This document shows, piece by piece, positions 1 to 64,000 of a DNA stretch of 64,000 nucleotides. The notes under the pieces are model-generated. The model had not been told where the DNA came from. It worked only from the letters and a program-made list of their open reading frames with translations, and made no database searches. The stretch covers positions 620,001 to 684,000 of the forward strand of contig NZ_CP019420.1 in the NCBI RefSeq assembly GCF_001984215.1, given 5' to 3'. Within the stretch, counting starts at the first letter, position 1. Each line of letters begins with the position of its first letter. The position numbers and the translations under genes are program-made. Source of the stretch: Mycobacterium sp. MS1601. Lineage in GTDB: Bacteria > Actinomycetota > Actinomycetes > Mycobacteriales > Mycobacteriaceae.

Positions 1-2
1 CG

Positions 3-317
3 CTGACCGCCGTTGCCGAGACCTGCAACTCGGTGATCCGCCGCGGTGACATCGCGGCCCGAATGGGCGGTGAGGAATTCGCCGTCGTACTACCCGGCTG
101 CGGTCTCGACGACGCCGGGGACTTCGGCGACCGCCTTCGCGCCGCCATCTCCGAACAGCACCGAACCCGCGACGACCTGCCTGCGGTCACCGTCAGTGTG
201 GGAGTTGCCGCTGCACGGCCCCACGATTCCCTGGACGTGCTGCTCAACCGTGCAGACCAGGCGCTCTATGCCGCCAAGAGAGCCGGGCGCAACGCCGTAG
301 AGGTGGCCGGCAGCTAG
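3..317 (+). CDS. GGDEF-domain (diguanylate cyclase) protein, C-terminal part
   Basis: Only the last 104 codons are present; the gene begins left of the window. The visible part is the active half of a GGDEF domain, which in this family condenses two GTP into cyclic di-GMP. GGEEF is the catalytic signature, and RRGD five residues before it fits the RxxD inhibitory site for product feedback. The tail (SVGVA, then a stretch like the usual ADQALYAAKRAGRN) is the normal end of the domain, so no further C-terminal domain follows. Its TAG stop interlocks with the stop of the convergent deoA gene: CTAG at 314-317 is read as TAG on both strands. The sensory N-terminus is not visible, so the input signal is unknown. 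Confidence 0.9.
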   Translation: MTAVAETCNSVIRRGDIAARMGGEEFAVVLPGCGLDDAGDFGDRLRAAISEQHRTRDDLPAVTVSVGVAAARPHDSLDVLLNRADQALYAAKRAGRNAVEVAGS

Positions 318-1594
318 ATCCGGTCGATGACGAGGGGACGTGTCTTCGGCGCGTGGTCCTGCACGCTCCAGGCGCCGTCGAGTTCGGCCAGGGCCGGCCC
401 GAACCGTTCAGCGGTGTCGGTGAGCAAGGTGAACACCGGGTCACCGGGTGCGACGGGTTCGCCGGGGCGGCGGTGCATCAGCAGGCCGGCACCGGCCTGC
501 ACCTGCTCGCCGGGGGCCGCGCGGCCCGCACCGAGCCGCCACACCGCCATACCCACCGCCAACGCGTCGACGGGCCCCATTGTGCCGCCGTGCGACGCCG
601 TGACGGTTTCACGATGGTGCGCCACCGGCAGCGGCGCCGTCGCGTCACCGCCCTGCGCGGCGACGATGGCGCGGAAGCTGTCCATCGCCGTCCCGTCGCA
701 CAGGGTGTCAGCGGGGTCGCGGCCGTCCAGGCCGACGAGCTCGAGCATCTCGCGCGCCAACGCGACCGTCAGCTCCACCACGTCCGCAGGTCCCCCGCCG
801 GCCAGTACCTCCAGCGACTCGGCCACCTCGACAGCGTTGCCGACGGCACGGCCCAGCGGCACCGCCATGTCGGTGAGCAGGGCTCGTGTCGGGATTCCGT
901 GCGCGTGGCCGAGCGCAACCATGGTGCGTGCCAGCTCCCAGGACTCCTCTTCCTTCTTCAGGAACGCCCCGGAGCCGACCTTCACGTCGAGCACCAGGGC
1001 GTCCGCGCCCTCGGCCAGCTTCTTGCTCATGATCGAGCTGGCGATCAGCGGCAGCGACTCGGTGGTGGCGGTGACGTCGCGCAGCGCGTAGATCTTGCGA
1101 TCCGCCGGTGCCAGGTCGCCCGCAGCGAAGATGGCCGCACCTACGTCGCACAACTGTTGGCGCACTTGAGCTTTGCCGATCTCGGCGGTGAAGCCGGGAA
1201 TGGACTCCAGCTTGTCGAGAGTGCCGCCGGTGTGCCCGAGCCCGCGGCCGGCCGCTTGCGGGACGGCGGCACCGCACGCGGCGACGACGGGTACCAGCGG
1301 GATGGTGAGCTTGTCTCCCACTCCGCCGGTGGAGTGTTTGTCGACCAGCCGAAGTCCCAGGTCGGAGAAGTCCAGGCGCTCGCCGGAGTTGATCATCGCG
1401 GCTGTCCACCGGGCGATCTCGTCGCGATCCATGCCGCGCAGGAAGATGGCCATCAGCAGCGCGGCCATCTGCTCGTCACCAACCCGGCCGTGGGTGTAGG
1501 CATCGATGACCCAGTCGATCGCGTCGTCACCGAGTCGGCCGCCGTCACGCTTGGTCCGGATGACCGTCGGCGCATCGAATGTGAACTGGGTCAC
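314..1594 (-). CDS. deoA: Thymidine phosphorylase DeoA
   Basis: Reversibly cleaves thymidine or deoxyuridine with phosphate to the free base and deoxyribose-1-phosphate (pyrimidine salvage, cytosol). The 426 aa are full length for the family. KHSTGG (about residues 86-91) is the phosphate-binding loop, and GRGLGHTGGTLDKLE (116-130) is the family signature. The GTG start at 1592-1594 overlaps the cdd stop by four bases (GTGA), so translation is probably coupled to cytidine deaminase, which supplies its uridine-type substrate. Same order as M. tuberculosis Rv3315c-Rv3314c. Confidence 0.96.
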   Translation of the reverse strand: MTQFTFDAPTVIRTKRDGGRLGDDAIDWVIDAYTHGRVGDEQMAALLMAIFLRGMDRDEIARWTAAMINSGERLDFSDLGLRLVDKHSTGGVGDKLTIPLVPVVAACGAAVPQAAGRGLGHTGGTLDKLESIPGFTAEIGKAQVRQQLCDVGAAIFAAGDLAPADRKIYALRDVTATTESLPLIASSIMSKKLAEGADALVLDVKVGSGAFLKKEEESWELARTMVALGHAHGIPTRALLTDMAVPLGRAVGNAVEVAESLEVLAGGGPADVVELTVALAREMLELVGLDGRDPADTLCDGTAMDSFRAIVAAQGGDATAPLPVAHHRETVTASHGGTMGPVDALAVGMAVWRLGAGRAAPGEQVQAGAGLLMHRRPGEPVAPGDPVFTLLTDTAERFGPALAELDGAWSVQDHAPKTRPLVIDRI

Positions 1595-2001
1595 GGTGTT
1601 TGATCTCCTCGAGCAAGGTCGTCAGGGCCGAACGCGTCGGGCAGCAGGTGGTCCAATCGCTTGGGCCCACCCGGATGGGCGATCAACATCGTCGCTCCCC
1701 CATGTTCGTAGAGCACCTGCCGGCATCGCCCGCACGGCATCAGGAGTTCGCCGTCAGCCGCCACACACGCCAGGGCCAGCAGCCGTCCACCGCCGGATGA
1801 ATGCAGGGCACAGACCACAGAACACTCCGCACAGAGACCCAGGCCATATGAGACATTCTCCACATTGCATCCCGAGACAATTCGCCCATCGTCGGCTAGG
1901 GCGGCCGCACCCACCGGAAATCCGGAGTACGGCGCATAAGCGCGCCGTGAAGCATCTATTGCCTTGTCCTGCAACAGCTTCCAGTCAATCTCAGCTCTCA
2001 T
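1591..2001 (-). CDS. cdd: Cytidine deaminase
   Basis: Hydrolytically deaminates cytidine and deoxycytidine to uridine and deoxyuridine. The 136 aa match the small homotetrameric class. CAE at residues 57-59 supplies a zinc-binding Cys and the catalytic Glu, and PCGRC (Cys90, Cys93) supplies the other zinc ligands. First gene of a cdd-deoA operon transcribed away from sdhC. ATG at 1999-2001; a 12-bp palindrome (2024-2035) lies 22 bases upstream. Confidence 0.96.
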   Translation of the reverse strand: MRAEIDWKLLQDKAIDASRRAYAPYSGFPVGAAALADDGRIVSGCNVENVSYGLGLCAECSVVCALHSSGGGRLLALACVAADGELLMPCGRCRQVLYEHGGATMLIAHPGGPKRLDHLLPDAFGPDDLARGDQTP

Positions 2002-2023
2002 GACGCCGCCGCCGAATCGTCTC

Positions 2024-2035
2024 TGAATGCATTCA
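2024..2035. promoter_or_regulatory. Palindrome in front of cdd-deoA
   Basis: TGAATGCATTCA is a perfect 12-bp palindrome just upstream of the cdd start, in the 248-base divergent region between cdd and sdhC. Its position fits a repressor operator for the pyrimidine salvage operon. No regulator can be named from the sequence. Confidence 0.4.
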
Positions 2036-2249
2036 CCACACCCCTGTCCTGACCAGGCTTTTTAGCAAGGTCACCCTAACTTCAGCCCTCTGACCACACC
2101 AGGCATCGTTTTGGCAATTAGTTGGTTACTTCAAATGGGATTAGAGTCCTCCCGACGGTTGCCCGAAGCAACAATTGGGAATCGAACACCGCCACGCTGG
2201 GGATGAGCCCACTGCCCCGGCGTCCACCGATGGCGTTGGAGGCGCTGAG

Positions 2250-2666
2250 ATGAGTACAGCGGCACCGGCACAGCCGGCCAAGCCGGAAAAGACCCGTCGA
2301 CGCACCCTGTATCGGGGCGATCCGGGCATGTGGTCCTGGGTCCTGCACCGAATCACGGGTGCGACGATCTTCTTCTTCCTCTTCGTGCACGTGCTCGACA
2401 CCGCGTTGGTCCGGGTCAGCCCCGAGGCCTACAACGACGTCATCGAGACGTACAAGACGCCGATCGTCGGGTTGATGGAAGTCGGTCTGGTGGCGGCGGT
2501 GTTGTTCCACGCCCTCAACGGCATCCGGGTGATCCTGGTGGACTTCTGGGCAGAGGGACCTCGACACCAGAAGAAGATGCTCGTCGGTGTGGCAGCTGTC
2601 TGGTTGTTGGTGATGGTGCCCGCGCTGGTGGTGCTGGGCATGCACATGGCGGAGAGGTTCCTGTGA
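2250..2666 (+). CDS. sdhC: Succinate dehydrogenase cytochrome b556 subunit SdhC
   Basis: Membrane anchor of complex II, which with SdhD binds heme b and the quinone site. 138 aa from ATG 2250, with three hydrophobic helices. HRITGA after the N-terminal leader is the family's first-helix motif; HVLD and the HALNG stretch carry candidate heme-ligand histidines. An upstream in-frame start at 2175 exists, but GGAGG (2238-2242) sits seven bases before ATG 2250, which decides the start. First gene of sdhCDAB; its stop overlaps the sdhD start (GTGA). Confidence 0.95.
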   Translation: MSTAAPAQPAKPEKTRRRTLYRGDPGMWSWVLHRITGATIFFFLFVHVLDTALVRVSPEAYNDVIETYKTPIVGLMEVGLVAAVLFHALNGIRVILVDFWAEGPRHQKKMLVGVAAVWLLVMVPALVVLGMHMAERFL

Positions 2667-3118
2667 GCGCGCCCGAACGGCCCATCGCGCCGATCCTGGA
2701 GAAGAGTTTCGACCGGCCCGCCGGGCTGGACAACCCTCGTGCACCTCGCCGAGCCGGCGGGATGCCGAACTTCGAGAAGTACGCGTGGCTGTTCATGCGG
2801 TTCTCGGGAATCGTGCTGGTGTTCCTGGCCCTGGGCCACCTGTTCATCATGCTGATGTGGCAGAACGGCGTCTACCGCATCGACTTCAACTATGTCGCAC
2901 AGCGCTGGGCCTCACCGTTCTGGCAGACCTGGGACCTGCTGCTGCTGTGGCTGGCGCAGCTGCACGGCGGCAACGGAATGCGGACCATCATCGCCGACTA
3001 CACCCGCAAGGACTCGACGCGGTTCTGGCTGAACACACTGCTGGCGCTGTCGATGATCTTCACCCTGGTACTGGGTACCTACGTGTTGTTGACGTTCGAC
3101 CCGAACATCGGGGGTTAA
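2663..3118 (+). CDS. sdhD: Succinate dehydrogenase membrane anchor subunit SdhD
   Basis: Second hydrophobic anchor of complex II. 151 aa from GTG 2663, overlapping the sdhC stop by four bases. Three membrane spans are visible (around [18 protein letters not shown], the [12 protein letters not shown] region and the C-terminal [16 protein letters not shown]). HLF in helix I and the QLHGGNGMR segment match the heme/quinone region of this type of SdhD. Followed four bases later by sdhA. Confidence 0.94.
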
Positions 3119-3122
3119 GCCA

Positions 3123-4876
3123 ATGATTCAAGAACATCGCTACGACGTCGTGATCGTCGGCGCAGGCGGGGCAGGCATGCGTGCCGCCGTGGAGGCCGGT
3201 CCACGCGCCCGGACCGCCGTGCTGACCAAGCTCTACCCCACGCGTTCGCACACCGGCGCCGCTCAGGGCGGCATGTGCGCCGCGCTGGCGAACGTCGAAG
3301 AGGACAACTGGGAGTGGCACACCTTCGACACCGTCAAGGGCGGCGACTACCTCGCCGACCAGGACGCGGTCGAAATCATGGCCAAAGAGGCCATTGACGC
3401 GGTGTACGACCTGGAGAAGATGGGGATGCCGTTCAACCGCACCCCGAGGGCCGCATCGACCAGCGTCGCTTCGGTGGCCACACCCGCGACCACGGCAAGG
3501 CACCCGTGCGGCGGGCCTGCTACGCCGCCGACCGCACCGGCCATATGATCCTGCAGACGCTGTACCAAAACTGCGTCAAGCACGATGTCGAGTTCTTCAA
3601 CGAGTTCTACGCCCTGGACATCTCGCTGACGGACACGCCCAACGGCCCCGTTGCCACCGGCGTGATCGCCTATGAGCTGGCCACCGGCGACATCCACATC
3701 TTCCACGCCAAGGCCATCGTCTTCGCCACCGGCGGGTCGGGCCGGATGTACAAGACCACCTCCAACGCCCACACGCTCACCGGTGACGGCCTCGGCATCA
3801 TCTTCCGCAAGGGACTTCCCTTGGAAGACATGGAGTTCCACCAGTTCCACCCGACCGGCCTGGCGGGGCTGGGCATCCTGATCTCCGAAGCCGTGCGCGG
3901 TGAGGGTGGCCGGTTGCTCAACGCCGACGGCGAACGCTTCATGGAGCGCTACGCGCCGACCATCGTCGACCTCGCTCCGCGCGACATCGTGGCCCGGTCC
4001 ATGGTGCTCGAGGTGCTCGAAGGCCGCGGCGCCGGACCGAACAAGGATTACGTCTACATCGACGTGCGTCACCTCGGTGCGGATGTCCTGGAGGCCAAGC
4101 TGCCGGACATCACCGAATTCGCCCGCACCTACCTCGGCGTGGACCCGGTGACCGAACTGGTGCCCGTCTACCCCACCTGCCACTACGTGATGGGGGGCAT
4201 CCCCACCAACGTCGAAGGCCAGGTGCTGCGCGACAACGAGAACGTCATCCCGGGGCTGTACGCCGCCGGCGAGTGTGCGTGTGTGTCTGTACACGGAGCC
4301 AACCGCCTGGGCACCAACTCGCTGCTGGACATCAACGTGTTCGGCCGCCGCGCCGGTATCGCCGCCGCCGAGTACGCACTGGGACACGACTTCGTGGAAC
4401 TGCCGCCGTCGCCCGCGTCGATGGTGGTGGACTGGGTGGGAGACATCCTCTCCGAACACGGCCACGAGCGTGTCGCCGACATCCGCACCGAGCTGCAGCA
4501 GTCGATGGACAACAACGCCGCGGTGTTCCGCACCGAGGAGACGCTCAAGCAGGCGCTGACGGACATCCACGCACTCAAGGAGCGATACTCGCGAATCACC
4601 GTGCACGACAAGGGAAAGCGCTACAACAGCGATCTTCTCGAGGCCATCGAACTGGGCTTCCTGCTGGAGCTGGCCGAGGTCACCGTTGTCGGTGCGCTGA
4701 ACCGCAAGGAGTCTCGCGGCGGCCACGCTCGCGAGGACTACCCGAACCGCGACGACACCAACTACATGCGACACACCATGGCCTACAAGGAGGGCGCTGA
4801 CCTGCTCTCTGACATCCGGTTGGATTACAAACCCGTCGTGCAGACGCGGTACGAGCCGATGGAACGGAAGTACTGA
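3123..4876 (+). pseudogene. sdhA: Succinate dehydrogenase flavoprotein subunit SdhA, disrupted by a one-base frameshift
   Basis: Catalytic subunit of complex II: oxidises succinate to fumarate on covalently bound FAD. The first frame (3123 on) gives the Rossmann motif VGAGGAG and SHTGAAQGG, whose His43 is the FAD-linkage residue. It runs to MPFNRTP at about residue 108, then becomes unrelated sequence and stops at 3548. The native sequence resumes in the -1 frame at 3446 ([20 protein letters not shown]) and continues intact through FHPTGLAG, HGANRLGTNSLLD and the C-terminal RYEPMERKY. Adding one base at 3444-3446 restores a 584-aa protein, the normal length. No slippery heptamer is seen. A G lost from the read/assembly, or a real inactivating deletion, are the two options. 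Confidence 0.93.
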
Positions 4877-4877
4877 C

Positions 4878-5663
4878 ATGAGCGCACCCGTACTGGACAA
4901 GCCCGAATCCGGCGATCCGCCCCTGCCGCCCGTCCCGGACGAGGCGGTGATGGTGACCCTCAAGATCGCCCGCTTCAACCCGGAAGACCCGGACGCTCAG
5001 GGCTTTCAGAGCTACCGCGTGCCGTGCCTGCCCACTGACCGGCTGCTCAATCTGCTCATCTACGTGAAGAGCTATCTGGACGGCACGTTCACCTTCCGCC
5101 GCTCCTGCGCGCACGGCGTGTGCGGTTCGGATGCCATGCGGATCAACGGCGTCAACCGGCTGGCGTGCAAGGTGCTGATGCGCGACATGCTGCCGAAGAA
5201 GGCCGGCAAGCAGTTGACCATCACCATCGAGCCCATCCGCGGCCTGCCCGTGGAGAAGGATCTCGTGGTGAACATGGAGCCCTTCTTCGACGCGTTCCGC
5301 GCCGTCAAGCCGTTCCTGATCACCTCGGGCAATCCCCCGACCCGTGAGCGCATCCAGAGTCAGACCGACCGCGCTCGCTACGACGACACCACCAAGTGCA
5401 TTTTGTGTGCGTGCTGCACCACCAGCTGCCCGGTGTTCTGGAGCGAGGGTTCGTACTTCGGCCCGGCCGCCATCGTCAACGCCCACCGGTTCATCTTCGA
5501 CTCGCGTGACGAAGCCGCCGCCGAGCGGCTGGACATCCTCAACGAAGTCGACGGGGTATGGCGCTGCCGCACCACCTTCAACTGCACCGAGGCCTGCCCT
5601 CGCGGCATCGAGGTCACCAAGGCGATCCAGGAAGTCAAGCGCGCGTTGATGTTCGCCCGCTAG
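4878..5663 (+). CDS. sdhB: Succinate dehydrogenase iron-sulfur subunit SdhB
   Basis: Carries electrons from FAD to the membrane quinone. 261 aa. The [2Fe-2S] ligands are Cys77, Cys82, Asp85 and Cys97 (SCAHGVCGSDAM), with Asp in place of the third Cys as in E. coli SdhB. The [4Fe-4S] motif CILCACCTTSCP starts at Cys174, and CRTTFNCTEACP gives the [3Fe-4S] ligands. It follows sdhA directly and ends the operon before a strong terminator. The subunit itself is intact, although sdhA upstream is frameshifted. Confidence 0.96.
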   Translation: MSAPVLDKPESGDPPLPPVPDEAVMVTLKIARFNPEDPDAQGFQSYRVPCLPTDRLLNLLIYVKSYLDGTFTFRRSCAHGVCGSDAMRINGVNRLACKVLMRDMLPKKAGKQLTITIEPIRGLPVEKDLVVNMEPFFDAFRAVKPFLITSGNPPTRERIQSQTDRARYDDTTKCILCACCTTSCPVFWSEGSYFGPAAIVNAHRFIFDSRDEAAAERLDILNEVDGVWRCRTTFNCTEACPRGIEVTKAIQEVKRALMFAR

Positions 5664-5681
5664 CTTCTCTAAGTCCAGCGC

Positions 5682-5711
5682 GAGCGTGCTGGGGTTACCC
5701 CCAGCACGCTC
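5682..5711. terminator. Bidirectional terminator between sdhB and the hydrolase gene
   Basis: A perfect 13-bp GC-rich stem (GAGCGTGCTGGGG at 5682-5694, its complement at 5699-5711) with a 4-base loop. It lies between two convergent genes ending at 5663 and 5724. There is no U-tract, as is common for mycobacterial terminators. Confidence 0.85.
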
Positions 5712-5723
5712 ACCGAGGAGAAA

Positions 5724-6587
5724 TCAGGGTAGGCGGCGGGACAGGAAGTCGCGGATCAACGAAACCACCTGTTCGAGAGCAGATTCGAGCAGGAAGTGCC
5801 CACCGTCGAGCAGATGGATCTCGGGGTCCACGGCATCGTCGGCGAAGGCACGAGCACCGTCAGGCCCGAAGAACGGGTCCTTGTCACCCCACACCGCGAG
5901 CACCGGAACCGCACTGGCTCTGAGGTATTCATGCAAGGCCGGGTACAGCTTCGGATTCGACTGGTAGTCCAGGAACAGCTTCAGCTGGATCTCGGTGCTG
6001 CCTGGCCGCGACAGCAGGGCGAAATCGTGGTTCCAGGTGTCCGGGCTGACGAGGCTCTCATCCGAGACCCCACCCAGGTACTGAAGCTTCGTCGCATCCA
6101 GTGACAGAAACTGCGCCAACGTCGCGGCGGTCTCGGGTGTCTGCTCGCGCTGATAGGCCCAGACGCCTTCCCAACCGGAGGGCACGAAGCCGGCGTCGTA
6201 CCCGTTGCCGTTCTGAGTGATGATCGCCGTGATGGCGTCCGGATCTCGCAACGCCAGGCGCCAGCCGACCGGTGCCCCGTAGTCCTGCACGTACATCGCG
6301 AACCGCGTGACGCCGAGGTGCTCCAGCAGCCCGGCCGTGTGGTCGGCCAACGCGTCGAAGGTGTAGTCGAATCCGGCCACCGATGGGGCGTCGGACAGCC
6401 CGAAGCCCAGAAAGTCCGGCGCGATCACCCGGTACCGGTCGGACAGCTCCGGAATCAGGTGCCGGAACATGAAGGAGCTGGTGGGAAACCCGTGCAGCAG
6501 CACGATCACCGGGGCGTCGACAGCCCCGGCCTCCCGGTAGAAGATCTGCCGACCGGCGACGGTCGCATACCGATGATGCACAGCCAT
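5724..6587 (-). CDS. Alpha/beta hydrolase, haloalkane dehalogenase/epoxide hydrolase type
   Basis: 287-aa alpha/beta-hydrolase fold. HGFPTSS (32-38) is the oxyanion-hole motif. The nucleophile elbow VQDYGAPVGW carries Asp102 instead of Ser, which places it with haloalkane dehalogenases and epoxide hydrolases, where Asp forms an ester intermediate. GDKDPFF and DGGHFL supply the likely acid and the catalytic His. The substrate is not predictable. Divergent from the CGNR regulator gene across 84 bases holding inverted repeats, which suggests local control by that regulator. A Shine-Dalgarno (AGGAG) lies nine bases before the ATG. Confidence 0.87.
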   Translation of the reverse strand: MAVHHRYATVAGRQIFYREAGAVDAPVIVLLHGFPTSSFMFRHLIPELSDRYRVIAPDFLGFGLSDAPSVAGFDYTFDALADHTAGLLEHLGVTRFAMYVQDYGAPVGWRLALRDPDAITAIITQNGNGYDAGFVPSGWEGVWAYQREQTPETAATLAQFLSLDATKLQYLGGVSDESLVSPDTWNHDFALLSRPGSTEIQLKLFLDYQSNPKLYPALHEYLRASAVPVLAVWGDKDPFFGPDGARAFADDAVDPEIHLLDGGHFLLESALEQVVSLIRDFLSRRLP

Positions 6588-6671
6588 AACTAACTCCTAA
6601 AGAGGTTTTTAGCGGTTACATCATGGAATCCGAATACCTGTAACCTGTCAAGTAGCATTTGGAGGTTAGAT
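6588..6671. promoter_or_regulatory. Divergent promoter region with nested inverted repeats
   Basis: This 84-base region separates the hydrolase and CGNR genes. It contains GGTTAC (6614-6619) with GTAACC (6640-6645), and overlapping it TAACCT (6641-6646) with AGGTTA (6663-6668). A TTGACA hexamer (complement of 6647-6652) faces the hydrolase gene, and a GGAGG ribosome site precedes ATG 6672. The dyads are candidate binding sites for the adjacent zinc-finger regulator. Confidence 0.5.
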
Positions 6672-7178
6672 ATGGATCTTGCGCTGACCGGCGCCGACGA
6701 CGAGGCGCTGCTGCTCGACCTGTTGAACACCACGCCGGTGGTCGACGGCATTCCCACTGACACCTTGGCCGAGTTCGACGACGCCGCCGCGTGGATGCGG
6801 GCGCACGGAATCGACGCTGATGAACGGGAGTGGACGAACCTCACCCAAGCGCGGACCATCCTGCAGAACATCGTGCGCGACGTGCTGTCACCGGCTGCGC
6901 TCGCGCCCATCCTGTCCGACGTGCTGGTGTCCCCCACCGCAACGGACCACGGGGTCGACTGGCAGCTGAGCGGAGCCACCGGCGCCGTGCGCGCGGCGCT
7001 GGCCTGGGACCGCCTTCGGATCACCGGTCCCGGACGGCTGCGCCCCTGCGCCAACACCGATTGCCAGCTGTTTCTCATCGACCGCAGCAAGCCGAACACC
7101 GCGCGCTGGTGTTCCATGGCGGTGTGCGGCAACCGGATGAAGGCCCGGCGCCACCACAGCCGCAGCCGCGGAGAATAG
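6672..7178 (+). CDS. CGNR zinc-finger (ABATE domain) transcriptional regulator
   Basis: 168 aa. The N-terminal part is the alpha-helical ABATE domain found in actinobacterial stress-linked regulators. The C-terminus is a CGNR zinc finger: Cys pairs in CANTDC and CSMAVCGNR, then a basic KARRHHSRSR tail likely to contact DNA. In this family the N-terminal domain is thought to sense a ligand and the finger to bind DNA. The divergent hydrolase is the obvious candidate target. GGAGG six to seven bases before the ATG fixes the start. Confidence 0.88.
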   Translation: MDLALTGADDEALLLDLLNTTPVVDGIPTDTLAEFDDAAAWMRAHGIDADEREWTNLTQARTILQNIVRDVLSPAALAPILSDVLVSPTATDHGVDWQLSGATGAVRAALAWDRLRITGPGRLRPCANTDCQLFLIDRSKPNTARWCSMAVCGNRMKARRHHSRSRGE

Positions 7179-7228
7179 CTGTCGCCGACGCGCGTTGAGC
7201 AGCACGACCCTCGAGGAGCCAGAGAACA

Positions 7229-8817
7229 GTGTCAGCCACACACGGGTCCGCGTCGTTCACCGGAGCTGTGGCCGCACCACACGTGCTGGCCACCGAAGCG
7301 GGCGCGCGCGCCTATCGCGACGGTGGTAGCGCCATCGATGCCGCCATCGCCGCGGCCGCCGTGCTGACGGTGATCTACCCCCACAATGTGGCCCTCGGGG
7401 TGACCTCATCGCCCTCGTGCGCACTCCGGACGGGCGGATTCGGTGTGTCAACGCCTCGGGCTGGGCGGGCAGCGACGTTGATCTGTCCGCACTGCGCTCG
7501 GTCCACGGAATCGCGCTGCCTGTGCGCGGCGCGGACACCGTCACCGTCCCCGGTGGTGTGCGCGGCTGGGAAGCCCTACGGCCGCACGGAAGTCGGCTGC
7601 CGTGGAGTCGACTGCTGGAAGCGGCACACGACACCGCCACCCAGGACACACCGGTCGCCCAATCTCTGGCCGACCATCTTGTCGATCCCGACAATGCCGA
7701 TCTCTTCGGGACCAGCGACATCGACCGCGTGTTCACCTCCGGGGGCCGGCGGCTGCGGCGGGGAGAGACGTTTCGCCAACCGGAACTGGCGCAGACCTTC
7801 CGGGTGCTGCGCGAGGAAGGTCCTGACAGCTTCTACGAGGGTGCCCTGGCCGAAAACATGGTCGCGTTCCTGCGCAGTCGCGGGTCAGTACTGACCATCG
7901 ACGATTTTGCGGAGTTCGACTCCGAGATCAGCGACCCGGTATCGGTGGCCTTCGGCGATCTCACCGTGTCGACGAGCCCGCCCAACACGCACGGATTCCT
8001 TCTGGTACGCGCACTTCGCGCCGTCGAGGAACTCGGCATCACCGACCCGCTGGGGGCCGACCTCGGCACCTTGATGCGGATCTTCCATCGGGGCAACGAG
8101 CTACGATCGCGGTTTCTCGCAGATCCACGCCAGACCCATGTCGACGTCGACCAGCTCATCAATGCCGATCTGGGCAGCTTCTCCCCCACCGCGGCGCCGG
8201 TGCCGGTGGCGCCGGTACCGCGCGGCGATACGGTGGGGATCGCCGCAGCAGACAGCGACGGATACGCCGTCTCGTTGATCCAGAGCGTTTACCACGCGTT
8301 CGGGTCGGGACTGATCGATCCCGCGACCGGCATCCTGTTCCACAACCGGGGCACGAGTTTCACCCTCGACCCGCAGTCCCCCAACGCCATCGCCGCGCGC
8401 AAGCGGCCGGCTCACACCTTGATGCCCGCCATGACCACGCAGGACGGAGCGGTTCGTCATGTGCTCTCGACCATGGGCGGCCAGGGCCAGCCGCAGATCA
8501 TCGCCCAGCTTCTGCTGCGGATGCTGGCCGGGTCGAGTGCAGAAGGCGCACTGGCGGCTCCACGCGCCGTTGTCGGCCCACAAGCCGGCGGCGACACCAT
8601 CGACACCGTCTCCGGAGAGGCGCACCTTTGGCTGTCAGCACGAGATTCCCTGGCCCGCAGTGGCTTTCCGATCCATCACGTGCCAGTGCACACCGAGGCC
8701 ATGGGCCAGTCCAATGCGGTGGTGATCGCCGTCGACGGATCCATGACGGCAGCATCGGATCCACGCTCCGATGGGTCCGCCTCCGTGGTCAACTATCAGC
8801 GTCATCGGCGGGCTTGA
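7229..8817 (+). pseudogene. Gamma-glutamyltransferase family protein, disrupted by a one-base frameshift
   Basis: Ntn-hydrolase precursor of the gamma-glutamyltransferase/acylase family. The frame from GTG 7229 reads normally (ATEAGARAYRDGGSAIDAAIAAAAVLTVIYPHNVALG) to the G-run at 7397-7400. The protein then continues in the -1 frame (GDLIALVRTPDGRIRCVNASG) to 8817. One extra G restores about 529 aa, full length. GDTVGIAAADSDGYAVSLIQ contains the Thr expected as autoprocessing site and nucleophile, and HAFGSGL is the conserved loop behind it. No signal peptide is seen, so a cytosolic hydrolase is likely. It is either a sequencing error in a homopolymer or a genuine pseudogene. Confidence 0.85.
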
Positions 8818-8823
8818 GCAGGC

Positions 8824-8843
8824 GGTTGCCGGTTGCGGCAATC
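8824..8843 (+). terminator. Possible terminator after the gamma-glutamyltransferase gene
   Basis: GGTTGCC (8824-8830) pairs with GGCAATC (8837-8843, one G-U) around a 6-base loop, just after the stop at 8817. It is a short stem with no U-tract, so support is modest. Confidence 0.35.
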
Positions 8844-8961
8844 GGGTGAACGCGCAGCGGCACCAACGAACGAGGGGCTAGCTCACAGATTCACTGTGCG
8901 CCAACGTCTGCCGGCGGCGGCGACAGTTACCGCCCACGGTGAGACCCCGGCCACAGCCTGA

Positions 8962-8977
8962 GTTAGGGTACCCTAAC
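8962..8977. promoter_or_regulatory. 16-bp perfect palindrome overlapping the promoter of the LLM oxidoreductase
   Basis: GTTAGGGTACCCTAAC is fully self-complementary and ends four bases before ATG 8982. TAGGGT (8964-8969) also fits a mycobacterial -10 hexamer (TANNNT), giving a start site just ahead of the ATG. A dimeric repressor bound here would cover the promoter and start site. The arms resemble IdeR/DtxR half sites (TTAGG), but the spacing is shorter than the 19-bp iron box. Confidence 0.6.
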
Positions 8978-8981
8978 CTCC

Positions 8982-9953
8982 ATGAGATTCGGTGTGCTGC
9001 TGAACGCGGGGGCCGTCCTGGGCGCCACCCCTGCCGACGTCTTCGACCTCACGGCGCGTCAGGCCGAACTCGCCGAGGACCTCGGGTACGACGACCTCTG
9101 GGTCACCGAACACCACTTCATCCGCTTCGGCATCAACCCGAGTTCACTGACCACCGCGGCGTTCCTGCTCGGGCGCACCCGCACCATCAGGGTGGGCACG
9201 TCGGTGGTGCTCTCGCCGCTGTGCCATCCCGTCGAACTCGCCGAGCGCGCGGCCTTGCTGGACCAACTCAGCGGCGGCCGCTTCGAACTCGGCCTGGGTC
9301 GCGGCGGCTACCGCAAGGACTACGAGCGCCTCGACATCGACTTCACCCGCTGGGACGACGAACCTCACGGCACCGCCGAACGGCTGCTGGATCTGTGGGC
9401 GTCGGACACCGACCTGCAGCCACCGCCGCGCACCGGCCCCCACCCGCCCATCTCACTGGCCACCTCCAGCGATGCCGGGGTGAAGTGCGCCGCCACCAAC
9501 GGTCTTGCGCTGCAACACTATTTCGCCACCCCCGCGGCAGCCCGGGTGGCCCTGGAGCAGCGTTACCAGCAGGCGGCTGGCGATACCCAGGTCGACCACC
9601 TGCACACGGTGATCGCCCTGGTCGACGAAGCTCCGGATGCCCGCGACCGGCTGGCCGCAGCACTGAGCAATTCCTTCCGTGAGGGCAACCACCCCCATGT
9701 GCCACAGGCACCGGAGCGCCACCTCGGACCCGACGGCACTCCCCTGGACCCCGACGCCATGGCACAGATGGTGGCGGGGCAGGCGATCATCGGATCGGTC
9801 GGCCGGGTGGTCGACGAACTCGCCGACTTCCTCCTCCATACGGGAGCGCGCCGCGTCGCCGTCTACCACGAAGCATCCGGCGACCCCGAGCGCACCGTCC
9901 GGTCATTACGGGATTTCGCCGATCACGTCATACCCCAGTTCGCGCAGTGGTGA
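8982..9953 (+). CDS. Luciferase-like (LLM class) flavin-dependent oxidoreductase
   Basis: 323-aa TIM-barrel monooxygenase/oxidoreductase of the bacterial luciferase superfamily, using FMN or F420. Visible family features are the N-terminal MRFGVLLN strand, WVTEHHF (active-site His pair), RIRVGTSVVLSPLCHPVELAE-type segment and GRFELGLGRGGY. The substrate is unknown. The gene stands alone behind a palindromic operator. Its last 26 bases overlap the convergent sigma-factor remnant on the other strand. Confidence 0.88.
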   Translation: MRFGVLLNAGAVLGATPADVFDLTARQAELAEDLGYDDLWVTEHHFIRFGINPSSLTTAAFLLGRTRTIRVGTSVVLSPLCHPVELAERAALLDQLSGGRFELGLGRGGYRKDYERLDIDFTRWDDEPHGTAERLLDLWASDTDLQPPPRTGPHPPISLATSSDAGVKCAATNGLALQHYFATPAAARVALEQRYQQAAGDTQVDHLHTVIALVDEAPDARDRLAAALSNSFREGNHPHVPQAPERHLGPDGTPLDPDAMAQMVAGQAIIGSVGRVVDELADFLLHTGARRVAVYHEASGDPERTVRSLRDFADHVIPQFAQW

Positions 9954-10248
9954 AGCACTGATCGGCCGTGAGGCCCACCACCACCGTGAAGCGAGCCTTC
10001 CCGTCGGCAATTACCGCTGCCGGCGGGTCCCATCGAACCCACGTATCCAACACCGCGCGTTCAGCGTCGGCAAACGTTCCGGGGAGCCGGTAGGCGACAC
10101 CCAGCAAGTGTGGCCGCAGTGCCTCGAACCCGTCAGCGCGTCGAGCGGCAGAGTCACGAAACGGAGCGTAGCCTCGGGCTGGATTGTCACGGGCGGGCAC
10201 AGGATATGAGGCTTTCCCGGCGCGCCGGGAGTGGGCGCGCAATGTCAC
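9928..10248 (-). pseudogene. Remnant of a SigJ-type ECF sigma factor (region 2 only)
   Basis: The 106-codon frame contains FEALRPHLLGVAYRL, GTFADAERAVLDTW and RWDPP-AVIAD. This follows the N-terminal sigma region 2 of SigJ-like ECF factors (typically FEALRxHLxxVAYRLxGTxADAEDxVQExWLRW). The similarity starts near 10128 and stops with the frame at 9928. Region 4 and the SnoaL-like C-terminal domain are absent, and the -10-recognition end is degenerate. M. tuberculosis has sigJ (Rv3328c), same strand, in the corresponding interval just before the Rv3329 aminotransferase. It is therefore probably a decayed orthologue. The first 40 residues of the frame look non-homologous. Confidence 0.6.
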
Positions 10249-10338
10249 CGAGATGGACGTCCAGCAACGAATTCAGTCGCCGTGTTACCCGCAGGAAAAC
10301 TATTCCGTCGTTACACCTCGCAGCAACGATTGGAACCG

Positions 10339-10344
10339 TATATT
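10339..10344 (+). promoter_or_regulatory. -10 hexamer of the APC permease gene, leaderless start
   Basis: TATATT lies eight bases before ATG 10353, which has no Shine-Dalgarno upstream. This geometry predicts transcription starting at or one base before the ATG. Confidence 0.5.
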
Positions 10345-10352
10345 TTCCGTCC

Positions 10353-11861
10353 ATGGCAATAGCTGAACCGCCGGCCCCCGCCACCACCGGTAAGGGCCTG
10401 CAGGCCGGTGCACTCGGGCTCGTCGGCAACATCGTCATCGGCTTGGCCGCCGTCGCACCCGCCTACAGCCTGGCTGCGACCCTCGGCTACGTGGTGCTGG
10501 CGGTAGGCGACAAAGCACCGTCGATGTTCGTCCTGGCGTTCATCCCGATGCTGCTGGTCGCGTTCGCCTACAAAGAGCTTGCACAAGACACCCCGGACTG
10601 CGGCACCACCTTCACCTGGGGCGCCAAGGCTTTCGGGCCGTGGGTCGGCTGGATCGGTGGCTGGGGTCTGGCCGTGTCGGCAATCATCGTGCTGGCCAAT
10701 GTCTCCGAAGTCGCCGCCATCTACCTGTTCAAATTTCTCGGCCTGGACTCGCTGACCGAGAACCTGACCGCCAAGGTGCTCCTCGGCTCCTTCTTCATCA
10801 TCGCGATGACACTGTTGAGCGCTCGCGGCATCGTCGTGTCCGAGCGGGTACAGAATGTGCTGATCGCGGTGCAGTTCGGCGTGCTGATCGTGGTCAGCAT
10901 CATCGCGCTGTTCCGGGTGTTCGCCGGAACCGCGGGCGAACAGGCGATCTCACCGTCGCTGTCCTGGCTGATACCCACCGGTCTCGACTCGTCGTCCATC
11001 GCCGCGGCCATCATCTTGTGCATCTTCATCTACTGGGGCTGGGACGCCTGCCTGGCCGTCGGCGAAGAGACCAAGAACCCGGGCAAGACTCCGGGCATCG
11101 CCGCCGTCATCACCACGCTGATACTGGTGTGCACCTACGTCCTGGTCGCCTACGCCGTGCAGAGCTTCGCCGGCTTCGGTGACACCGGCATCGGGCTGAA
11201 CAACGAAGAGAACATCGACGATGTGCTGACGATTCTCGGCGAGCCCGTGGCCGGTGCCATCGCGGCGTCGCTGCTGCTGTTGACCGTCTCGATCTCCGGG
11301 TTGTCGTCCACTCAGACCACCATCTTGCCCACCGCCCGTGGCACCTTGTCGATGGCGGTCTACGAAGCCATCCCCAAGCGCTTCGCCAGCGTCCACCCCC
11401 GTTACATGACACCGGCTTTCGGCACCATCGTCATGGGCATCGCCGCGCTGTTCTTCTACCTGGTTCTGAGTTTCCTCTCGGAGAACGCACTGGCGGACTC
11501 GGTGGCGTCGCTGGGCTTGGCGGTCGCGTTCTACTACGGCATCACCGCGTACGCGTGTGTCTGGTACTTCCGACGGACGTTGTTCCAGTCGGCGCGCAAC
11601 CTGTTCTTCCGCGGTATCTTCCCGCTGCTGGGCGCCATCGCGATGACATGGGCATTCATCACCAGCGCCATTGACATGATCCAGCCGGATTACGGTTATA
11701 CCGCCTTCGGCCCCATCGGCGGCGTGTTCGTCCTCGGCGTCGGCATGCTGGTCCTCGGCATCCCGCTGATGCTGGCCTGCTTCGCCTTCGGCACCAAGCG
11801 GTTCTTCCGCGGCGAGACGTTGAACGCCTCGACCGAAGTCAAGGTCCCGGATACCTTCTGA
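10353..11861 (+). CDS. APC-family amino acid/polyamine permease
   Basis: 502 aa with about 12 hydrophobic spans. The first helix, LGLVGNIVIGLAAVAPAYSL, has the unwound GxxAPxxS-type substrate-binding segment of the APC superfamily, so it is a secondary transporter in the inner membrane. ATG 10353 is preferred over upstream in-frame codons because homology starts there and a -10 hexamer is eight bases upstream. A universal stress protein gene follows after 21 bases, a pairing common in mycobacteria. The exact substrate is not readable from sequence. Confidence 0.88.
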   Translation: MAIAEPPAPATTGKGLQAGALGLVGNIVIGLAAVAPAYSLAATLGYVVLAVGDKAPSMFVLAFIPMLLVAFAYKELAQDTPDCGTTFTWGAKAFGPWVGWIGGWGLAVSAIIVLANVSEVAAIYLFKFLGLDSLTENLTAKVLLGSFFIIAMTLLSARGIVVSERVQNVLIAVQFGVLIVVSIIALFRVFAGTAGEQAISPSLSWLIPTGLDSSSIAAAIILCIFIYWGWDACLAVGEETKNPGKTPGIAAVITTLILVCTYVLVAYAVQSFAGFGDTGIGLNNEENIDDVLTILGEPVAGAIAASLLLLTVSISGLSSTQTTILPTARGTLSMAVYEAIPKRFASVHPRYMTPAFGTIVMGIAALFFYLVLSFLSENALADSVASLGLAVAFYYGITAYACVWYFRRTLFQSARNLFFRGIFPLLGAIAMTWAFITSAIDMIQPDYGYTAFGPIGGVFVLGVGMLVLGIPLMLACFAFGTKRFFRGETLNASTEVKVPDTF

Positions 11862-11882
11862 GGTGAAAGCGCAGGATTCACA

Positions 11883-12740
11883 ATGCATCTGACAGTTGGG
11901 TATCTGGCCACACCCACCGGCAAGGACGGTATCGCCCTGGCCGCGGAGCTGGCGCTGACGTTCGACGCCGAGGTCGACGTGGTGCTGATCGTCCGCGAAG
12001 AGTTGCCCGACGGGCACCCCGGGCGCGCCGAGTACCAGCAAATGCTGGTGAGTAAAGGCGAGAAGTGGGTGGCCGAAGCAGTGGCCACACTGGCCGACTG
12101 GGGTGTCACCGCCGGGTCGGCGGTACTGGTCGGAGAGTCGTTCGCCGAGTCACTGATCGAGTTCGCCCAGGGCAAGTCCTCGGACATGATCGTGGTGGGC
12201 GGCGCCAAGGACGGCTTCTTCGGCGGGCACACCATCGGCCCGGTGGCAGGGGCTCTGCTGCACTGCTCTCCTGTCCCAGTGGCTCTGGCGCCTCGGGGAT
12301 GGGGCGACGAGCCTCCGGTGAAGATCACCGAGATCACTGTCGCCGTGCCTACCTCCGACCGCACCGACAACCCGCTGCCCATCGCGTTGACGCTGGCCAG
12401 TGCTGCCGCACTGCCGCTGCGGATGGTGTCATTGGTGACCATCGAGAATGTCTCCGAGGACAGCTCCCAGGCCGACACCCGTCGCCTGCAGATCGAGGCA
12501 GCCGAGCAGAACCTGCTCACGGCCGCCCGCTCGGTTCCCGAGGCTCCCGACATCCAGTCCCTGGTGGCCGACGGCACGACGCTGGAATCGGCCCTGCGCA
12601 AGTTGAAATGGGCCGACGGCGACGTGCTGGTGGTGGGATCCAGCCGCTTTGCGGCTCCGCGCCGGATCTTCCTGGGGTCGACGGCCGCACGCATTCTTGC
12701 CGGCGTGGATGTGCCGGTGATCGTCGTGCCGAAGAACTAG
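11883..12740 (+). CDS. Tandem-domain universal stress protein
   Basis: 285 aa with two Usp domains (about 1-140 and 150-285). The second ends with the ATP-binding type loop VVGSSRFAAPRRIFLGSTAARI and VPVIVVPKN; the first keeps VVGGAKDGFFGGHTIGPVA. Usp proteins bind ATP and modulate stress responses or partner proteins. It is probably cotranscribed with the permease and could gate or sense transport. Confidence 0.9.
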   Translation: MHLTVGYLATPTGKDGIALAAELALTFDAEVDVVLIVREELPDGHPGRAEYQQMLVSKGEKWVAEAVATLADWGVTAGSAVLVGESFAESLIEFAQGKSSDMIVVGGAKDGFFGGHTIGPVAGALLHCSPVPVALAPRGWGDEPPVKITEITVAVPTSDRTDNPLPIALTLASAAALPLRMVSLVTIENVSEDSSQADTRRLQIEAAEQNLLTAARSVPEAPDIQSLVADGTTLESALRKLKWADGDVLVVGSSRFAAPRRIFLGSTAARILAGVDVPVIVVPKN

Positions 12741-13101
12741 TTCCACAGGACTGGATCCCCATCGGGCAATCCGGCCTGCCGTGACGCCGCAGACTACCGC
12801 GGTCTCGGTGCTCTACACCGGCGCCAGCAGCCGGCGGGTAACCGTGGAGTCCAACACCGCCACCGTCGACCCCACCACTGTGATCAGAGTGGGCTCCAAC
12901 AAGTTCGACGTGAACGTGAACGACACCGCCTTGGCAGCCCCCATCCCGGGAACACCCCACCCCCGTCGGCGCGGTCGCCGACGTAGATAGCACCTCCACC
13001 CAGGCATCTCTCCGCCCAGGTGGAGGCCGGGTGCCTCAACCGGCACCAGGCCATTCCCGACAAAGCCTCTCGAAGCATTCATGAGGGTCTGAACTAGCCC
13101 C
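12741..13101. other. Intergenic stretch with a hairpin and no convincing gene
   Basis: A 69-codon open frame (12781-12990, +) is hydrophilic, has no recognisable domain and no ribosome site, and ends in a run of Arg. I do not call it a gene. CCTCCACC (12993-13000) pairs with GGTGGAGG (13019-13026) around 18 bases and may terminate the permease-usp transcript. Confidence 0.4.
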
Positions 13102-13130
13102 TTGACAGAATAAGCACTGGCGTCAATATT
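13102..13130 (+). promoter_or_regulatory. Sigma-70-type promoter of the secreted repeat protein
   Basis: TTGACA (13102-13107), a 17-base spacer and AATATT (13125-13130) form an unusually complete SigA-type promoter. Predicted start near 13137 leaves a 5' untranslated leader of about 250 bases before the ATG at 13387. Nothing recognisable is seen in that leader. Confidence 0.6.
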
Positions 13131-13386
13131 TGCTATCGGTGGCGGCTCACGAAAGGACCCCGATGGCTGCGCACAGCACGCCGGCGATCACGCGGGCGCG
13201 GAAGCGGTGTCGCCACAATCCCCGCGGTACCTCGCATCGCTGTGAAATGGTCGCGAAGGTCGGTTTTAGAGATACCTGGAACCCGCGTCAGCAAACGTTG
13301 AAGCAGTCGAGTCAGCGCGCAGCAAAGTGGTTCGACAGACAAACGCCAACACCTCAAAGTGCCAACCGGAAGATGGAGAACGTGTG

Positions 13387-15591
<2,205 letters not shown>

Positions 15592-15608
15592 TCTCCGCCG
15601 AACAGAGG

Positions 15609-17099
15609 TCAGCGCTTGGTGAAAATGGTGCGGTGCCAGCCCTTCTCGGCCACCGCGGTGATATCGCTCATCACGTGCTTGATGGTGAGGTACTCCTCGA
15701 AGGAGTAGTCGCTCATGTCCTTGCCGAACCCGGAGGCGCCGACACCACCGTGCGGCATCTCGCTGATGATCGGGATGTGGTCGTTGATCCACACGCAGCC
15801 TGCGCTGATCTCCCGTGACGCGCGCTGCGCGCGATAGACGTCCCGGGTCCACGCCGAAGCCGCCAGACCGTACTCGGTGTCGTTGGCCTGGCGCAGAGCG
15901 TCGTCGTCATCGGTGAACGCGCGCACGGTGAGTACCGGTCCGAAGATCTCGTCGCGGTAGATCTCGGAATCCTCGGCGACGTCGGCGACCAGCGTCGGGC
16001 GGTAGAAGGCGCCCGGAAGATCCGGCGCCACACCACCTGTCACGATTCGCCCGCCCTGGCCCGGTGCACGCTCGACCATGCCGGCGACCTTCGCGCGATG
16101 GGCGAAGGAGATCAGCGGGCCCAGGTCGGTGTCCGGATCAGCCGGGTCGCCGACGACGATCTTGCTCATCACCTCGCCGACACCCACCACGAAGTCGTCG
16201 TAGAGGTCGCGCGCCACGATGGCGCGGGTGGCCGCAGTGCAGTCCTGGCCGGTGTTGATCAGTGACGCAGCAACGGCACCCTGGATGGCGGCGTCGAGGT
16301 CGGCGTCGTCGAACACCACGAACGGCGCCTTACCTCCGAGTTCGAGCTGCGTGCGGTGACCGTGCACCGCCGCGGCGGCCATCACCTTGCGACCCACCGG
16401 CGTCGATCCGGTGAAGGTCACCACGTCGACACCCGGGTGGCCCGCCAGCGCGGTTCCGACATCATGGCCGGCGCCGGTGACGACATTGAGGACACCGTCG
16501 GGCAGTCCCGCCTCGGTGGCGATCCTGGCCAGGGTCAGTGTGGTCAGCGGTGTCAGCTCGGCGGGCTTGATCACCACGGCGCAGCCCGCGGCCAGCGCCG
16601 GGATCACCTTCCACACCGCCATCTGCAGCGGGTAGTTCCACGGCGTGATGGTGGCGACCACCCCGACCGCTTCGCGACGGATGCTCGAGGTGTGGTCGCC
16701 GGAGTACTCGGCGGTGGCCTTGCCCTCGAGATGGCGGGCGGCACCGGCGAAGAAGGCGACGTTGTCGATGCTGCCCGGCACGTCGAACTCGGTGGCCAAC
16801 CGGACCGGTTTACCGGTCTGGCTGACCTCCTCGGCGATGAACACCGCAGAGTTGGCCTCCATGAGTTCGGCGAGCTTGGCCAGCACCGCCGAGCGCTCCG
16901 CCGGGGTGGCCGCCGACCAGCCCCTGAACGCCCTGCGCGCCGAGGCCACCGCGGCATCGACGTCGGCGGGAGTGGCCAGTGCCAGCTCCGCGACGGTGTT
17001 GCCGTTGGCCGGGTTGATCACGGCGTGCACGGGGCCGGCGGTCTGCACAGCAGCGCCGTCGATCCAGCTGGAGGCCACGGCCGCAGAAAGAGCAGTCAT
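15609..17099 (-). CDS. Aldehyde dehydrogenase, gamma-aminobutyraldehyde/betaine aldehyde type
   Basis: 496-aa NAD(P)-dependent aldehyde dehydrogenase. PWNYPLQMAVWK (153-164) and FTGSTPVG (229-236) are cofactor motifs; Glu254 (LELGGKAP) and Cys287 (NTGQDCT) are catalytic. The sequence style is closest to gamma-aminobutyraldehyde dehydrogenases, but substrate assignment is inference. An upstream frame extends to 17210, but ATG 17099 is where homology begins. Divergent from the Lrp-type regulator and aminotransferase, so the three probably form a putrescine/GABA or omega-amino-acid degradation unit. Confidence 0.9.
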   Translation of the reverse strand: MTALSAAVASSWIDGAAVQTAGPVHAVINPANGNTVAELALATPADVDAAVASARRAFRGWSAATPAERSAVLAKLAELMEANSAVFIAEEVSQTGKPVRLATEFDVPGSIDNVAFFAGAARHLEGKATAEYSGDHTSSIRREAVGVVATITPWNYPLQMAVWKVIPALAAGCAVVIKPAELTPLTTLTLARIATEAGLPDGVLNVVTGAGHDVGTALAGHPGVDVVTFTGSTPVGRKVMAAAAVHGHRTQLELGGKAPFVVFDDADLDAAIQGAVAASLINTGQDCTAATRAIVARDLYDDFVVGVGEVMSKIVVGDPADPDTDLGPLISFAHRAKVAGMVERAPGQGGRIVTGGVAPDLPGAFYRPTLVADVAEDSEIYRDEIFGPVLTVRAFTDDDDALRQANDTEYGLAASAWTRDVYRAQRASREISAGCVWINDHIPIISEMPHGGVGASGFGKDMSDYSFEEYLTIKHVMSDITAVAEKGWHRTIFTKR

Positions 17100-17234
17100 G
17101 GCTGCAACGGTAACCGAACAGCAGTACCCAGACCAGCGGTAATTGTACGCATTCAATCGACACGGGCGGATCAGACTGAGGATATTGATTGTATTAGTTG
17201 CCTGCAGCAACTGATTCCGTGCACAATCAGGGGT
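17100..17234. promoter_or_regulatory. Divergent AT-rich control region with dyad, probable Lrp site
   Basis: This is the region between the aldehyde dehydrogenase and lrp genes. AGTTGC (17196-17201) and GCAACT (17207-17212) form a dyad around CTGCA, set in an AT-rich stretch with ATTGATTGTATTA. Position and composition fit an autoregulatory Lrp/AsnC binding site. Confidence 0.5.
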
Positions 17235-17750
17235 ATGCGCGAATCGGGAGGAGCCGGCTCCGGGCAGTTTCGCGCGGGGTCGCAGGGGTCATCGGTGCCT
17301 GCGATGCAGCTTGACGAGCTTTCCAAGGCCATCATCGAGAATCTTCAGCAGGATGGTCGTCGATCCTATGCCGGGATCGGCAAGGCTGTCGGCCTGTCCG
17401 AGGCGGCCGTGCGGCAACGGGTGCAGCGCCTGGTTGATGCCGGAGTGATGCAGATCGTGGCGGTCACCGATCCCATGCAACTCGGGTTCGCCCGCCAGGC
17501 CATGATCGGCATCCGGTGCACCGGCGACACTCTCAAGGTGGCCGATCAACTGGCCAAGATCGATTCCGTCGACTACGTGGTGCTCACCGCGGGGTCCTTC
17601 GACGCCATCGTCGAGGTGGTCTGCGAGGACGACGACGACCTGCTGGACCTGCTCAACACTCAAATCCGCGCTGTCCCAGGGGTGATATCAACCGAGACGT
17701 TGGTCTATCTGAAATTGGTTAAACAGCAATATAATTGGGGTACGCGATGA
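17235..17750 (+). CDS. Lrp/AsnC-family transcriptional regulator
   Basis: Winged HTH at the N-terminus (LDELSKAIIENLQQDGRRSY to LSEAAVRQRVQRLVDAG), then a RAM/ligand-binding domain. Such proteins form dimers and octamers and respond to amino acids. Length is 171 aa from ATG 17235, or 148 aa from ATG 17304, which is closer to the usual family length; the start is unsettled. Its stop overlaps the aminotransferase start (ATGA), so it is cotranscribed with that gene and likely regulates it and the divergent aldehyde dehydrogenase. Confidence 0.9.
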   Translation: MRESGGAGSGQFRAGSQGSSVPAMQLDELSKAIIENLQQDGRRSYAGIGKAVGLSEAAVRQRVQRLVDAGVMQIVAVTDPMQLGFARQAMIGIRCTGDTLKVADQLAKIDSVDYVVLTAGSFDAIVEVVCEDDDDLLDLLNTQIRAVPGVISTETLVYLKLVKQQYNWGTR

Positions 17751-19117
17751 CTATCGACACAGGACAGGATCTGTCCGCCAAGGCTGACCGCCATCTCTGG
17801 GGTCACTTCTCCCGACACGGCGCGGGCATCACTCCGCCGATCATCACCCGAGGTGAGGGTGTCACCATCTGGGACAGCAACGGCAAGAGCTACATCGACG
17901 GGCTGTCCGGACTTTTCGTGGTGCAGGTGGGCCACGGCCGCAAGGAACTCGCCGAGGCCGCCGCCAAGCAGGCCGAGCAGTTGGCGTTCTTCCCACTGTG
18001 GTCGTACGCCACACCCAGTGCCATCGAACTGGCTGAGCGCGTGGCCGGGTACGCGCCCGGCGACCTGAACAGGGTGTTCTTCACCACCGGCGGCGGCGAA
18101 GCCGTCGAGAGCGCGTGGAAGCTGGCCAAGCAGTACTACAAGCTCACCGGAAAACCGGGCAAACACAAGGTGGTCTCGCGAGCCATCGCCTACCACGGCA
18201 CACCGCAGGGCGCGCTGGCCATCACCGGCATCCCGGCGTTCAAAGCGCCGTTCGAGCCGCTGACCCCGGGCGGGTTCCGCGCACCGAACACCAACTTCTA
18301 CCGTGCGCCAGCACAATTCGCCCACGACGAGAAGGCGTTCGGCCAGTACTGCGCCGACCGCATCGCCGAGGCCATCGAGTTCGAGGGGCCCGACACCGTG
18401 GCCGCGGTGTTCCTGGAGCCCGTGCAGAACGCCGGCGGCTGCTTCCCGCCGCCGCCGGGATACTTCGAGCGGGTCCGCGAGATCTGCGACGAGTACGACG
18501 TGCTCCTGGTTTCCGACGAGGTGATCTGCGCCTACGGTCGGATCGGTTCGATGTTCGCGTGCAACGATTTCGGCTACACCCCGGACATCATCACCTGCGC
18601 CAAGGGCCTGACGTCGGGCTACTCCCCCATCGGGGCGATGGTCGCCAGCGACCGACTGTTCGAGCCGTTCAACGATGGCAAGACGGTCTTCGGACACGGC
18701 TACACCTTCGGCGGCCATCCGGTGTCGGCGGCGGTGGCGCTGGCCAACCTGGATATCTTCGAGCGTGAAGGTCTCAACGACCGGGTGAAAGAGAACGCCC
18801 CGGCGTTCAAGGCCACCCTCGAACAGCTCTACGACCTGCCGATCGTCGGCGATGTCCGCGGCGAGGGCTACTTCTACGGCATCGAACTGGTCAAGGACAA
18901 GACCACCAAGGAAACGTTCGACGACGAGGAGAGCGAGCGTCTGCTGCGTGGGTTCCTGACGCCCGCGCTGTGGGAGGCCGGGCTGTACTGCCGCGCCGAC
19001 GACCGCGGCGATCCGGTGGTGCAGCTGGCGCCGCCGCTGATCTGCGGCCAGAAGGAGTTCGACGCCATCTACGACATCCTGCGCAACGTCCTGACCGAGG
19101 CATCCGCCCGGATGTAG
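17747..19117 (+). CDS. Class III (omega) aminotransferase, Rv3329-like
   Basis: 456-aa PLP enzyme of the omega-amino-acid/putrescine/GABA aminotransferase group. Lys286 (CAKGLTSGYSP) is the PLP Schiff-base lysine; Asp257 in LLVSDEVICAYGR contacts the pyridine nitrogen; TGGGEAVESAWKLA is the cofactor phosphate loop. The pathway suggested by its neighbours: it transfers the amino group to pyruvate or 2-oxoglutarate, and the aldehyde product is oxidised by the divergent dehydrogenase. Orthologue position equals M. tuberculosis Rv3329, upstream of dacB1. Confidence 0.93.
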   Translation: MTIDTGQDLSAKADRHLWGHFSRHGAGITPPIITRGEGVTIWDSNGKSYIDGLSGLFVVQVGHGRKELAEAAAKQAEQLAFFPLWSYATPSAIELAERVAGYAPGDLNRVFFTTGGGEAVESAWKLAKQYYKLTGKPGKHKVVSRAIAYHGTPQGALAITGIPAFKAPFEPLTPGGFRAPNTNFYRAPAQFAHDEKAFGQYCADRIAEAIEFEGPDTVAAVFLEPVQNAGGCFPPPPGYFERVREICDEYDVLLVSDEVICAYGRIGSMFACNDFGYTPDIITCAKGLTSGYSPIGAMVASDRLFEPFNDGKTVFGHGYTFGGHPVSAAVALANLDIFEREGLNDRVKENAPAFKATLEQLYDLPIVGDVRGEGYFYGIELVKDKTTKETFDDEESERLLRGFLTPALWEAGLYCRADDRGDPVVQLAPPLICGQKEFDAIYDILRNVLTEASARM

Positions 19118-19131
19118 GACATTCCACGTTT

Positions 19132-19164
19132 CGGCCCCTCTGCCCGGCCTGGGCAGGGGGGCCG
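19132..19164. terminator. Bidirectional terminator between the aminotransferase and marR genes
   Basis: A 14-bp stem (19132-19145 with 19151-19164, one G-U pair) and a 5-base loop, placed between convergent genes that end at 19117 and 19178. Confidence 0.8.
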
Positions 19165-19177
19165 ATTCTGTGTGGCT

Positions 19178-19840
19178 TCAGACGAGCACGGACTTCGCCC
19201 GGTGTGACCGCGCCGTAAAACCCGCACTGATCCGTTGGCAGCTGTCACCCACGGCCAGCATCTGTCGGCGTGACACCGGATCCAGGAAGTACGTGCGGAC
19301 GATCTGGGCATAGGTCACCAACGCCGGCGCCAACCGCATCCGTCCGGCATGGGTGATGGTCGCCACCACACCACGGCGGTCATGCTTGCTGGTACTGCGG
19401 ATCACCAAACCCTGGGCTTCCATACGGCTGACTTGCTGGGTGAGCCGACTGGGCATGAGCACCAGCGCATCGGCGAGATCACCCATCCTGGCCGAGCCGT
19501 CGTCGGACTTTGCCAGCGCCTGAAGCAGCATGACGTCGCACAGAGTGAAGTTGTGCTCGAGCGACAGAGCCCGCTGCAGGACGTCACCGATCCGCGCGGC
19601 GGATTCACTGAACTGCAGCCAGCACTCGTGTTCCGCGTCATCGAGTCCCGACAGCGGAACATCGAGCTTCGGCGTACCCCCCTGGAATTCGGGCTCCACA
19701 GCCCGCGAGGTATCAGCACAGACACCGTCCACCACGTCGATCGTCCCCCGATCTTCGTTTGCGGTCCCTCTGCACATCGTCAGAAGGCTCACAGTCAGGT
19801 CGGTAGTTCGCATTCCGACCCAGGTTCTACGTTGTTTCAT
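19178..19840 (-). CDS. MarR-family transcriptional regulator
   Basis: The C-terminal about 150 aa are a MarR winged helix: a HEFTL-like segment (EHNFTLCDVMLLQAL), recognition helix LVLMPSRLTQQVSRMEAQGLV, and a DRRG wing (KHDRRGVVATIT). The predicted 220 aa are longer than usual; Met22 (19777) or another internal codon may be the true start. It is divergent from dacB1 across 275 bases. Ligand and targets are unknown. Confidence 0.85.
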   Translation of the reverse strand: MKQRRTWVGMRTTDLTVSLLTMCRGTANEDRGTIDVVDGVCADTSRAVEPEFQGGTPKLDVPLSGLDDAEHECWLQFSESAARIGDVLQRALSLEHNFTLCDVMLLQALAKSDDGSARMGDLADALVLMPSRLTQQVSRMEAQGLVIRSTSKHDRRGVVATITHAGRMRLAPALVTYAQIVRTYFLDPVSRRQMLAVGDSCQRISAGFTARSHRAKSVLV

Positions 19841-20101
19841 GTGATAGCTGAGGCACCGCCGTCATCATCAAAAATGGTGCTTCGAGCCAAGTAAACAGCC
19901 AACGCCGAAAGATTGCTAGCGTCAGGTCCGGACGAATGTCCGATGCAGACATGGGACGCCACGACGCGCTTGGTGGACGAGAATCGCGGGCCAGTGGCGG
20001 AGCTGTCCGTCCGCCATGCCCTGCTGCCAGCGCAGGCCTCACAGACAACAACATTCACATCAGCCACAGCGCGGCTCACCGAAATGCCGCCGCGGGTCGC
20101 T

Positions 20102-20107
20102 TAATCT
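20102..20107 (+). promoter_or_regulatory. -10 hexamer of dacB1, leaderless start
   Basis: TAATCT lies eight bases before ATG 20116, and no Shine-Dalgarno is present. Transcription would begin at about the ATG. The rest of the 275-base marR-dacB1 region shows no clear element. Confidence 0.5.
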
Positions 20108-20115
20108 CCATCCCG

Positions 20116-21336
20116 ATGGCGACCACACGACCCCTGTTCCGGCACGCAGCCGCGCTCGCGGTGGCGCTGCTGACGCTGAGCAGTCCGGCGATGGCACACG
20201 CCGAGCCCGAAGCCTGCCCCTACCGGGTCACCACCCCGCCGGCCGTCGACGCCTCCGAGGTGCCCAAGCCCGGTGACCCCACCCCGCAACCACTGGCCGT
20301 GCCTGCCAAACCCGTGGGCGGCGAAGCCCTGGGGGGCTGCGGCATCATCGCCGCGCCCGGCACTCCACCGGTGCCCGAGGATGTCTCCGCAGAATCCTGG
20401 ATCGTGGCCGACATGGACACCGGTGACGTGATCGCCGCCCGCGACCCGCACGGCCGCCACCGCCCCGCCAGCGTCATCAAGGTGCTGACCGCGCTGGCGT
20501 CGCTCAAGGAACTCAACCTCAACAAGCAGGTGCCGGGAACCCAGGACGACGCCAACGCCGAGGGCACCAAGGTGGGTGTGGGCCCCGGTGGCTTCTACAC
20601 CGTCAACGACCTGCTGCACGGGCTGATGATGCACTCCGGCAACGATGCCGCCCATGCACTGGCGATGCAGCTGGGCGGCTGGGACGCAGCGCTCGGCAAG
20701 CTCAACACCCTGGCCAGCCAGCTCGGCGGCCGCGACACCCGGGCTGCCACACCCTCAGGCCTGGACGGCCCCGGCATGAGCACCTCGGCTTACGACCTGG
20801 CCCTCTTCTACCGGTACGCCTGGCAGAACCCGACTTTCACCGACATCGTGCGAACCCAGTCCTTCGACTTCCCCGGCCGCGACGGCAATCCGCCCTACGA
20901 GGTGGTCAACGACGTCAAGCTGCTCTACAACTACCCCGGCGCACTCGGCGGCAAGACCGGCTACACCGACGACGCCGGCCAGACGTTTGTCGGCGGCGCG
21001 GAGCGCGACGGGCGCCGCCTGGTGGCGGTACTGCTGAAGGGCACCCGACAGCCGATCGCGCCGTGGGAGCAGGCGGCCCGGCTCCTCGACTACGGCTTCA
21101 GCCTGCCCGTGGGCACCAAGGTCGGCGAGCTGGTGGATCCGGACCCGGCGCTGCTGCCCAAGGAGGCCGCCCGCACCGACGAGATGGCCGCCACCGCGGC
21201 CGCTCAGGCTGCGAGCTTGGTTCCGGCCGCCGACGCCGTGCCGGTGCGGGTGGGCGTCGCAGTGGTGGGCACCATCGTGGTGTTCGGACTGATCCTGGCC
21301 GCCCGCGCGGTCAATCGTCGTTCCCGCGCTGCCTGA
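20116..21336 (+). CDS. dacB1: D-alanyl-D-alanine carboxypeptidase DacB1
   Basis: Penicillin-binding protein that trims the terminal D-Ala from peptidoglycan stem peptides. 406 aa: signal peptide (1-28, PAMAHA), SVIK at 119-122 (nucleophile Ser119), SGN at 174-176 and KTG at 280-282, the three serine-peptidase motifs in correct order. A C-terminal membrane helix (about 380-400) followed by NRRSRAA anchors it, so the enzyme faces outside. ATG 20116 is chosen because the signal peptide starts there. Its 3' end overlaps the convergent membrane gene by 26 bases. Same neighbour order as M. tuberculosis Rv3329-Rv3330. Confidence 0.94.
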
Positions 21337-22387
21337 GCTTCGAAAGCCCGAGCGCACCAACGGCTCCCGCCACCACGGCAGCCGCGGCCTGCACGGGGCC
21401 GATACCCGGTCGGGTCATCACCCTGGTGTTGATCACGGCGGGTTCCGGCGGCGGGATGACGTCCTCGCGCAGGTTGTCTCTCGACGTGGCAGCCCACGCG
21501 GTGGAAAAAAGGACCAGGCGTGCGGTGATGTAGGCGAAGACCATCAGACCCAGCACCGGACCGAACGTTGCGCCGGCAGGTCCGCTCACCACCGACACCA
21601 GGTAGATCGATGCCACCAGCTTGAAGACCTCGAAGCCGACAGCGGCGATCAACCCCGCTCGGATACTGCTGCGGAAGCTGATCGACTCCCGGGGCAACCG
21701 GGCGATCATCCAGGTGAACAACAACCAGGACACCGCCAGTGACATCAGCCGGGACGCGATCTGCAACACCACTCCGAGCCCTGGCGCTTCCCCGATACCG
21801 AAGAACTCCAGCACGCTGCGCATGGTCGCACCGCTGCCCAGCGCGGTGAGTGCAAACGTCAACAAGATCGCCACGAACGCCGATACCAGCGCCAGCAGAT
21901 CCGACAGTTTGGTGCGGATGAAGCCAGGTGGCTCGTCGCGGAAACGCCCCCACATCTGGCTCAGGGCCTCACGCAGATTCGCCATCCATCCCAGCCCGGC
22001 CCACGCCGCGGTGGCCAGGCCGATGACTCCGACGGTGGTCCGGGAGTCGATGGCCGAGTCCATCAGGCCGACGAGTTGCTCGCCCATGTCACCGGAGATG
22101 GTGGTGCGGATCCAGCCCGCGACGTCGGCCATCAGCTCCGGCCGACTGGCCAGCACAAAACCACCGATCGCAAAACCCACCATCAGCAGCGGGAACAGCG
22201 CGAAGATGGTGAAGTAGGTGATGCCGGCGGCGTAGAAATCGCCCTTGGTGTTCGTGTAACGCTCTTGGGCCAGCATCACGTGGTCGAACCAATGCCAGCG
22301 GGCGCGATACCGGTCGAGAAACCCCGGCTTGTCCCCTGCTGCCTCGTCGACCTCGGTGTCGACTTCAGACCGGGCCGGTCCTGTCAC
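21311..22387 (-). CDS. YihY/BrkB-family inner membrane protein
   Basis: 358 aa with about six membrane spans. The motif [22 protein letters not shown] is the family's first-helix signature, and [20 protein letters not shown] follows as in the YihY (UPF0761) family. Molecular function is not established; a transport role has been suggested for the family. GTG start at 22385-22387 with GGAGG at six to seven bases. It lies 18 bases after trpS on the same strand, so probably an operon, matching Rv3336c-Rv3335c. Confidence 0.92.
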
Positions 22388-22405
22388 TGCCAGCCTCCCA
22401 AGACG

Positions 22406-23461
<1,056 letters not shown>

Positions 23462-23487
23462 TCATGCCGGTCACCGGAGGTTGTAGG

Positions 23488-24288
23488 TCAGGAGTATTCG
23501 ACCGTCACCGGCGCGTGATCGGACCAGCGCAGTGCGTAGGCCTCGGGCCGTTCCACCCGGGCGGAGACGGTGCGGGCAGCCAGCTGGGCGTTCGCCAGGT
23601 GGTAGTCGATGCGCCAGCCCGCGTCGTTGTCGAAGGCCTTGCCACGCCAGGACCACCAGCTGTACGGGCCTGCCACATCCGGGTGCAGGTGGCGGACGAC
23701 GTCCACCCAGCCCGCGTCAAGCAACTCCCCCACCCACTGCCGCTCGCTGGGCAGGAAGCCGGACTTCTTGACGTTCGCCTTCCACGCCTTGATGTCGTTT
23801 TCGGTGTGCGCGATGTTCCAGTCACCGCACACCACCGCGTCACGGCCCGAGGTGCTCAACTCGGACATCCGCTTGGCCAGCGCCACCATGAAGCGTTCTT
23901 TCTCCAGCTGGCGTGGCGTCTCAGCCTCCCCGGTCTGGACGTACACACTGGCCACGGTCAGGTTCTCGATATCGACTTCCAGGTAGCGGCCGTGCTCGGC
24001 GAACTCGTCGATCCCCACGCCTACCCGGACAGCATCGAACGGGTGCCTGCTCAGCACGGCGACGCCGTTTCGGCCCTTGAGGTGGGGTTCGGCGGATGCC
24101 AGATGCCAGCAGTCGTCGAGCGCAGGGGCCAGTGCGGAGGCCAGCTGTTCGTCGTCGGCGCGGGTCTCCTGCAGGCAGACCACATCGGCGCTGGTCTGGG
24201 CCAGCCAGGGCAGCAGCCCCAGGTTGTCGGCGGAGCGGTGCTTGACCGCGGCCCGGATGCCGTTGACGTTGATGGTGCTGACGATCAC
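23488..24288 (-). CDS. xthA: Exodeoxyribonuclease III / AP endonuclease XthA
   Basis: Base-excision-repair enzyme that nicks 5' to abasic sites and trims 3' ends. 266 aa with the EEP-fold motifs in order: INVNGIRA, LQETRAD (metal-binding Glu), NGVAVLSR, CGDWNIAHTENDI (catalytic Asp/Asn), WRIDYHLA and a terminal SDHAPV (catalytic His). GTG start at 24286-24288. TAGGGT on the same strand about eight bases before it suggests a leaderless transcript. Confidence 0.93.
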   Translation of the reverse strand: MIVSTINVNGIRAAVKHRSADNLGLLPWLAQTSADVVCLQETRADDEQLASALAPALDDCWHLASAEPHLKGRNGVAVLSRHPFDAVRVGVGIDEFAEHGRYLEVDIENLTVASVYVQTGEAETPRQLEKERFMVALAKRMSELSTSGRDAVVCGDWNIAHTENDIKAWKANVKKSGFLPSERQWVGELLDAGWVDVVRHLHPDVAGPYSWWSWRGKAFDNDAGWRIDYHLANAQLAARTVSARVERPEAYALRWSDHAPVTVEYS

Positions 24289-24362
24289 GGAGCACGACCC
24301 TAACGCAGCTGTTTGCCGAAAACCGAACCCGGGAGTATTGCGGTACCGCCGGTATCACCTTA

Positions 24363-25223
24363 ATGTCGGTCGACATGAACTCCCCTGCCGCCGGCGTAGC
24401 GCCGATCCATCTGGGGACGGGTGAACCGGTCCTGCTTCTGCACCCGTTCCTGTGCTCGCAGAATGTCTGGCGCACCGTGGCCGAGCAGCTGGCCGAGCGC
24501 GCCGGATTCGAGGTGTTCGCTCCGACCATGGCCGGCCATCGCGGTGGGCCGGCCGTACATTCCTGGTTCATGGACACCGCCGTGCTGGTGGACCACGTCG
24601 AGCGCCAGCTCGACGAATTGGGTTGGGAGACTGCGCATGTGGTGGGTAACTCCCTCGGCGGCTGGGTCGCCTTCGAGCTGGAGCGCAGGGGTCGCGCCCG
24701 GACGCTGACGGCGATCGCACCAGCCGGTGGCTGGACGCGGCACTCTCCCACCAAGTACGAGACCATCTTCAAATTCCTCGCCGGCGGCCCGGCGTTGCTG
24801 GCAGCACGGCTGCTGGGGCCGAGAATCCTGGACCTGCCGTTTGCTCGCAGGCTGGCAACACTGCCTGTCAGCGGCCCCGCCGACGGCCCCAGCGAACCCG
24901 ACCTGCGGGCCCTCGTCGAAGACGCCACCCACTGTCATGCCTATATCGCCTTGCTGATCAAGACGCTGACCGCACCCGGACTGCTCGAGCTGGCCGAGAT
25001 TCGCACACCGGTACAGCTCGTTCTCGCCGAGAAGGACCGGGTGTTCCCCAGCCCACGGGGCAACCGGCACTTCACCGACAACCTGCCCAGTCACTCCGTG
25101 GTGCACCGGCTGGGCGGCGTCGGCCACATCCCGATGCTCGAGGCGCCCGGCGTGGTGACCGAGCTCATCGCCGATTTTGTCGACGCGCACCGGTCACCGG
25201 AGCAAGCAGCACCGCCCGCCTGA
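24363..25223 (+). CDS. Alpha/beta-fold hydrolase
   Basis: 286 aa. VVGNSLGGWVAFE is a classic serine-hydrolase elbow (nucleophile Ser), HPFLCSQ the oxyanion strand, AEKDRVFP the acid region and GVGHIPMLE the catalytic His. The substrate is unknown. It stands between xthA (divergent) and the riboswitch, in the position of Rv3338-type hydrolases upstream of metC. Confidence 0.86.
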   Translation: MSVDMNSPAAGVAPIHLGTGEPVLLLHPFLCSQNVWRTVAEQLAERAGFEVFAPTMAGHRGGPAVHSWFMDTAVLVDHVERQLDELGWETAHVVGNSLGGWVAFELERRGRARTLTAIAPAGGWTRHSPTKYETIFKFLAGGPALLAARLLGPRILDLPFARRLATLPVSGPADGPSEPDLRALVEDATHCHAYIALLIKTLTAPGLLELAEIRTPVQLVLAEKDRVFPSPRGNRHFTDNLPSHSVVHRLGGVGHIPMLEAPGVVTELIADFVDAHRSPEQAAPPA

Positions 25224-25314
25224 CCCCTTGGTTTCGGCACCCGGCCGAGTGCCTTGCGACGCCCTACCGGCATGTCGCGGGCTTACCCGCTGGCACCCGA
25301 GCTCAGGGGTGCGA

Positions 25315-25320
25315 TACGCT
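25315..25320 (+). promoter_or_regulatory. -10 hexamer of the metC leader
   Basis: TACGCT fits TANNNT and lies seven bases before the first nucleotide of the SAM-binding RNA at 25328, as expected for a transcript that begins with the aptamer. Confidence 0.5.
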
Positions 25321-25327
25321 GCATCAC

Positions 25328-25440
25328 GGTCATGAGTGCCAGCACATAGCCCCGGCTTGCTGGCCGGCAACCCTCCAACCGCGGTGGGGTGCCCCGGGAG
25401 ACGACCAGGTTGAGTAGCCGCTAGCGGCTACACGGCAAGC
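25328..25440 (+). promoter_or_regulatory. SAM-IV riboswitch
   Basis: The leader of metC contains the actinobacterial SAM-IV aptamer sequence: GGTCATGAGTGCCAGC, then GGCTTGCTGGCCGGCAACC, CCGCGGTGGGGTGCC and GACCAGG. GGTC (25328-25331) pairs with GACC to close P1, and TGCCAGC with GCTGGC-type segments forms inner stems. A 16-base palindrome TAGCCGCTAGCGGCTA (25415-25430) follows inside the element. Binding of S-adenosylmethionine is expected to lower expression of metC-metX. The ribosome site GGAGG at 25477-25481 is 37 bases after the element, so control by sequestering translation or by termination are both possible. Confidence 0.88.
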
Positions 25441-25491
25441 GCGGGTCCGGCAATGGAACGGGCCCCCAGAACTGATGGAGGCTCGACAGTC

Positions 25492-26829
25492 GTGACTGAA
25501 CCCACCGATCCCACCCTGAACTGGTCGTTCGAGACCAAGCAGATCCACGCCGGCCAGAGCCCCGACCCTGCCACCAACGCACGGGCCCTGCCGATCTACC
25601 AGACCACGTCGTACACGTTCCGTGACACCGACCACGCCGCGGCACTGTTCGGGCTGGCCGAGCCGGGCAACATCTACACCCGGATCATGAACCCCACCAC
25701 CGATGTGGTGGAACAGCGCATCGCCGCCCTCGAAGGGGGTGTCGCGGCGTTGTTCCTGGCCTCCGGCCAGGCCGCCGAGACCTTCGCCATCCTCAACCTG
25801 GCCGCCGCAGGTGATCACATCGTGTCCAGCCCCCGGCTCTACGGCGGCACCTACAACCTCTTCCATTACACGCTGCCCAAGCTGGGTATCGAGGTGACCT
25901 TCGTCGACGACCCGGACAATCTCGACTCCTGGCGTGCCGCAGTGCGTCCCAACACCAAGGCGTTCTTCGGCGAGACCATCTCCAACCCGCAGATCGACCT
26001 GTTGGACACCCCCGGCGTCTCGGCTGTCGCACACGAACACGGCGTCCCGTTGATCGTCGACAACACCATCGCCACCCCCTACCTGATCCAACCGATCAGC
26101 CAGGGTGCCGACATCGTGGTGCACTCGGCCACCAAGTACCTCGGCGGACACGGTTCGGCCATCGCCGGCGTGATCGTCGACGGCGGTACCTTCGACTGGA
26201 CTCAGGGTCGGCACCCCGGCTTCACCACCCCGGATCCCAGCTACCACGGCGTGGTGTTCGCCGATCTGGGCGCACCGGCATTCGCACTCAAGGCGCGGGT
26301 GCAGTTGCTGCGCGACCTCGGCTCGGCGGCATCGCCGTTCAACGCGTTCCTGATCGCCCAGGGGCTCGAGACCCTCAGCCTGCGCATCGAGCGCCATGTC
26401 GCCAATGCCCAGAAGGTGGCCGAGTTCCTCGAAGCCCGCGACGACGTGTTGTCGGTCAACTACGCCGGCCTGCCGTCGTCACCGTGGCACGAGCGAGCAA
26501 AGACGTTGGCGCCCAAGGGAACCGGAGCGGTTCTGGCATTCGAGCTGGCCGGCGGGCTGGCGGCCGGCAAGGCTTTTGTCGACGCACTGACCTTGCACAG
26601 CCATGTGGCCAACATCGGCGACGTGCGGTCACTGGTGATACACCCGGCCTCGACCACGCACGCGCAGCTGACGCCGGAAGAGCAGCTGACCACCGGTGTG
26701 ACTCCCGGCTTGGTGCGCCTGGCCGTGGGGATCGAGGGCATCGACGACATCCTGGCCGACCTCGAGCAGGGCTTCGCCGCGGCGAACGCGGTCGGGGCCT
26801 CCGATCCGCATGCCCTGGCGGCGTTTTGA
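25492..26829 (+). CDS. metC: O-acetylhomoserine/O-acetylserine sulfhydrylase
   Basis: PLP enzyme that makes homocysteine from O-acetylhomoserine and sulfide (direct sulfhydrylation, methionine synthesis). 445 aa. The Cys/Met metabolism PLP-family motifs are visible: [16 protein letters not shown], and [11 protein letters not shown] with the Schiff-base Lys. The start is GTG 25492, ten bases after GGAGG (25477-25481); the upstream in-frame ATG at 25453 lacks a ribosome site. metX follows after 14 bases. Named metC in M. tuberculosis; metY elsewhere. Confidence 0.95.
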
Positions 26830-26843
26830 GCGAGGAGTGTCCA

Positions 26844-27965
26844 GTGACGATCTCTCCTGAGCTGAGTGCAACCCTGCCCGCCGAAGGCGAAGTCGGCGTC
26901 ATCGACATCGGTCCGCTGACGCTGGAGAGCGGCGTGGTGCTCGAGGATGTCAGCATCGCCATCCAGCGCTGGGGCGAATTGTCGCCGTCGCGCGACAACG
27001 TGGTGATGGTGCTGCACGCACTGACCGGGGACTCGCATGTCACCGGCCCGGCCGGCCCCGGGCATCCCACCCCGGGATGGTGGGACGGCGTGGCCGGCCC
27101 CGGCGCCCCCATCGACACCGATCGTTGGTGCGCCATCTCCACCAACGTCCTGGGCGGCTGCCGCGGCAGCACCGGCCCCAGTTCGCTGGCGCGCGACGGA
27201 AAACCTTGGGGCTCACGGTTTCCGGTGATCTCGGTGCGCGACCAGGTCCGTGCCGACGTGGCCGCACTGGCCGCCCTGGGAATCACCGAGGTGGCTGCCG
27301 TGGTCGGCGGATCCATGGGTGGCGCCCGCGCACTGGAATGGGCTGTCAGCCAACCCGATTCAGTGCGGGCGGCGCTGATCCTGGCGGTGGGCGCGCGTGC
27401 CACCGCCGACCAGATCGGCACCCAGAGCACCCAGGTGGCCGCCATCAAGGCCGATCCGAACTGGCAGGGCGGTGACTACCACGACACCGGACGCACCCCC
27501 GACGCCGGTCTGCAGATCGCCCGTCGCTTCGCCCACCTGACCTATCGCGGCGAGGAGGAACTCGACGACCGGTTCGCCAACGCCCCCCAGGGCGCCGAGG
27601 ATCCACTGGCCGGCGGGCGGTATGCGGTGCAGAGCTATCTGGAGCATCAGGGCGGGAAGCTTTTGGCGCGTTTCGACGCTGGAAGCTACGTGACGCTGAG
27701 TGACGCGCTGTCCAACCATGACGTCGGTAGAGGACGCGGTGGTGTGGAGGCTGCGCTGCGGTCCTGCCCCGTGCCCGCCATAGTCGGCGGTATCACCTCC
27801 GACCGGCTGTACCCGCTGCGGCTGCAACAGGAGATCGCCGATCTGCTGCCGGGATGCGAGGGCCTCGAGGTGGTCGACTCCATCTACGGCCACGACGGGT
27901 TCCTGGTGGAAACCGAGGCGGTGGGCCAGCTGGTGCGACGGACGCTGGAACTGGCCGCGCAGTGA
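26844..27965 (+). CDS. metX: Homoserine O-acetyltransferase
   Basis: Activates homoserine with acetyl-CoA, giving the substrate for the preceding sulfhydrylase. 373-aa alpha/beta-hydrolase-fold acyltransferase: [27 protein letters not shown] (nucleophile Ser) and the C-terminal SIYGHDGFL (His) with SDRLYP supplying the acid. GTG start with GAGGAG about six bases upstream. Stop overlaps the methyltransferase start (GTGA). Corresponds to Rv3341 (metA). Confidence 0.95.
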
Positions 27966-28705
27966 GCAGGTCGTCGAGTTCGTGGCGCGAGCTCTCGCGG
28001 TCCTTCGGGTCCGCGGCGGCCGCCTACGAGCGCGGGCGTCCGTCTTACCCACCGGAGGCCATCGACTGGCTGTTGCCGCCGGGTGCGCGGACGGTGCTCG
28101 ACCTGGGGGCCGGCACCGGCAAGCTGACCACCAGGCTGGTGGAACGGGGCCTCGACGTAGTGGCCGTCGATCCGTTGGCCGAGATGCTCGAGGTACTCAG
28201 TGCCGCGCTGCCAGACACGCCGGCCCTACTGGGCACTGCTGAAGAGATCCCGTTGGCGGACAACAGTGTTGACGCCGTACTGGTGGCCCAGGCGTGGCAC
28301 TGGGTGGACCCCGAGCGCGCCATCCCCGAGGTCGCCCGCGTACTGCGACCCGGCGGACGGTTGGGTCTGGTGTGGAACACCCGCGACGAGAGAATGGGCT
28401 GGGTCAAGGACCTGGGCCGCATCATCGGCCACGAGCGCGACCCGTTCAACCATGAGGTGAGCCTGCCCGCCCCGTTCACCGGCACCGAGCGTCACCACGT
28501 CGAGTGGACGAATTACCTGACGCCACAGGCACTCATCGACCTGGTGGCATCCCGTAGCTACTGCATCACCTCGCCGGACGAGGTGCGGACGCAGACGCTG
28601 GATCAGGTGCGCGACCTGCTGGCCACCCATCCGGCGCTGGCAGCATCCACCGGTCTGGCGTTGCCGTATGTGACGGTGGGGATCCGAGCGACGTTGACGC
28701 AGTGA
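27962..28705 (+). CDS. Class I SAM-dependent methyltransferase (Rv3342-like)
   Basis: 247 aa, translationally coupled to metX through a 4-base overlap. [12 protein letters not shown] is motif I for SAM binding, VDPLAEML the acidic post-I loop, and [14 protein letters not shown] the usual late-strand motif. The substrate is unknown. Third gene of the SAM-IV-controlled unit, which suggests a link between SAM level and its use. Confidence 0.88.
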
Positions 28706-28709
28706 GGCG

Positions 28710-29834
28710 TCAGCCCGCCAGCGCGTGGGCCCGCTCGGCGACGAACAACTCGGCCGACGCGATGCGGCGCGCCGCTCGGTGCAGCGTGACCGCCTCCAGC
28801 ACACCGTTGTTCATGATGCGCTCGACGTGCAGGACGCCGGCCGGGGTGCCCAGCCGCAGAAGTCCGGACGGCGCGGCGGTGCTCTTGCGCGCCACCACAC
28901 CGCCGGCCACCGTGGACGCGGCGGCCACTGCCACCGCGGAGGTCAACCCGATGGCGGGATGCGGTGCCATCATCGACAGCATCCGGACGGACACGTCGTA
29001 CTCGTCGGCTCGGACCTGCTCCCCGGCGCTGGTTCGGTAGTCCCGCGGGCTGCCCACCACGCCCACCTTGGGAATCGCGTGCCGGATGGGGTCACCCGGT
29101 TTGCTCAAACCCATCCGCAACGAGGACTGCTGACGCAAGGCCACCAGCAGCGAAAGATGATCGGCGACAACCGCATTGCCTTCGGCGCCGGTGAGGCCCA
29201 GATCAGCGGCGTCGAACAGGGCTGCGGGCGCCCCGGCGGTCACCATCGTGGCCGAATAGTCCCGACCCTCCAGACTCACCGTGTCGACGACGTGTCCACT
29301 GGGTAGCAGCTGCGCCGGTTCGCCCGCCAAGCCGGTGAACGTCAGCCCCACCGGGACGCCGAGCGCGTTGGTTCCAGGCACCGCGGCATCGCCGTCGGTC
29401 GGGATGCTTCCACCGGGGGTGGCGATGTCGGCGGTCAGCACCGCGCCGGTGTTCTGGTTACGCATCCGCACCGACGTCACCGTGTCGTCGACGGCCACCA
29501 GTCCGGACTGCAGGGCGTAGAGCCCGATCGCGGTGGCGCAGTTGCCGCAGTTGCTACCCCACTCCACTTGACGGTCGCCGATGGCAACCTGGGCGAACAG
29601 GTAGTCGATGTCGATCCCGGGAAGCTGGGAGCGACGGACGATGGCGGCTTTGGACGTCGTGGAGCTGCCGCCGCCCACGCCGTCGAGCTGACGAGGATCA
29701 CCGGAACCGAACGCCGACGTCAGCAGCTCGTCCAGGCCGCCGGCGGCGTCGATCAGAGGGTCGATGTCCACCGCGTGGAACAGCCAGCATTTGCTGGTGC
29801 CTCCCCGCATCCAGGTGGCGCGAACTGTGAGCAT
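28710..29834 (-). CDS. PrpF-family isomerase (methylaconitate/oxalomesaconate type), copy 1
   Basis: 374-aa diaminopimelate-epimerase-like fold of the PrpF family, whose known members shift the double bond of 2-methylaconitate or tautomerise 4-oxalomesaconate. WMRGGTSKCW at the N-terminus and WGSNCGNCATAIGLYA (catalytic Cys) are the family signatures. It is clearly a paralogue of the gene at 32574 (shared MRGGTSKCWLF, GSGDPxQLDGVGGG, PHPAIGLTSAVAVAAA). Downstream of the carrier gene on the same strand, and four bases from the convergent methyltransferase stop. Confidence 0.9.
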   Translation of the reverse strand: MLTVRATWMRGGTSKCWLFHAVDIDPLIDAAGGLDELLTSAFGSGDPRQLDGVGGGSSTTSKAAIVRRSQLPGIDIDYLFAQVAIGDRQVEWGSNCGNCATAIGLYALQSGLVAVDDTVTSVRMRNQNTGAVLTADIATPGGSIPTDGDAAVPGTNALGVPVGLTFTGLAGEPAQLLPSGHVVDTVSLEGRDYSATMVTAGAPAALFDAADLGLTGAEGNAVVADHLSLLVALRQQSSLRMGLSKPGDPIRHAIPKVGVVGSPRDYRTSAGEQVRADEYDVSVRMLSMMAPHPAIGLTSAVAVAAASTVAGGVVARKSTAAPSGLLRLGTPAGVLHVERIMNNGVLEAVTLHRAARRIASAELFVAERAHALAG

Positions 29835-29947
29835 GGGTGTGCCTTTCCGACGCGACAGGTCCCTGATACCAGGGTGGCCCTCGCAAAGATGAAGAACAAT
29901 CGCGTAAATATGAAGAGGGGTTCAGTTCAGCTAAACCCTGGCGGGTC

Positions 29948-31333
29948 TCACACCATCGAGGGGACGACCACCAGCAGCAGCCAGCACAGCGCGGGCGCCA
30001 CCGCGACCACGATGCCGGCGTTGACCAGCAACTGCCGGTAGAACCGCGGCCGGTCGATGCCCTGAGCGTTGGCCAGCACCAGCGCGCCGTTGGTCGAGAA
30101 CGGTGAGACGTCGACCACGGTGGCGGCGATGGCCAGCGCGGCCACCACACCCACCACGGGCAGGGCACCGGTCTGCAGCAGCGGCAGCGCCATCGGGATG
30201 ATCGCGGCCAGCAGGGCGGTCGACGACGCGAACGCCGAGGTGATGCCGATGACGTAGCAGAGCACGATAGCCACCAGCAGCGGAGCGCCGATGGTGATCG
30301 CCATCTCGGCCAGGTGGTCGATGGTGCCGACCTCTTCGAGCAGCGAGATGTAGGTGACCATGCCCGCCACCAGCAGCACGGTCGACCAGCTGATGCCGGC
30401 GATGGCCTCGTTCTGCTTGGACAGGTCGGTGAAGGCCAGGATGGCGCCGGCGGCGATCGAGATGAAGCTGATCGGCAGGTGGAACACCAGCACGAGCACC
30501 AGCACGGCCGCGATCAGGAACAGGGTCAGTTTCTGCACCACAGTGACCGGGTGCACCTGGACCTCGAGCACGTCGGACTGCACCGGACGGGTCAGCACCT
30601 GCGTCCCGGCGCCTGCCCCACCGGCCGGGCCGGTACCGGGAGCGGACTCGGCACGCACGCCGGTACCGCCGCTGCCGTCGAGGTCATCGGTGAGCTTGGT
30701 GCCGGTTGCGCTGTACTCCAGGTTGCGCATCCGGGCCAGCGCGGCGTAGCCGACCACCGTCAGCACCGAGAGCAGCAGGTTCATGCCGTAGCTGGCGAAG
30801 AACAGGGTCCAGGGGGCGATGGTCAGCCCGCTCTTCTCCACCAGGTCGTGCACCAGCACGCCGGACACCGAGATGGGTGAGAACGCGCCGGCGTGGGCGC
30901 CGTTGATGGTCATGATGCCCATGACCAGCGGGCTCATCTTGGTCCTGGCCGCAAACGACAGAGCGGCGGGGCAGATCAACGCGACTGCCGCGGGGCTGAA
31001 GGTGCCCAACGCGGTCAGCACCGAGGCACAGAAGAAGAACACCCACGGCACCACGGTCACGCGGCCGCGGACGGCGCGGATGCAGGCGTTGACCAGCAGG
31101 TCGATCGTGCCGTTCTTCTTGGCCATGCCGAAGAAGTAGGTGACCCCGATGATGGTCAGCACGATGGAACTGGGGAAGGCGGCAAGGATCTCCTTGTCGT
31201 CATATCCCAGCAGGAAGGCACCGACGCCGAACGCGCCGATGAACCCCAGGATGCCGATGTTGATCGGGAAGAACGTGGCGATGACGAACATCGCCACCAG
31301 CGCGATCAGAGGCAGAATCTCGACAGAAGACAT
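29948..31333 (-). CDS. MatC/SLC13-like dicarboxylate carrier
   Basis: 461 aa, about 11-12 membrane spans in two halves joined by a hydrophilic Gly/Thr-rich loop (about 205-250). TFFPINIGILGFIGAFGVGA and FSPISVSG resemble MatC/ion-transporter superfamily carriers for malonate and other di- or tricarboxylates. The start ATG 31333 is chosen over the upstream codon at 31384 because the first helix follows it directly. It lies downstream of lysR on the same strand, with a LysR-type dyad in the 166-base gap. Likely imports the substrate of the PrpF enzymes. Confidence 0.82.
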   Translation of the reverse strand: MSSVEILPLIALVAMFVIATFFPINIGILGFIGAFGVGAFLLGYDDKEILAAFPSSIVLTIIGVTYFFGMAKKNGTIDLLVNACIRAVRGRVTVVPWVFFFCASVLTALGTFSPAAVALICPAALSFAARTKMSPLVMGIMTINGAHAGAFSPISVSGVLVHDLVEKSGLTIAPWTLFFASYGMNLLLSVLTVVGYAALARMRNLEYSATGTKLTDDLDGSGGTGVRAESAPGTGPAGGAGAGTQVLTRPVQSDVLEVQVHPVTVVQKLTLFLIAAVLVLVLVFHLPISFISIAAGAILAFTDLSKQNEAIAGISWSTVLLVAGMVTYISLLEEVGTIDHLAEMAITIGAPLLVAIVLCYVIGITSAFASSTALLAAIIPMALPLLQTGALPVVGVVAALAIAATVVDVSPFSTNGALVLANAQGIDRPRFYRQLLVNAGIVVAVAPALCWLLLVVVPSMV

Positions 31334-31463
31334 GTGTTCCCTCGGTTCCGGAACGTGGTGCGACGGGAGTTCACCCCTCGCCAATCACACGCCCCGATGA
31401 ATCATTACTCAGATCACAGTAGGAACGGCGTGCCTGTACAACAATGTCGAAAATCTGCAGAGT

Positions 31464-31482
31464 GCTTAACTTGAACTTAAGC
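31464..31482. promoter_or_regulatory. Probable LysR operator ahead of the carrier gene
   Basis: GCTTAA-CTTGAAC-TTAAGC is a 6-bp dyad with a 7-base centre. It contains TTGAACTTAA (31471-31480), a decamer repeated exactly at 32448-32457 on the other side of the lysR gene. Confidence 0.6.
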
Positions 31483-31499
31483 CTTCCCGCCGATGTACG

Positions 31500-32432
31500 T
31501 CAGGACCGGGACCGACGGACCGGCGTGGATTTGCCGTCGTGGCGGTAGGCCACTTCTTCGAAGGTGTCCACCAGCGTCGCCTCGGCGGGGGTGAGCCGGT
31601 GCTCAGCCAGGTGCGCGAGCAGGATGCGCCGTGACGGCGCCCCGCGCAGCGGGATGACCTTGACGTCCTCACGCAGGTTCGACAGCGCCAGCCGCGGGGC
31701 CATGGACACCCCGAGATCCACCGCGACCATGGCCTGCGCCTCCTGGTAGTCGTTGGCCGCGAACGCCACGGTGGGCACAAAACCGGCCTTCTGACAGGCC
31801 TTCTCCAGCGCCGCCCCCACCGGATGGTGATCCTCGCGGGTGATCCACAACTCGTCGGCCAGTTCGGCCATGTCCAGCGACTCCCGATGGGCGAAGCGGT
31901 GATTGACCGAGACCACCAGCGTGGGTGGGTCCACCAGCAATTCCCGCACCACCAGCTCACGATCGGTCACTGGGGCCCACTCGTAATCCCACAGCAGTGA
32001 GAGTTCGACGTCGCCGGTGTCCAACATCGCCCGCAGCGCGGCGAAGCGGGAGCTGCGCACCGTCAGCGTGACGGCGGGGTGCCGGGACTTGTACAGCTTG
32101 ACCACCTGCGGAAGCAGGCTGGATCCCACCGTGGGGAAGGTGCCAAGGCGCACGGTTCCCGACCGCAGACCGGCGATGTCGTCGAGCTCGCTGCGCGCTG
32201 CGTGCAGTTGCGTCTCGATGCGCTCGGCGCGACGGGCCAGCGCCGCTCCGGCCTCGGTCAACCGCACCCCCCGGGCGTGGCGTTCCAGTAGCGGTTGCCC
32301 GGCTTCGGCCTCGAGCTTGGCGATCTGCTGGGAGATGGCCGAGGTGGTGTAGCTGAGGCGATTGGCGGCCGCGGTGAGCGAGCCGGCCCGCACCACGTCG
32401 ACCAGCAGAAGCATTCGTCGTGGGTCCAGCAT
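31500..32432 (-). CDS. LysR-family transcriptional regulator
   Basis: 310 aa. N-terminal HTH (LLLVDVVRAGSLTAAANRLSYTTSAISQQIAKLEAEAG) and a C-terminal periplasmic-binding-like effector domain (about 90-295). LysR proteins bind a pathway metabolite and usually control a divergent gene and themselves. Here the divergent gene is the second prpF with the ABC importer, and the co-directional downstream genes are the carrier and the first prpF. Identical decamers lie on both sides of the gene. Confidence 0.94.
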   Translation of the reverse strand: MLDPRRMLLLVDVVRAGSLTAAANRLSYTTSAISQQIAKLEAEAGQPLLERHARGVRLTEAGAALARRAERIETQLHAARSELDDIAGLRSGTVRLGTFPTVGSSLLPQVVKLYKSRHPAVTLTVRSSRFAALRAMLDTGDVELSLLWDYEWAPVTDRELVVRELLVDPPTLVVSVNHRFAHRESLDMAELADELWITREDHHPVGAALEKACQKAGFVPTVAFAANDYQEAQAMVAVDLGVSMAPRLALSNLREDVKVIPLRGAPSRRILLAHLAEHRLTPAEATLVDTFEEVAYRHDGKSTPVRRSRS

Positions 32433-32447
32433 CGCCCTGCTTTCAGT

Positions 32448-32457
32448 TGAACTTAAT
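32448..32457. promoter_or_regulatory. Probable LysR operator in the lysR-prpF divergent region
   Basis: TTGAACTTAA starts 15 bases upstream of the lysR start codon and repeats the decamer at 31471-31480. It is embedded in AGTTGAACTTAATAG, an AT-rich stretch suited to autoregulation. Confidence 0.6.
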
Positions 32458-32573
32458 AGTTATCGACTTTTCCGAAATTGTACTCGACCCCCACGTGATG
32501 CACGCTGAAACCGCGCCCCAGAGTGAGCGCAGTCACTTTGCTCGATCGAGCCGAAGACAGGAGGGCGGAACTC

Positions 32574-33704
32574 ATGACCAGCTTGTGGGGAACGTGGATG
32601 CGGGGAGGCACCAGCAAGTGCTGGCTGTTCAACGCCGTGGACGTGGACCCGCTGTTGCGTACCACCGGCCTGGACCAAATCCTGGTGTCTGCCTTCGGAT
32701 CCGGTGACCCGCTGCAGCTCGACGGAGTGGGCGGCGGGACGTCGACCACCTCCAAGGCCGCCGTGGTGCGACGCTCGCCGGTCGACGGTGTGGACGTCGA
32801 CTACCTGTTCGCTCAGGTGGCGCTCGGCCAGCGCACCGTCGAATGGGGCAGCAACTGCGGCAACTGCGCCACCGCCATCGGCCTGTACGCGCTGCAAACC
32901 GGCATGGTGGCCATCGACTCCGAGGTCACAGTGGTACGGATGCGCAACCAGAACACCGGTGCCATGTTGTCCGCCGAGATCGCCACCCCCGGTGGCGTCG
33001 TGCCGGCAGACGGCGGCGCCACCGTACCGGGGACGACGGCTCTCGGTGTTCCGGTCGCCCTGACCTTCACCGACGTCGCGCCGAGCCGGGAAGTCCTGCT
33101 GCCCACCGGACGCGCCGTCGATCACCTCGAGGCGGGTGGACACCGGTATGCGGCGACCCTGATCAACGCCGGCGCCCCCGCGGCACTGTTCTACGCCGGC
33201 GACTTCGGCCTGACCGGTTCCGAAGGCACCGACGCACTGGCCGAACGGCTGCCGGTGCTGATCGAACTGCGGCACCGGGCCGCGCTGGCCATGGGGTTGA
33301 CCAAGCCCGGCGAGCCGGTGCAGCACGCGGTCCCCAAGGTCGGCATCGTCGGCCCTGCACTGGACTACACCACCAGCGACGGAAACCCGGTGGCTGTAGG
33401 CGAATACGACGTGGCCGTGCGCATGGTGTCCATGCTGGCACCGCATCCGGCCATCGGCCTGACCTCAGCGGTGGCCGTAGCGGCCGCCGCCACGGTGGAC
33501 GACAGCATCGTCGCCCGCAACGTGGCCACCCGGCGGTCGGCGTCGACGTTGCGGATCGGCACCGCCGCGGGCGTCATCAGCACCACCGCCACGCTGTCCG
33601 ATGATCACCTCCCCCGCGACATCGCCCTGCACCGCGCCGCCCGGCGCATCGCTCGCGCCGAGTTGTTCCTGGCCGATCCCGCCCGCGCCCTGGCCGCTTC
33701 CTGA
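32574..33704 (+). CDS. PrpF-family isomerase, copy 2
   Basis: 376 aa, paralogue of the gene at 28710. It keeps MRGGTSKCW, WGSNCGNCATAIGLYA (catalytic Cys), the MRNQNTGAML strand and PHPAIGLTSAVAVAAAA. ATG 32574 is preferred to the upstream 32523 codon because GGAGGG (32560-32565) sits eight bases before it. First gene of a unit with an ABC importer (37 bases to the ATPase). Two PrpF copies in one cluster suggest either two related substrates or two steps of isomerisation. Confidence 0.9.
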   Translation: MTSLWGTWMRGGTSKCWLFNAVDVDPLLRTTGLDQILVSAFGSGDPLQLDGVGGGTSTTSKAAVVRRSPVDGVDVDYLFAQVALGQRTVEWGSNCGNCATAIGLYALQTGMVAIDSEVTVVRMRNQNTGAMLSAEIATPGGVVPADGGATVPGTTALGVPVALTFTDVAPSREVLLPTGRAVDHLEAGGHRYAATLINAGAPAALFYAGDFGLTGSEGTDALAERLPVLIELRHRAALAMGLTKPGEPVQHAVPKVGIVGPALDYTTSDGNPVAVGEYDVAVRMVSMLAPHPAIGLTSAVAVAAAATVDDSIVARNVATRRSASTLRIGTAAGVISTTATLSDDHLPRDIALHRAARRIARAELFLADPARALAAS

Positions 33705-33741
33705 GCCCCGGTCCTGTTCACCCACTCCACAGAAGGACATC

Positions 33742-34854
33742 ATGAAAGTCACCATCGAAAACCTGACACTGGCCTACAACGGCAACACCGTGGTCCGCGA
33801 TCTCGACCTCGACATCGCCGACGGCGAATCCCTGGTACTGCTCGGGCAATCCGGCTGCGGCAAGACCAGCACCATGCGCTGCGTCGCGGGGCTGGAGACC
33901 CCCAGCATCGGCAAGATCACCATCGGCGACCGCGTGGTCCACGACAGCACGACCGGCCGCTCCGTCCCGCCCCACAAGCGCAACGTCGGCATGGTGTTCC
34001 AGTCGTACGCCGTGTGGCCGCATCGCACCGTGGCCCAGAACGTCGGTTTCGCCCTGAAGATGCAAAAAGTGGCCAAGTCCGAGATGGAACAGCGGGTGAG
34101 CGAGGCTCTTTCCCTGGTGGGCCTTGGGCACCTGGCCGACCGGGGCGCCAGTCAGCTCTCCGGCGGCCAGATGCAGCGGGTTGCGCTGGCCCGCAGCCTG
34201 GTCATGCGGCCCAGCGTCCTGATGCTCGACGAGCCGCTGTCCAACCTCGATGCCCGGCTGCGCGAGCGGCTGCGGATGGAACTGCGCGAACTGCAGCTGC
34301 GGCTGGGACTGACCACCGTCTACGTCACCCACGACCAGGTCGAAGCGTTCGCCCTGGCCGACCGGATCGCCCTCATGCAGAAGGGCCGCATCGTCCAGAT
34401 CGGTTCTCCGGAGCAGATTTACAAGAACCCCTCCTGCGCCTCGATCGCCGAATTCCTCGGCATCGGCAACATTTTCGCGGCCTCGGCCACCTCGTCGGGC
34501 TCGGGCTATCTGCTCAACGACCACCCCGCCATCACGGTGGCCACCGACGACTCCCCCGCCGCCGACGGACCCATGGTGATCTGCCTGCGCCCGGAGGACC
34601 TGTTGGTGACCGGCATCTCCGAACCCGCACCGCAGGGTCAACACTGGACCGGCCGTGTCGAGGTCGCCAGCTACCAGGGTGCCTCGATCCGCTACCGCGT
34701 GACACTGGACAACGGACCCGAGATCGAAGCCGTGGCCACCGGCAACGGCAGCCCGGTGCTGGGCATCGGCGAGTCCGCGGTCGTGACCGCCCGCCCCGGC
34801 GCCGCCCAATTGCTGCTCGACGACCGCACCGAATCTGCGGTGGTGACCGCATGA
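33742..34854 (+). CDS. ABC importer ATP-binding protein, FbpC/PotA type
   Basis: 370 aa. Walker A GQSGCGKTS, Q-loop region VFQSYAVWPHRTV, signature LSGGQMQRVALARSL, Walker B LMLDEPLSNLDARLR, H-loop VTHDQ, then a C-terminal TOBE-like domain. Powers import of the ligand captured by the lipoprotein two genes downstream. The stop overlaps the permease start (ATGA). Confidence 0.93.
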   Translation: MKVTIENLTLAYNGNTVVRDLDLDIADGESLVLLGQSGCGKTSTMRCVAGLETPSIGKITIGDRVVHDSTTGRSVPPHKRNVGMVFQSYAVWPHRTVAQNVGFALKMQKVAKSEMEQRVSEALSLVGLGHLADRGASQLSGGQMQRVALARSLVMRPSVLMLDEPLSNLDARLRERLRMELRELQLRLGLTTVYVTHDQVEAFALADRIALMQKGRIVQIGSPEQIYKNPSCASIAEFLGIGNIFAASATSSGSGYLLNDHPAITVATDDSPAADGPMVICLRPEDLLVTGISEPAPQGQHWTGRVEVASYQGASIRYRVTLDNGPEIEAVATGNGSPVLGIGESAVVTARPGAAQLLLDDRTESAVVTA

Positions 34855-36614
34855 GCGCCCCCACCGCGACACCGCCTCTGCCACAGACCAAGACAGCGCC
34901 GAGCACCGCGCCGCCCCGCCGCAGGCGACTGCGGCTGCGGGGCACCACGCCCGTCCTGGTCCAGCTGGCGGTGCTCACCGTCATCGTCTTGTGCCCGATG
35001 TTCTTCATCCTCGCCGGAGCCTTCAGCGAGAACACCGAACGCGACAACCTGTTCGACTTCGGCAGTTTCACCTTCGACAACTTTGCCGTGCTGGGTTCGG
35101 GCACCGCACAGACCGCGCTGCTGAACTCCGCCGCCGTCGGCATCGGCTCGTCGGCGGTGGCGCTGATCATCGGATGTCTGTTGGCGTTCCTCGCAGCCCG
35201 CACCGACATCCCGGGCCGCAAACTGATCTACGGCATCGCCATCATGCCGCTGTTCCTGCCCGCCCTGGTCGGCGCACTGGCGTGGGCATTGCTGGCCGGC
35301 CCCGCCACCGGGTATGTGAACCTGGCGTTCGGTGCGCTCGGGGTGCCCCACCTGATCGACATCTACAGCTTCACCGGCATGATCTTCGTCCTCGGGTTGT
35401 ACTACGCCCCCTACCCGTTCCTCATGGTGCACTCGGCGCTGTCGTTGATGAACCCCGACCTGGAGGACGCGGCCAGCCTGCACGGCGCCCCGGTCCGCCG
35501 CATGCTGCGTGAGGTCACCTTCCCACTGGTGATGCCCGCCGTGCTGGGCTCGGCGATCCTGGTGTTCGCACTGACCGTGGAGAACTTCCCAGTCGCCCAG
35601 GTGATCGGCGTCCCGGGCGGGGTGGACACCTTGCCCACCCTGATCTACCGCCTGATGAACGCCTCACCGGCCCGCTCCAACGACGCCGCCGCGCTTGCCG
35701 TGGTGCTCACCGTTCTGCTGGTGATCGTCGTGGCCTTCCAACAGCGGGCCATGGGCGGCAAGGAATACACCACCGTCAGCGGCAAGGGTGTACGCGCTCG
35801 TCAGGTGGCGTTGCGCGGCTGGCGCATACCGTCGGCCGTATTCGCCTGGAGCTACTTCGTCCTGGCCGTGCTGCTGCCGGTCCTCGCGCTGATCATCGCC
35901 GCCATGCAGACCAGCCCCTACGTCGCCGACCTGAGCCAGCTCGGTCAGCCCGGGGCCCTGTCGCTGTGGAACATGGGTCAGACCCTGCAGAGCAGCGACT
36001 TCCACCAGGTAGTCATCAACAGCGTCGTGGTCGGGGTGGCCACTGCCGGCATCGGCACCGCGCTGTGCTTCGCGCTGGCCTACACCCGCTACCGGACCAA
36101 GGCGCCGGGACGCAAACTCCTCGAATACGTCGCCATGCTTCCCCTGGCGGTACCCGCGATCGTCCTGGGCCTCGGCCTGCTGTGGACCTGGCTGGCGCTG
36201 CCGATCCCCGTGTACGGCACCCTGGCGGTGTTGGTCATCGCCTTCGTTGCGGTGTTCCTGCCGCAGGGCTACCGCGGAGTGTCGGCGTCGATCATCCAGC
36301 TGGACAAGGATCTCGAAGACAGCGCCGTGATGCTCGGAGCCCGCAGGCACCGCGCCATCACCTTCGTCACCGCGCCCCTGCTGCGGGTGGGGTTGTCCTC
36401 GACCTTCCTGCTGCTGATGATGCTCGCGATGCGCGAACTGACCGCCGCGCTGTTCCTGTTCACCTCCGACACCCGGCTGCTGTCCATCGCGATCTTCGAC
36501 GCCTACGACAACGGATCATTCCAATCCGCGGCCGAACTGAGCCTGCTCTACTGCGCCGTTATCGGCGTGCTCGCCGTGCTCGCCCGCCGCTTCGGCTCCA
36601 AGGAGATGTCATGA
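34851..36614 (+). CDS. Fused ABC importer permease, FbpB type (two membrane halves)
   Basis: 587 aa with about 12 spans, that is, two binding-protein-dependent permease modules in one chain, as in ferric/2-aminoethylphosphonate-type FbpB permeases. Each half has an EAA-like coupling loop: DLEDAASLHGAPVRRMLREVTFPLV and DLEDSAVMLGARRHRAITFVTAPLL. ATG at 34851 overlaps the ATPase stop, and its own stop overlaps the next ATG (ATGA), so the operon is tightly coupled. Confidence 0.92.
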   Translation: MSAPTATPPLPQTKTAPSTAPPRRRRLRLRGTTPVLVQLAVLTVIVLCPMFFILAGAFSENTERDNLFDFGSFTFDNFAVLGSGTAQTALLNSAAVGIGSSAVALIIGCLLAFLAARTDIPGRKLIYGIAIMPLFLPALVGALAWALLAGPATGYVNLAFGALGVPHLIDIYSFTGMIFVLGLYYAPYPFLMVHSALSLMNPDLEDAASLHGAPVRRMLREVTFPLVMPAVLGSAILVFALTVENFPVAQVIGVPGGVDTLPTLIYRLMNASPARSNDAAALAVVLTVLLVIVVAFQQRAMGGKEYTTVSGKGVRARQVALRGWRIPSAVFAWSYFVLAVLLPVLALIIAAMQTSPYVADLSQLGQPGALSLWNMGQTLQSSDFHQVVINSVVVGVATAGIGTALCFALAYTRYRTKAPGRKLLEYVAMLPLAVPAIVLGLGLLWTWLALPIPVYGTLAVLVIAFVAVFLPQGYRGVSASIIQLDKDLEDSAVMLGARRHRAITFVTAPLLRVGLSSTFLLLMMLAMRELTAALFLFTSDTRLLSIAIFDAYDNGSFQSAAELSLLYCAVIGVLAVLARRFGSKEMS

Positions 36615-37723
36615 GAAAGCTGTCCGCCCGCCTGGCGCTCGGGTTTGTCACCGCCGCAACACTTCTGGCCGCCTGCTCGCCGCCACCGCCGACGCCGGAC
36701 CTGGCCCGGCCGGCCGAATCGATCGAACGGGACACCTCTTTGGTGATCAACGGCGAGCAGATCGCCGATCCCGAGCTGTGGTCGGCGGCCAAGGAGGAAG
36801 GCCACATCACCCTCTACAGCGGCTACACCGCCGACAGTGAGGCCACCGTCCTGGAGCAGTTCGAGGCCGACACCGGTCTCGAGGTCAAGCTGATCCGCCT
36901 GACCCCCAACCGGCTCTACGAGCGCATCGTCGCCGAGCACGGCGCGGGCAAGCTGAACGCCGACGTGGTGCGCATCTCCGACGCCGGGTTCGTCTCGGGG
37001 CTGAGCAGGCGCGGCGTCTTCCAGCCCTACACCCCGCCCACTGCGACGAACCTGCGTGACGATGTGGTCTTCGACAACGGCAACTACTACCGCACCTTCG
37101 ACCCCATCTACACGTTCGGGTACAACACCGCACTGGTGGATCCCGAGGACGCCCCCAAGCGTTGGCAGGACTTGCTGGAGCCCCAGTGGGCCGGCAAGCT
37201 GGGCATCGCCCAGGCCGGTGCCGGCGGCAGCGCACTGGCCCTGACCCGATTCCAGCGCGATGTGCTGGGCGACGACTACCTGCGCGCCTACGCCAAGGAA
37301 GCCCGGGTGTTCGACTCCCTGGGAGCCGAACTCGACAGCCTGGCCCGAGGTGAGATCGACGCCGGCACCGTGGTGGTCAGCAGCGTCAACATCGCGGCCA
37401 ACGAGAACGCCCCTGTCACCTTCGTGGTTCCCGAAGAAGGCGTCACCGCCTACGACTACTACACCGGCGTGGCCTCGACGGCCACCAACGTGGCCGCCGC
37501 GAAGGTCTTCCTCAACTGGAACCTCTCGCAGCGGGGTCAGAACGTGCTGCGCGACATCGGGGAATACTCTGTGCGACAAGATGTTCCGGCGCCCGTGGTG
37601 CGCGGGGTTCAGCTGCCCGACTTCGACGACCCCCGGGTGCACCGCATCACCCCGGCCGAGTCCATGGAGTGGGCCGAACAGGATCAGCGGTCCTGGAACG
37701 CGATGTTCGGCTACAACGAGTAA
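36611..37723 (+). CDS. Solute-binding lipoprotein of the Fbp-type ABC importer
   Basis: 370 aa. Lipoprotein signal peptide with lipobox LAAC (Cys22). The remainder is a family 1 periplasmic-binding protein related to FbpA/AfuA: ITLYSGYT start, FQPYTPP, YTFGYNTALV, and a C-terminal EYSVRQDV like the EYPV motif of ferric-binding proteins. AYDYYTGVA carries a Tyr pair where FbpA proteins bind iron, but the ligand may instead be an organic acid or its metal complex; context with PrpF genes favours that. Followed by a terminator. Confidence 0.9.
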   Translation: MRKLSARLALGFVTAATLLAACSPPPPTPDLARPAESIERDTSLVINGEQIADPELWSAAKEEGHITLYSGYTADSEATVLEQFEADTGLEVKLIRLTPNRLYERIVAEHGAGKLNADVVRISDAGFVSGLSRRGVFQPYTPPTATNLRDDVVFDNGNYYRTFDPIYTFGYNTALVDPEDAPKRWQDLLEPQWAGKLGIAQAGAGGSALALTRFQRDVLGDDYLRAYAKEARVFDSLGAELDSLARGEIDAGTVVVSSVNIAANENAPVTFVVPEEGVTAYDYYTGVASTATNVAAAKVFLNWNLSQRGQNVLRDIGEYSVRQDVPAPVVRGVQLPDFDDPRVHRITPAESMEWAEQDQRSWNAMFGYNE

Positions 37724-37747
37724 CCCCACAGCGCAGAGCACGAACCC

Positions 37748-37776
37748 GGGCCGCGGAGCACCACGCTCCGCGGCTC
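37748..37776. terminator. Bidirectional terminator after the ABC importer operon
   Basis: A perfect 10-bp stem GCCGCGGAGC/GCTCCGCGGC (37750-37759 with 37765-37774) and loop ACCAC, between convergent genes ending at 37723 and 37783. Confidence 0.8.
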
Positions 37777-37782
37777 GGTACG

Positions 37783-38064
37783 TCAGCTGGTGCCGAGGCG
37801 GTCGATGGTCCAGGCGATGTAGACCACCGCGGCGCTCACCGAGCCGGTGGTCAGGAAGTCGATGGCCTTGGTCCGCACCGCCAGCAACCCGGCTCGGTCA
37901 TCGGCCAGCACCAACCGCAGCACCGCCGCCACCCCGACGGCGATACCGATCAGCAGTGCCCCACGGCGCCAGTACCCGGCCGCCACCAACACGAACGCGG
38001 CAACGAAAATCAGCCCGACCACCACGATGGGCCACTGACTGCGCAGCCGCGCCCACGGCCTCAC
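37783..38064 (-). CDS. DUF3017 small membrane protein
   Basis: 93 aa with three hydrophobic helices ([39 protein letters not shown], and the C-terminal one) joined by [10 protein letters not shown], typical of the actinobacterial DUF3017 family (Rv3355c). No biochemical role known. Overlaps the folD stop by four bases, so it is cotranscribed and coupled. Confidence 0.88.
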
Positions 38065-38918
38065 AGCGAGTTCTCTGCCCTCTCAACGACATTCGTCAAC
38101 AGGAACGCTCGCGTCAGCGGACCGACGCCGCCGGGATTGGGTGAGACAAACCCCGCCACGTCCCAGACATCGGGGTGTACATCGCCGGTGAGCTTGCCGT
38201 CGACCCGGCTGACTCCGACGTCGACCACAGCGGCACCGGGCTTGACCATCTCGGGGATCACCATGTGCGGTACACCGACTGCGGCGATGATGATGTCGGC
38301 CTCCCGCGCGAGCTGCGGCAGATGCCGAGTTGCGGTGTGGCACAAGGTGACTGTGGCATTTTCCGAACGTCGAGTCAGCAACAGACCCAGCGGGCGCCCC
38401 ACCGTGACACCGCGGCCGATCACCACCACCTGCGCACCGGCGATCTCCACCTCGTAGCGGCGCAGCAGATGCACGATGCCGCGCGGCGTGCAGGGCAGCG
38501 GAGCGGGCTCCCCCAGCACCAGCCGACCCAGGTTGGTCGGGTGCAGGCCGTCGGCGTCCTTGCTCGGATCGATCCGCTCCAGGGCGGCGTTCTCGTCAAG
38601 ATGTTTGGGCAACGGCAGCTGCACGATGTAGCCGGTGCAGTCGGGGTTGGCGTTCAGCTCGTCGATGGTCTCGTCGAGAGTGGCCTGACTGATGTCGGCG
38701 GGCAGATCACGCCGGATGGAATTGATGCCCACCTTCGCGCAGTCGGCGTGCTTGCCGCGCACGTAGGCCTGCGAACCGGGGTCGTCGCCCACCAGGACGG
38801 TGCCCAGCCCGGGCGTTCTGCCCTGGGCAGTCAGCTTCGCCACCCGTTCTTTGAGATCGACGAAGATCTCGTCGCGCGTGGCCTTGCCGTCCAGAACTTT
38901 TGCACCCACGCTGAGCAT
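38061..38918 (-). CDS. folD: Bifunctional methylenetetrahydrofolate dehydrogenase/cyclohydrolase
   Basis: Interconverts methylene-, methenyl- and 10-formyl-THF, feeding purine and formyl-Met synthesis. 285 aa. [14 protein letters not shown] contains the catalytic Lys region, [11 protein letters not shown] and the [18 protein letters not shown]-loop are present, and [18 protein letters not shown] closes the protein. ATG 38918 is chosen because the family starts with [10 protein letters not shown] about six residues later; the upstream codon at 38963 would add a non-conserved leader. Confidence 0.95.
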
Positions 38919-38992
38919 TGTTCCATCCAGGAGCGGCGTTCCACCTCGCCCCGTCATTGACACCGTCCGCGCCGCGTGTTGGAGTGCCAGGT

Positions 38993-40174
38993 GTGAACAC
39001 CAGCCCAGATGTGTTCAGTCCCGCGAAGCTCGGCCCGTTGACGCTGCGCAACCGCATCATCAAGGCGGCCACCTTCGAGGCGGCGACACCCGACGCCCTC
39101 GTGACTGATGACCTGATCAACTACCACCGCAGGCCGGCCGCGGGTGGCATCGGGATGACCACGGTGGCCTACTGCGCCGTGGCCCCAGGCGGCCGCACCG
39201 ACGGTTGGCAGCTGTGGATGCGTCCCGAAGCGGTCCCCGGGCTGCGCCGGCTCACCGACGCCATCCACGCCGAAGGGGCAGCCATCAGCGCCCAGATCGG
39301 CCACGCCGGACCCGTCGCGAACGCCAAGACCAACAAAGCCCAGGCGCTGGCGCCGGTGCGGTTCTTCAACCCCATGTCGATGCGGTTCGCCAAGAAGGCC
39401 ACCAAGGACGACATCCGTGACGTCATGGAAGCCCACGCCAACGCCGCCCGCCTGGCCATCGATTCCGGCTTCGACGCCGTGGAGATCCATCTCGGCCACA
39501 ACTACCTGGCCAGCTCATTCCTCAGCCCGCTGATCAATCGCCGCGACGACGAATTCGGCGGCTCCCTGGAGAACCGCGCCAAGGTGGCGCGCGGAACCGT
39601 GCTGGCGGTGCGACGAGCAGTCGGTGACCGCATCGCCGTGACGGCCAAACTCAACATGACCGACGGGGTGCGCGGCGGCATCTCCACCGACGAGTCGCTG
39701 CAGACCGCGATCTGGTTGCAGGATGACGGCGGATTGGACGCCATCGAACTGACCGCGGGCAGCTCACTGGTGAACCCGATGTACCTGTTCCGCGGCGACG
39801 CCCCGGTCAAGGAGTTCGCAGGAGCTTTCAAACCACCCATGCGGTGGGGCGTGAGGATGATGGGCAAGAACTTTCTGCGCGAGTATCCCTACCGCGAGGC
39901 CTATCTCTTGCGCGAGGCCCGCCTGTTCCGGGCCGAGCTGACCATGCCGTTGATACTGCTCGGCGGCATCACCAACCGCGAGACCATGGACCTGGCAATG
40001 GCCGAGGGGTTCGACTTCGTGGCGATGGGCCGGGCGGTGCTGGCCGAGCCGGACCTGATCAACCGGATCAGGGCCGACAAGTCCACCAGAGCCCTGTGCA
40101 CACACTGCAACCAGTGCATGCCGACCATCTACAGCCACACGCACTGCGTGCTGACCGGCGCGCCGGACCGTTAG
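38993..40174 (+). CDS. Old Yellow Enzyme-type NADH:flavin oxidoreductase (Rv3359-like)
   Basis: 393-aa FMN TIM-barrel. ATFEAATPD near the N-terminus, [43 protein letters not shown] (catalytic His/Asn region and substrate loop) and [16 protein letters not shown] at the phosphate site are all present. A C-terminal [17 protein letters not shown] suggests a bound Fe-S cluster, as in the dienoyl-CoA-reductase branch. GTG 38993 has GGAG eight to nine bases upstream. Divergent from folD. Confidence 0.92.
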
Positions 40175-40205
40175 GCGCCACACGCGTGGAATGAATACCT
40201 ACGGT

Positions 40206-40211
40206 TAGAGT
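40206..40211 (+). promoter_or_regulatory. -10 hexamer of the FHA-ABC gene, leaderless start
   Basis: TAGAGT lies seven bases before ATG 40219 with no Shine-Dalgarno, predicting a leaderless mRNA. Confidence 0.5.
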
Positions 40212-40218
40212 TGACGCG

Positions 40219-42825
40219 ATGTCTCGACCAGTCGCACCTGCACTGACCGTTCGGCACGATGGGTCTTCGCGCACTTTCGCCGCGGGCAATGATGTTGTTG
40301 TCGGGCGTGACCTGCGCGCGGACGTACGTATCGCACACCCGTTGATCTCGCGCGCCCATTTGGTGCTGCGCTTCGATCACGGCCGGTGGATCGCAATCGA
40401 CAACGGCTCACTCAACGGCATGTTCGTCAACAACCGCCGGGTCGCCAACGTCGACCTCCATGACGGGTTGGCGCTCAACATCGGCAACCCCGACGGCCCC
40501 CGCCTCGAATTCGAGGTCGGCAGGCACACCGGTGCCGTGGGCACTCCACCACAAACCGCCTCGGTGCCCATCCCGCAGCATCGGCCCCTCACGGGCACCA
40601 CCCCGTCGAGCTATCAGCCTCCGAACTACCCGGCCAGCGGCGGCTGGCAGTCGCCGCCGTCGGCGCCGGTTCAGCGGCCCCCGCAGTACCCGACCGGTGC
40701 GCGGCCGCCCGTCACCCCGCCCCCGACGCACTATCCGAGCCAGGCGCAGCCGGCGGCGCGTCCACCCGCGTCAGGTGCGATGCCTACCCAGATGGGGCCC
40801 ACGGCCATCCCGCCGCGGACACCCACCAACAGTGGCGGCGACGGAAACCTCGCCACCAGCATGCTCAAGATCCTGCGCCCGGGTCGCGCTCCCGAGGTGC
40901 CGGCGGGCGGCATCAAGGTCGGTCGCGCCACCGACAACGAGATCGTCATCCCCGACGTGCTGGCCTCCCGGCACCACGCGACGCTGGTGCCGGCCGCCGG
41001 TGGCGCCGAAATCATCGACCACCGCAGCATCAACGGCACGTTCGTCAACGGCCAACGGGTCGAGCAGGCCACGCTGCGTGAGGGCGATGTCGTCACCATC
41101 GGCAACGTCGACCTGGTGTTCACCGGCGGAACGCTGGCGCGGCGGTCGGAAACCCAGGCCGCCACCCGCACCGGCGGTCTGGAGGTCCGGGGCCTCACCT
41201 GGACCATCGAGAACAACAAGACGCTGCTCAACAACATCTCCATCGACGCCCGGCCCGGCACGCTCACCGCGGTGATCGGCCCGTCCGGTGCCGGTAAGTC
41301 CACCTTCGCCAAGCAGGTCGCCGGTCTGACCCACCCGACCAGTGGACGGGTGACCTTCGAGGGCCATGACATCCACGCCGAATACGCCTCGCTGCGTTCC
41401 CGGATCGGCATGGTGCCCCAGGACGATGTGGTGCACGGGCAGCTGACGGTCCGCCAGGCGCTGATGTACGCCGCCGAGCTGCGGCTGCCGCCGGACACCA
41501 CCAAAGAGGACCGCGAGAACGTCGTCATGCAGGTTCTCGAGGAACTCGAGATGACCAAGCACCTCGACACCCGGGTGGACAAGCTCTCCGGCGGCCAGCG
41601 CAAGCGCGCGTCGGTGGCCCTGGAACTGTTGACCGGCCCGTCGCTGCTGATCCTCGACGAACCCACCTCCGGCCTGGACCCGGCGCTGGACCGCCAGGTC
41701 ATGACGATGCTGCGCCAACTGGCCGACGCCGGCCGCGTGGTGCTGGTGGTCACGCACTCGCTGACCTATCTCGACGTCTGCGACCAGGTGCTGCTCCTGG
41801 CCCCCGGCGGCAAGACTGCGTTCTACGGACCGCCGAGCCAGATCGGCCCGCAGTTGGGCACCACCAACTGGGCCGACATCTTCTCCACTGTGGCCGGCGA
41901 CCCCGACGAGGCGGGCAAGCGGTACATCGAGCGCACCGGCCCGGCCCCGGAGGCCGAGGCCTCCACCGAGGAGCCCGCGGATCTGGGCAAGCCGGCAAAA
42001 ACCAGCTTCCGGCGGCAGTTCTCGACCATCGGGCGCCGGCAGATGCGCCTGATCGTCTCCGATCGCGGCTACTTCGTCTTCCTGGCACTGCTGCCGTTCA
42101 TCATGGGAGTGCTGTCGCTGTCGGTGCCCGGCACCGTCGGCTTCGGGGTGCCCGACCCGATGGGCGACGCACCCAACGAGCCCGGCCAGATCCTGGTGCT
42201 GCTGAACGTCGGCGCCATCTTCATGGGCACCGCGCTGACGGTCCGCGACCTGATCGGTGAGCGGGCCATCTTCCGCCGGGAGCAGGCCGTCGGATTGTCC
42301 ACCACCGCCTACCTGCTGGCGAAGGTCTGCATCTACGCGGTGTTCGCGATCGTGCAGTCCTCGATCGTCACGGCCATCGCGGTGCTGGGCAAGGGCGGCC
42401 CGACGCAGGGTTCGGTGAGCTTCCTGCCGCCCACGGCGGAGCTGTTCGTGGTGATGGGTGCGACGACGGTGACCGCGGCGATGGTGGGTCTGGCGCTCTC
42501 GGCGATGGCCAAGTCCGCCGAGCAGATCATGCCGCTGCTGGTGGTGGCGGTGATGAGTCAGCTGGTGTTCTCCGGCGGCATGATCCCGGTGACCGACCGC
42601 CTGGTGCTCGATCAGCTGTCCTGGATCACCCCCGCCCGCTGGGGCTTTGCGGCATCGGCGTCGACGGTTGACCTGATTCATCTGGTGCCAGGGCCCCTGA
42701 CACCCAAGGACGCGCTGTGGGAGCACACCACCAAGGCGTGGTGGTTCGACATGGGCATGCTGGGCGCGCTGTGCATTGCGTACCTGGGCTTCGTGCGGTG
42801 GAAGATCCGGCTCAAGGCCGCGTGA
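40219..42825 (+). CDS. FHA-domain ABC exporter (Rv1747-like)
   Basis: 868 aa. Order: FHA domain 1 (about 20-100, GRDLRADVRIAHPLISRAHL and NGSLNGMFVN), a Pro/Gln-rich linker (about 110-200), FHA domain 2 (about 230-310, GRATDNEIVI, SRHH, SINGTFVNG), then an ABCG-type ATPase (Walker A GPSGAGKST near 354, signature LSGGQRKR near 456, Walker B LLILDEPTSGLDPALD) and six C-terminal membrane spans of an ABC-2 type permease. M. tuberculosis Rv1747 has this architecture; its FHA domains bind phosphothreonines made by Ser/Thr kinases and the exporter is linked to cell-envelope glycolipids. Thr-rich linker sites here could be phosphorylated. Confidence 0.93.
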   Translation: MSRPVAPALTVRHDGSSRTFAAGNDVVVGRDLRADVRIAHPLISRAHLVLRFDHGRWIAIDNGSLNGMFVNNRRVANVDLHDGLALNIGNPDGPRLEFEVGRHTGAVGTPPQTASVPIPQHRPLTGTTPSSYQPPNYPASGGWQSPPSAPVQRPPQYPTGARPPVTPPPTHYPSQAQPAARPPASGAMPTQMGPTAIPPRTPTNSGGDGNLATSMLKILRPGRAPEVPAGGIKVGRATDNEIVIPDVLASRHHATLVPAAGGAEIIDHRSINGTFVNGQRVEQATLREGDVVTIGNVDLVFTGGTLARRSETQAATRTGGLEVRGLTWTIENNKTLLNNISIDARPGTLTAVIGPSGAGKSTFAKQVAGLTHPTSGRVTFEGHDIHAEYASLRSRIGMVPQDDVVHGQLTVRQALMYAAELRLPPDTTKEDRENVVMQVLEELEMTKHLDTRVDKLSGGQRKRASVALELLTGPSLLILDEPTSGLDPALDRQVMTMLRQLADAGRVVLVVTHSLTYLDVCDQVLLLAPGGKTAFYGPPSQIGPQLGTTNWADIFSTVAGDPDEAGKRYIERTGPAPEAEASTEEPADLGKPAKTSFRRQFSTIGRRQMRLIVSDRGYFVFLALLPFIMGVLSLSVPGTVGFGVPDPMGDAPNEPGQILVLLNVGAIFMGTALTVRDLIGERAIFRREQAVGLSTTAYLLAKVCIYAVFAIVQSSIVTAIAVLGKGGPTQGSVSFLPPTAELFVVMGATTVTAAMVGLALSAMAKSAEQIMPLLVVAVMSQLVFSGGMIPVTDRLVLDQLSWITPARWGFAASASTVDLIHLVPGPLTPKDALWEHTTKAWWFDMGMLGALCIAYLGFVRWKIRLKAA

Positions 42826-42846
42826 GGTTCACCTCCGGGCAGGAAC

Positions 42847-42869
42847 CCCAGGGGTTTTCTGGCCCTGGG
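42847..42869. terminator. Hairpin between the FHA-ABC gene and mfpA
   Basis: CCCAGGG (42847-42853) pairs with CCCTGGG (42863-42869) around a 9-base loop, between convergent genes ending at 42825 and 42899. Confidence 0.5.
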
Positions 42870-42898
42870 TGAATCTCATTCCGACTCCTGCGGAACCT

Positions 42899-43453
42899 TC
42901 ACTCCCCGTGCACGTCCAATCCGTGCGCGGCGGCGAACGCCAATGCCTGCGGCAGGTCGATGCGCGACCCACGCAGCGACGCCAGCGTCCACAGGTCGGG
43001 ATCCACCCGCGCACCACGCAGGTCGGCGGAGTCCAGCTTCAAGCCACGTACCCGGGCACCGGACAGGTCGGCATTTCGCAGTACCGCTTTGCGCAGATCG
43101 GTCTCCACCAGCCCGGCCTCACGCAGCCGGCACCCGGTCAGGTCCACTTCACGCAGATCAGCGCCGGCCAGCACGGCCAGGGTGAAGTCCACCTCGTCGA
43201 ACGTGATCGGGCGCATCCGGCAGTCCGAGAACACCGAGCCCATCAGGCTGCAGTTGCGGAAGGTGCTGTGCCACAGCGACGTGCGATCGAAGCGGCAATT
43301 CCGAAAAGCCGACCCGATGTGCTCGGACTCGGCGAAGTTCACGCCGCTGAAATCACAGTCGGTGAACACCGCCCGCTCGGTACACAATCCGACGAGGTCC
43401 TCGTCGCGAAAGTCGTGCTCGATGAACTCCCGATCAACCCAGGCGTCAGTCAC
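42899..43453 (-). CDS. mfpA: Pentapeptide-repeat protein MfpA
   Basis: 184-aa right-handed beta-helix protein; nearly every fifth residue is Leu/Phe in A(D/N)LXX-type units (DFRDEDLVGL, DLRKAVLRNADLSGARV). Mycobacterial MfpA mimics DNA and binds gyrase, giving low-level intrinsic fluoroquinolone resistance. Last gene of the mfpEDCBA operon; its GTG start overlaps the mfpB stop (GTGA), so its dose is tied to the GTPase. Confidence 0.94.
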   Translation of the reverse strand: MTDAWVDREFIEHDFRDEDLVGLCTERAVFTDCDFSGVNFAESEHIGSAFRNCRFDRTSLWHSTFRNCSLMGSVFSDCRMRPITFDEVDFTLAVLAGADLREVDLTGCRLREAGLVETDLRKAVLRNADLSGARVRGLKLDSADLRGARVDPDLWTLASLRGSRIDLPQALAFAAAHGLDVHGE

Positions 43454-44052
43454 GCAGTCAAGGACTCCAGCGCGTACTCACTGACCGCGATCAAGGCGTC
43501 CTTCGCGGAATCGCGGCTGCGGGCATCGACGGTGATCACCGGGATGCGCTCGGCCAGGGCCAGCGCGGCACGCACCTCCTCGACCGCGAACCGTTGGGCG
43601 CCGTCGAACTCGTTGACGGCGACGATGAACGGGATCTTGCGGTCTTCGAAGAAGTCGACGGCGGCGAAGCTGTCCTGCAGTCGCTGGGTGTCCACCAACA
43701 CGATCGCCCCGATGGCGCCGTGCACCAGGTCGTCCCACATGAACCAGAAGCGACGCTGCCCCGGTGTCCCGAACAGGTACAGCACCAAGTCCTCACCGAG
43801 GGTGATGCGGCCGAAGTCCATCGCCACCGTGGTGGTGGACTTCGCCGGGGTGGCCTCCAGTTCGTCGACGCCGGCAGACACGTTGGTCACCATGGCCTCG
43901 GTTCGCAGCGGCATGATCTCCGAGACGGCACCCACGAAGGTGGTCTTGCCCACGCCGAACCCGCCGGCGATGACGATCTTGGTGGACGCCGCGTCGCGCG
44001 CGCCGGAGATACCTGTCGCGAAGCGACCCTTCTCAGAGGGCACGGAGTCCAC
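43450..44052 (-). CDS. mfpB: Conservon small GTPase MfpB
   Basis: 200 aa, Ras-like. P-loop GGFGVGKTT (30-38), switch region TTTVAMDFGRI, GTPGQRRF as the DxxG-type motif with Gly-Thr-Pro, and NEFDG in place of NKxD. The paired GTPase of MfpA; in M. smegmatis it modulates MfpA's effect on gyrase. Its first codons overlap the DUF742 gene by 20 bases. Confidence 0.93.
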   Translation of the reverse strand: MDSVPSEKGRFATGISGARDAASTKIVIAGGFGVGKTTFVGAVSEIMPLRTEAMVTNVSAGVDELEATPAKSTTTVAMDFGRITLGEDLVLYLFGTPGQRRFWFMWDDLVHGAIGAIVLVDTQRLQDSFAAVDFFEDRKIPFIVAVNEFDGAQRFAVEEVRAALALAERIPVITVDARSRDSAKDALIAVSEYALESLTA

Positions 44053-44389
44053 GCAACGTCCTTCCGATCAATTCCCGACGTTCGTCGGCGCTGGAAGCGT
44101 CGGTCAACGTCGTCTGTACTTGAAGGTAACCCGAAGTCACCAGATCACCGACGAGGACACGGGCAACACCGAGTGCAACATCGAGCCGGGCGGCGATCTC
44201 GGCCACCGACGGGCTGTCGACACACAGATCGACGATCCGTCCGCGCAGGTCGGCCGAAGGCCACCGGTGTGCGCTCACCGCCTGGATGGGCGCCGCCAGT
44301 GGCAGGTCGACCGAGGTGCGGGTGCGCCCCGAGGTCAGCGTGTACGGCCTGACCAGACTGGCCTCACGGTAGGGGTCGCTGGGCTCCAT
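44033..44389 (-). CDS. mfpC: Conservon DUF742 protein MfpC
   Basis: 118 aa with RPYTLTSGRT near the N-terminus and a winged-helix-like segment (SPSVAEIAARLDVALGVARVLVGDLVTSGYL), the DUF742 signature found in actinobacterial conservons. Likely an adaptor between the roadblock protein and the GTPase. Six bases after the roadblock gene. Confidence 0.9.
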   Translation of the reverse strand: MEPSDPYREASLVRPYTLTSGRTRTSVDLPLAAPIQAVSAHRWPSADLRGRIVDLCVDSPSVAEIAARLDVALGVARVLVGDLVTSGYLQVQTTLTDASSADERRELIGRTLRGLRAL

Positions 44390-44395
44390 CTCGGC

Positions 44396-44803
44396 TCACG
44401 AGGTCTGCGTGGCCTGGCGGCGGGTCGCGGAGACGACGCCACCCACACGTTCGGCCAGCAGTGCCATCTCGTAGCCCACCTGTCCGATATCGCAGTTCTT
44501 CGCGGCCAGGGTGGCCAATTGGCTGCCGTCGCCCACCTGCATGATCAGTACGTAGCCGTGGTCCATCTCGACCACCGACTGCAGCACACGGCCGCCGTCG
44601 AACAGCTGCGCCGCACCGGCGGCCAGGCTCGCCAGCCCGGAGGTCACGGCGGCCAGTTGGTCGGCCCGCTCGGCGGGTAGATGCGCACTGGCGGCGATCA
44701 GCAGACCGTCGACGGAGACCAGCACCGCGTGCGCGACGCCAGGGATGTCCCTGGCGAATTTCGACACCAGCCAGTCCAGCGGGTTCTCCTGTGAGGCAGT
44801 CAT
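44396..44803 (-). CDS. mfpD: Conservon roadblock/LC7 protein MfpD
   Basis: 135 aa. Roadblock/LC7 fold ([44 protein letters not shown]). Such proteins act as partners or regulators of the Ras-like GTPase. ATG 44803 overlaps the histidine-kinase stop (ATGA); the longer upstream frame is a shadow of the kinase gene. Confidence 0.92.
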
Positions 44804-47406
44804 TCGTGTTCGGGCCCTTCGTTCGTGTTGCCGCTCGCCTGTGTTCGTCCGGCGTGGACACCGCCGAAATGGCTGCCCAGCGAGGCCCGGATGGCGTCGG
44901 GATCGCGTTCCTGGGTCTGTTCGGGCGTGCCGCTGGAGGTGCCGCCAGGCACCAGCCGCGCGCCCGGCTGCCGGACCGGCAGTCCGTGGTCGGTGTGCGA
45001 TTCGACAGGCACGTTGTCGACGTCGGCTGCCGCGGCCCAGCCGTTGTCCCACACCGATTTCCAGTCCTGCGGAGTGGCGAGCTGCTGCAGATCGGCCGGG
45101 TCGACCAGCCATTCGGACATCATGTTCTGATAGATCAGGTCCACATCGGAGCTGCGCGTCTGCGGAACCTCCTGCGGCGCGGTGACGGGGTCGTCCGGTT
45201 CGGGCTCCTGGTTTTCCTGCGCCTCCCACTGCGCACGTCTACGTGACGTGAAGTACCCGGAGGTGTCGGCCGGGACATCGCTGGGCGCAGCGGTCTCCTC
45301 CGGCCACCAGCTGGGCTGTTCGACCTGCTCCACGGGCTCACCGGTGATGCCGCTGGATCCCGGGGTACGACGAGGCAACGGGGTGATGGTGGCGGCCGCC
45401 TGCTCGGGCACCGGGTCGTGGAACAGCGACGACGCCTCGGGCTGCTGGTGCACCGGTTCCGGTTCGGGCTGCGGCTCGGGTTCCGGGGCAGCGGTGACAC
45501 CCTCGAGAAGCTCCGGTGGAACGTACAGCTGCGCCTTGGTGCCGACACCGCCGTCGCCGTCGAGCAACTGCACGCTCATCCCGTGCTGGCGGGCCAGCCG
45601 GCCGACCACGAACAACCCCATGTGTCGGGCGCTGTCGGGGCTCACTTCACCTCCGGCGGTCAACCGCATGTTGGAGATCCGCAGGTCGCCTTCGGTCATA
45701 CCGAGGCCGGCGTCCTCGACGTCGACGAGCACTCCTCCGTTGCCGGTGTGCGCGGCGCCCACCCGGACCTGCGCGGTGGGCGGCGAATAACGCAGTGCGT
45801 TGTCGATCAGCTCGGCCAGCAGGTGCACCGCGTCACCGGCGACCGCACCGGTCACCGAGCACTCGGGCACCGTGAGCACCTCGACACGCTGGTACTCCTC
45901 CACTTCGGAGGTGGCGGCGCCGATGAGCGACGCCAGCGGCACCGCCTGACTCTGACCTCGCGCGACCTGCGCGCCCGCGAGCACCAGCAGGTTGGCACCG
46001 TTGCGGCGCATGCGGGTGGCCAGGTGATCGAGCCGGAACAGGTGAGCCAGCCGGTCGGGGTCCTCTTCGTCGCGTTCGAGGGAGTCGATGAGCGACAACT
46101 GTTGGTCGACAAGCGATTTGTTGCGTCGCGACATGGTTTCGAACATGTCGTTGACGGTCACCCGCAGCCGCGCCTCGTCGCCGGCCAACAGCAGTGCCTG
46201 GGCGTGCAACTCGTCCACCGCGTGCGCCACCTGACCGATCTCCTCGGTGGTGTGGATGGGCAGCGGATCGGGTTCACGCTCGTCGCCCGCCTTGACCCGT
46301 TCGATCTCGCGGACCAGGTCCTGATGGGCGATGGACAGGGCGCCGTCGCGCAGGAGGCGCAGGGGGCGCGTCAGCGACCGGGCCACCAGGATGACGATCA
46401 GCAGCACCAGCACGATGGCGGCCAGCACCACGGCGGCGTCGCGGATCGCGTCGTTGCGCGCATCTGCGGCTTGATCGCGCACTGTGGTGATGATGTCGGT
46501 GGTGGTGTCGTCCACCAATCGCTGCGCGATGTCGTCGGTGGTCTGGATGGACTGCAGCAGTTCGGGGTTGCCCGCCAGCGGGACGGCGGGGTCGGACAGG
46601 ATCTCGAGGCGCTTGACCATCTGGGAGCGCAGCGCCGCGGCGTCGTCGGAGGAACCGCCCAGCAGTTCGGCCATGCCGCGCACGGTCGACGGTTCAGTGC
46701 CCGCCAGCGCCACCATCGAGGACCGCAACTCCGGCTCGGGCAGGCTGGCGCCGGCCTCGACGAGCATCCGCTGCATCGCCATCTGACCGCGGGCGCCCAC
46801 TGCGCGGGCCAGTCCCTCGGCGTGGACGCGGACGGTTTCGTCGGCCACCCGTACCGAGCCGGTGATCGCTGTCTCGGCGGTCAGCAGCAGCGGCGAGAAG
46901 GTGGTGACCTGTTCGCGCAGCGTCGAACGTCCCGTCTGGACGTCGGCAAGCAGCTGCTGGCCCAGCGCCAGCAGATTGGTGGCGGCCAGCCGCACATCGG
47001 ACACCGGGTTGACCGTGTCGATGCGTTCCTGCAGTTCGGTGCTGCGCGACTGGTAGTCCGTGTCGGTGGCGGCGGTGTCGCCTCCGGAGGCGCTGGTCAC
47101 CAGCGAGTTCTGCAGGGCCACCATGTAGTCGTTGACGGCGGGCACCAGGTCGGCGCGGTCGGCGGCCACCGCGAGGTCGCGGGCCTCGACGGTGCTGGAA
47201 TACACCCGGACGCCACCGAACACCGCGGCCAGCAGCAGTGGAATCACCGCGATGGCCACCACTTTCCAGCGCACCGGCCAGTTGCTCAACGACCAGCGGG
47301 CAGGCTTGCGGATGGCGGGCCCGGCGGGCGGAACCAGCCCCGGCTGATCGAACATGGCGGCGTGCGGATTCGCCCCACCACCTGTTGGTGCTTCCGCCTG
47401 GTTCAT
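44800..47406 (-). CDS. mfpE: Conservon sensor histidine kinase MfpE
   Basis: 868-aa membrane protein. One helix near residues 48-68 ([20 protein letters not shown]), a long extracytoplasmic sensor, a second helix (about 340-362) and a HAMP-like segment ([18 protein letters not shown]). Then a histidine-kinase ATPase domain ([11 protein letters not shown] is the N-box, DVEDAGLGM the G1 box). The C-terminal 250 residues are Pro/Glu/Gln-rich and disordered. There is no response-regulator gene nearby; in conservons the GTPase system is the presumed output. It heads the operon. Confidence 0.93.
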
Positions 47407-47598
47407 ACGACTTTCCTGCTAATCCGACCCGTCAGTGAGCCCACCGCGGGCGCAATTCGCCTGGCAATCCGAGAAGTATGACAGGACATGCAAGGCGACT
47501 GCACAGTTCTGACTGAACAGGAAGACCGCTCACGTGCGGCGATGGCGCCCAAGTGCGATCGGCGAGCAAACAATCCGTGACGGAACTGACATCATCGG

Positions 47599-48066
47599 GT
47601 GATGTTCCGCTTGATGTTCTATTCGCCTCGCATCGCACCCAACACGGGAAACGCCATTCGTATGGTGGCAGCGACGGGTGCGGAACTACATCTGGTCGAA
47701 CCCCTCGGGTTCGACCTGTCCGAGCCCAAACTCAGACGTGCCGGACTCGACTATCACGACCTCGCGTCGGTGACGGTGCACCCGTCGCTGCCCGCGGCGT
47801 GGCAGGCCCTGCAACCGCAACGGGTGTTCGCGTTCACCGCCCACGCCACCACATCGTTCGCCGATGTCTCCTACCGACCTGACGATGTGTTGATGTTCGG
47901 CCCCGAGCCCACCGGGCTGGATCAGCAGACGCTCGCCGACCCGCACATCACCGAGCAACTGCGGATCCCGATGCTGGCGGGCCGGCGGTCGCTGAACCTG
48001 TCGAATGCCGCCGCCGTGGTGGTCTACGAGGCGTGGCGCCAGCACGGTTTCACCGGCGCGGTGTAG
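47599..48066 (+). CDS. trmL: tRNA (cytidine(34)-2'-O)-methyltransferase TrmL
   Basis: 155-aa SPOUT methyltransferase that methylates the wobble ribose of tRNA-Leu. The N-terminal PRIAPNTGNAIRM and C-terminal RSLNLSNAAAVVVYEAWRQ (trefoil-knot SAM site) are diagnostic. GTG 47599 and ATG 47602 are both possible starts. The stop abuts the convergent nitroreductase stop with no gap. Corresponds to Rv3366 (spoU). Confidence 0.94.
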   Translation: MMFRLMFYSPRIAPNTGNAIRMVAATGAELHLVEPLGFDLSEPKLRRAGLDYHDLASVTVHPSLPAAWQALQPQRVFAFTAHATTSFADVSYRPDDVLMFGPEPTGLDQQTLADPHITEQLRIPMLAGRRSLNLSNAAAVVVYEAWRQHGFTGAV

Positions 48067-48708
48067 TCACCAGGTGTCCCAATGTGCCAGATCGGCCGCG
48101 GGCAGCCGCTTGGCCTTCTTGAAGTCGGTGCCCTTGGTGTAGGCGATGGGGAACAGCCCACCCTGGGAGTACTTCTCGAACGGAATGCCGAGAATGTCGG
48201 CGACCATCTTCTCGCCGTCGCCCATCAGGTGCAGTGTGGTCCACGCCGAGCCGAGGCCCCGTGACCGCAGCGCCAGCATGAAGCTCCAGGTGGCCGGCAA
48301 CAGTGACCCCCAGAATCCGGCGCTCATCCCCGCGGGCGCCCCGTCGGGTCGGCCTTCCAGACACGGGATCAGCATCACCGGTACTTCGTGGAAGTGGTCG
48401 TTGAGGTACTTCGCCGAGTCGACCACCTTGGGGGTGCGCTCGTCGCGGACGTCGCCGTAGGTCGGCTTCTCCTGCTCCAGGTAGGGCGTCGCGGCTATCC
48501 GGTAGACGTCGGCGATGGCCTTCTTCTTCTCGGGGTCCTCGACGAACATCCACTGCCACCCCTGGGAATTGGATCCCGTAGGTGCCTGCAGCGCCAGGTC
48601 GAGACACTCCAGCAGCACCTCGCGGGGCACCGGCCTGTCGAAGTCGAGCCGTTTGCGAACCGAGCGCGTAGAGGTCAGGAGTTCATCGACAGTGAGGTTG
48701 AGGGTCAT
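48067..48708 (-). CDS. Nitroreductase-family protein (Rv3368c-like)
   Basis: 213-aa FMN protein. TRSVRKRLDFDRPVP and QAPTGSNSQGWQWMFV are the FMN-binding motifs of the nitroreductase fold, and the C-terminal GLGSAWTTLH and MGDGEKMVADILGIP complete it. NAD(P)H-dependent reduction of an unknown substrate. Predicted leaderless from a -10 hexamer shared with the divergent gene. Confidence 0.91.
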   Translation of the reverse strand: MTLNLTVDELLTSTRSVRKRLDFDRPVPREVLLECLDLALQAPTGSNSQGWQWMFVEDPEKKKAIADVYRIAATPYLEQEKPTYGDVRDERTPKVVDSAKYLNDHFHEVPVMLIPCLEGRPDGAPAGMSAGFWGSLLPATWSFMLALRSRGLGSAWTTLHLMGDGEKMVADILGIPFEKYSQGGLFPIAYTKGTDFKKAKRLPAADLAHWDTW

Positions 48709-48714
48709 GCTCGG

Positions 48715-48724
48715 AGACTACATT
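48715..48724. promoter_or_regulatory. Bidirectional promoter with overlapping -10 hexamers
   Basis: AGACTACATT contains TACATT on the + strand (48719-48724, seven bases before ATG 48732) and TAGTCT on the - strand (48720-48715, six bases before ATG 48708). The two hexamers share the TA step at 48719-48720. Both genes would be leaderless. Confidence 0.6.
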
Positions 48725-48731
48725 CGCAGAC

Positions 48732-49145
48732 ATGACCGCTGAACTGACTTCGGACGTGACCGAACGTCTCACGAGTGACGATTTTGGCTGGCTGACCACC
48801 GTCGCGAAATCCGGGCTCCCGGTGCCACGCCTGATCTGGTTTTACTTCGACGGAATCGAACTGTCGGTGTACACCATGCCCAATGCGGCCAAGGTGACCC
48901 ACATTCGGCGCCACCCGCAGGTGAGCCTGAACCTCGATTCCGACGGCCAGGGCGGTGGCATCGTCGTGGTGGGCGGTACCGCACGCATCGACGCCGAGGG
49001 TGTCGACTGCCGCGACGATGCCCCGTACTGGGCCAAGTACGGCGAGTACGCGGAGAAAATCGGGTTGGCTGATTCGATGGCCGCCTACAGCACCCGCATC
49101 AAGATCAGCGTCGACAGGGTGTGGACCACGCCGACCGAGGGCTGA
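48732..49145 (+). CDS. F420/PNPOx-like split-barrel protein (Rv3369-like)
   Basis: 137 aa. Split-barrel fold of the pyridoxamine-oxidase/F420-dependent reductase superfamily: FGWLTTVAKSGLPVPRLIWF, TMPNAAKVTHIRRHPQVSLNL and GGGIVVVGGTARID match the TIGR036xx group common in mycobacteria. The cofactor is probably F420 or flavin; substrate unknown. Last backbone gene before the 49-60 kb accessory block. Confidence 0.9.
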   Translation: MTAELTSDVTERLTSDDFGWLTTVAKSGLPVPRLIWFYFDGIELSVYTMPNAAKVTHIRRHPQVSLNLDSDGQGGGIVVVGGTARIDAEGVDCRDDAPYWAKYGEYAEKIGLADSMAAYSTRIKISVDRVWTTPTEG

Positions 49146-49253
49146 GACTCGAAGTCATCGCCACTTTGCCCGTGGCAGAGCCCTTTCCGGGATGTGCGGG
49201 CATCGTTGAAGTCAACCACGGTGAACCACCGGATTAGGCGGGTCTGTCCGGCA

Positions 49254-49769
49254 TCAATCCTCATCAGACATAGGTGGGATTCCGTGCGGGCTGGCGAGAG
49301 CAATTTTCTCCGCGCGACGTCGCCTGCGTGCGGCCTCGAAGCGCGCCTTGGCAAGGTCGGTCAGAAGTGGCAGGGGTTCGACCGTGCACGGCATCCCGTT
49401 GGCATCGACGGCAACCATCGTGAAATACGAACTGTTGGTGTGGCGCAGGGTTCGTTCCTGGATGTTCTCGGTCTCGACCCTGATGCCGATCTCCATTGAG
49501 GTGCTCCCCGTGTAATTCACTGAAGCAGAGAACGTTACGAGTTCGCCGACATGTATGGCAGCACGAAACAGGACACGGTCGACCGAACGTGTGACGACAT
49601 AGGTGCCGGCATAGCGACTGGCGCACGTGTAGGCAACCTGGTCAAGGATTTTCAGTAGTGCTCCCCCATGTACATTTCCCGAGAAGTTCGCTGTGTCCGG
49701 AGTCATGAGGACGGTCATCGTCAGAGAGGAAGGGCGTGAGGAGGTGGCGTCGCTGCCGCCAGAAAGCAT
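49254..49769 (-). CDS. Hotdog-fold acyl-CoA thioesterase
   Basis: 171 aa. NFSGNVHGGALLKILDQVAYTCASRYAG with the catalytic Asp is the BACH/YciA-type thioesterase signature, and SVDRVLFRAAIHVGELVTF follows. An upstream frame reaches 49889, but ATG 49769 has AGGAG seven bases upstream, so I place the start there. It is codirectional with the aldehyde dehydrogenase 132 bases upstream and could hydrolyse CoA esters made by the divergent operon. Confidence 0.88.
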   Translation of the reverse strand: MLSGGSDATSSRPSSLTMTVLMTPDTANFSGNVHGGALLKILDQVAYTCASRYAGTYVVTRSVDRVLFRAAIHVGELVTFSASVNYTGSTSMEIGIRVETENIQERTLRHTNSSYFTMVAVDANGMPCTVEPLPLLTDLAKARFEAARRRRRAEKIALASPHGIPPMSDED

Positions 49770-49901
49770 TGTTGAACTCCTGTCTGTGGTCTTCCACCAG
49801 ACGATCTGAAGCGCAGGAAGGTCGGTGCTGAGTGAGGTCGTATGATCGTCGACCCGTTGCGGTGTCAGCTCGACGAAAGCTGCTGCCATCGGCAGTGAGC
49901 C

Positions 49902-51377
49902 CTAGGACGAGCGACCGTTGACGCGGCGCGGTACGCGCCACGGGTTCGCATCGATGAGGGCAGGGGGCAAATGCGCTTCGGGTACCGACTGGTAGGTCAG
50001 CGGTCGTAACCAACGCCGAATCGCACTGGCTCCGACCGATGTATGAATAGAGTTGGTGGCCGGATATGGGCCTCCGTGGTGCTGGGCCCAGCTGACCGCT
50101 ACGCCGGTGGGCCACCCGTTCCAAATGACGCGCCCCGACGTGCGTGCCACTGCGGCAAGCAGCGCTGCGGCATCGGCGTCATCGACGGTCCCGTGGACGG
50201 TTGATGTCAATGTCCCCGGCAGGACGGCCAACGTCGCGTGGAGTTCAGCGATGGAGGTGTAGGTGACGATCAAGCCGAACGGCCCGAAGCACTCTTGGGC
50301 GAGCACCGCTGCATCGTCCTGCAGGGCCCGAGCATTCGTCATGGCGATCACCGGGCGCACTGCCCTGTCATCGCGGCCATCTTGCTCGGGCCACAACATA
50401 GGTCTGACATCTTTGTGTTCCATGATCGACCGAGACACTTCGAGGAAGGATCGTCGTATTCCACTGTGCAACAGCGTAAAAGGATTATCCTCTAGGTTTT
50501 CACGGACGAGCCACTGAATTGAACTCGTCTCGGGGACAAAGAGAATGCCGGGTTTGGTGCAGAACTGCCCGGCCCCGAGGAACACCGACTCGAGGAACTG
50601 GCCTGCGATGTGTCCGGGTCGTTCCCGGGCCGCGGCAGGCGTCACGAACACCGGGTTGGTGCTGCCGAACTCGCCGTAGAACGGGATGGGGTTAGCCCGA
50701 CCGGCCGCTAGATCAGCCAGTGCCCGGCCGCCCGATGTCGAACCAGTGAATCCGACAGCCGTGATGCGCTGATCTGTGACGAGTTGACGACCGACGTCGA
50801 GACCGTGCAGCACTCCAAAGGTGCCGGCCGGGGCGCCGCCGGCGCGAAGCCCCTCGTCGATCACCTGCGCGTAGGCGGTAGTCAGTCGAGGTTGGGCAGG
50901 ATGTGCCTTCGCGATGACCGGACAACCGGCAGCCAGGGCCGACGCGGTGTCACCGCCACCAAGTCCGAACGCAAATGGGAAGTTGCTGGCCCCGAACACC
51001 GCGACGGGACCGCTGGGTACCAAGATGCGGCGTAGATCGGGGCGGGGAACCGGAAGCAGGTCGGCGTCGGCGGTATCGATCGTGGCCTCCAGCCAGGAAC
51101 CCTCCGCGACAACCTCTGCGAACATTCGGAGTTGCATCGTAGTGCGTGCAACCTCGCCGTCCAGGCGCGCCTGCGGAAGTGAACTATCGGCGGCCGCCAG
51201 CGGCACCAGTGCGCCGCGGTGCGCGTCGAGCGCGTCGGCTACGGACCGCAGAACCTGTGCTCGCTGACTCAGGTCCATACTCGCCAAGGGCGCCGCCGCG
51301 GTCGCGGCGGCGCAGAGAACTTGTTCATAATCCTGTCCGCCGATATCTGAAATTATCTGTGTAGCAGTCACTTCCAT
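49902..51377 (-). CDS. Aldehyde dehydrogenase, 2-oxoglutarate-semialdehyde (2,5-dioxovalerate) type
   Basis: 491-aa NADP-type ALDH. FGASNFPFAFGLGGGDTASALAAGCPV is the cofactor/substrate segment characteristic of the ketoglutaric-semialdehyde group, FYGEFGSTNP holds the catalytic Glu and GAGQFCTKPG the catalytic Cys. Its family usually finishes non-phosphorylative pentose or sugar-acid pathways by making 2-oxoglutarate. It reads away from the CoA-transferase operon across a shared 164-base control region. Confidence 0.88.
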   Translation of the reverse strand: MEVTATQIISDIGGQDYEQVLCAAATAAAPLASMDLSQRAQVLRSVADALDAHRGALVPLAAADSSLPQARLDGEVARTTMQLRMFAEVVAEGSWLEATIDTADADLLPVPRPDLRRILVPSGPVAVFGASNFPFAFGLGGGDTASALAAGCPVIAKAHPAQPRLTTAYAQVIDEGLRAGGAPAGTFGVLHGLDVGRQLVTDQRITAVGFTGSTSGGRALADLAAGRANPIPFYGEFGSTNPVFVTPAAARERPGHIAGQFLESVFLGAGQFCTKPGILFVPETSSIQWLVRENLEDNPFTLLHSGIRRSFLEVSRSIMEHKDVRPMLWPEQDGRDDRAVRPVIAMTNARALQDDAAVLAQECFGPFGLIVTYTSIAELHATLAVLPGTLTSTVHGTVDDADAAALLAAVARTSGRVIWNGWPTGVAVSWAQHHGGPYPATNSIHTSVGASAIRRWLRPLTYQSVPEAHLPPALIDANPWRVPRRVNGRSS

Positions 51378-51458
51378 TGTCCTTCCTGTCGAGTTCCGGG
51401 CTCCGCAGCCGGAGGCTCTGACAGCTCAGTCTGTCGGAGAACTGCGGTGACGCCATAC

Positions 51459-51470
51459 CTCCATATGGAG
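51459..51470. promoter_or_regulatory. Operator dyad between the aldehyde dehydrogenase and CoA-transferase genes
   Basis: CTCCATATGGAG is a perfect 12-bp palindrome followed by ATTGTGTG (51471-51478). The same arrangement, CTCCA-N2-TGGAG then TTGTGTG, occurs at 59207-59228 before the transporter gene. Confidence 0.6.
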
Positions 51471-51541
51471 ATTGTGTGAGTGCGGTCACGAGCGTCAGGA
51501 TTGGCGTCGCAACAGGAACCGAGCGACTCTGGAGGACGCTG

Positions 51542-52675
51542 ATGACCACAAATAGTGGTCCACTTACCGGGGTTCGGGTACTGGACATGACCCGTCTGGC
51601 GCCCGGACCGTATGCGAGCATGCTGCTCGCGGATCTCGGTGCGGAAGTGATCGCCATCGGCGGCGGTAGATCCGGGCTTCCGGTGCCAGCGCTGTCGCGG
51701 GGAAAGGAGTTTATCTCCCTGGACCTCAAGACCGAAGCCGGCCGCCGGTCCCTGCACGGGCTCGTCTCCAGAGCCGATGTCTTCCTGGAAGGATTCCGGC
51801 CCGGAGTCGCGGCCAAGTTGGGTGCCGGCTATGCAGAATTATCCGCTCTCAACCCCGGGCTCGTGTACTGCAGTGTCACCGGTTACGGACAGGACGGACC
51901 GATGGCACAGCGTGCCGGCCATGACATCAACTACCTCGCGGTCGCAGGTGCGCTCGGCACCTTCGGGCCGGCGGATCAACCGCCCACCCCACCCCTGAAC
52001 TTGGTCGCCGATTTCGCCGGTGGAGGGTTGCTGTCGGCATTCGGCATACTGGGCGCTCTCTTCGACAGGACTCGAACTGGCAGGGGGCGCTACATCGACT
52101 CCGCCATGGTGGACGGGGTGCTGTCCATGATGGGAATGAATTTCGCCGATTGGCAGACGCCGACCCTGGCAGCACGCGGGCATGGCGTACTGGCCGGCTC
52201 AGTGCCTTTCTACCGTTGCTATCGCTGCGCCGACGGTCGCTACGTCGCGGTGGGGGCGCTCGAGGTGGCTTTCTTCGAACGGTTGTGGACCACCCTCGAC
52301 CTCGGTGAGGTGCCACACCATTATGACGAGTCCACCTGGGAGCTCATCGAGAAGTCGCTGACCGCGGCGTTCGAAACGAAGACAAGGGCTCAGTGGACCG
52401 CGGTGTTCGCTGAAGTGGACGCGTGCGTCACACCGGTGCTCGAACCACACGAACTGGCAACCTTTGACCAGATTGTGGCCAGGGATCCACACTTCGCTCT
52501 GGATTCGGTGCCGGTTGTTCCCGTGTTCTCCGGGGGACCCGCAAGGCGCGACACCGACACCCGCGGCAAGACCGAAGAAGTACTGCGCCGCAACGGGATT
52601 CCTGAGGACGTAATCACCCGTGCCGTTGCCTGCACCCCATCGGTTGTCACAGGCCTGAGCTGGCCTCCCCTGTGA
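51542..52675 (+). CDS. CaiB/BaiF-family CoA-transferase or alpha-methylacyl-CoA racemase
   Basis: 377 aa. LTGVRVLDMTRLAPGPYASMLLADLGAEVI is the family III N-terminus. AGHDINYLAVAGAL (His) and NLVADFAGGGL (Asp) are closer to the racemase branch than to formyl-CoA transferases. ATG 51542 has GGAGG six bases upstream; an earlier frame at 51476 lacks one. First gene of a long operon. Confidence 0.87.
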   Translation: MTTNSGPLTGVRVLDMTRLAPGPYASMLLADLGAEVIAIGGGRSGLPVPALSRGKEFISLDLKTEAGRRSLHGLVSRADVFLEGFRPGVAAKLGAGYAELSALNPGLVYCSVTGYGQDGPMAQRAGHDINYLAVAGALGTFGPADQPPTPPLNLVADFAGGGLLSAFGILGALFDRTRTGRGRYIDSAMVDGVLSMMGMNFADWQTPTLAARGHGVLAGSVPFYRCYRCADGRYVAVGALEVAFFERLWTTLDLGEVPHHYDESTWELIEKSLTAAFETKTRAQWTAVFAEVDACVTPVLEPHELATFDQIVARDPHFALDSVPVVPVFSGGPARRDTDTRGKTEEVLRRNGIPEDVITRAVACTPSVVTGLSWPPL

Positions 52676-52720
52676 ACCACCGCGTTTCGCCATAACCAAT
52701 TCGCAGACAAGGAGCAGTAC

Positions 52721-53839
52721 ATGCGCACCGAACATCACGAATTTCGCGCCAGCATACGCAAACTCGCACAGGCCAAGATCGCGCCGCATTCCGCCGACGT
52801 GGACGACAAGGAACGTTTTCCCGCCGAAGCGTGGTCGGCTCTGTGCAGCAGTGAACTTCCCGGGCTGGCACATCCCGAGAGTCTCGGCGGAAGTGGTGCC
52901 GATCTTCTCTCGCAGGTCATCGCGGTAGAAGAAGTCGCAGCATCGTGTGCCAGCTCGGCGCTGGTCCTGCTGGTCAACTGGGCAGGTACGTCCACGGTAT
53001 TGAGCCAGGGATCTGACGAGCTCAAGCAACTGGTGATACCCGGGGTGGCCTCAGGCGCCGCCGGAGCTGCGTGGTGCATGACGGAACCGCTCGTGGGATC
53101 GGACCTGTCAGCAATCTCCACTACAGCAGTGCAGCAGGGTTCGGACTGGATAATCAACGGACAGAAGCGATTTGTCAGCAACGCGCCCTGGGCCGACTGG
53201 TACGCGGTCCTGGCCAAGACCGGCGAGAAGAGCCTCGGTGTCTTCATCGTGCACAAGGATGACAATGGCGTCAGCTTCGGAGCACCCGAGAAGAAGATGG
53301 GGATGCGCGGAAGCCCGACAACTGACGTGGTTCTCGACGACTGCCGACTCCCCGCGGTTCGTGTTGTCAACGATCCGCACCAAGGGCTGACCTACATATC
53401 TGCGGAATTGAACGTCAGTCGTACCCTCATCGCAGCGCAGGCGCTGGGAATCGCTCAGGGAGCCTTCGACGCTGCTGTTGCATACACGACCGACCGTGAG
53501 CAGTTCGGGCAGCCCATCGCGCGCTTCCAGATGTTGCGGGGCATGGTCGCCGACATGGCAATCAAGATCGAATCGGCCCGTTCGCTGCTCTATGACGCGG
53601 TCCGGCTCATCGAGGCCGGTGAGCCGGCTGCCCGGGCGAAGGCAGCAATGGCGAAGTTGCTCTGCAGTGACAATGCGATGTCGGTGGCCACTGATGCGGT
53701 ACAGCTGCACGGCGGGTACGGCTTCGTACGTGACTACCCGGTCGAGCGAATGATGCGCGACGCCAAGATCACTCAGATCTACGAGGGCACCAACCAGATC
53801 CAACGGCTTCTCGTTGCCAAGTCGGTGTACGGAAAGTAG
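52721..53839 (+). CDS. Acyl-CoA dehydrogenase
   Basis: 372-aa flavoprotein. MTEPLVGSDLSAIST is the FAD-binding loop, GMRGSPTTDVVLDDCRLP the middle beta-domain, QFGQPIARFQMLRGMVADM the C-domain motif, and VQLHGGYGFVRDYPVERMMRDAKITQIYEGTNQIQ the end. Glu in IYEGTNQ fits the catalytic base of short/medium/branched-chain enzymes. Removes two hydrogens alpha-beta to the thioester; actual substrate unknown. AGGAG precedes the ATG. Confidence 0.93.
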   Translation: MRTEHHEFRASIRKLAQAKIAPHSADVDDKERFPAEAWSALCSSELPGLAHPESLGGSGADLLSQVIAVEEVAASCASSALVLLVNWAGTSTVLSQGSDELKQLVIPGVASGAAGAAWCMTEPLVGSDLSAISTTAVQQGSDWIINGQKRFVSNAPWADWYAVLAKTGEKSLGVFIVHKDDNGVSFGAPEKKMGMRGSPTTDVVLDDCRLPAVRVVNDPHQGLTYISAELNVSRTLIAAQALGIAQGAFDAAVAYTTDREQFGQPIARFQMLRGMVADMAIKIESARSLLYDAVRLIEAGEPAARAKAAMAKLLCSDNAMSVATDAVQLHGGYGFVRDYPVERMMRDAKITQIYEGTNQIQRLLVAKSVYGK

Positions 53840-53845
53840 GTCATT

Positions 53846-55042
53846 GTGCAGCACTCTGGATCGCAAGCCCTCAGCGGTGTGCGCGTACTCGATCTGGGCG
53901 AGATCATGCAAGGCCCCGTCGCCGCGCAGGTGCTCGGCGACCTCGGGGCCGAGGTGATCAAGGTCGAGCGGGGCGCCACGGGCGACATGTTGCGAGGCCT
54001 TGATCGCGACTCGCTGCAGGCGCGTCGTCCCAGCGCGTACTTCGCTGCGGTCAACCGAAACAAGCGCAGCATCGCGCTGAACCTGAAATCCGATGAGGGG
54101 AAGGAGATTCTGCATCAGCTATTGGTAGATACGGACGTCCTCATCCACAGTTATCGAACCGCGGCGGTACAGCGGCTGGGGTTGACCTACGACGACCTGC
54201 ACGAGCGCTATCCCAGACTCGTCTACGGAACCGCAACCGGATTCGGGGAAACCGGACCATACGCCCACAAGGCCGGACAGGACATGCTCGCGCAAGCGCT
54301 GAGCGGGATGGCGAGGTCGTGCGGCGACCCGTCGATCTCCGCCTACGTGCACCCGGTACCGATGGTCGATTACGCGTCCGGAATGGCCCTGGCTCAGGGG
54401 ATTCTGGCGGCATTGTTCGAGCGCGAGCGCTCCGGTCGCGGCCAGAAGGTCAGCGTGAACCTCTTCGACACGGCGATGTCGCTGCAGACTCTCGAGAGTT
54501 CGACCTTGCTCATGAACGAGCGCGAAACCAATTGGGTAACTGATTGGTACAGCGGTATCTTCGAGACGACAGACGGTATGCTCCTGGTGCTGGGGCTGTT
54601 TCGGGAAAACCCCCTGCAGCTTGCGTCCAAAGCGTTGGGCATCGACGATCTGTCCATCCAGCCCGCGTTCGGCTCACCGCAACTCCAGGCCGACAACAAG
54701 GAAGCCGCCAATGCGGTGCTGCGTCCACTTGTCGCGAAGCTGAGCACAGCAGAGGCGGCGGAACGCTTCGATGCGGTTGATCTCCTGTGCGCGCCCCTGC
54801 TCACTCTGAAAGAGGCACTTGATCATCCCCAAACCCGGCACAACGGCGTGTTGGTCGATGTTGATGTCGAAGGTGTCCGGACGACCCGGCTGATGGGCAA
54901 TCCGGTTTCCCTGTCACGTACACCCACCCGGGTGCGCCGGGGCGCCCCGAAAGTCGGTGAGCATTCAGAGGAGATCCTGCACGAGCTCGGGCTGTCACCG
55001 TCGCAGGTTCAGGATTTGCGGAGCAAGGAAGTGATTCGATGA
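53846..55042 (+). CDS. CaiB/BaiF-family CoA-transferase, second copy
   Basis: 398-aa family III CoA-transferase. LSGVRVLDLGEIMQGPVAAQVLGDLGAEVIKVE, RNKRSIALNLKSDEGKEIL, and GYGQ-equivalent TGFGETGPYAHKAGQDMLAQALSGM with Asp in the active-site position of true transferases. Likely loads CoA from succinyl- or another acyl-CoA onto a carboxylate. GTG start six bases after the dehydrogenase; its stop overlaps the next ATG. Confidence 0.9.
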   Translation: MQHSGSQALSGVRVLDLGEIMQGPVAAQVLGDLGAEVIKVERGATGDMLRGLDRDSLQARRPSAYFAAVNRNKRSIALNLKSDEGKEILHQLLVDTDVLIHSYRTAAVQRLGLTYDDLHERYPRLVYGTATGFGETGPYAHKAGQDMLAQALSGMARSCGDPSISAYVHPVPMVDYASGMALAQGILAALFERERSGRGQKVSVNLFDTAMSLQTLESSTLLMNERETNWVTDWYSGIFETTDGMLLVLGLFRENPLQLASKALGIDDLSIQPAFGSPQLQADNKEAANAVLRPLVAKLSTAEAAERFDAVDLLCAPLLTLKEALDHPQTRHNGVLVDVDVEGVRTTRLMGNPVSLSRTPTRVRRGAPKVGEHSEEILHELGLSPSQVQDLRSKEVIR

Positions 55043-56184
55043 CCAACACGACAGCAATCGACCCGACATCCGGCACGGCCACTGCCATGGTTCTCGAAGA
55101 GTTCGGGCATGCCGTGACGGCGCGTACGTTTCCGTTTACTCAGCCCGCCGCCGGCGCTGTCGTTGTGGAGGTGACACACGCAGGAGTCTGTGGAACGGAC
55201 CTCCACCTGCAGCAGGGTCGACTGACCATTCCGGTACCGGTGATCCTCGGCCACGAGGCAGTGGGCCGAGTGCGTGCCCTCGGCGAGGGAGTCACCAGGG
55301 ATGCGCGTGGCGAGCAGCTCCGCGTTGGGGACGCGGTGTCATGGGCTTCCAATATTCCGTGCGGACAGTGCTTTTACTGCCAGGAGGAACAGGAACCGTC
55401 GCTGTGTGAGACCCGCAAGGTATACGGAATCAACCAGTCGTCGGACGTTTGGCCGCACCTCTCGGGGGGCTGGTCCGAGCAGATCTACCTCCAGCCCGGC
55501 TCTACGATCGTCCGAATCCCGTCCTCAGTGACCCCGCAACAGGTGATCGCCCTTGGGTGCGCCGGACCGACGGCGGTTCACGCGGTCAACGGCATCGCGA
55601 GACCGGAGCATGGCGATACCGTGGTGATACAGGGCAGCGGGCCGGTTGGATTGGCCTGCGCCATGTTCGCCACACTGGCCGGTGCGGCCAAGGTGATCAT
55701 CGTCGGCGGACCCTCCCGTCGCCTTGAAGTCGCGCGGGCGGCCGGCATCGGCGACGTCCACATCGACATCTTTGCTGAGCCGGATCGAGCCGCCCGTCTC
55801 GACCGAGTTCTCGCGCACACGACGGGCGGCCGCGGTGCCGACCTGGTTGTCGAGGCAGCCGGCGTCCCGACAGCAGTGTCGGAAGGCATCGACATCACCC
55901 GGCGCGGCGGCAAGTATGTCGTCGTCGGACAGTACACCGACCACGGCACCACTCCGATCAATCCTCACTACATCACGAAAAAGCAGCTTCAAGTGCTGGG
56001 CAGCTGGGCGTTCTCCCCCCGTAACCACCTCGAATACGTCGAGGCGCTGCCCCTACTGGTCACCCGGTTCGACCTTGCCTCGATGGTCACCGAGTACCCG
56101 CTCGAGCAGGCCGAAAAGGCCATGGGCGACATGCGGGAAGGACGCTCCCTCAAGTCGGTACTCGTGACGGCGGGCCGTTCATGA
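55039..56184 (+). CDS. Zinc-dependent alcohol dehydrogenase
   Basis: 381-aa medium-chain dehydrogenase. HAGVCGTDLHLQQG and GHEAVGRV give the catalytic-zinc Cys and His; CGQCFYC followed by a later Cys (SLCET) is the structural zinc site; VVIQGSGPVGLACAMFA is the NAD-binding Rossmann turn. Oxidises an alcohol or polyol. Overlaps both neighbours by four bases. Confidence 0.92.
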   Translation: MTNTTAIDPTSGTATAMVLEEFGHAVTARTFPFTQPAAGAVVVEVTHAGVCGTDLHLQQGRLTIPVPVILGHEAVGRVRALGEGVTRDARGEQLRVGDAVSWASNIPCGQCFYCQEEQEPSLCETRKVYGINQSSDVWPHLSGGWSEQIYLQPGSTIVRIPSSVTPQQVIALGCAGPTAVHAVNGIARPEHGDTVVIQGSGPVGLACAMFATLAGAAKVIIVGGPSRRLEVARAAGIGDVHIDIFAEPDRAARLDRVLAHTTGGRGADLVVEAAGVPTAVSEGIDITRRGGKYVVVGQYTDHGTTPINPHYITKKQLQVLGSWAFSPRNHLEYVEALPLLVTRFDLASMVTEYPLEQAEKAMGDMREGRSLKSVLVTAGRS

Positions 56185-57305
56185 CCGACGCCCGCTACAC
56201 CGCCGCCATCGAATCCATGCTCGAACGTATCGACTCGACCGCCAAGCAGACCAGAGGAATGTTCCCGCACCACGGTGACCCCGCAACCGGTGAATGGACC
56301 ACCACGGTCGACGGAAACTGGACGGGAGGGTTCTGGGGCGGTATGGCTTCACTCGGCTACGTGGCGTCCGGTGATGAACGCCTGTCGCGACTCGCCGACA
56401 CGATTACCGAACAGGTTCTGCCCCGGCAGAACTCCGACACCGCCTTCCGTGGATTCCTCTTCTGGTACGGAGCAGCTGTCAACCATCTGGTGACCGGAAG
56501 CGCTCCTGCCGCCCGCACTGCTCTGGCAGGGGCTCGGGGCCTGCTCGTCAGCTTCAACGATCGAGTCGGCATCATTCCTCTTGGCGAGGAAGCAGAAGAA
56601 GCGGACGCCGTGGGCAGTTGCGCCGCGAACATCGACGCCGTCCCGGGAACCGTCGCTTTGTTGGCATGGGCGGCAACACAGACCGACGACCCACGGTTTC
56701 TCGACACTGCGATCCGCCACGCGCAACGGCACATCGAATTCTGCGTCCGCGAGGATAATTCGGTCTGTCAATCTGCGCAGTTCGACGAATCGAACGGCGC
56801 TCTGTTGCAGCGGTACACACACAAGGGCATGACAGACGACAGCACCTGGGGCCGGGCACAGGCCTGGGCAATGTTGGCATACGCCCAGGCAGCCCAGTGG
56901 GCGTCAGCGTCTTTCCTACCGATCGCGGTCAGCGTGGCCGATTGGTGGATGGACCGCACGCCAGATGTGCCGATAGTGTCGTGGGATTTCGACGCCGGTA
57001 GCGGACCAGATATTCCGATCGATACGTCCGCCACCGCTATTGCGGCAGCCGCTCTGCTCAAGCTCGCCCGACTGGTCCCTGACCGGCCGGACTTCCGGGA
57101 CAGGGCGGTCGCCCACGTAGACGCGCTGGTCGAACACCTCACGCCGACGGGTCCGAAGGACGGCAGACCGGCAGGTATCCTCACCCACGGATGTTTTGAC
57201 AAACGCAGGGACTTCGCCACCAGCAATGAATTGATTTGGGGCGATTACTTCTTGCTCGAGTGCCTGCTCAGCCTGGACGGCCGGGTCGATAATCTGAAAT
57301 TATGA
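56181..57305 (+). CDS. GH88/GH105-like (alpha/alpha)6-barrel hydrolase
   Basis: 374 aa. NWTGGFWGGMASLGYVASGDER and DDSTWGRAQAWAMLAYAQAAQW, then DTSATAIAAAALLKLARL, follow the unsaturated glucuronyl hydrolase (GH88) pattern, with Asp residues at the catalytic-like positions. GH88 enzymes remove a 4,5-unsaturated uronic acid from oligosaccharides by hydration. No signal peptide, so it acts on imported material. Unusual in a CoA-thioester operon; it hints that the substrate is a glycoside or uronate derivative. Confidence 0.78.
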   Translation: MTDARYTAAIESMLERIDSTAKQTRGMFPHHGDPATGEWTTTVDGNWTGGFWGGMASLGYVASGDERLSRLADTITEQVLPRQNSDTAFRGFLFWYGAAVNHLVTGSAPAARTALAGARGLLVSFNDRVGIIPLGEEAEEADAVGSCAANIDAVPGTVALLAWAATQTDDPRFLDTAIRHAQRHIEFCVREDNSVCQSAQFDESNGALLQRYTHKGMTDDSTWGRAQAWAMLAYAQAAQWASASFLPIAVSVADWWMDRTPDVPIVSWDFDAGSGPDIPIDTSATAIAAAALLKLARLVPDRPDFRDRAVAHVDALVEHLTPTGPKDGRPAGILTHGCFDKRRDFATSNELIWGDYFLLECLLSLDGRVDNLKL

Positions 57306-57354
57306 CCCAGTTGACATGAACGGATGTTCAGTGCCGGGGAATCGAGGAACGCCG

Positions 57355-58536
57355 GTGTTCGAAACCACAGGTATCGCAGCCCACGAGTTCAAGCATTCGG
57401 GCGTCAGCACCTCCACCTTGGACGCGCTGGGAATCATGCATCCCGAACTGCTCGTGTTGACGGACGAATCGGCTGCCATGACATTGGCGGGCCAGCGCAT
57501 CCGGGAGATCGGCGACTTCGACATGTCGCTGGTCGGCCGCATCGAATTCGGTGGGGCGATGGTGCACCGAAACTGGCAGGGGACAAAGAGCAAGGCTTTG
57601 CACCGTCTGGTGGTGCCGGAAGGCGTCGGCCTCGGCGGAAAGAGTATCTTGCTCCGCAAGCCGGTATGGGTCAGGGACTACCTCTCGGACACCGGGATCA
57701 CGCATGATTTCGACGAGCTCGTGGCGCAGGAGTCACTCCGTGGCATGCTGGCGGTGCCCATGATCTACGAAGATCGGGTGCTAGGCGCCGTGTACGTGGG
57801 GACCCGAGAATATTCGTCTTTTGGTGATCGGGTTATCGCCGAGATCGAATCGACGGCCGCCACTGCCGCCGTCACCATCGTCAGTGCTGCGCGCGTGGCT
57901 GCTCAGACCGAACTGGCGGTCGAGGCCGAGCGCAATCGACTCGCCGAAGCCCTGCACGATTCGGTCAGCCCGGTCCTGTTCCGGATCGGTGCCGAGTTAC
58001 AGAGTCTGCGGGCGATTGCTGACACCCAGGCAATCCACGATCGGCTGCAGGACATCACCGTTCAAGTGCATGCCGTCAACGCTTCGATTCGCAGATCGCT
58101 GACGGACCTGAGCTCGCGTCCGCCTGAACGGGAACTGCCGGTGAGTATCGAGGAAGATTGCCAGGCTTTTGCGCTGCGGACCGGTATCCCAGCCCGCTTT
58201 CTGCCTCTGACGGAATCCCCGGATCTGGACAGCAGCCGCGTAGACGCCCTGCAGCGCTTGGTGCGCGAGGCCCTTGTCAACATCGAGAAGCACGCCGATG
58301 CCTCCACAGTCGTGGTCAGCCTGTCAGTGCGTTTAGGCACGGTCACGGTCGTTGTCAGCGACGACGGCTGCGGCGTGGACCCGGCCGAAGACCGTTCGTG
58401 TAGCAGTCAATTGGGCCTCAGCTTGGCCATGGGACGGCTGGAAAGGCTTGGTGGCGGGGTGTCTGTCGTCAGCGACGAGGAGAGTGGGACCACCGTGCGC
58501 GGCTGGGTCCGCGTGATCGATAGCTCGGGTGCATGA
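57355..58536 (+). CDS. GAF-domain sensor histidine kinase (NarX-like, HisKA_3)
   Basis: 393 aa from GTG 57355 (GAGG about seven bases upstream); an ATG at 57316 without ribosome site would add 13 residues. GAF domain (about 40-175, SLRGMLAVPMIYEDRVLGAVYV), then EALHDSVSPVLFRIGAEL with phospho-His near 201 and an ATPase domain (LVREALVNIEKHADAS N-box, VVSDDGCGVD G1). No membrane span, so it senses a cytosolic ligand. Partner of the response regulator it overlaps. Confidence 0.9.
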   Translation: MFETTGIAAHEFKHSGVSTSTLDALGIMHPELLVLTDESAAMTLAGQRIREIGDFDMSLVGRIEFGGAMVHRNWQGTKSKALHRLVVPEGVGLGGKSILLRKPVWVRDYLSDTGITHDFDELVAQESLRGMLAVPMIYEDRVLGAVYVGTREYSSFGDRVIAEIESTAATAAVTIVSAARVAAQTELAVEAERNRLAEALHDSVSPVLFRIGAELQSLRAIADTQAIHDRLQDITVQVHAVNASIRRSLTDLSSRPPERELPVSIEEDCQAFALRTGIPARFLPLTESPDLDSSRVDALQRLVREALVNIEKHADASTVVVSLSVRLGTVTVVVSDDGCGVDPAEDRSCSSQLGLSLAMGRLERLGGGVSVVSDEESGTTVRGWVRVIDSSGA

Positions 58537-59171
58537 CCCAAGACTCGAGGACGATCCGCATCTTTGTCGTCGACGACCACCCCATCGTGCGCGGCGGAGT
58601 GGAACTCCTGGCCCGGCAGGACCCAGGACTCGAGGTGGTCGGAGGTGCGCTGAGCGGGGCGGAGGCCGTCGAGTTGGCCCGTAGCTTGCCGATCGACGTC
58701 ATCCTGCTCGACCTGCGACTCCCCGACATCCCGGCCCCCGAACTGATCACACGATTGCGCCGGGTCGCACGACACGCGCGGATACTGCTGTTCACCGCGT
58801 TCGCTGATCATGGTGCCATCGACCTGTTGATGGAGGCGGGCGCGGACGGGTGCCTTGTCAAGGACATCAGCGGACAGGACTTCGCCACGGCGATCCACCG
58901 AGTGTCCAGTGGAATCCGGGTTGTGGACCCGAGGTTGGCTGGGTCGCGCAAAGCCGCGACATCGGAGGCTTTGCACCGGGCGGGTCTGACCCGTCGCGAG
59001 TACGAGGTATTGCGTTTTGCGGCAATGGGAAACAGTAATCCTGAGATTGCTCAGGAACTGTTACTCGCGCGCAACACCGTCAAGACCTATCTGCAGAGTG
59101 CGATGCAGAAGCTGAATGCACGCAACCGTGTCGAAGCAATCGCGCGTGCGCACGAACTCCGCTTGCTCTGA
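58533..59171 (+). CDS. NarL/LuxR-family response regulator
   Basis: 212 aa. Receiver domain with Asp14/Asp15 and phospho-acceptor Asp60 (ILLDLRLPD), Lys in CLVKDISG, and a LuxR HTH at about 151-205 (LTRREYEVLRFAAMGNSNPEIAQELLLARNTVKTYL). ATG overlaps the kinase stop. Candidate activator of the surrounding operons through the CTCCA-N2-TGGAG sites. Confidence 0.92.
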   Translation: MTQDSRTIRIFVVDDHPIVRGGVELLARQDPGLEVVGGALSGAEAVELARSLPIDVILLDLRLPDIPAPELITRLRRVARHARILLFTAFADHGAIDLLMEAGADGCLVKDISGQDFATAIHRVSSGIRVVDPRLAGSRKAATSEALHRAGLTRREYEVLRFAAMGNSNPEIAQELLLARNTVKTYLQSAMQKLNARNRVEAIARAHELRLL

Positions 59172-59206
59172 ACGCATTTCGTCAGACGACGGTTCAAAGT
59201 ACACCT

Positions 59207-59218
59207 CTCCACCTGGAG
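59207..59218. promoter_or_regulatory. Operator dyad ahead of the MHS transporter gene
   Basis: CTCCACCTGGAG (TCTCCA/TGGAGA with a CC centre if extended by one base each side) is followed by TTGTGTG at 59222-59228. It repeats the layout at 51459-51478. Confidence 0.6.
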
Positions 59219-59294
59219 ATGTTGTGTGGCCCGGATCACTCATATATTGCAAGCCACAGGAATCGCTGTGCACTCGTGGCAACGGAGGCCATAT

Positions 59295-60614
59295 ATGTTC
59301 AAAATGTCCGAAACGCAGAAGGTTGGCCTGGCCAGCGGGGTCGGTACAACCGTCGAATGGTACGACTTCTTCATCTACGGCACCGCGGCAGGACTGGTGT
59401 TCAACAAGATCTTCTTTCCTGAATTCGACTCTCTGATAGGAACTTTGCTCGCGTTCGCTACCTTCTCTGCTGCGTTCCTCGCACGCCCGGTCGGTGGCAT
59501 CGTGTTCGGACACTTCGGAGATCGGATCGGACGCAAGTCGATGCTCGTCATCACGTTGACGATCATGGGACTGACCACACTGGCCATCGGACTGCTGCCG
59601 AGTTACGAGACCATCGGCGTAGCAGCGCCAATCATCCTGGTGACGCTGCGCTTCGTCCAAGGGTTCGCGCTGGGTGGTGAAATCGGCGGCGCAATCCTCA
59701 TGGCCGTCGAACACGCGCCGGCCGACAAACGCGGTTTCTACGGCAGTTGGGTGCAGATGGGGGTTCCGGCCGGGTTGATCCTGGGCAATGCGGTATTCCT
59801 GATGATGGCCGGCCTCTCTACCGAACAGTTCGAGTCCTGGGGTTGGCGTGTTCCCTTCCTGATCGGCGGATTGTTTGTCGCCATAGGCCTTTTCGTGAGG
59901 CTGCAAGTCGGCGAGAGTCCGAACTTCGATCGCGTCAAGAATGATGCGAAGTTGGAGAAGCTTCCCATCCGCCTGGTGCTTCGGCAATACCCCCAGCAAG
60001 TCCTGCTGACGTGCGGCGCATACTTCGCTATCGGTGTGACCTTTTACGGTGCGACAGTGTTCGGCCTGAGTTATGGAGTGTCCCAGGTTGGTTTCACGCG
60101 CAACCAGATGCTGGCAATCGTGCTCGTCGCTATGGCGGTCACTTTTGTTGCGTTGCCCATGTTCGGCAAACTGTCGGACTCATATGGGCGCAAGCCGGTG
60201 TTCCTGACCGGCGTCTTTGCGATGCTCGGGTTCACCTTTCCGTGGTTCTGGATGGTCAATACGGGATCGTTCGGGTTGGCATTGATCGGATACGTGGTGT
60301 TCTGTGTCGCCTTTGCGACGTCTTACGGGCCGCTGGCTGCCTTCTTCGCCGAGGCATTCGACACGCGCATCCGATACACCGGGATCTCGTTCGGATACAC
60401 GATCGGAACTCTTGCCTCCAGCGCGCCCGCGCCGATTGTTGCGACATACCTGCTCAATCGGACAGGTTCGTATGTCGCTGTGGCGCTGTTCATGGTCGTG
60501 ATGTGCACCGTGTCCGTGGTGTGCGTGATCGCGATGCGAGAGACGTACCGGCACAACCTGCCTGACGGTGACGACGCCACGGAGAAAGACCGAATCTCGC
60601 CGATTTCCGGCTAA
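59295..60614 (+). CDS. MHS-family (MFS) metabolite:proton symporter
   Basis: 439 aa, 12 spans. ASGVGTTVEWYDFFIYGTAAGLVFNKIFFP is the metabolite:H+ symporter N-terminus; GHFGDRIGRKSML and GKLSDSYGRKPVF are the two MFS loop motifs; RFVQGFALGGEIGGA follows. Relatives carry organic acids such as shikimate, 2-oxoglutarate, citrate or betaines. ATG 59295 has GGAGG six bases upstream, which decides against 59226. Presumed importer for the pathway encoded before it. Confidence 0.92.
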   Translation: MFKMSETQKVGLASGVGTTVEWYDFFIYGTAAGLVFNKIFFPEFDSLIGTLLAFATFSAAFLARPVGGIVFGHFGDRIGRKSMLVITLTIMGLTTLAIGLLPSYETIGVAAPIILVTLRFVQGFALGGEIGGAILMAVEHAPADKRGFYGSWVQMGVPAGLILGNAVFLMMAGLSTEQFESWGWRVPFLIGGLFVAIGLFVRLQVGESPNFDRVKNDAKLEKLPIRLVLRQYPQQVLLTCGAYFAIGVTFYGATVFGLSYGVSQVGFTRNQMLAIVLVAMAVTFVALPMFGKLSDSYGRKPVFLTGVFAMLGFTFPWFWMVNTGSFGLALIGYVVFCVAFATSYGPLAAFFAEAFDTRIRYTGISFGYTIGTLASSAPAPIVATYLLNRTGSYVAVALFMVVMCTVSVVCVIAMRETYRHNLPDGDDATEKDRISPISG

Positions 60615-60778
60615 CCGGCGCCTGCGGGGAATGCATCAGCTGGCGCGAAACGTCCTCGGGACCGCGCTCCCCCGGCTCAGGCTTCGAACTCATCGGCGTA
60701 AATGTCATCACCGCCCACAGGAAGGGATGTGTGAATCGCGATGCACCCACAACCATTCACCCCACGGGCTTGGTCAGG

Positions 60779-63700
60779 TCAGCGGAAATCCCGCGACTTC
60801 GAGGCAACTCGCATCGTCAGCTTCTCCATCCGGTCGGCCACCACGGTGACCGCGCCGGAGGCGTTCTGGACGATGCCACGGATCATCAGCGCCGACGCGG
60901 TCTGCGCCAACCGCCGATGCCGCCCCCACACCCCGGGTGAACACAGCACGTTCATCAACCCGGTCTCGTCCTCCAAACCCAGGAACGTCACCCCCTGCGC
61001 CGTGGCAGGTCGCTGCCGGTGCGTCACCGCACCGGCGATCAGGATGCGGGTGCCGTCGGGCACGTCCAGCAGTCGGTTGGCGGGCACCACGCCCAGAGCG
61101 TCCAGATCCTCCCGGAGGAACTGCGTCGGGAAACTGTCCGGGGAGACGCCGGTGGCCCAGACGTCGGAGGCGGCCAGTTCCACGTCACTCATGCCGGGCA
61201 GGGTGGGCACATGCGACGACGACCCCACTCCGGGCAATCGGTCGGGCCGCTCCGCCGCGGCCGCACCGGCCGCCCACAGCCCCTCTCGCCGGGTGATTCC
61301 GAAGCAGCCCAGCGCGCCTGCGGTGGCCAGCGCCTCGGTTTGTGGCACGGACAGCTGCACCCGGCCGGTGAGATCCAGCAGGGAACTGAAGGGCCCGTGT
61401 GCGTTTCGCTGATCGACGATCTTCTGCGCCAGGCCCTCACCGATGTGGCGGACCTCGCCGAGCCCGAGGCGCACCTCGGTGCCCGCATTCTCCAGCGTGG
61501 GGTGAGCCAGGCTGGCGTTGACGTCGGGGCCGTGGACCAGAACGCCGTGTCTGCGTGCGTCGGCCACCAGAGACTGCGACGAGTAGAACCCCATGGGCTG
61601 CGCCCGCAGCAGCGCCGCGCAGAACGCCGCCGGATGGTGCAGTTTCAGCCACGAGGAGTAGAACACCAGCGACGCGAAGCTCAGCGAATGACTCTCCGGG
61701 AAACCAAAATTGGCGAATGCCTCCAACTTTTCGTAAATGCGGTCAGCCAGCGGGCCGGTGATGCCGTGCAGCTGCTGCATGCCGTCGTAGAACCGGCCGC
61801 GCAGCCTGCGCATCTTCTCGGTGGAGCGTTTGGACCCCATGGCGCGACGCAGCTGGTCGGCCTCGGCGGCGGTGAAACCCGCGCAGTCGACGGCCAGCTG
61901 CATCAGCTGCTCCTGAAACAGCGGCACCCCCAACGTCTTCCGCAGAGCGGGCTCCATAGACGGATGGTCGTAGATCACCGGCTCGACACCGTTGCGGCGG
62001 TTGATGTACGGGTGCACCGAGTTGCCTTGGATGGGCCCGGGCCGGATCAGCGCCACTTCGACCACCAGGTCGTAGAAGACACGCGGTTTCAGCCGCGGCA
62101 GGGTGGCCATCTGCGCACGTGACTCCACCTGGAACACCCCGACGGAATCGGCTTTCTGCAGCATTTCGTAGACGGCCGGTTCGGACAGGTCCAAGGTGGC
62201 GAAGTCCACCTCGATGCCTTTGTGTTCCTCCAGCAGGTCCACGGCGTAGTGCATGGCCGAGAGCATGCCGAGGCCCAGCAGGTCGAACTTCACCAGACCT
62301 ATTGCCGCACAGTCGTCTTTGTCCCACTGCAACACACTGCGGTTCTCCATGCGGGCCCATTCCACCGGGCATACGTCGGCAATGGGGCGGTCGCAGATCA
62401 CCATGCCGCCGGAGTGGATGCCCATGTGCCGCGGCAGGTTCTTGATCTGCAGCGCGAGGTCGATCACCGGTTCCGGGATGCCGTCAACATCCGGAGAATC
62501 AGCCAACCCGTCCCACCGACTGATCTGCTTGCTCCAGGCGTCCTGCTGGCCCTGCGAAAAACCCAGTGCGCGTGCCATGTCACGGACGGCACTGCGCCCG
62601 CGGTAGGTGATGACGTTGGCCACCTGCGCGGCGTAGTCACGTCCGTACTTCTGGTAGACGTACTGAATGGCGTGTTCACGCAGGTCGGATTCGATGTCGA
62701 TGTCGATATCGGGTGGCCCGTCGCGCGCCGGAGAGAGGAAACGCTCGAACAACAGATCGTTGGCAACAGGGTCGATGGCGGTGACCCCGAGGGCGTAGCA
62801 GACCGCGGAGTTGGCCGCCGACCCTCGGCCCTGGCACAGGATCTTGTTGTCGCGGCAGAACCGGGTGATGTCGTTGACCACCAGGAAATAGCCGGGGAAG
62901 TCCAGCCGGGAGATGATGTCGAGTTCGCGTTCGATCTGCGCGTATGCCCGCGGGGCGCCATCGCGTGGCCCGTATCGTCGCGCAGCGCCTTCCATGGCCA
63001 GCTCACGCAGGTAGCTGTCCTCGGTGTGCCCGTCCGGGACGTCGAAGGGTGGCAGCCGGGGGGCGATGAGCTGCAACCCGAAAGCGCACTGCTGCCCCAG
63101 TTCTGCTGCGGCGGTGATGCTTTCGGGATGTTGGGCGAACAGCCGGGCCATCTCGTCACCGGAACGCAGATGCGCCCCGCCCAGGGGGGCCAGCCAACCC
63201 GCTGCTTCATCGAGGGACTTGCGGGCGCGGATGGCTCCCATCGCCATGGCCAGCCTGCCACGCTCCGGCGCGGCGAAATGCGCTCCGGTGGTGGCCACCA
63301 GACCGACCCCGAACTTCGGCGCCAACGCCGCCAGGGCGGCATTGCGTTCATCGTCGCGCGGATGCCCGTGATGGGTCAGCTCCACACTGACCCGATGGGC
63401 CCCGAACCGGTCCACCAGGTCAGCCAGGGCTTTCTCGGCCTCCGCAGGTCCCCCCGTCGACAATGCCTGCTGCACATGACCTTTGCGACAACCGGTGAGG
63501 ATGTGCCAGTGCCCGCCCGCCGCCTCGGTCAGGGCGTCGAAGTCGTACTGCGGTTTGCCCTTCTCACCACCGGCAAGGTGAGCGGCCGAGATGTGCCGCG
63601 ACAGCCGGCGATAGCCCTCCGGCCCCCGTGCCAGCACCAGCAGGTGCGGCCCCGCGGGATCGGGCACCTCGGTGCGGGCGCCGTTGCCCAGAGACAGTTC

Positions 63701-64000
63701 GGCGCCGAAGACGGTCTGCATGTCCAGCTCGCGGGCGGCCTCAGCGAACCGCACCACGCCGTAGAGACCGTCGTGGTCGGTCAGCGCGATGGCCTGCAGG
63801 TCCAGGCGTGCGGCCTCCTCGACCAGTTCTTCGGGAGTGCTGGCGCCGTCGAGGAAGCTGTAGGCGGAATGGGTGTGCAGTTCGGCGAAGGGCACCCGGG
63901 AGCGGAGTCGCCGCTGCTCCCCCGGCTCGAACGCCACCCGTTTACTGGACCAGGCCGGACTGTCGCCGCCGTCTCCCGCAGGCTCCCCCAACGGCATGCC
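60779..64000 (-). CDS. dnaE2: Error-prone DNA polymerase DnaE2 (N-terminus off the window)
   Basis: At least 1073 codons of a C-family polymerase that, with ImuA' and ImuB, performs damage-induced mutagenic synthesis in mycobacteria. PHP domain at the start (ELHTHSAYSFLDGASTPEELVEEAARL), catalytic aspartates in PPDIDIDIESD, RRAMGSKRSTEKMRRLR and FANFGFPESHSLSFASLVFYSSWLKLHHP in the fingers region, and an OB fold with VTHRQRPATAQGVTFLGLEDETG. Ends SKSRDFR as in M. tuberculosis Rv3370c. A Met codon at 63997 is probably internal, because the orthologue has a longer leader. The SOS promoter would lie outside the window. Confidence 0.94.
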   Translation of the reverse strand, partial: GMPLGEPAGDGGDSPAWSSKRVAFEPGEQRRLRSRVPFAELHTHSAYSFLDGASTPEELVEEAARLDLQAIALTDHDGLYGVVRFAEAARELDMQTVFGAELSLGNGARTEVPDPAGPHLLVLARGPEGYRRLSRHISAAHLAGGEKGKPQYDFDALTEAAGGHWHILTGCRKGHVQQALSTGGPAEAEKALADLVDRFGAHRVSVELTHHGHPRDDERNAALAALAPKFGVGLVATTGAHFAAPERGRLAMAMGAIRARKSLDEAAGWLAPLGGAHLRSGDEMARLFAQHPESITAAAELGQQCAFGLQLIAPRLPPFDVPDGHTEDSYLRELAMEGAARRYGPRDGAPRAYAQIERELDIISRLDFPGYFLVVNDITRFCRDNKILCQGRGSAANSAVCYALGVTAIDPVANDLLFERFLSPARDGPPDIDIDIESDLREHAIQYVYQKYGRDYAAQVANVITYRGRSAVRDMARALGFSQGQQDAWSKQISRWDGLADSPDVDGIPEPVIDLALQIKNLPRHMGIHSGGMVICDRPIADVCPVEWARMENRSVLQWDKDDCAAIGLVKFDLLGLGMLSAMHYAVDLLEEHKGIEVDFATLDLSEPAVYEMLQKADSVGVFQVESRAQMATLPRLKPRVFYDLVVEVALIRPGPIQGNSVHPYINRRNGVEPVIYDHPSMEPALRKTLGVPLFQEQLMQLAVDCAGFTAAEADQLRRAMGSKRSTEKMRRLRGRFYDGMQQLHGITGPLADRIYEKLEAFANFGFPESHSLSFASLVFYSSWLKLHHPAAFCAALLRAQPMGFYSSQSLVADARRHGVLVHGPDVNASLAHPTLENAGTEVRLGLGEVRHIGEGLAQKIVDQRNAHGPFSSLLDLTGRVQLSVPQTEALATAGALGCFGITRREGLWAAGAAAAERPDRLPGVGSSSHVPTLPGMSDVELAASDVWATGVSPDSFPTQFLREDLDALGVVPANRLLDVPDGTRILIAGAVTHRQRPATAQGVTFLGLEDETGLMNVLCSPGVWGRHRRLAQTASALMIRGIVQNASGAVTVVADRMEKLTMRVASKSRDFR

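What the first reader, a model, noticed from the sequence alone, without database searches (positions are those of the whole stretch)
28710..37723. Undescribed-looking gene cluster: two PrpF isomerases, a MatC-like carrier, an Fbp-type ABC importer and one LysR regulator
Both arms of a LysR-centred divergon have their own importer and their own PrpF paralogue. PrpF enzymes act on unsaturated tricarboxylates such as methylaconitate, and no prpBCD or gallate-pathway genes are present here. A carrier plus an Fbp-type importer suggests uptake of a free acid and perhaps of its metal chelate. The M. tuberculosis interval at this position (between the Rv3342 and Rv3355c orthologues) is filled by unrelated genes.
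Basis: partly seen in the sequence, partly recalled or inferred. Interest (0 to 1): 0.7.

Follow-up and report, generated by a model that had tools for sequence, protein, structure and literature searches.

The report
Twin importer–isomerase cassette, probably for trans-aconitate
A mycobacterium carries two joined gene cassettes, each pairing a different uptake pump with an enzyme that shifts a double bond, apparently to feed an unusual acid (most likely trans-aconitate, common in plants) into central metabolism.

Summary
The cluster is real and conserved: PrpF1< carrier< LysR< >PrpF2>ATPase>permease>binding lipoprotein. Both PrpFs (63% identical) keep the catalytic Lys and Cys of the Shewanella enzyme. 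Relatives show two separable modules: A (LysR | MatC/CitMHS carrier–PrpF) and B (LysR | PrpF–ABC importer). Two Nocardia loci have B without A, 21 fetched loci have A without B, six have both in tandem, five mycobacterial genomes have them joined under one LysR. That history explains the two PrpFs. An operator-like motif lies before PrpF1, carrier and PrpF2, with no other exact match in the 6.8-Mb genome. Most likely function: import of an unsaturated tricarboxylate and isomerisation to a TCA intermediate, best guess trans- to cis-aconitate. It works like Bacillus velezensis TarRAB (LysR, PrpF-type aconitate isomerase, importer) with other importers. The binding protein's nearest relative of known structure binds Mg-citrate, but only 1 of 6 ligand-site residues is kept; a metal-binding fold (IbpS) scores close behind. 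The substrate is inferred, not shown. In seven loci (one being R. opacus B4) module A also has CoA-transferase and/or CoA-ester-lyase genes, which leaves itaconate- or citramalate-type acids open.

The parts
28710..29834 (-). PrpF1, allylic isomerase of module A
   Evidence: PF04303 277 bits; 91% identical in G083
29896..29908 (+). operator-like motif before PrpF1
   Evidence: exact match to ACAATNNCGNAAA; at most 1 mismatch at the same place in 5 of 5 mycobacterial loci
29948..31333 (-). MatC_N/CitMHS (SLC13-type) secondary carrier of module A
   Evidence: PF07158 166 bits, PF03600 103 bits; R. opacus relative annotated SLC13 family permease
31441..31453 (+). operator-like motif before the carrier
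   Evidence: exact match; exact in only 2 of 5 mycobacterial loci
31500..32432 (-). LysR regulator (the module-B type)
   Evidence: PF00126/PF03466; 92-97% identical in the four other joined clusters, 71-80% in eight module-B loci outside them, 40-59% in module-A regulators
32469..32481 (-). operator-like motif between LysR and PrpF2
   Evidence: exact in 5 of 5 mycobacterial loci and in 8 of 8 further module-B loci that carry PrpF
32574..33704 (+). PrpF2, allylic isomerase of module B
   Evidence: PF04303 270 bits; K61 and C95 align with SoPrpF K73 and C107
33742..34854 (+). ABC ATPase (PotA/FbpC type, TOBE_2)
34851..36614 (+). fused two-domain ABC permease (FbpB/PhnU2-like)
36611..37723 (+). 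substrate-binding lipoprotein

Best explanation
The cluster is one inducible uptake-and-isomerise regulon made from two once-independent modules. Module A is a secondary carrier plus PrpF1; module B is an ABC importer plus PrpF2. The LysR protein senses the substrate and, from operator-like sites before PrpF2, the carrier and PrpF1, turns on both arms. The importers bring in an unsaturated tricarboxylate, most likely trans-aconitate, the carrier at higher and the ABC system at trace concentrations. The PrpF enzymes shift its double bond to give cis-aconitate, which aconitase takes into the TCA cycle. Shown by computation: gene content, family membership, catalytic residues, modularity, motif. 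Inferred: substrate, direction, affinity split, inducer, order of events.
For: A transporter plus an isomerase and nothing else must yield a central metabolite; among PrpF reactions known to me only trans- to cis-aconitate does so directly. Aconitase-family genes are in the genome. In 30 loci compared, only three further gene families recur in three or more loci, together in 7 loci. Published precedent: B. velezensis TarR-TarA-TarB (LysR, PrpF-type aconitate isomerase, importer) and Ustilago Adi1, a PrpF-type aconitate isomerase. Catalytic Lys and Cys kept. The binding protein's nearest relative of known structure by sequence profile (E 1.5e-59, next 3.3e-44) and by fold is the citrate-binding MctA. 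Of five annotated plasmid PrpF neighbourhoods, one holds a tricarballylate dehydrogenase and two a tripartite tricarboxylate transporter. The motif has 3 exact matches in the 6.8-Mb genome, all in the cluster; 0.05 were expected in the window.
Confidence: 0.5

Rival explanations
1. The substrate is a C5 branched dicarboxylate or its hydroxy acid (itaconate, citraconate, mesaconate, citramalate). PrpF interconverts isomers and CoA activation plus lyase cleavage gives acetyl-CoA and pyruvate; in this genome those later steps are encoded elsewhere.
For: R. opacus pROB01 has carrier-PrpF-CoA ester lyase-LysR-CoA transferase-CoA ester lyase. The two lyases of L062 score best against RipC/Ccl of itaconate degradation (148 and 103 bits, cut-off 375); its transferase is scored by formyl-CoA transferase (196.5) and mesaconate CoA-transferase (190) models, both below cut-off. 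The PrpF-family enzyme Mii is reported to act on itaconate (passage).
Against: 23 of 30 loci lack these genes; the nearest relative of the transferase in this genome is only 39% identical. Whether the lyases have orthologues here was not tested.
Confidence: 0.2
2. The two arms serve two different unsaturated or hydroxy acids, each PrpF specific for its own importer's ligand, with one inducer common to both.
For: PrpF1 and PrpF2 are 63% identical and lie in separate well-supported sets; carrier and ABC importer are unrelated; the carrier promoter motif is weakly conserved.
Against: In this genome all three promoters share the motif and only one LysR is present in the cluster, which fits one inducer and one substrate better.
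Confidence: 0.17
3. Module B is a ferric or metal-chelate importer, with PrpF acting on the chelator.
Against: Val at the MctA Tyr221 position and Thr at Asp28. Ferric ATPase model 293 bits against a cut-off of 496. Of nine distant family relatives of the transporter, neighbours were scanned in four, and all four lie near enzymes of carboxylic acids or acyl-CoA.
Confidence: 0.08
4. The PrpFs are accessory to a 2-methylcitrate pathway (methylaconitate isomerisation).
For: TIGR02334 is the second-best named model for both.
Against: 211 and 198 bits against a cut-off of 440.55; no acnD in the cluster; PrpD-family genes exist elsewhere in the genome.
Confidence: 0.04

Closest known systems
TarRAB trans-aconitate assimilation system, Bacillus velezensis FZB42 (PMC11495376; abstract, passages and sections 25, 27, 28, 31 seen)
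   Same: LysR regulator next to and divergent from a PrpF-superfamily isomerase gene, plus an importer; nothing else dedicated to reach the TCA cycle
   Different: TarB is an MFS protein and the TarR site is TTATAA; here the importers are a MatC/CitMHS carrier and an ABC system, with two PrpFs and another motif
PrpF of Shewanella oneidensis, 2-methylaconitate isomerase (PMC5690661; abstract, passages and sections 23, 30 seen)
   Same: family, catalytic Lys73 and Cys107 kept
   Different: no acnD in the cluster and far below the family cut-off
4-oxalomesaconate tautomerase (GalD/LigU)
   Same: best named model for both PrpFs (236 and 234 bits)
   Different: cut-off is 440; no gallate-pathway genes in the cluster
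Adi1, aconitate isomerase of Ustilago maydis (PMC4720413; passages seen)
   Same: PrpF-family enzyme acting on aconitate
   Different: a fungal biosynthetic enzyme working from cis to trans; its sequence was not compared here
MctA, metal-citrate-binding protein (PDB 7f6e series; entry titles only)
   Different: 1 of 6 mutated ligand-site residues kept (Ser79 as Ser123)
FbpABC ferric importers
   Same: ATPase, fused permease and binding protein architecture
   Different: Val at the MctA Tyr221 position; different neighbours

Membership tests
TarRAB-type trans-aconitate system | PrpF-superfamily isomerase gene with a divergent neighbouring LysR gene | tested here: met
   PrpF2 and LysR are divergent; in several module-A-only relatives (such as L026-L028, L069-L071) LysR is divergent from carrier-PrpF
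TarRAB-type trans-aconitate system | MFS importer TarB | tested here: not met
   carrier is MatC_N/CitMHS
TarRAB-type trans-aconitate system | TTATAA operator elements | tested here: not met
   no TTATAA seen by eye in the LysR-PrpF2 intergenic sequence printed
TarRAB-type trans-aconitate system | aconitate isomerase activity | not testable with these tools
   needs enzyme assay
PrpF superfamily | PF04303 over curated cut-off; catalytic Lys and Cys | tested here: met
   277 and 270 bits, cut-off 27; Lys and Cys aligned
2-methylaconitate isomerase PrpF (TIGR02334) | score over 440.55 | tested here: not met
   211.3 and 197.7
4-oxalomesaconate tautomerase (NF033377) | score over 440 | tested here: not met
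   236.3 and 233.9
FbpA-type ferric-binding protein | twin tyrosine iron ligands (recalled) | tested here: inconclusive
   positions aligned with MctA Tyr221 and the next residue are V259 and N260; no Tyr among the residues printed there (33 and 35 of the 35 nearest rows of 44); FbpA itself was not aligned directly
MctA citrate-binding protein | ligand-site residues S26, D28, S79, S164, T199, Y221 (mutants named in PDB titles) | tested here: not met
   G71, T73, S123, G203, L237, V259: 1 of 6 kept
2-aminoethylphosphonate importer (PhnSTUV/PhnU2) | NCBIfam scores over cut-off | tested here: not met
   permease 164.7 of 593, binding protein 66.4 of 310, ATPase 321.5 of 457.7

The most novel reading that the evidence does not exclude
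Module B is the first ABC-type importer dedicated to trans-aconitate, and module A an SLC13/MatC-type one. Actinobacteria assembled a two-importer system by joining two self-sufficient importer-isomerase cassettes and discarding one of the two LysR regulators. More broadly, the Fbp-like transporter is a plug-in carboxylate importer whose first-step enzyme is exchanged between operons (PrpF, Ldh_2 hydroxyacid dehydrogenase, benzoylformate decarboxylase, MmgE/PrpD, CoA-transferase).
Probability: 0.4. Interest if true: 0.6.

Novelty: new variant of a known kind. Interest (0 to 1): 0.45.

Why it matters
The 2024 trans-aconitate paper says that more transporters of this acid are urgently needed, because its own search could use only the one MFS importer sequence. 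This cluster offers two candidate importers of other families in actinobacteria and explains why such clusters carry two PrpF genes. It also suggests that some transporters that databases name 'iron(III) transport system' (names) may be carboxylate importers, which is directly testable.

Tried and rejected
Recent local duplication of prpF: rejected; PrpF1 and PrpF2 each have closer relatives in other species than each other. A single origin of module-B PrpFs could be neither shown nor excluded: the Mycobacterium set (5 rows), the Rhodococcus-type set (3) and the Nocardia set (2) are separate, with unresolved order among them.

Horizontal island by composition: not supported; GC is 0.67-0.68 across the cluster and on both sides of it. 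The cluster does change place: of 12 fetched loci tested for the window's flanking genes, only L024 keeps them.

Not done or not conclusive. TarA and TbrA sequences were not obtained, so no tree with proven aconitate isomerases was made. Searches for an MctA paper found none; MctA and IbpS are known here only from PDB titles and recall. Paper searches for PrpF with aconitate isomerase, with Mycobacterium and LysR, with itaconate and citraconate, and for aconitate isomerase with Mycobacterium gave no description of this cluster in what I saw of them; PMC9875883 was seen in passages only. In 396 genomes of the phylum the binding protein matched in 3 at E<=1e-60 (own genome included) and PrpF1 in 4 at E<=1e-70 (own genome included). 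150 genomes of the genus of G551 gave no binding-protein match at E<=1e-60, with no positive control in that set. Binding-protein relatives at 45-65% in Streptomyces, Nakamurella, Pseudonocardia and others were not examined for neighbours.

Limits of the counts. From I fetched 20 loci in 18 of 28 matching genomes, aimed at the binding protein, added further genomes. Of the 18 loci, 12 distant ones (L088-L099) were only scanned by tblastn. 21 module-A-only loci come from 19 genomes; 'only' refers to the stretch fetched. L079, L113 and L114 were outgroups in the tree, and L079 was left out of the 20 loci. Distant PrpF loci L029-L032 (32-39% identity) were not followed. The 30-locus comparison rests on my own codon-usage gene caller, which split the binding protein of L082.

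After the one check I lowered one rival from 0.20 to 0.17 and raised the metal rival from 0.06 to 0.08 because of the IbpS row.
Full report
What is there. Seven genes occupy 28710-37723: PrpF1, carrier and LysR on the minus strand, PrpF2, ATPase, fused permease and a substrate-binding lipoprotein on the plus strand. Pfam confirms each family. NCBIfam finds no named enzyme above cut-off for either PrpF: 236 and 234 bits for 4-oxalomesaconate tautomerase (cut-off 440) and 211 and 198 for methylaconitate isomerase (cut-off 440.55). They are the only two PrpF matches in the 6.8-Mb genome and are 63% identical. In PrpF2, K61 and C95 align with Lys73 and Cys107 of Shewanella PrpF, which that enzyme needs for growth on propionate, although Cys107 variants kept some function; PrpF1 has the same motifs.

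Modularity. tblastn of the window proteins on fetched relatives shows two units. Module A is a LysR gene with carrier and PrpF, found without B in 21 fetched loci of 19 genomes, four of them of the same genus. Module B is a LysR gene divergent from PrpF-ATPase-permease-binding protein, found without A in two Nocardia loci (L086, L087). Five mycobacterial genomes (window, G083, G120, M. neoaurum ATCC 25795, a groundwater MAG) hold both with a single LysR, which is the module-B type: 92-97% to the window's in the other four, 71-80% in the eight tandem or Nocardia loci, against 40-59% for module-A regulators. So the two PrpFs most simply reflect the joining of two self-sufficient cassettes, with LysR-A apparently lost. 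A tree of 41 PrpFs agrees that both copies predate these species; it does not resolve whether module-B PrpFs have one origin. Of 12 loci tested, only L024 (G083) keeps the window's flanking genes.

Distribution. In 148 genomes of the genus, 17 have a PrpF match and three (own genome, G083, G120) have the close pair. In 301 genomes of the family, 28 have a PrpF at E<=1e-80 and 15 have the binding protein at E<=1e-60, at 16 places. Of the seven places at 71% or more, six are next to a PrpF; the seventh (G409, L141) has an Ldh_2 dehydrogenase gene where PrpF would be. None of the nine more distant places (35-44%) has a PrpF in the fetched stretch. I scanned neighbours in four of those nine: benzoylformate decarboxylase (L138), MmgE/PrpD with an acyl-CoA dehydrogenase (L142), MmgE/PrpD with a CoA ligase (L143), thiolase and acyl-CoA dehydrogenases (L139); and in another family CoA-transferase III with Ldh_2 (L116). 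This points to a carboxylate-importer family rather than an iron family.

Regulation. Aligning the three intergenic regions of five mycobacterial clusters gave a motif, ACAATNNCGNAAA. It has three exact matches in the window (0.05 expected from shuffles) and the same three, no more, in the whole genome (reversed-pattern control: 1). They lie before PrpF1, carrier and PrpF2, in the same orientation relative to these genes. The motif was read from these regions, so their matching is not independent; its absence elsewhere is. In loci not used to derive it, it is exact between LysR and PrpF in 8 of 8 module-B loci. Before PrpF in module-A-only loci it has at most one mismatch in 9 of 20, against 8 of 800 random stretches. 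Against the reading: before the carrier it is exact in only 2 of 5 mycobacterial loci and reaches one mismatch or fewer in 0 of 20 module-A-only loci, and it is absent from L141. Co-regulation is thus well supported for the two PrpF promoters and weaker for the carrier.

Substrate. A transporter plus an isomerase alone must lead to a central metabolite. The published tar system of B. velezensis does this with trans-aconitate: LysR-type TarR, PrpF-type isomerase TarA, importer TarB (PMC11495376). Ustilago Adi1, also PrpF-type, isomerises aconitate (PMC4720413). The genome has aconitase-family matches, but one is a 491-aa frame that may be LeuC and the other is split over two overlapping frames in this assembly. 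It also has PrpD-family genes and a trans-aconitate methyltransferase-like gene below the model's cut-off. Of five annotated plasmid PrpF neighbourhoods that I viewed, one holds tricarballylate dehydrogenase TcuA, two a tripartite tricarboxylate transporter, one the carrier with CoA enzymes (R. opacus) and one no organic-acid partner or importer next to PrpF. The main counter-evidence is that seven of 30 loci, in genus groups g24 and g28 (g24 includes R. opacus B4), add CoA-transferase III and/or HpcH-type lyases to module A; these resemble itaconate and mesaconate enzymes below cut-off. This genome has no close copy of the transferase (best 39%); the lyases were not searched. I therefore give trans-aconitate about even odds, and the class 'unsaturated or related polycarboxylate' considerably more.

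Verdict. A real, probably co-regulated, modular uptake-and-isomerise system; a new variant of a known kind, with two candidate importers of families that I did not see described for this acid in the papers found.

Noticed in passing
window 49905-60611: Lower-GC stretch (0.62-0.63) with an apparent catabolic gene run: two CoA-transferase III genes, acyl-CoA dehydrogenase, zinc alcohol dehydrogenase, an ORF without Pfam match (56181-57302), GAF histidine kinase, LuxR-type response regulator and an MFS transporter; a partial aldehyde dehydrogenase match on the opposite strand.
   Followed up: partly
window 32523-32536 and the same place in L024, L025, L082, L084: Inverted element GTGA-N6-TCAC between LysR and PrpF2, present in 5 of 5 aligned loci beside the main motif; unexplained.
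   Followed up: no
L118 (Rhodococcus opacus B4 plasmid pROB01) 5422-12192: Module A extended by two CoA ester lyases, a CoA transferase and a second LysR: a possible complete pathway for a branched acid.
   Followed up: partly
L141 4866-11129: Module-B transporter (72% binding protein) with an Ldh_2 dehydrogenase in PrpF's place and an NADP-isocitrate dehydrogenase gene about 45 bp downstream.
   Followed up: partly
L116 6127-13466: Distant relative of the ABC importer followed on the same strand by CoA-transferase III, a tartronate-semialdehyde-reductase-like protein and Ldh_2.
   Followed up: no
G000:C1:5929176-5930782: Aconitase-family match split over two overlapping reading frames in this assembly; not examined further.
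   Followed up: no
G000:C1:3240348-3241106: Trans-aconitate methyltransferase-like gene, 225 bits against a cut-off of 297.
   Followed up: no
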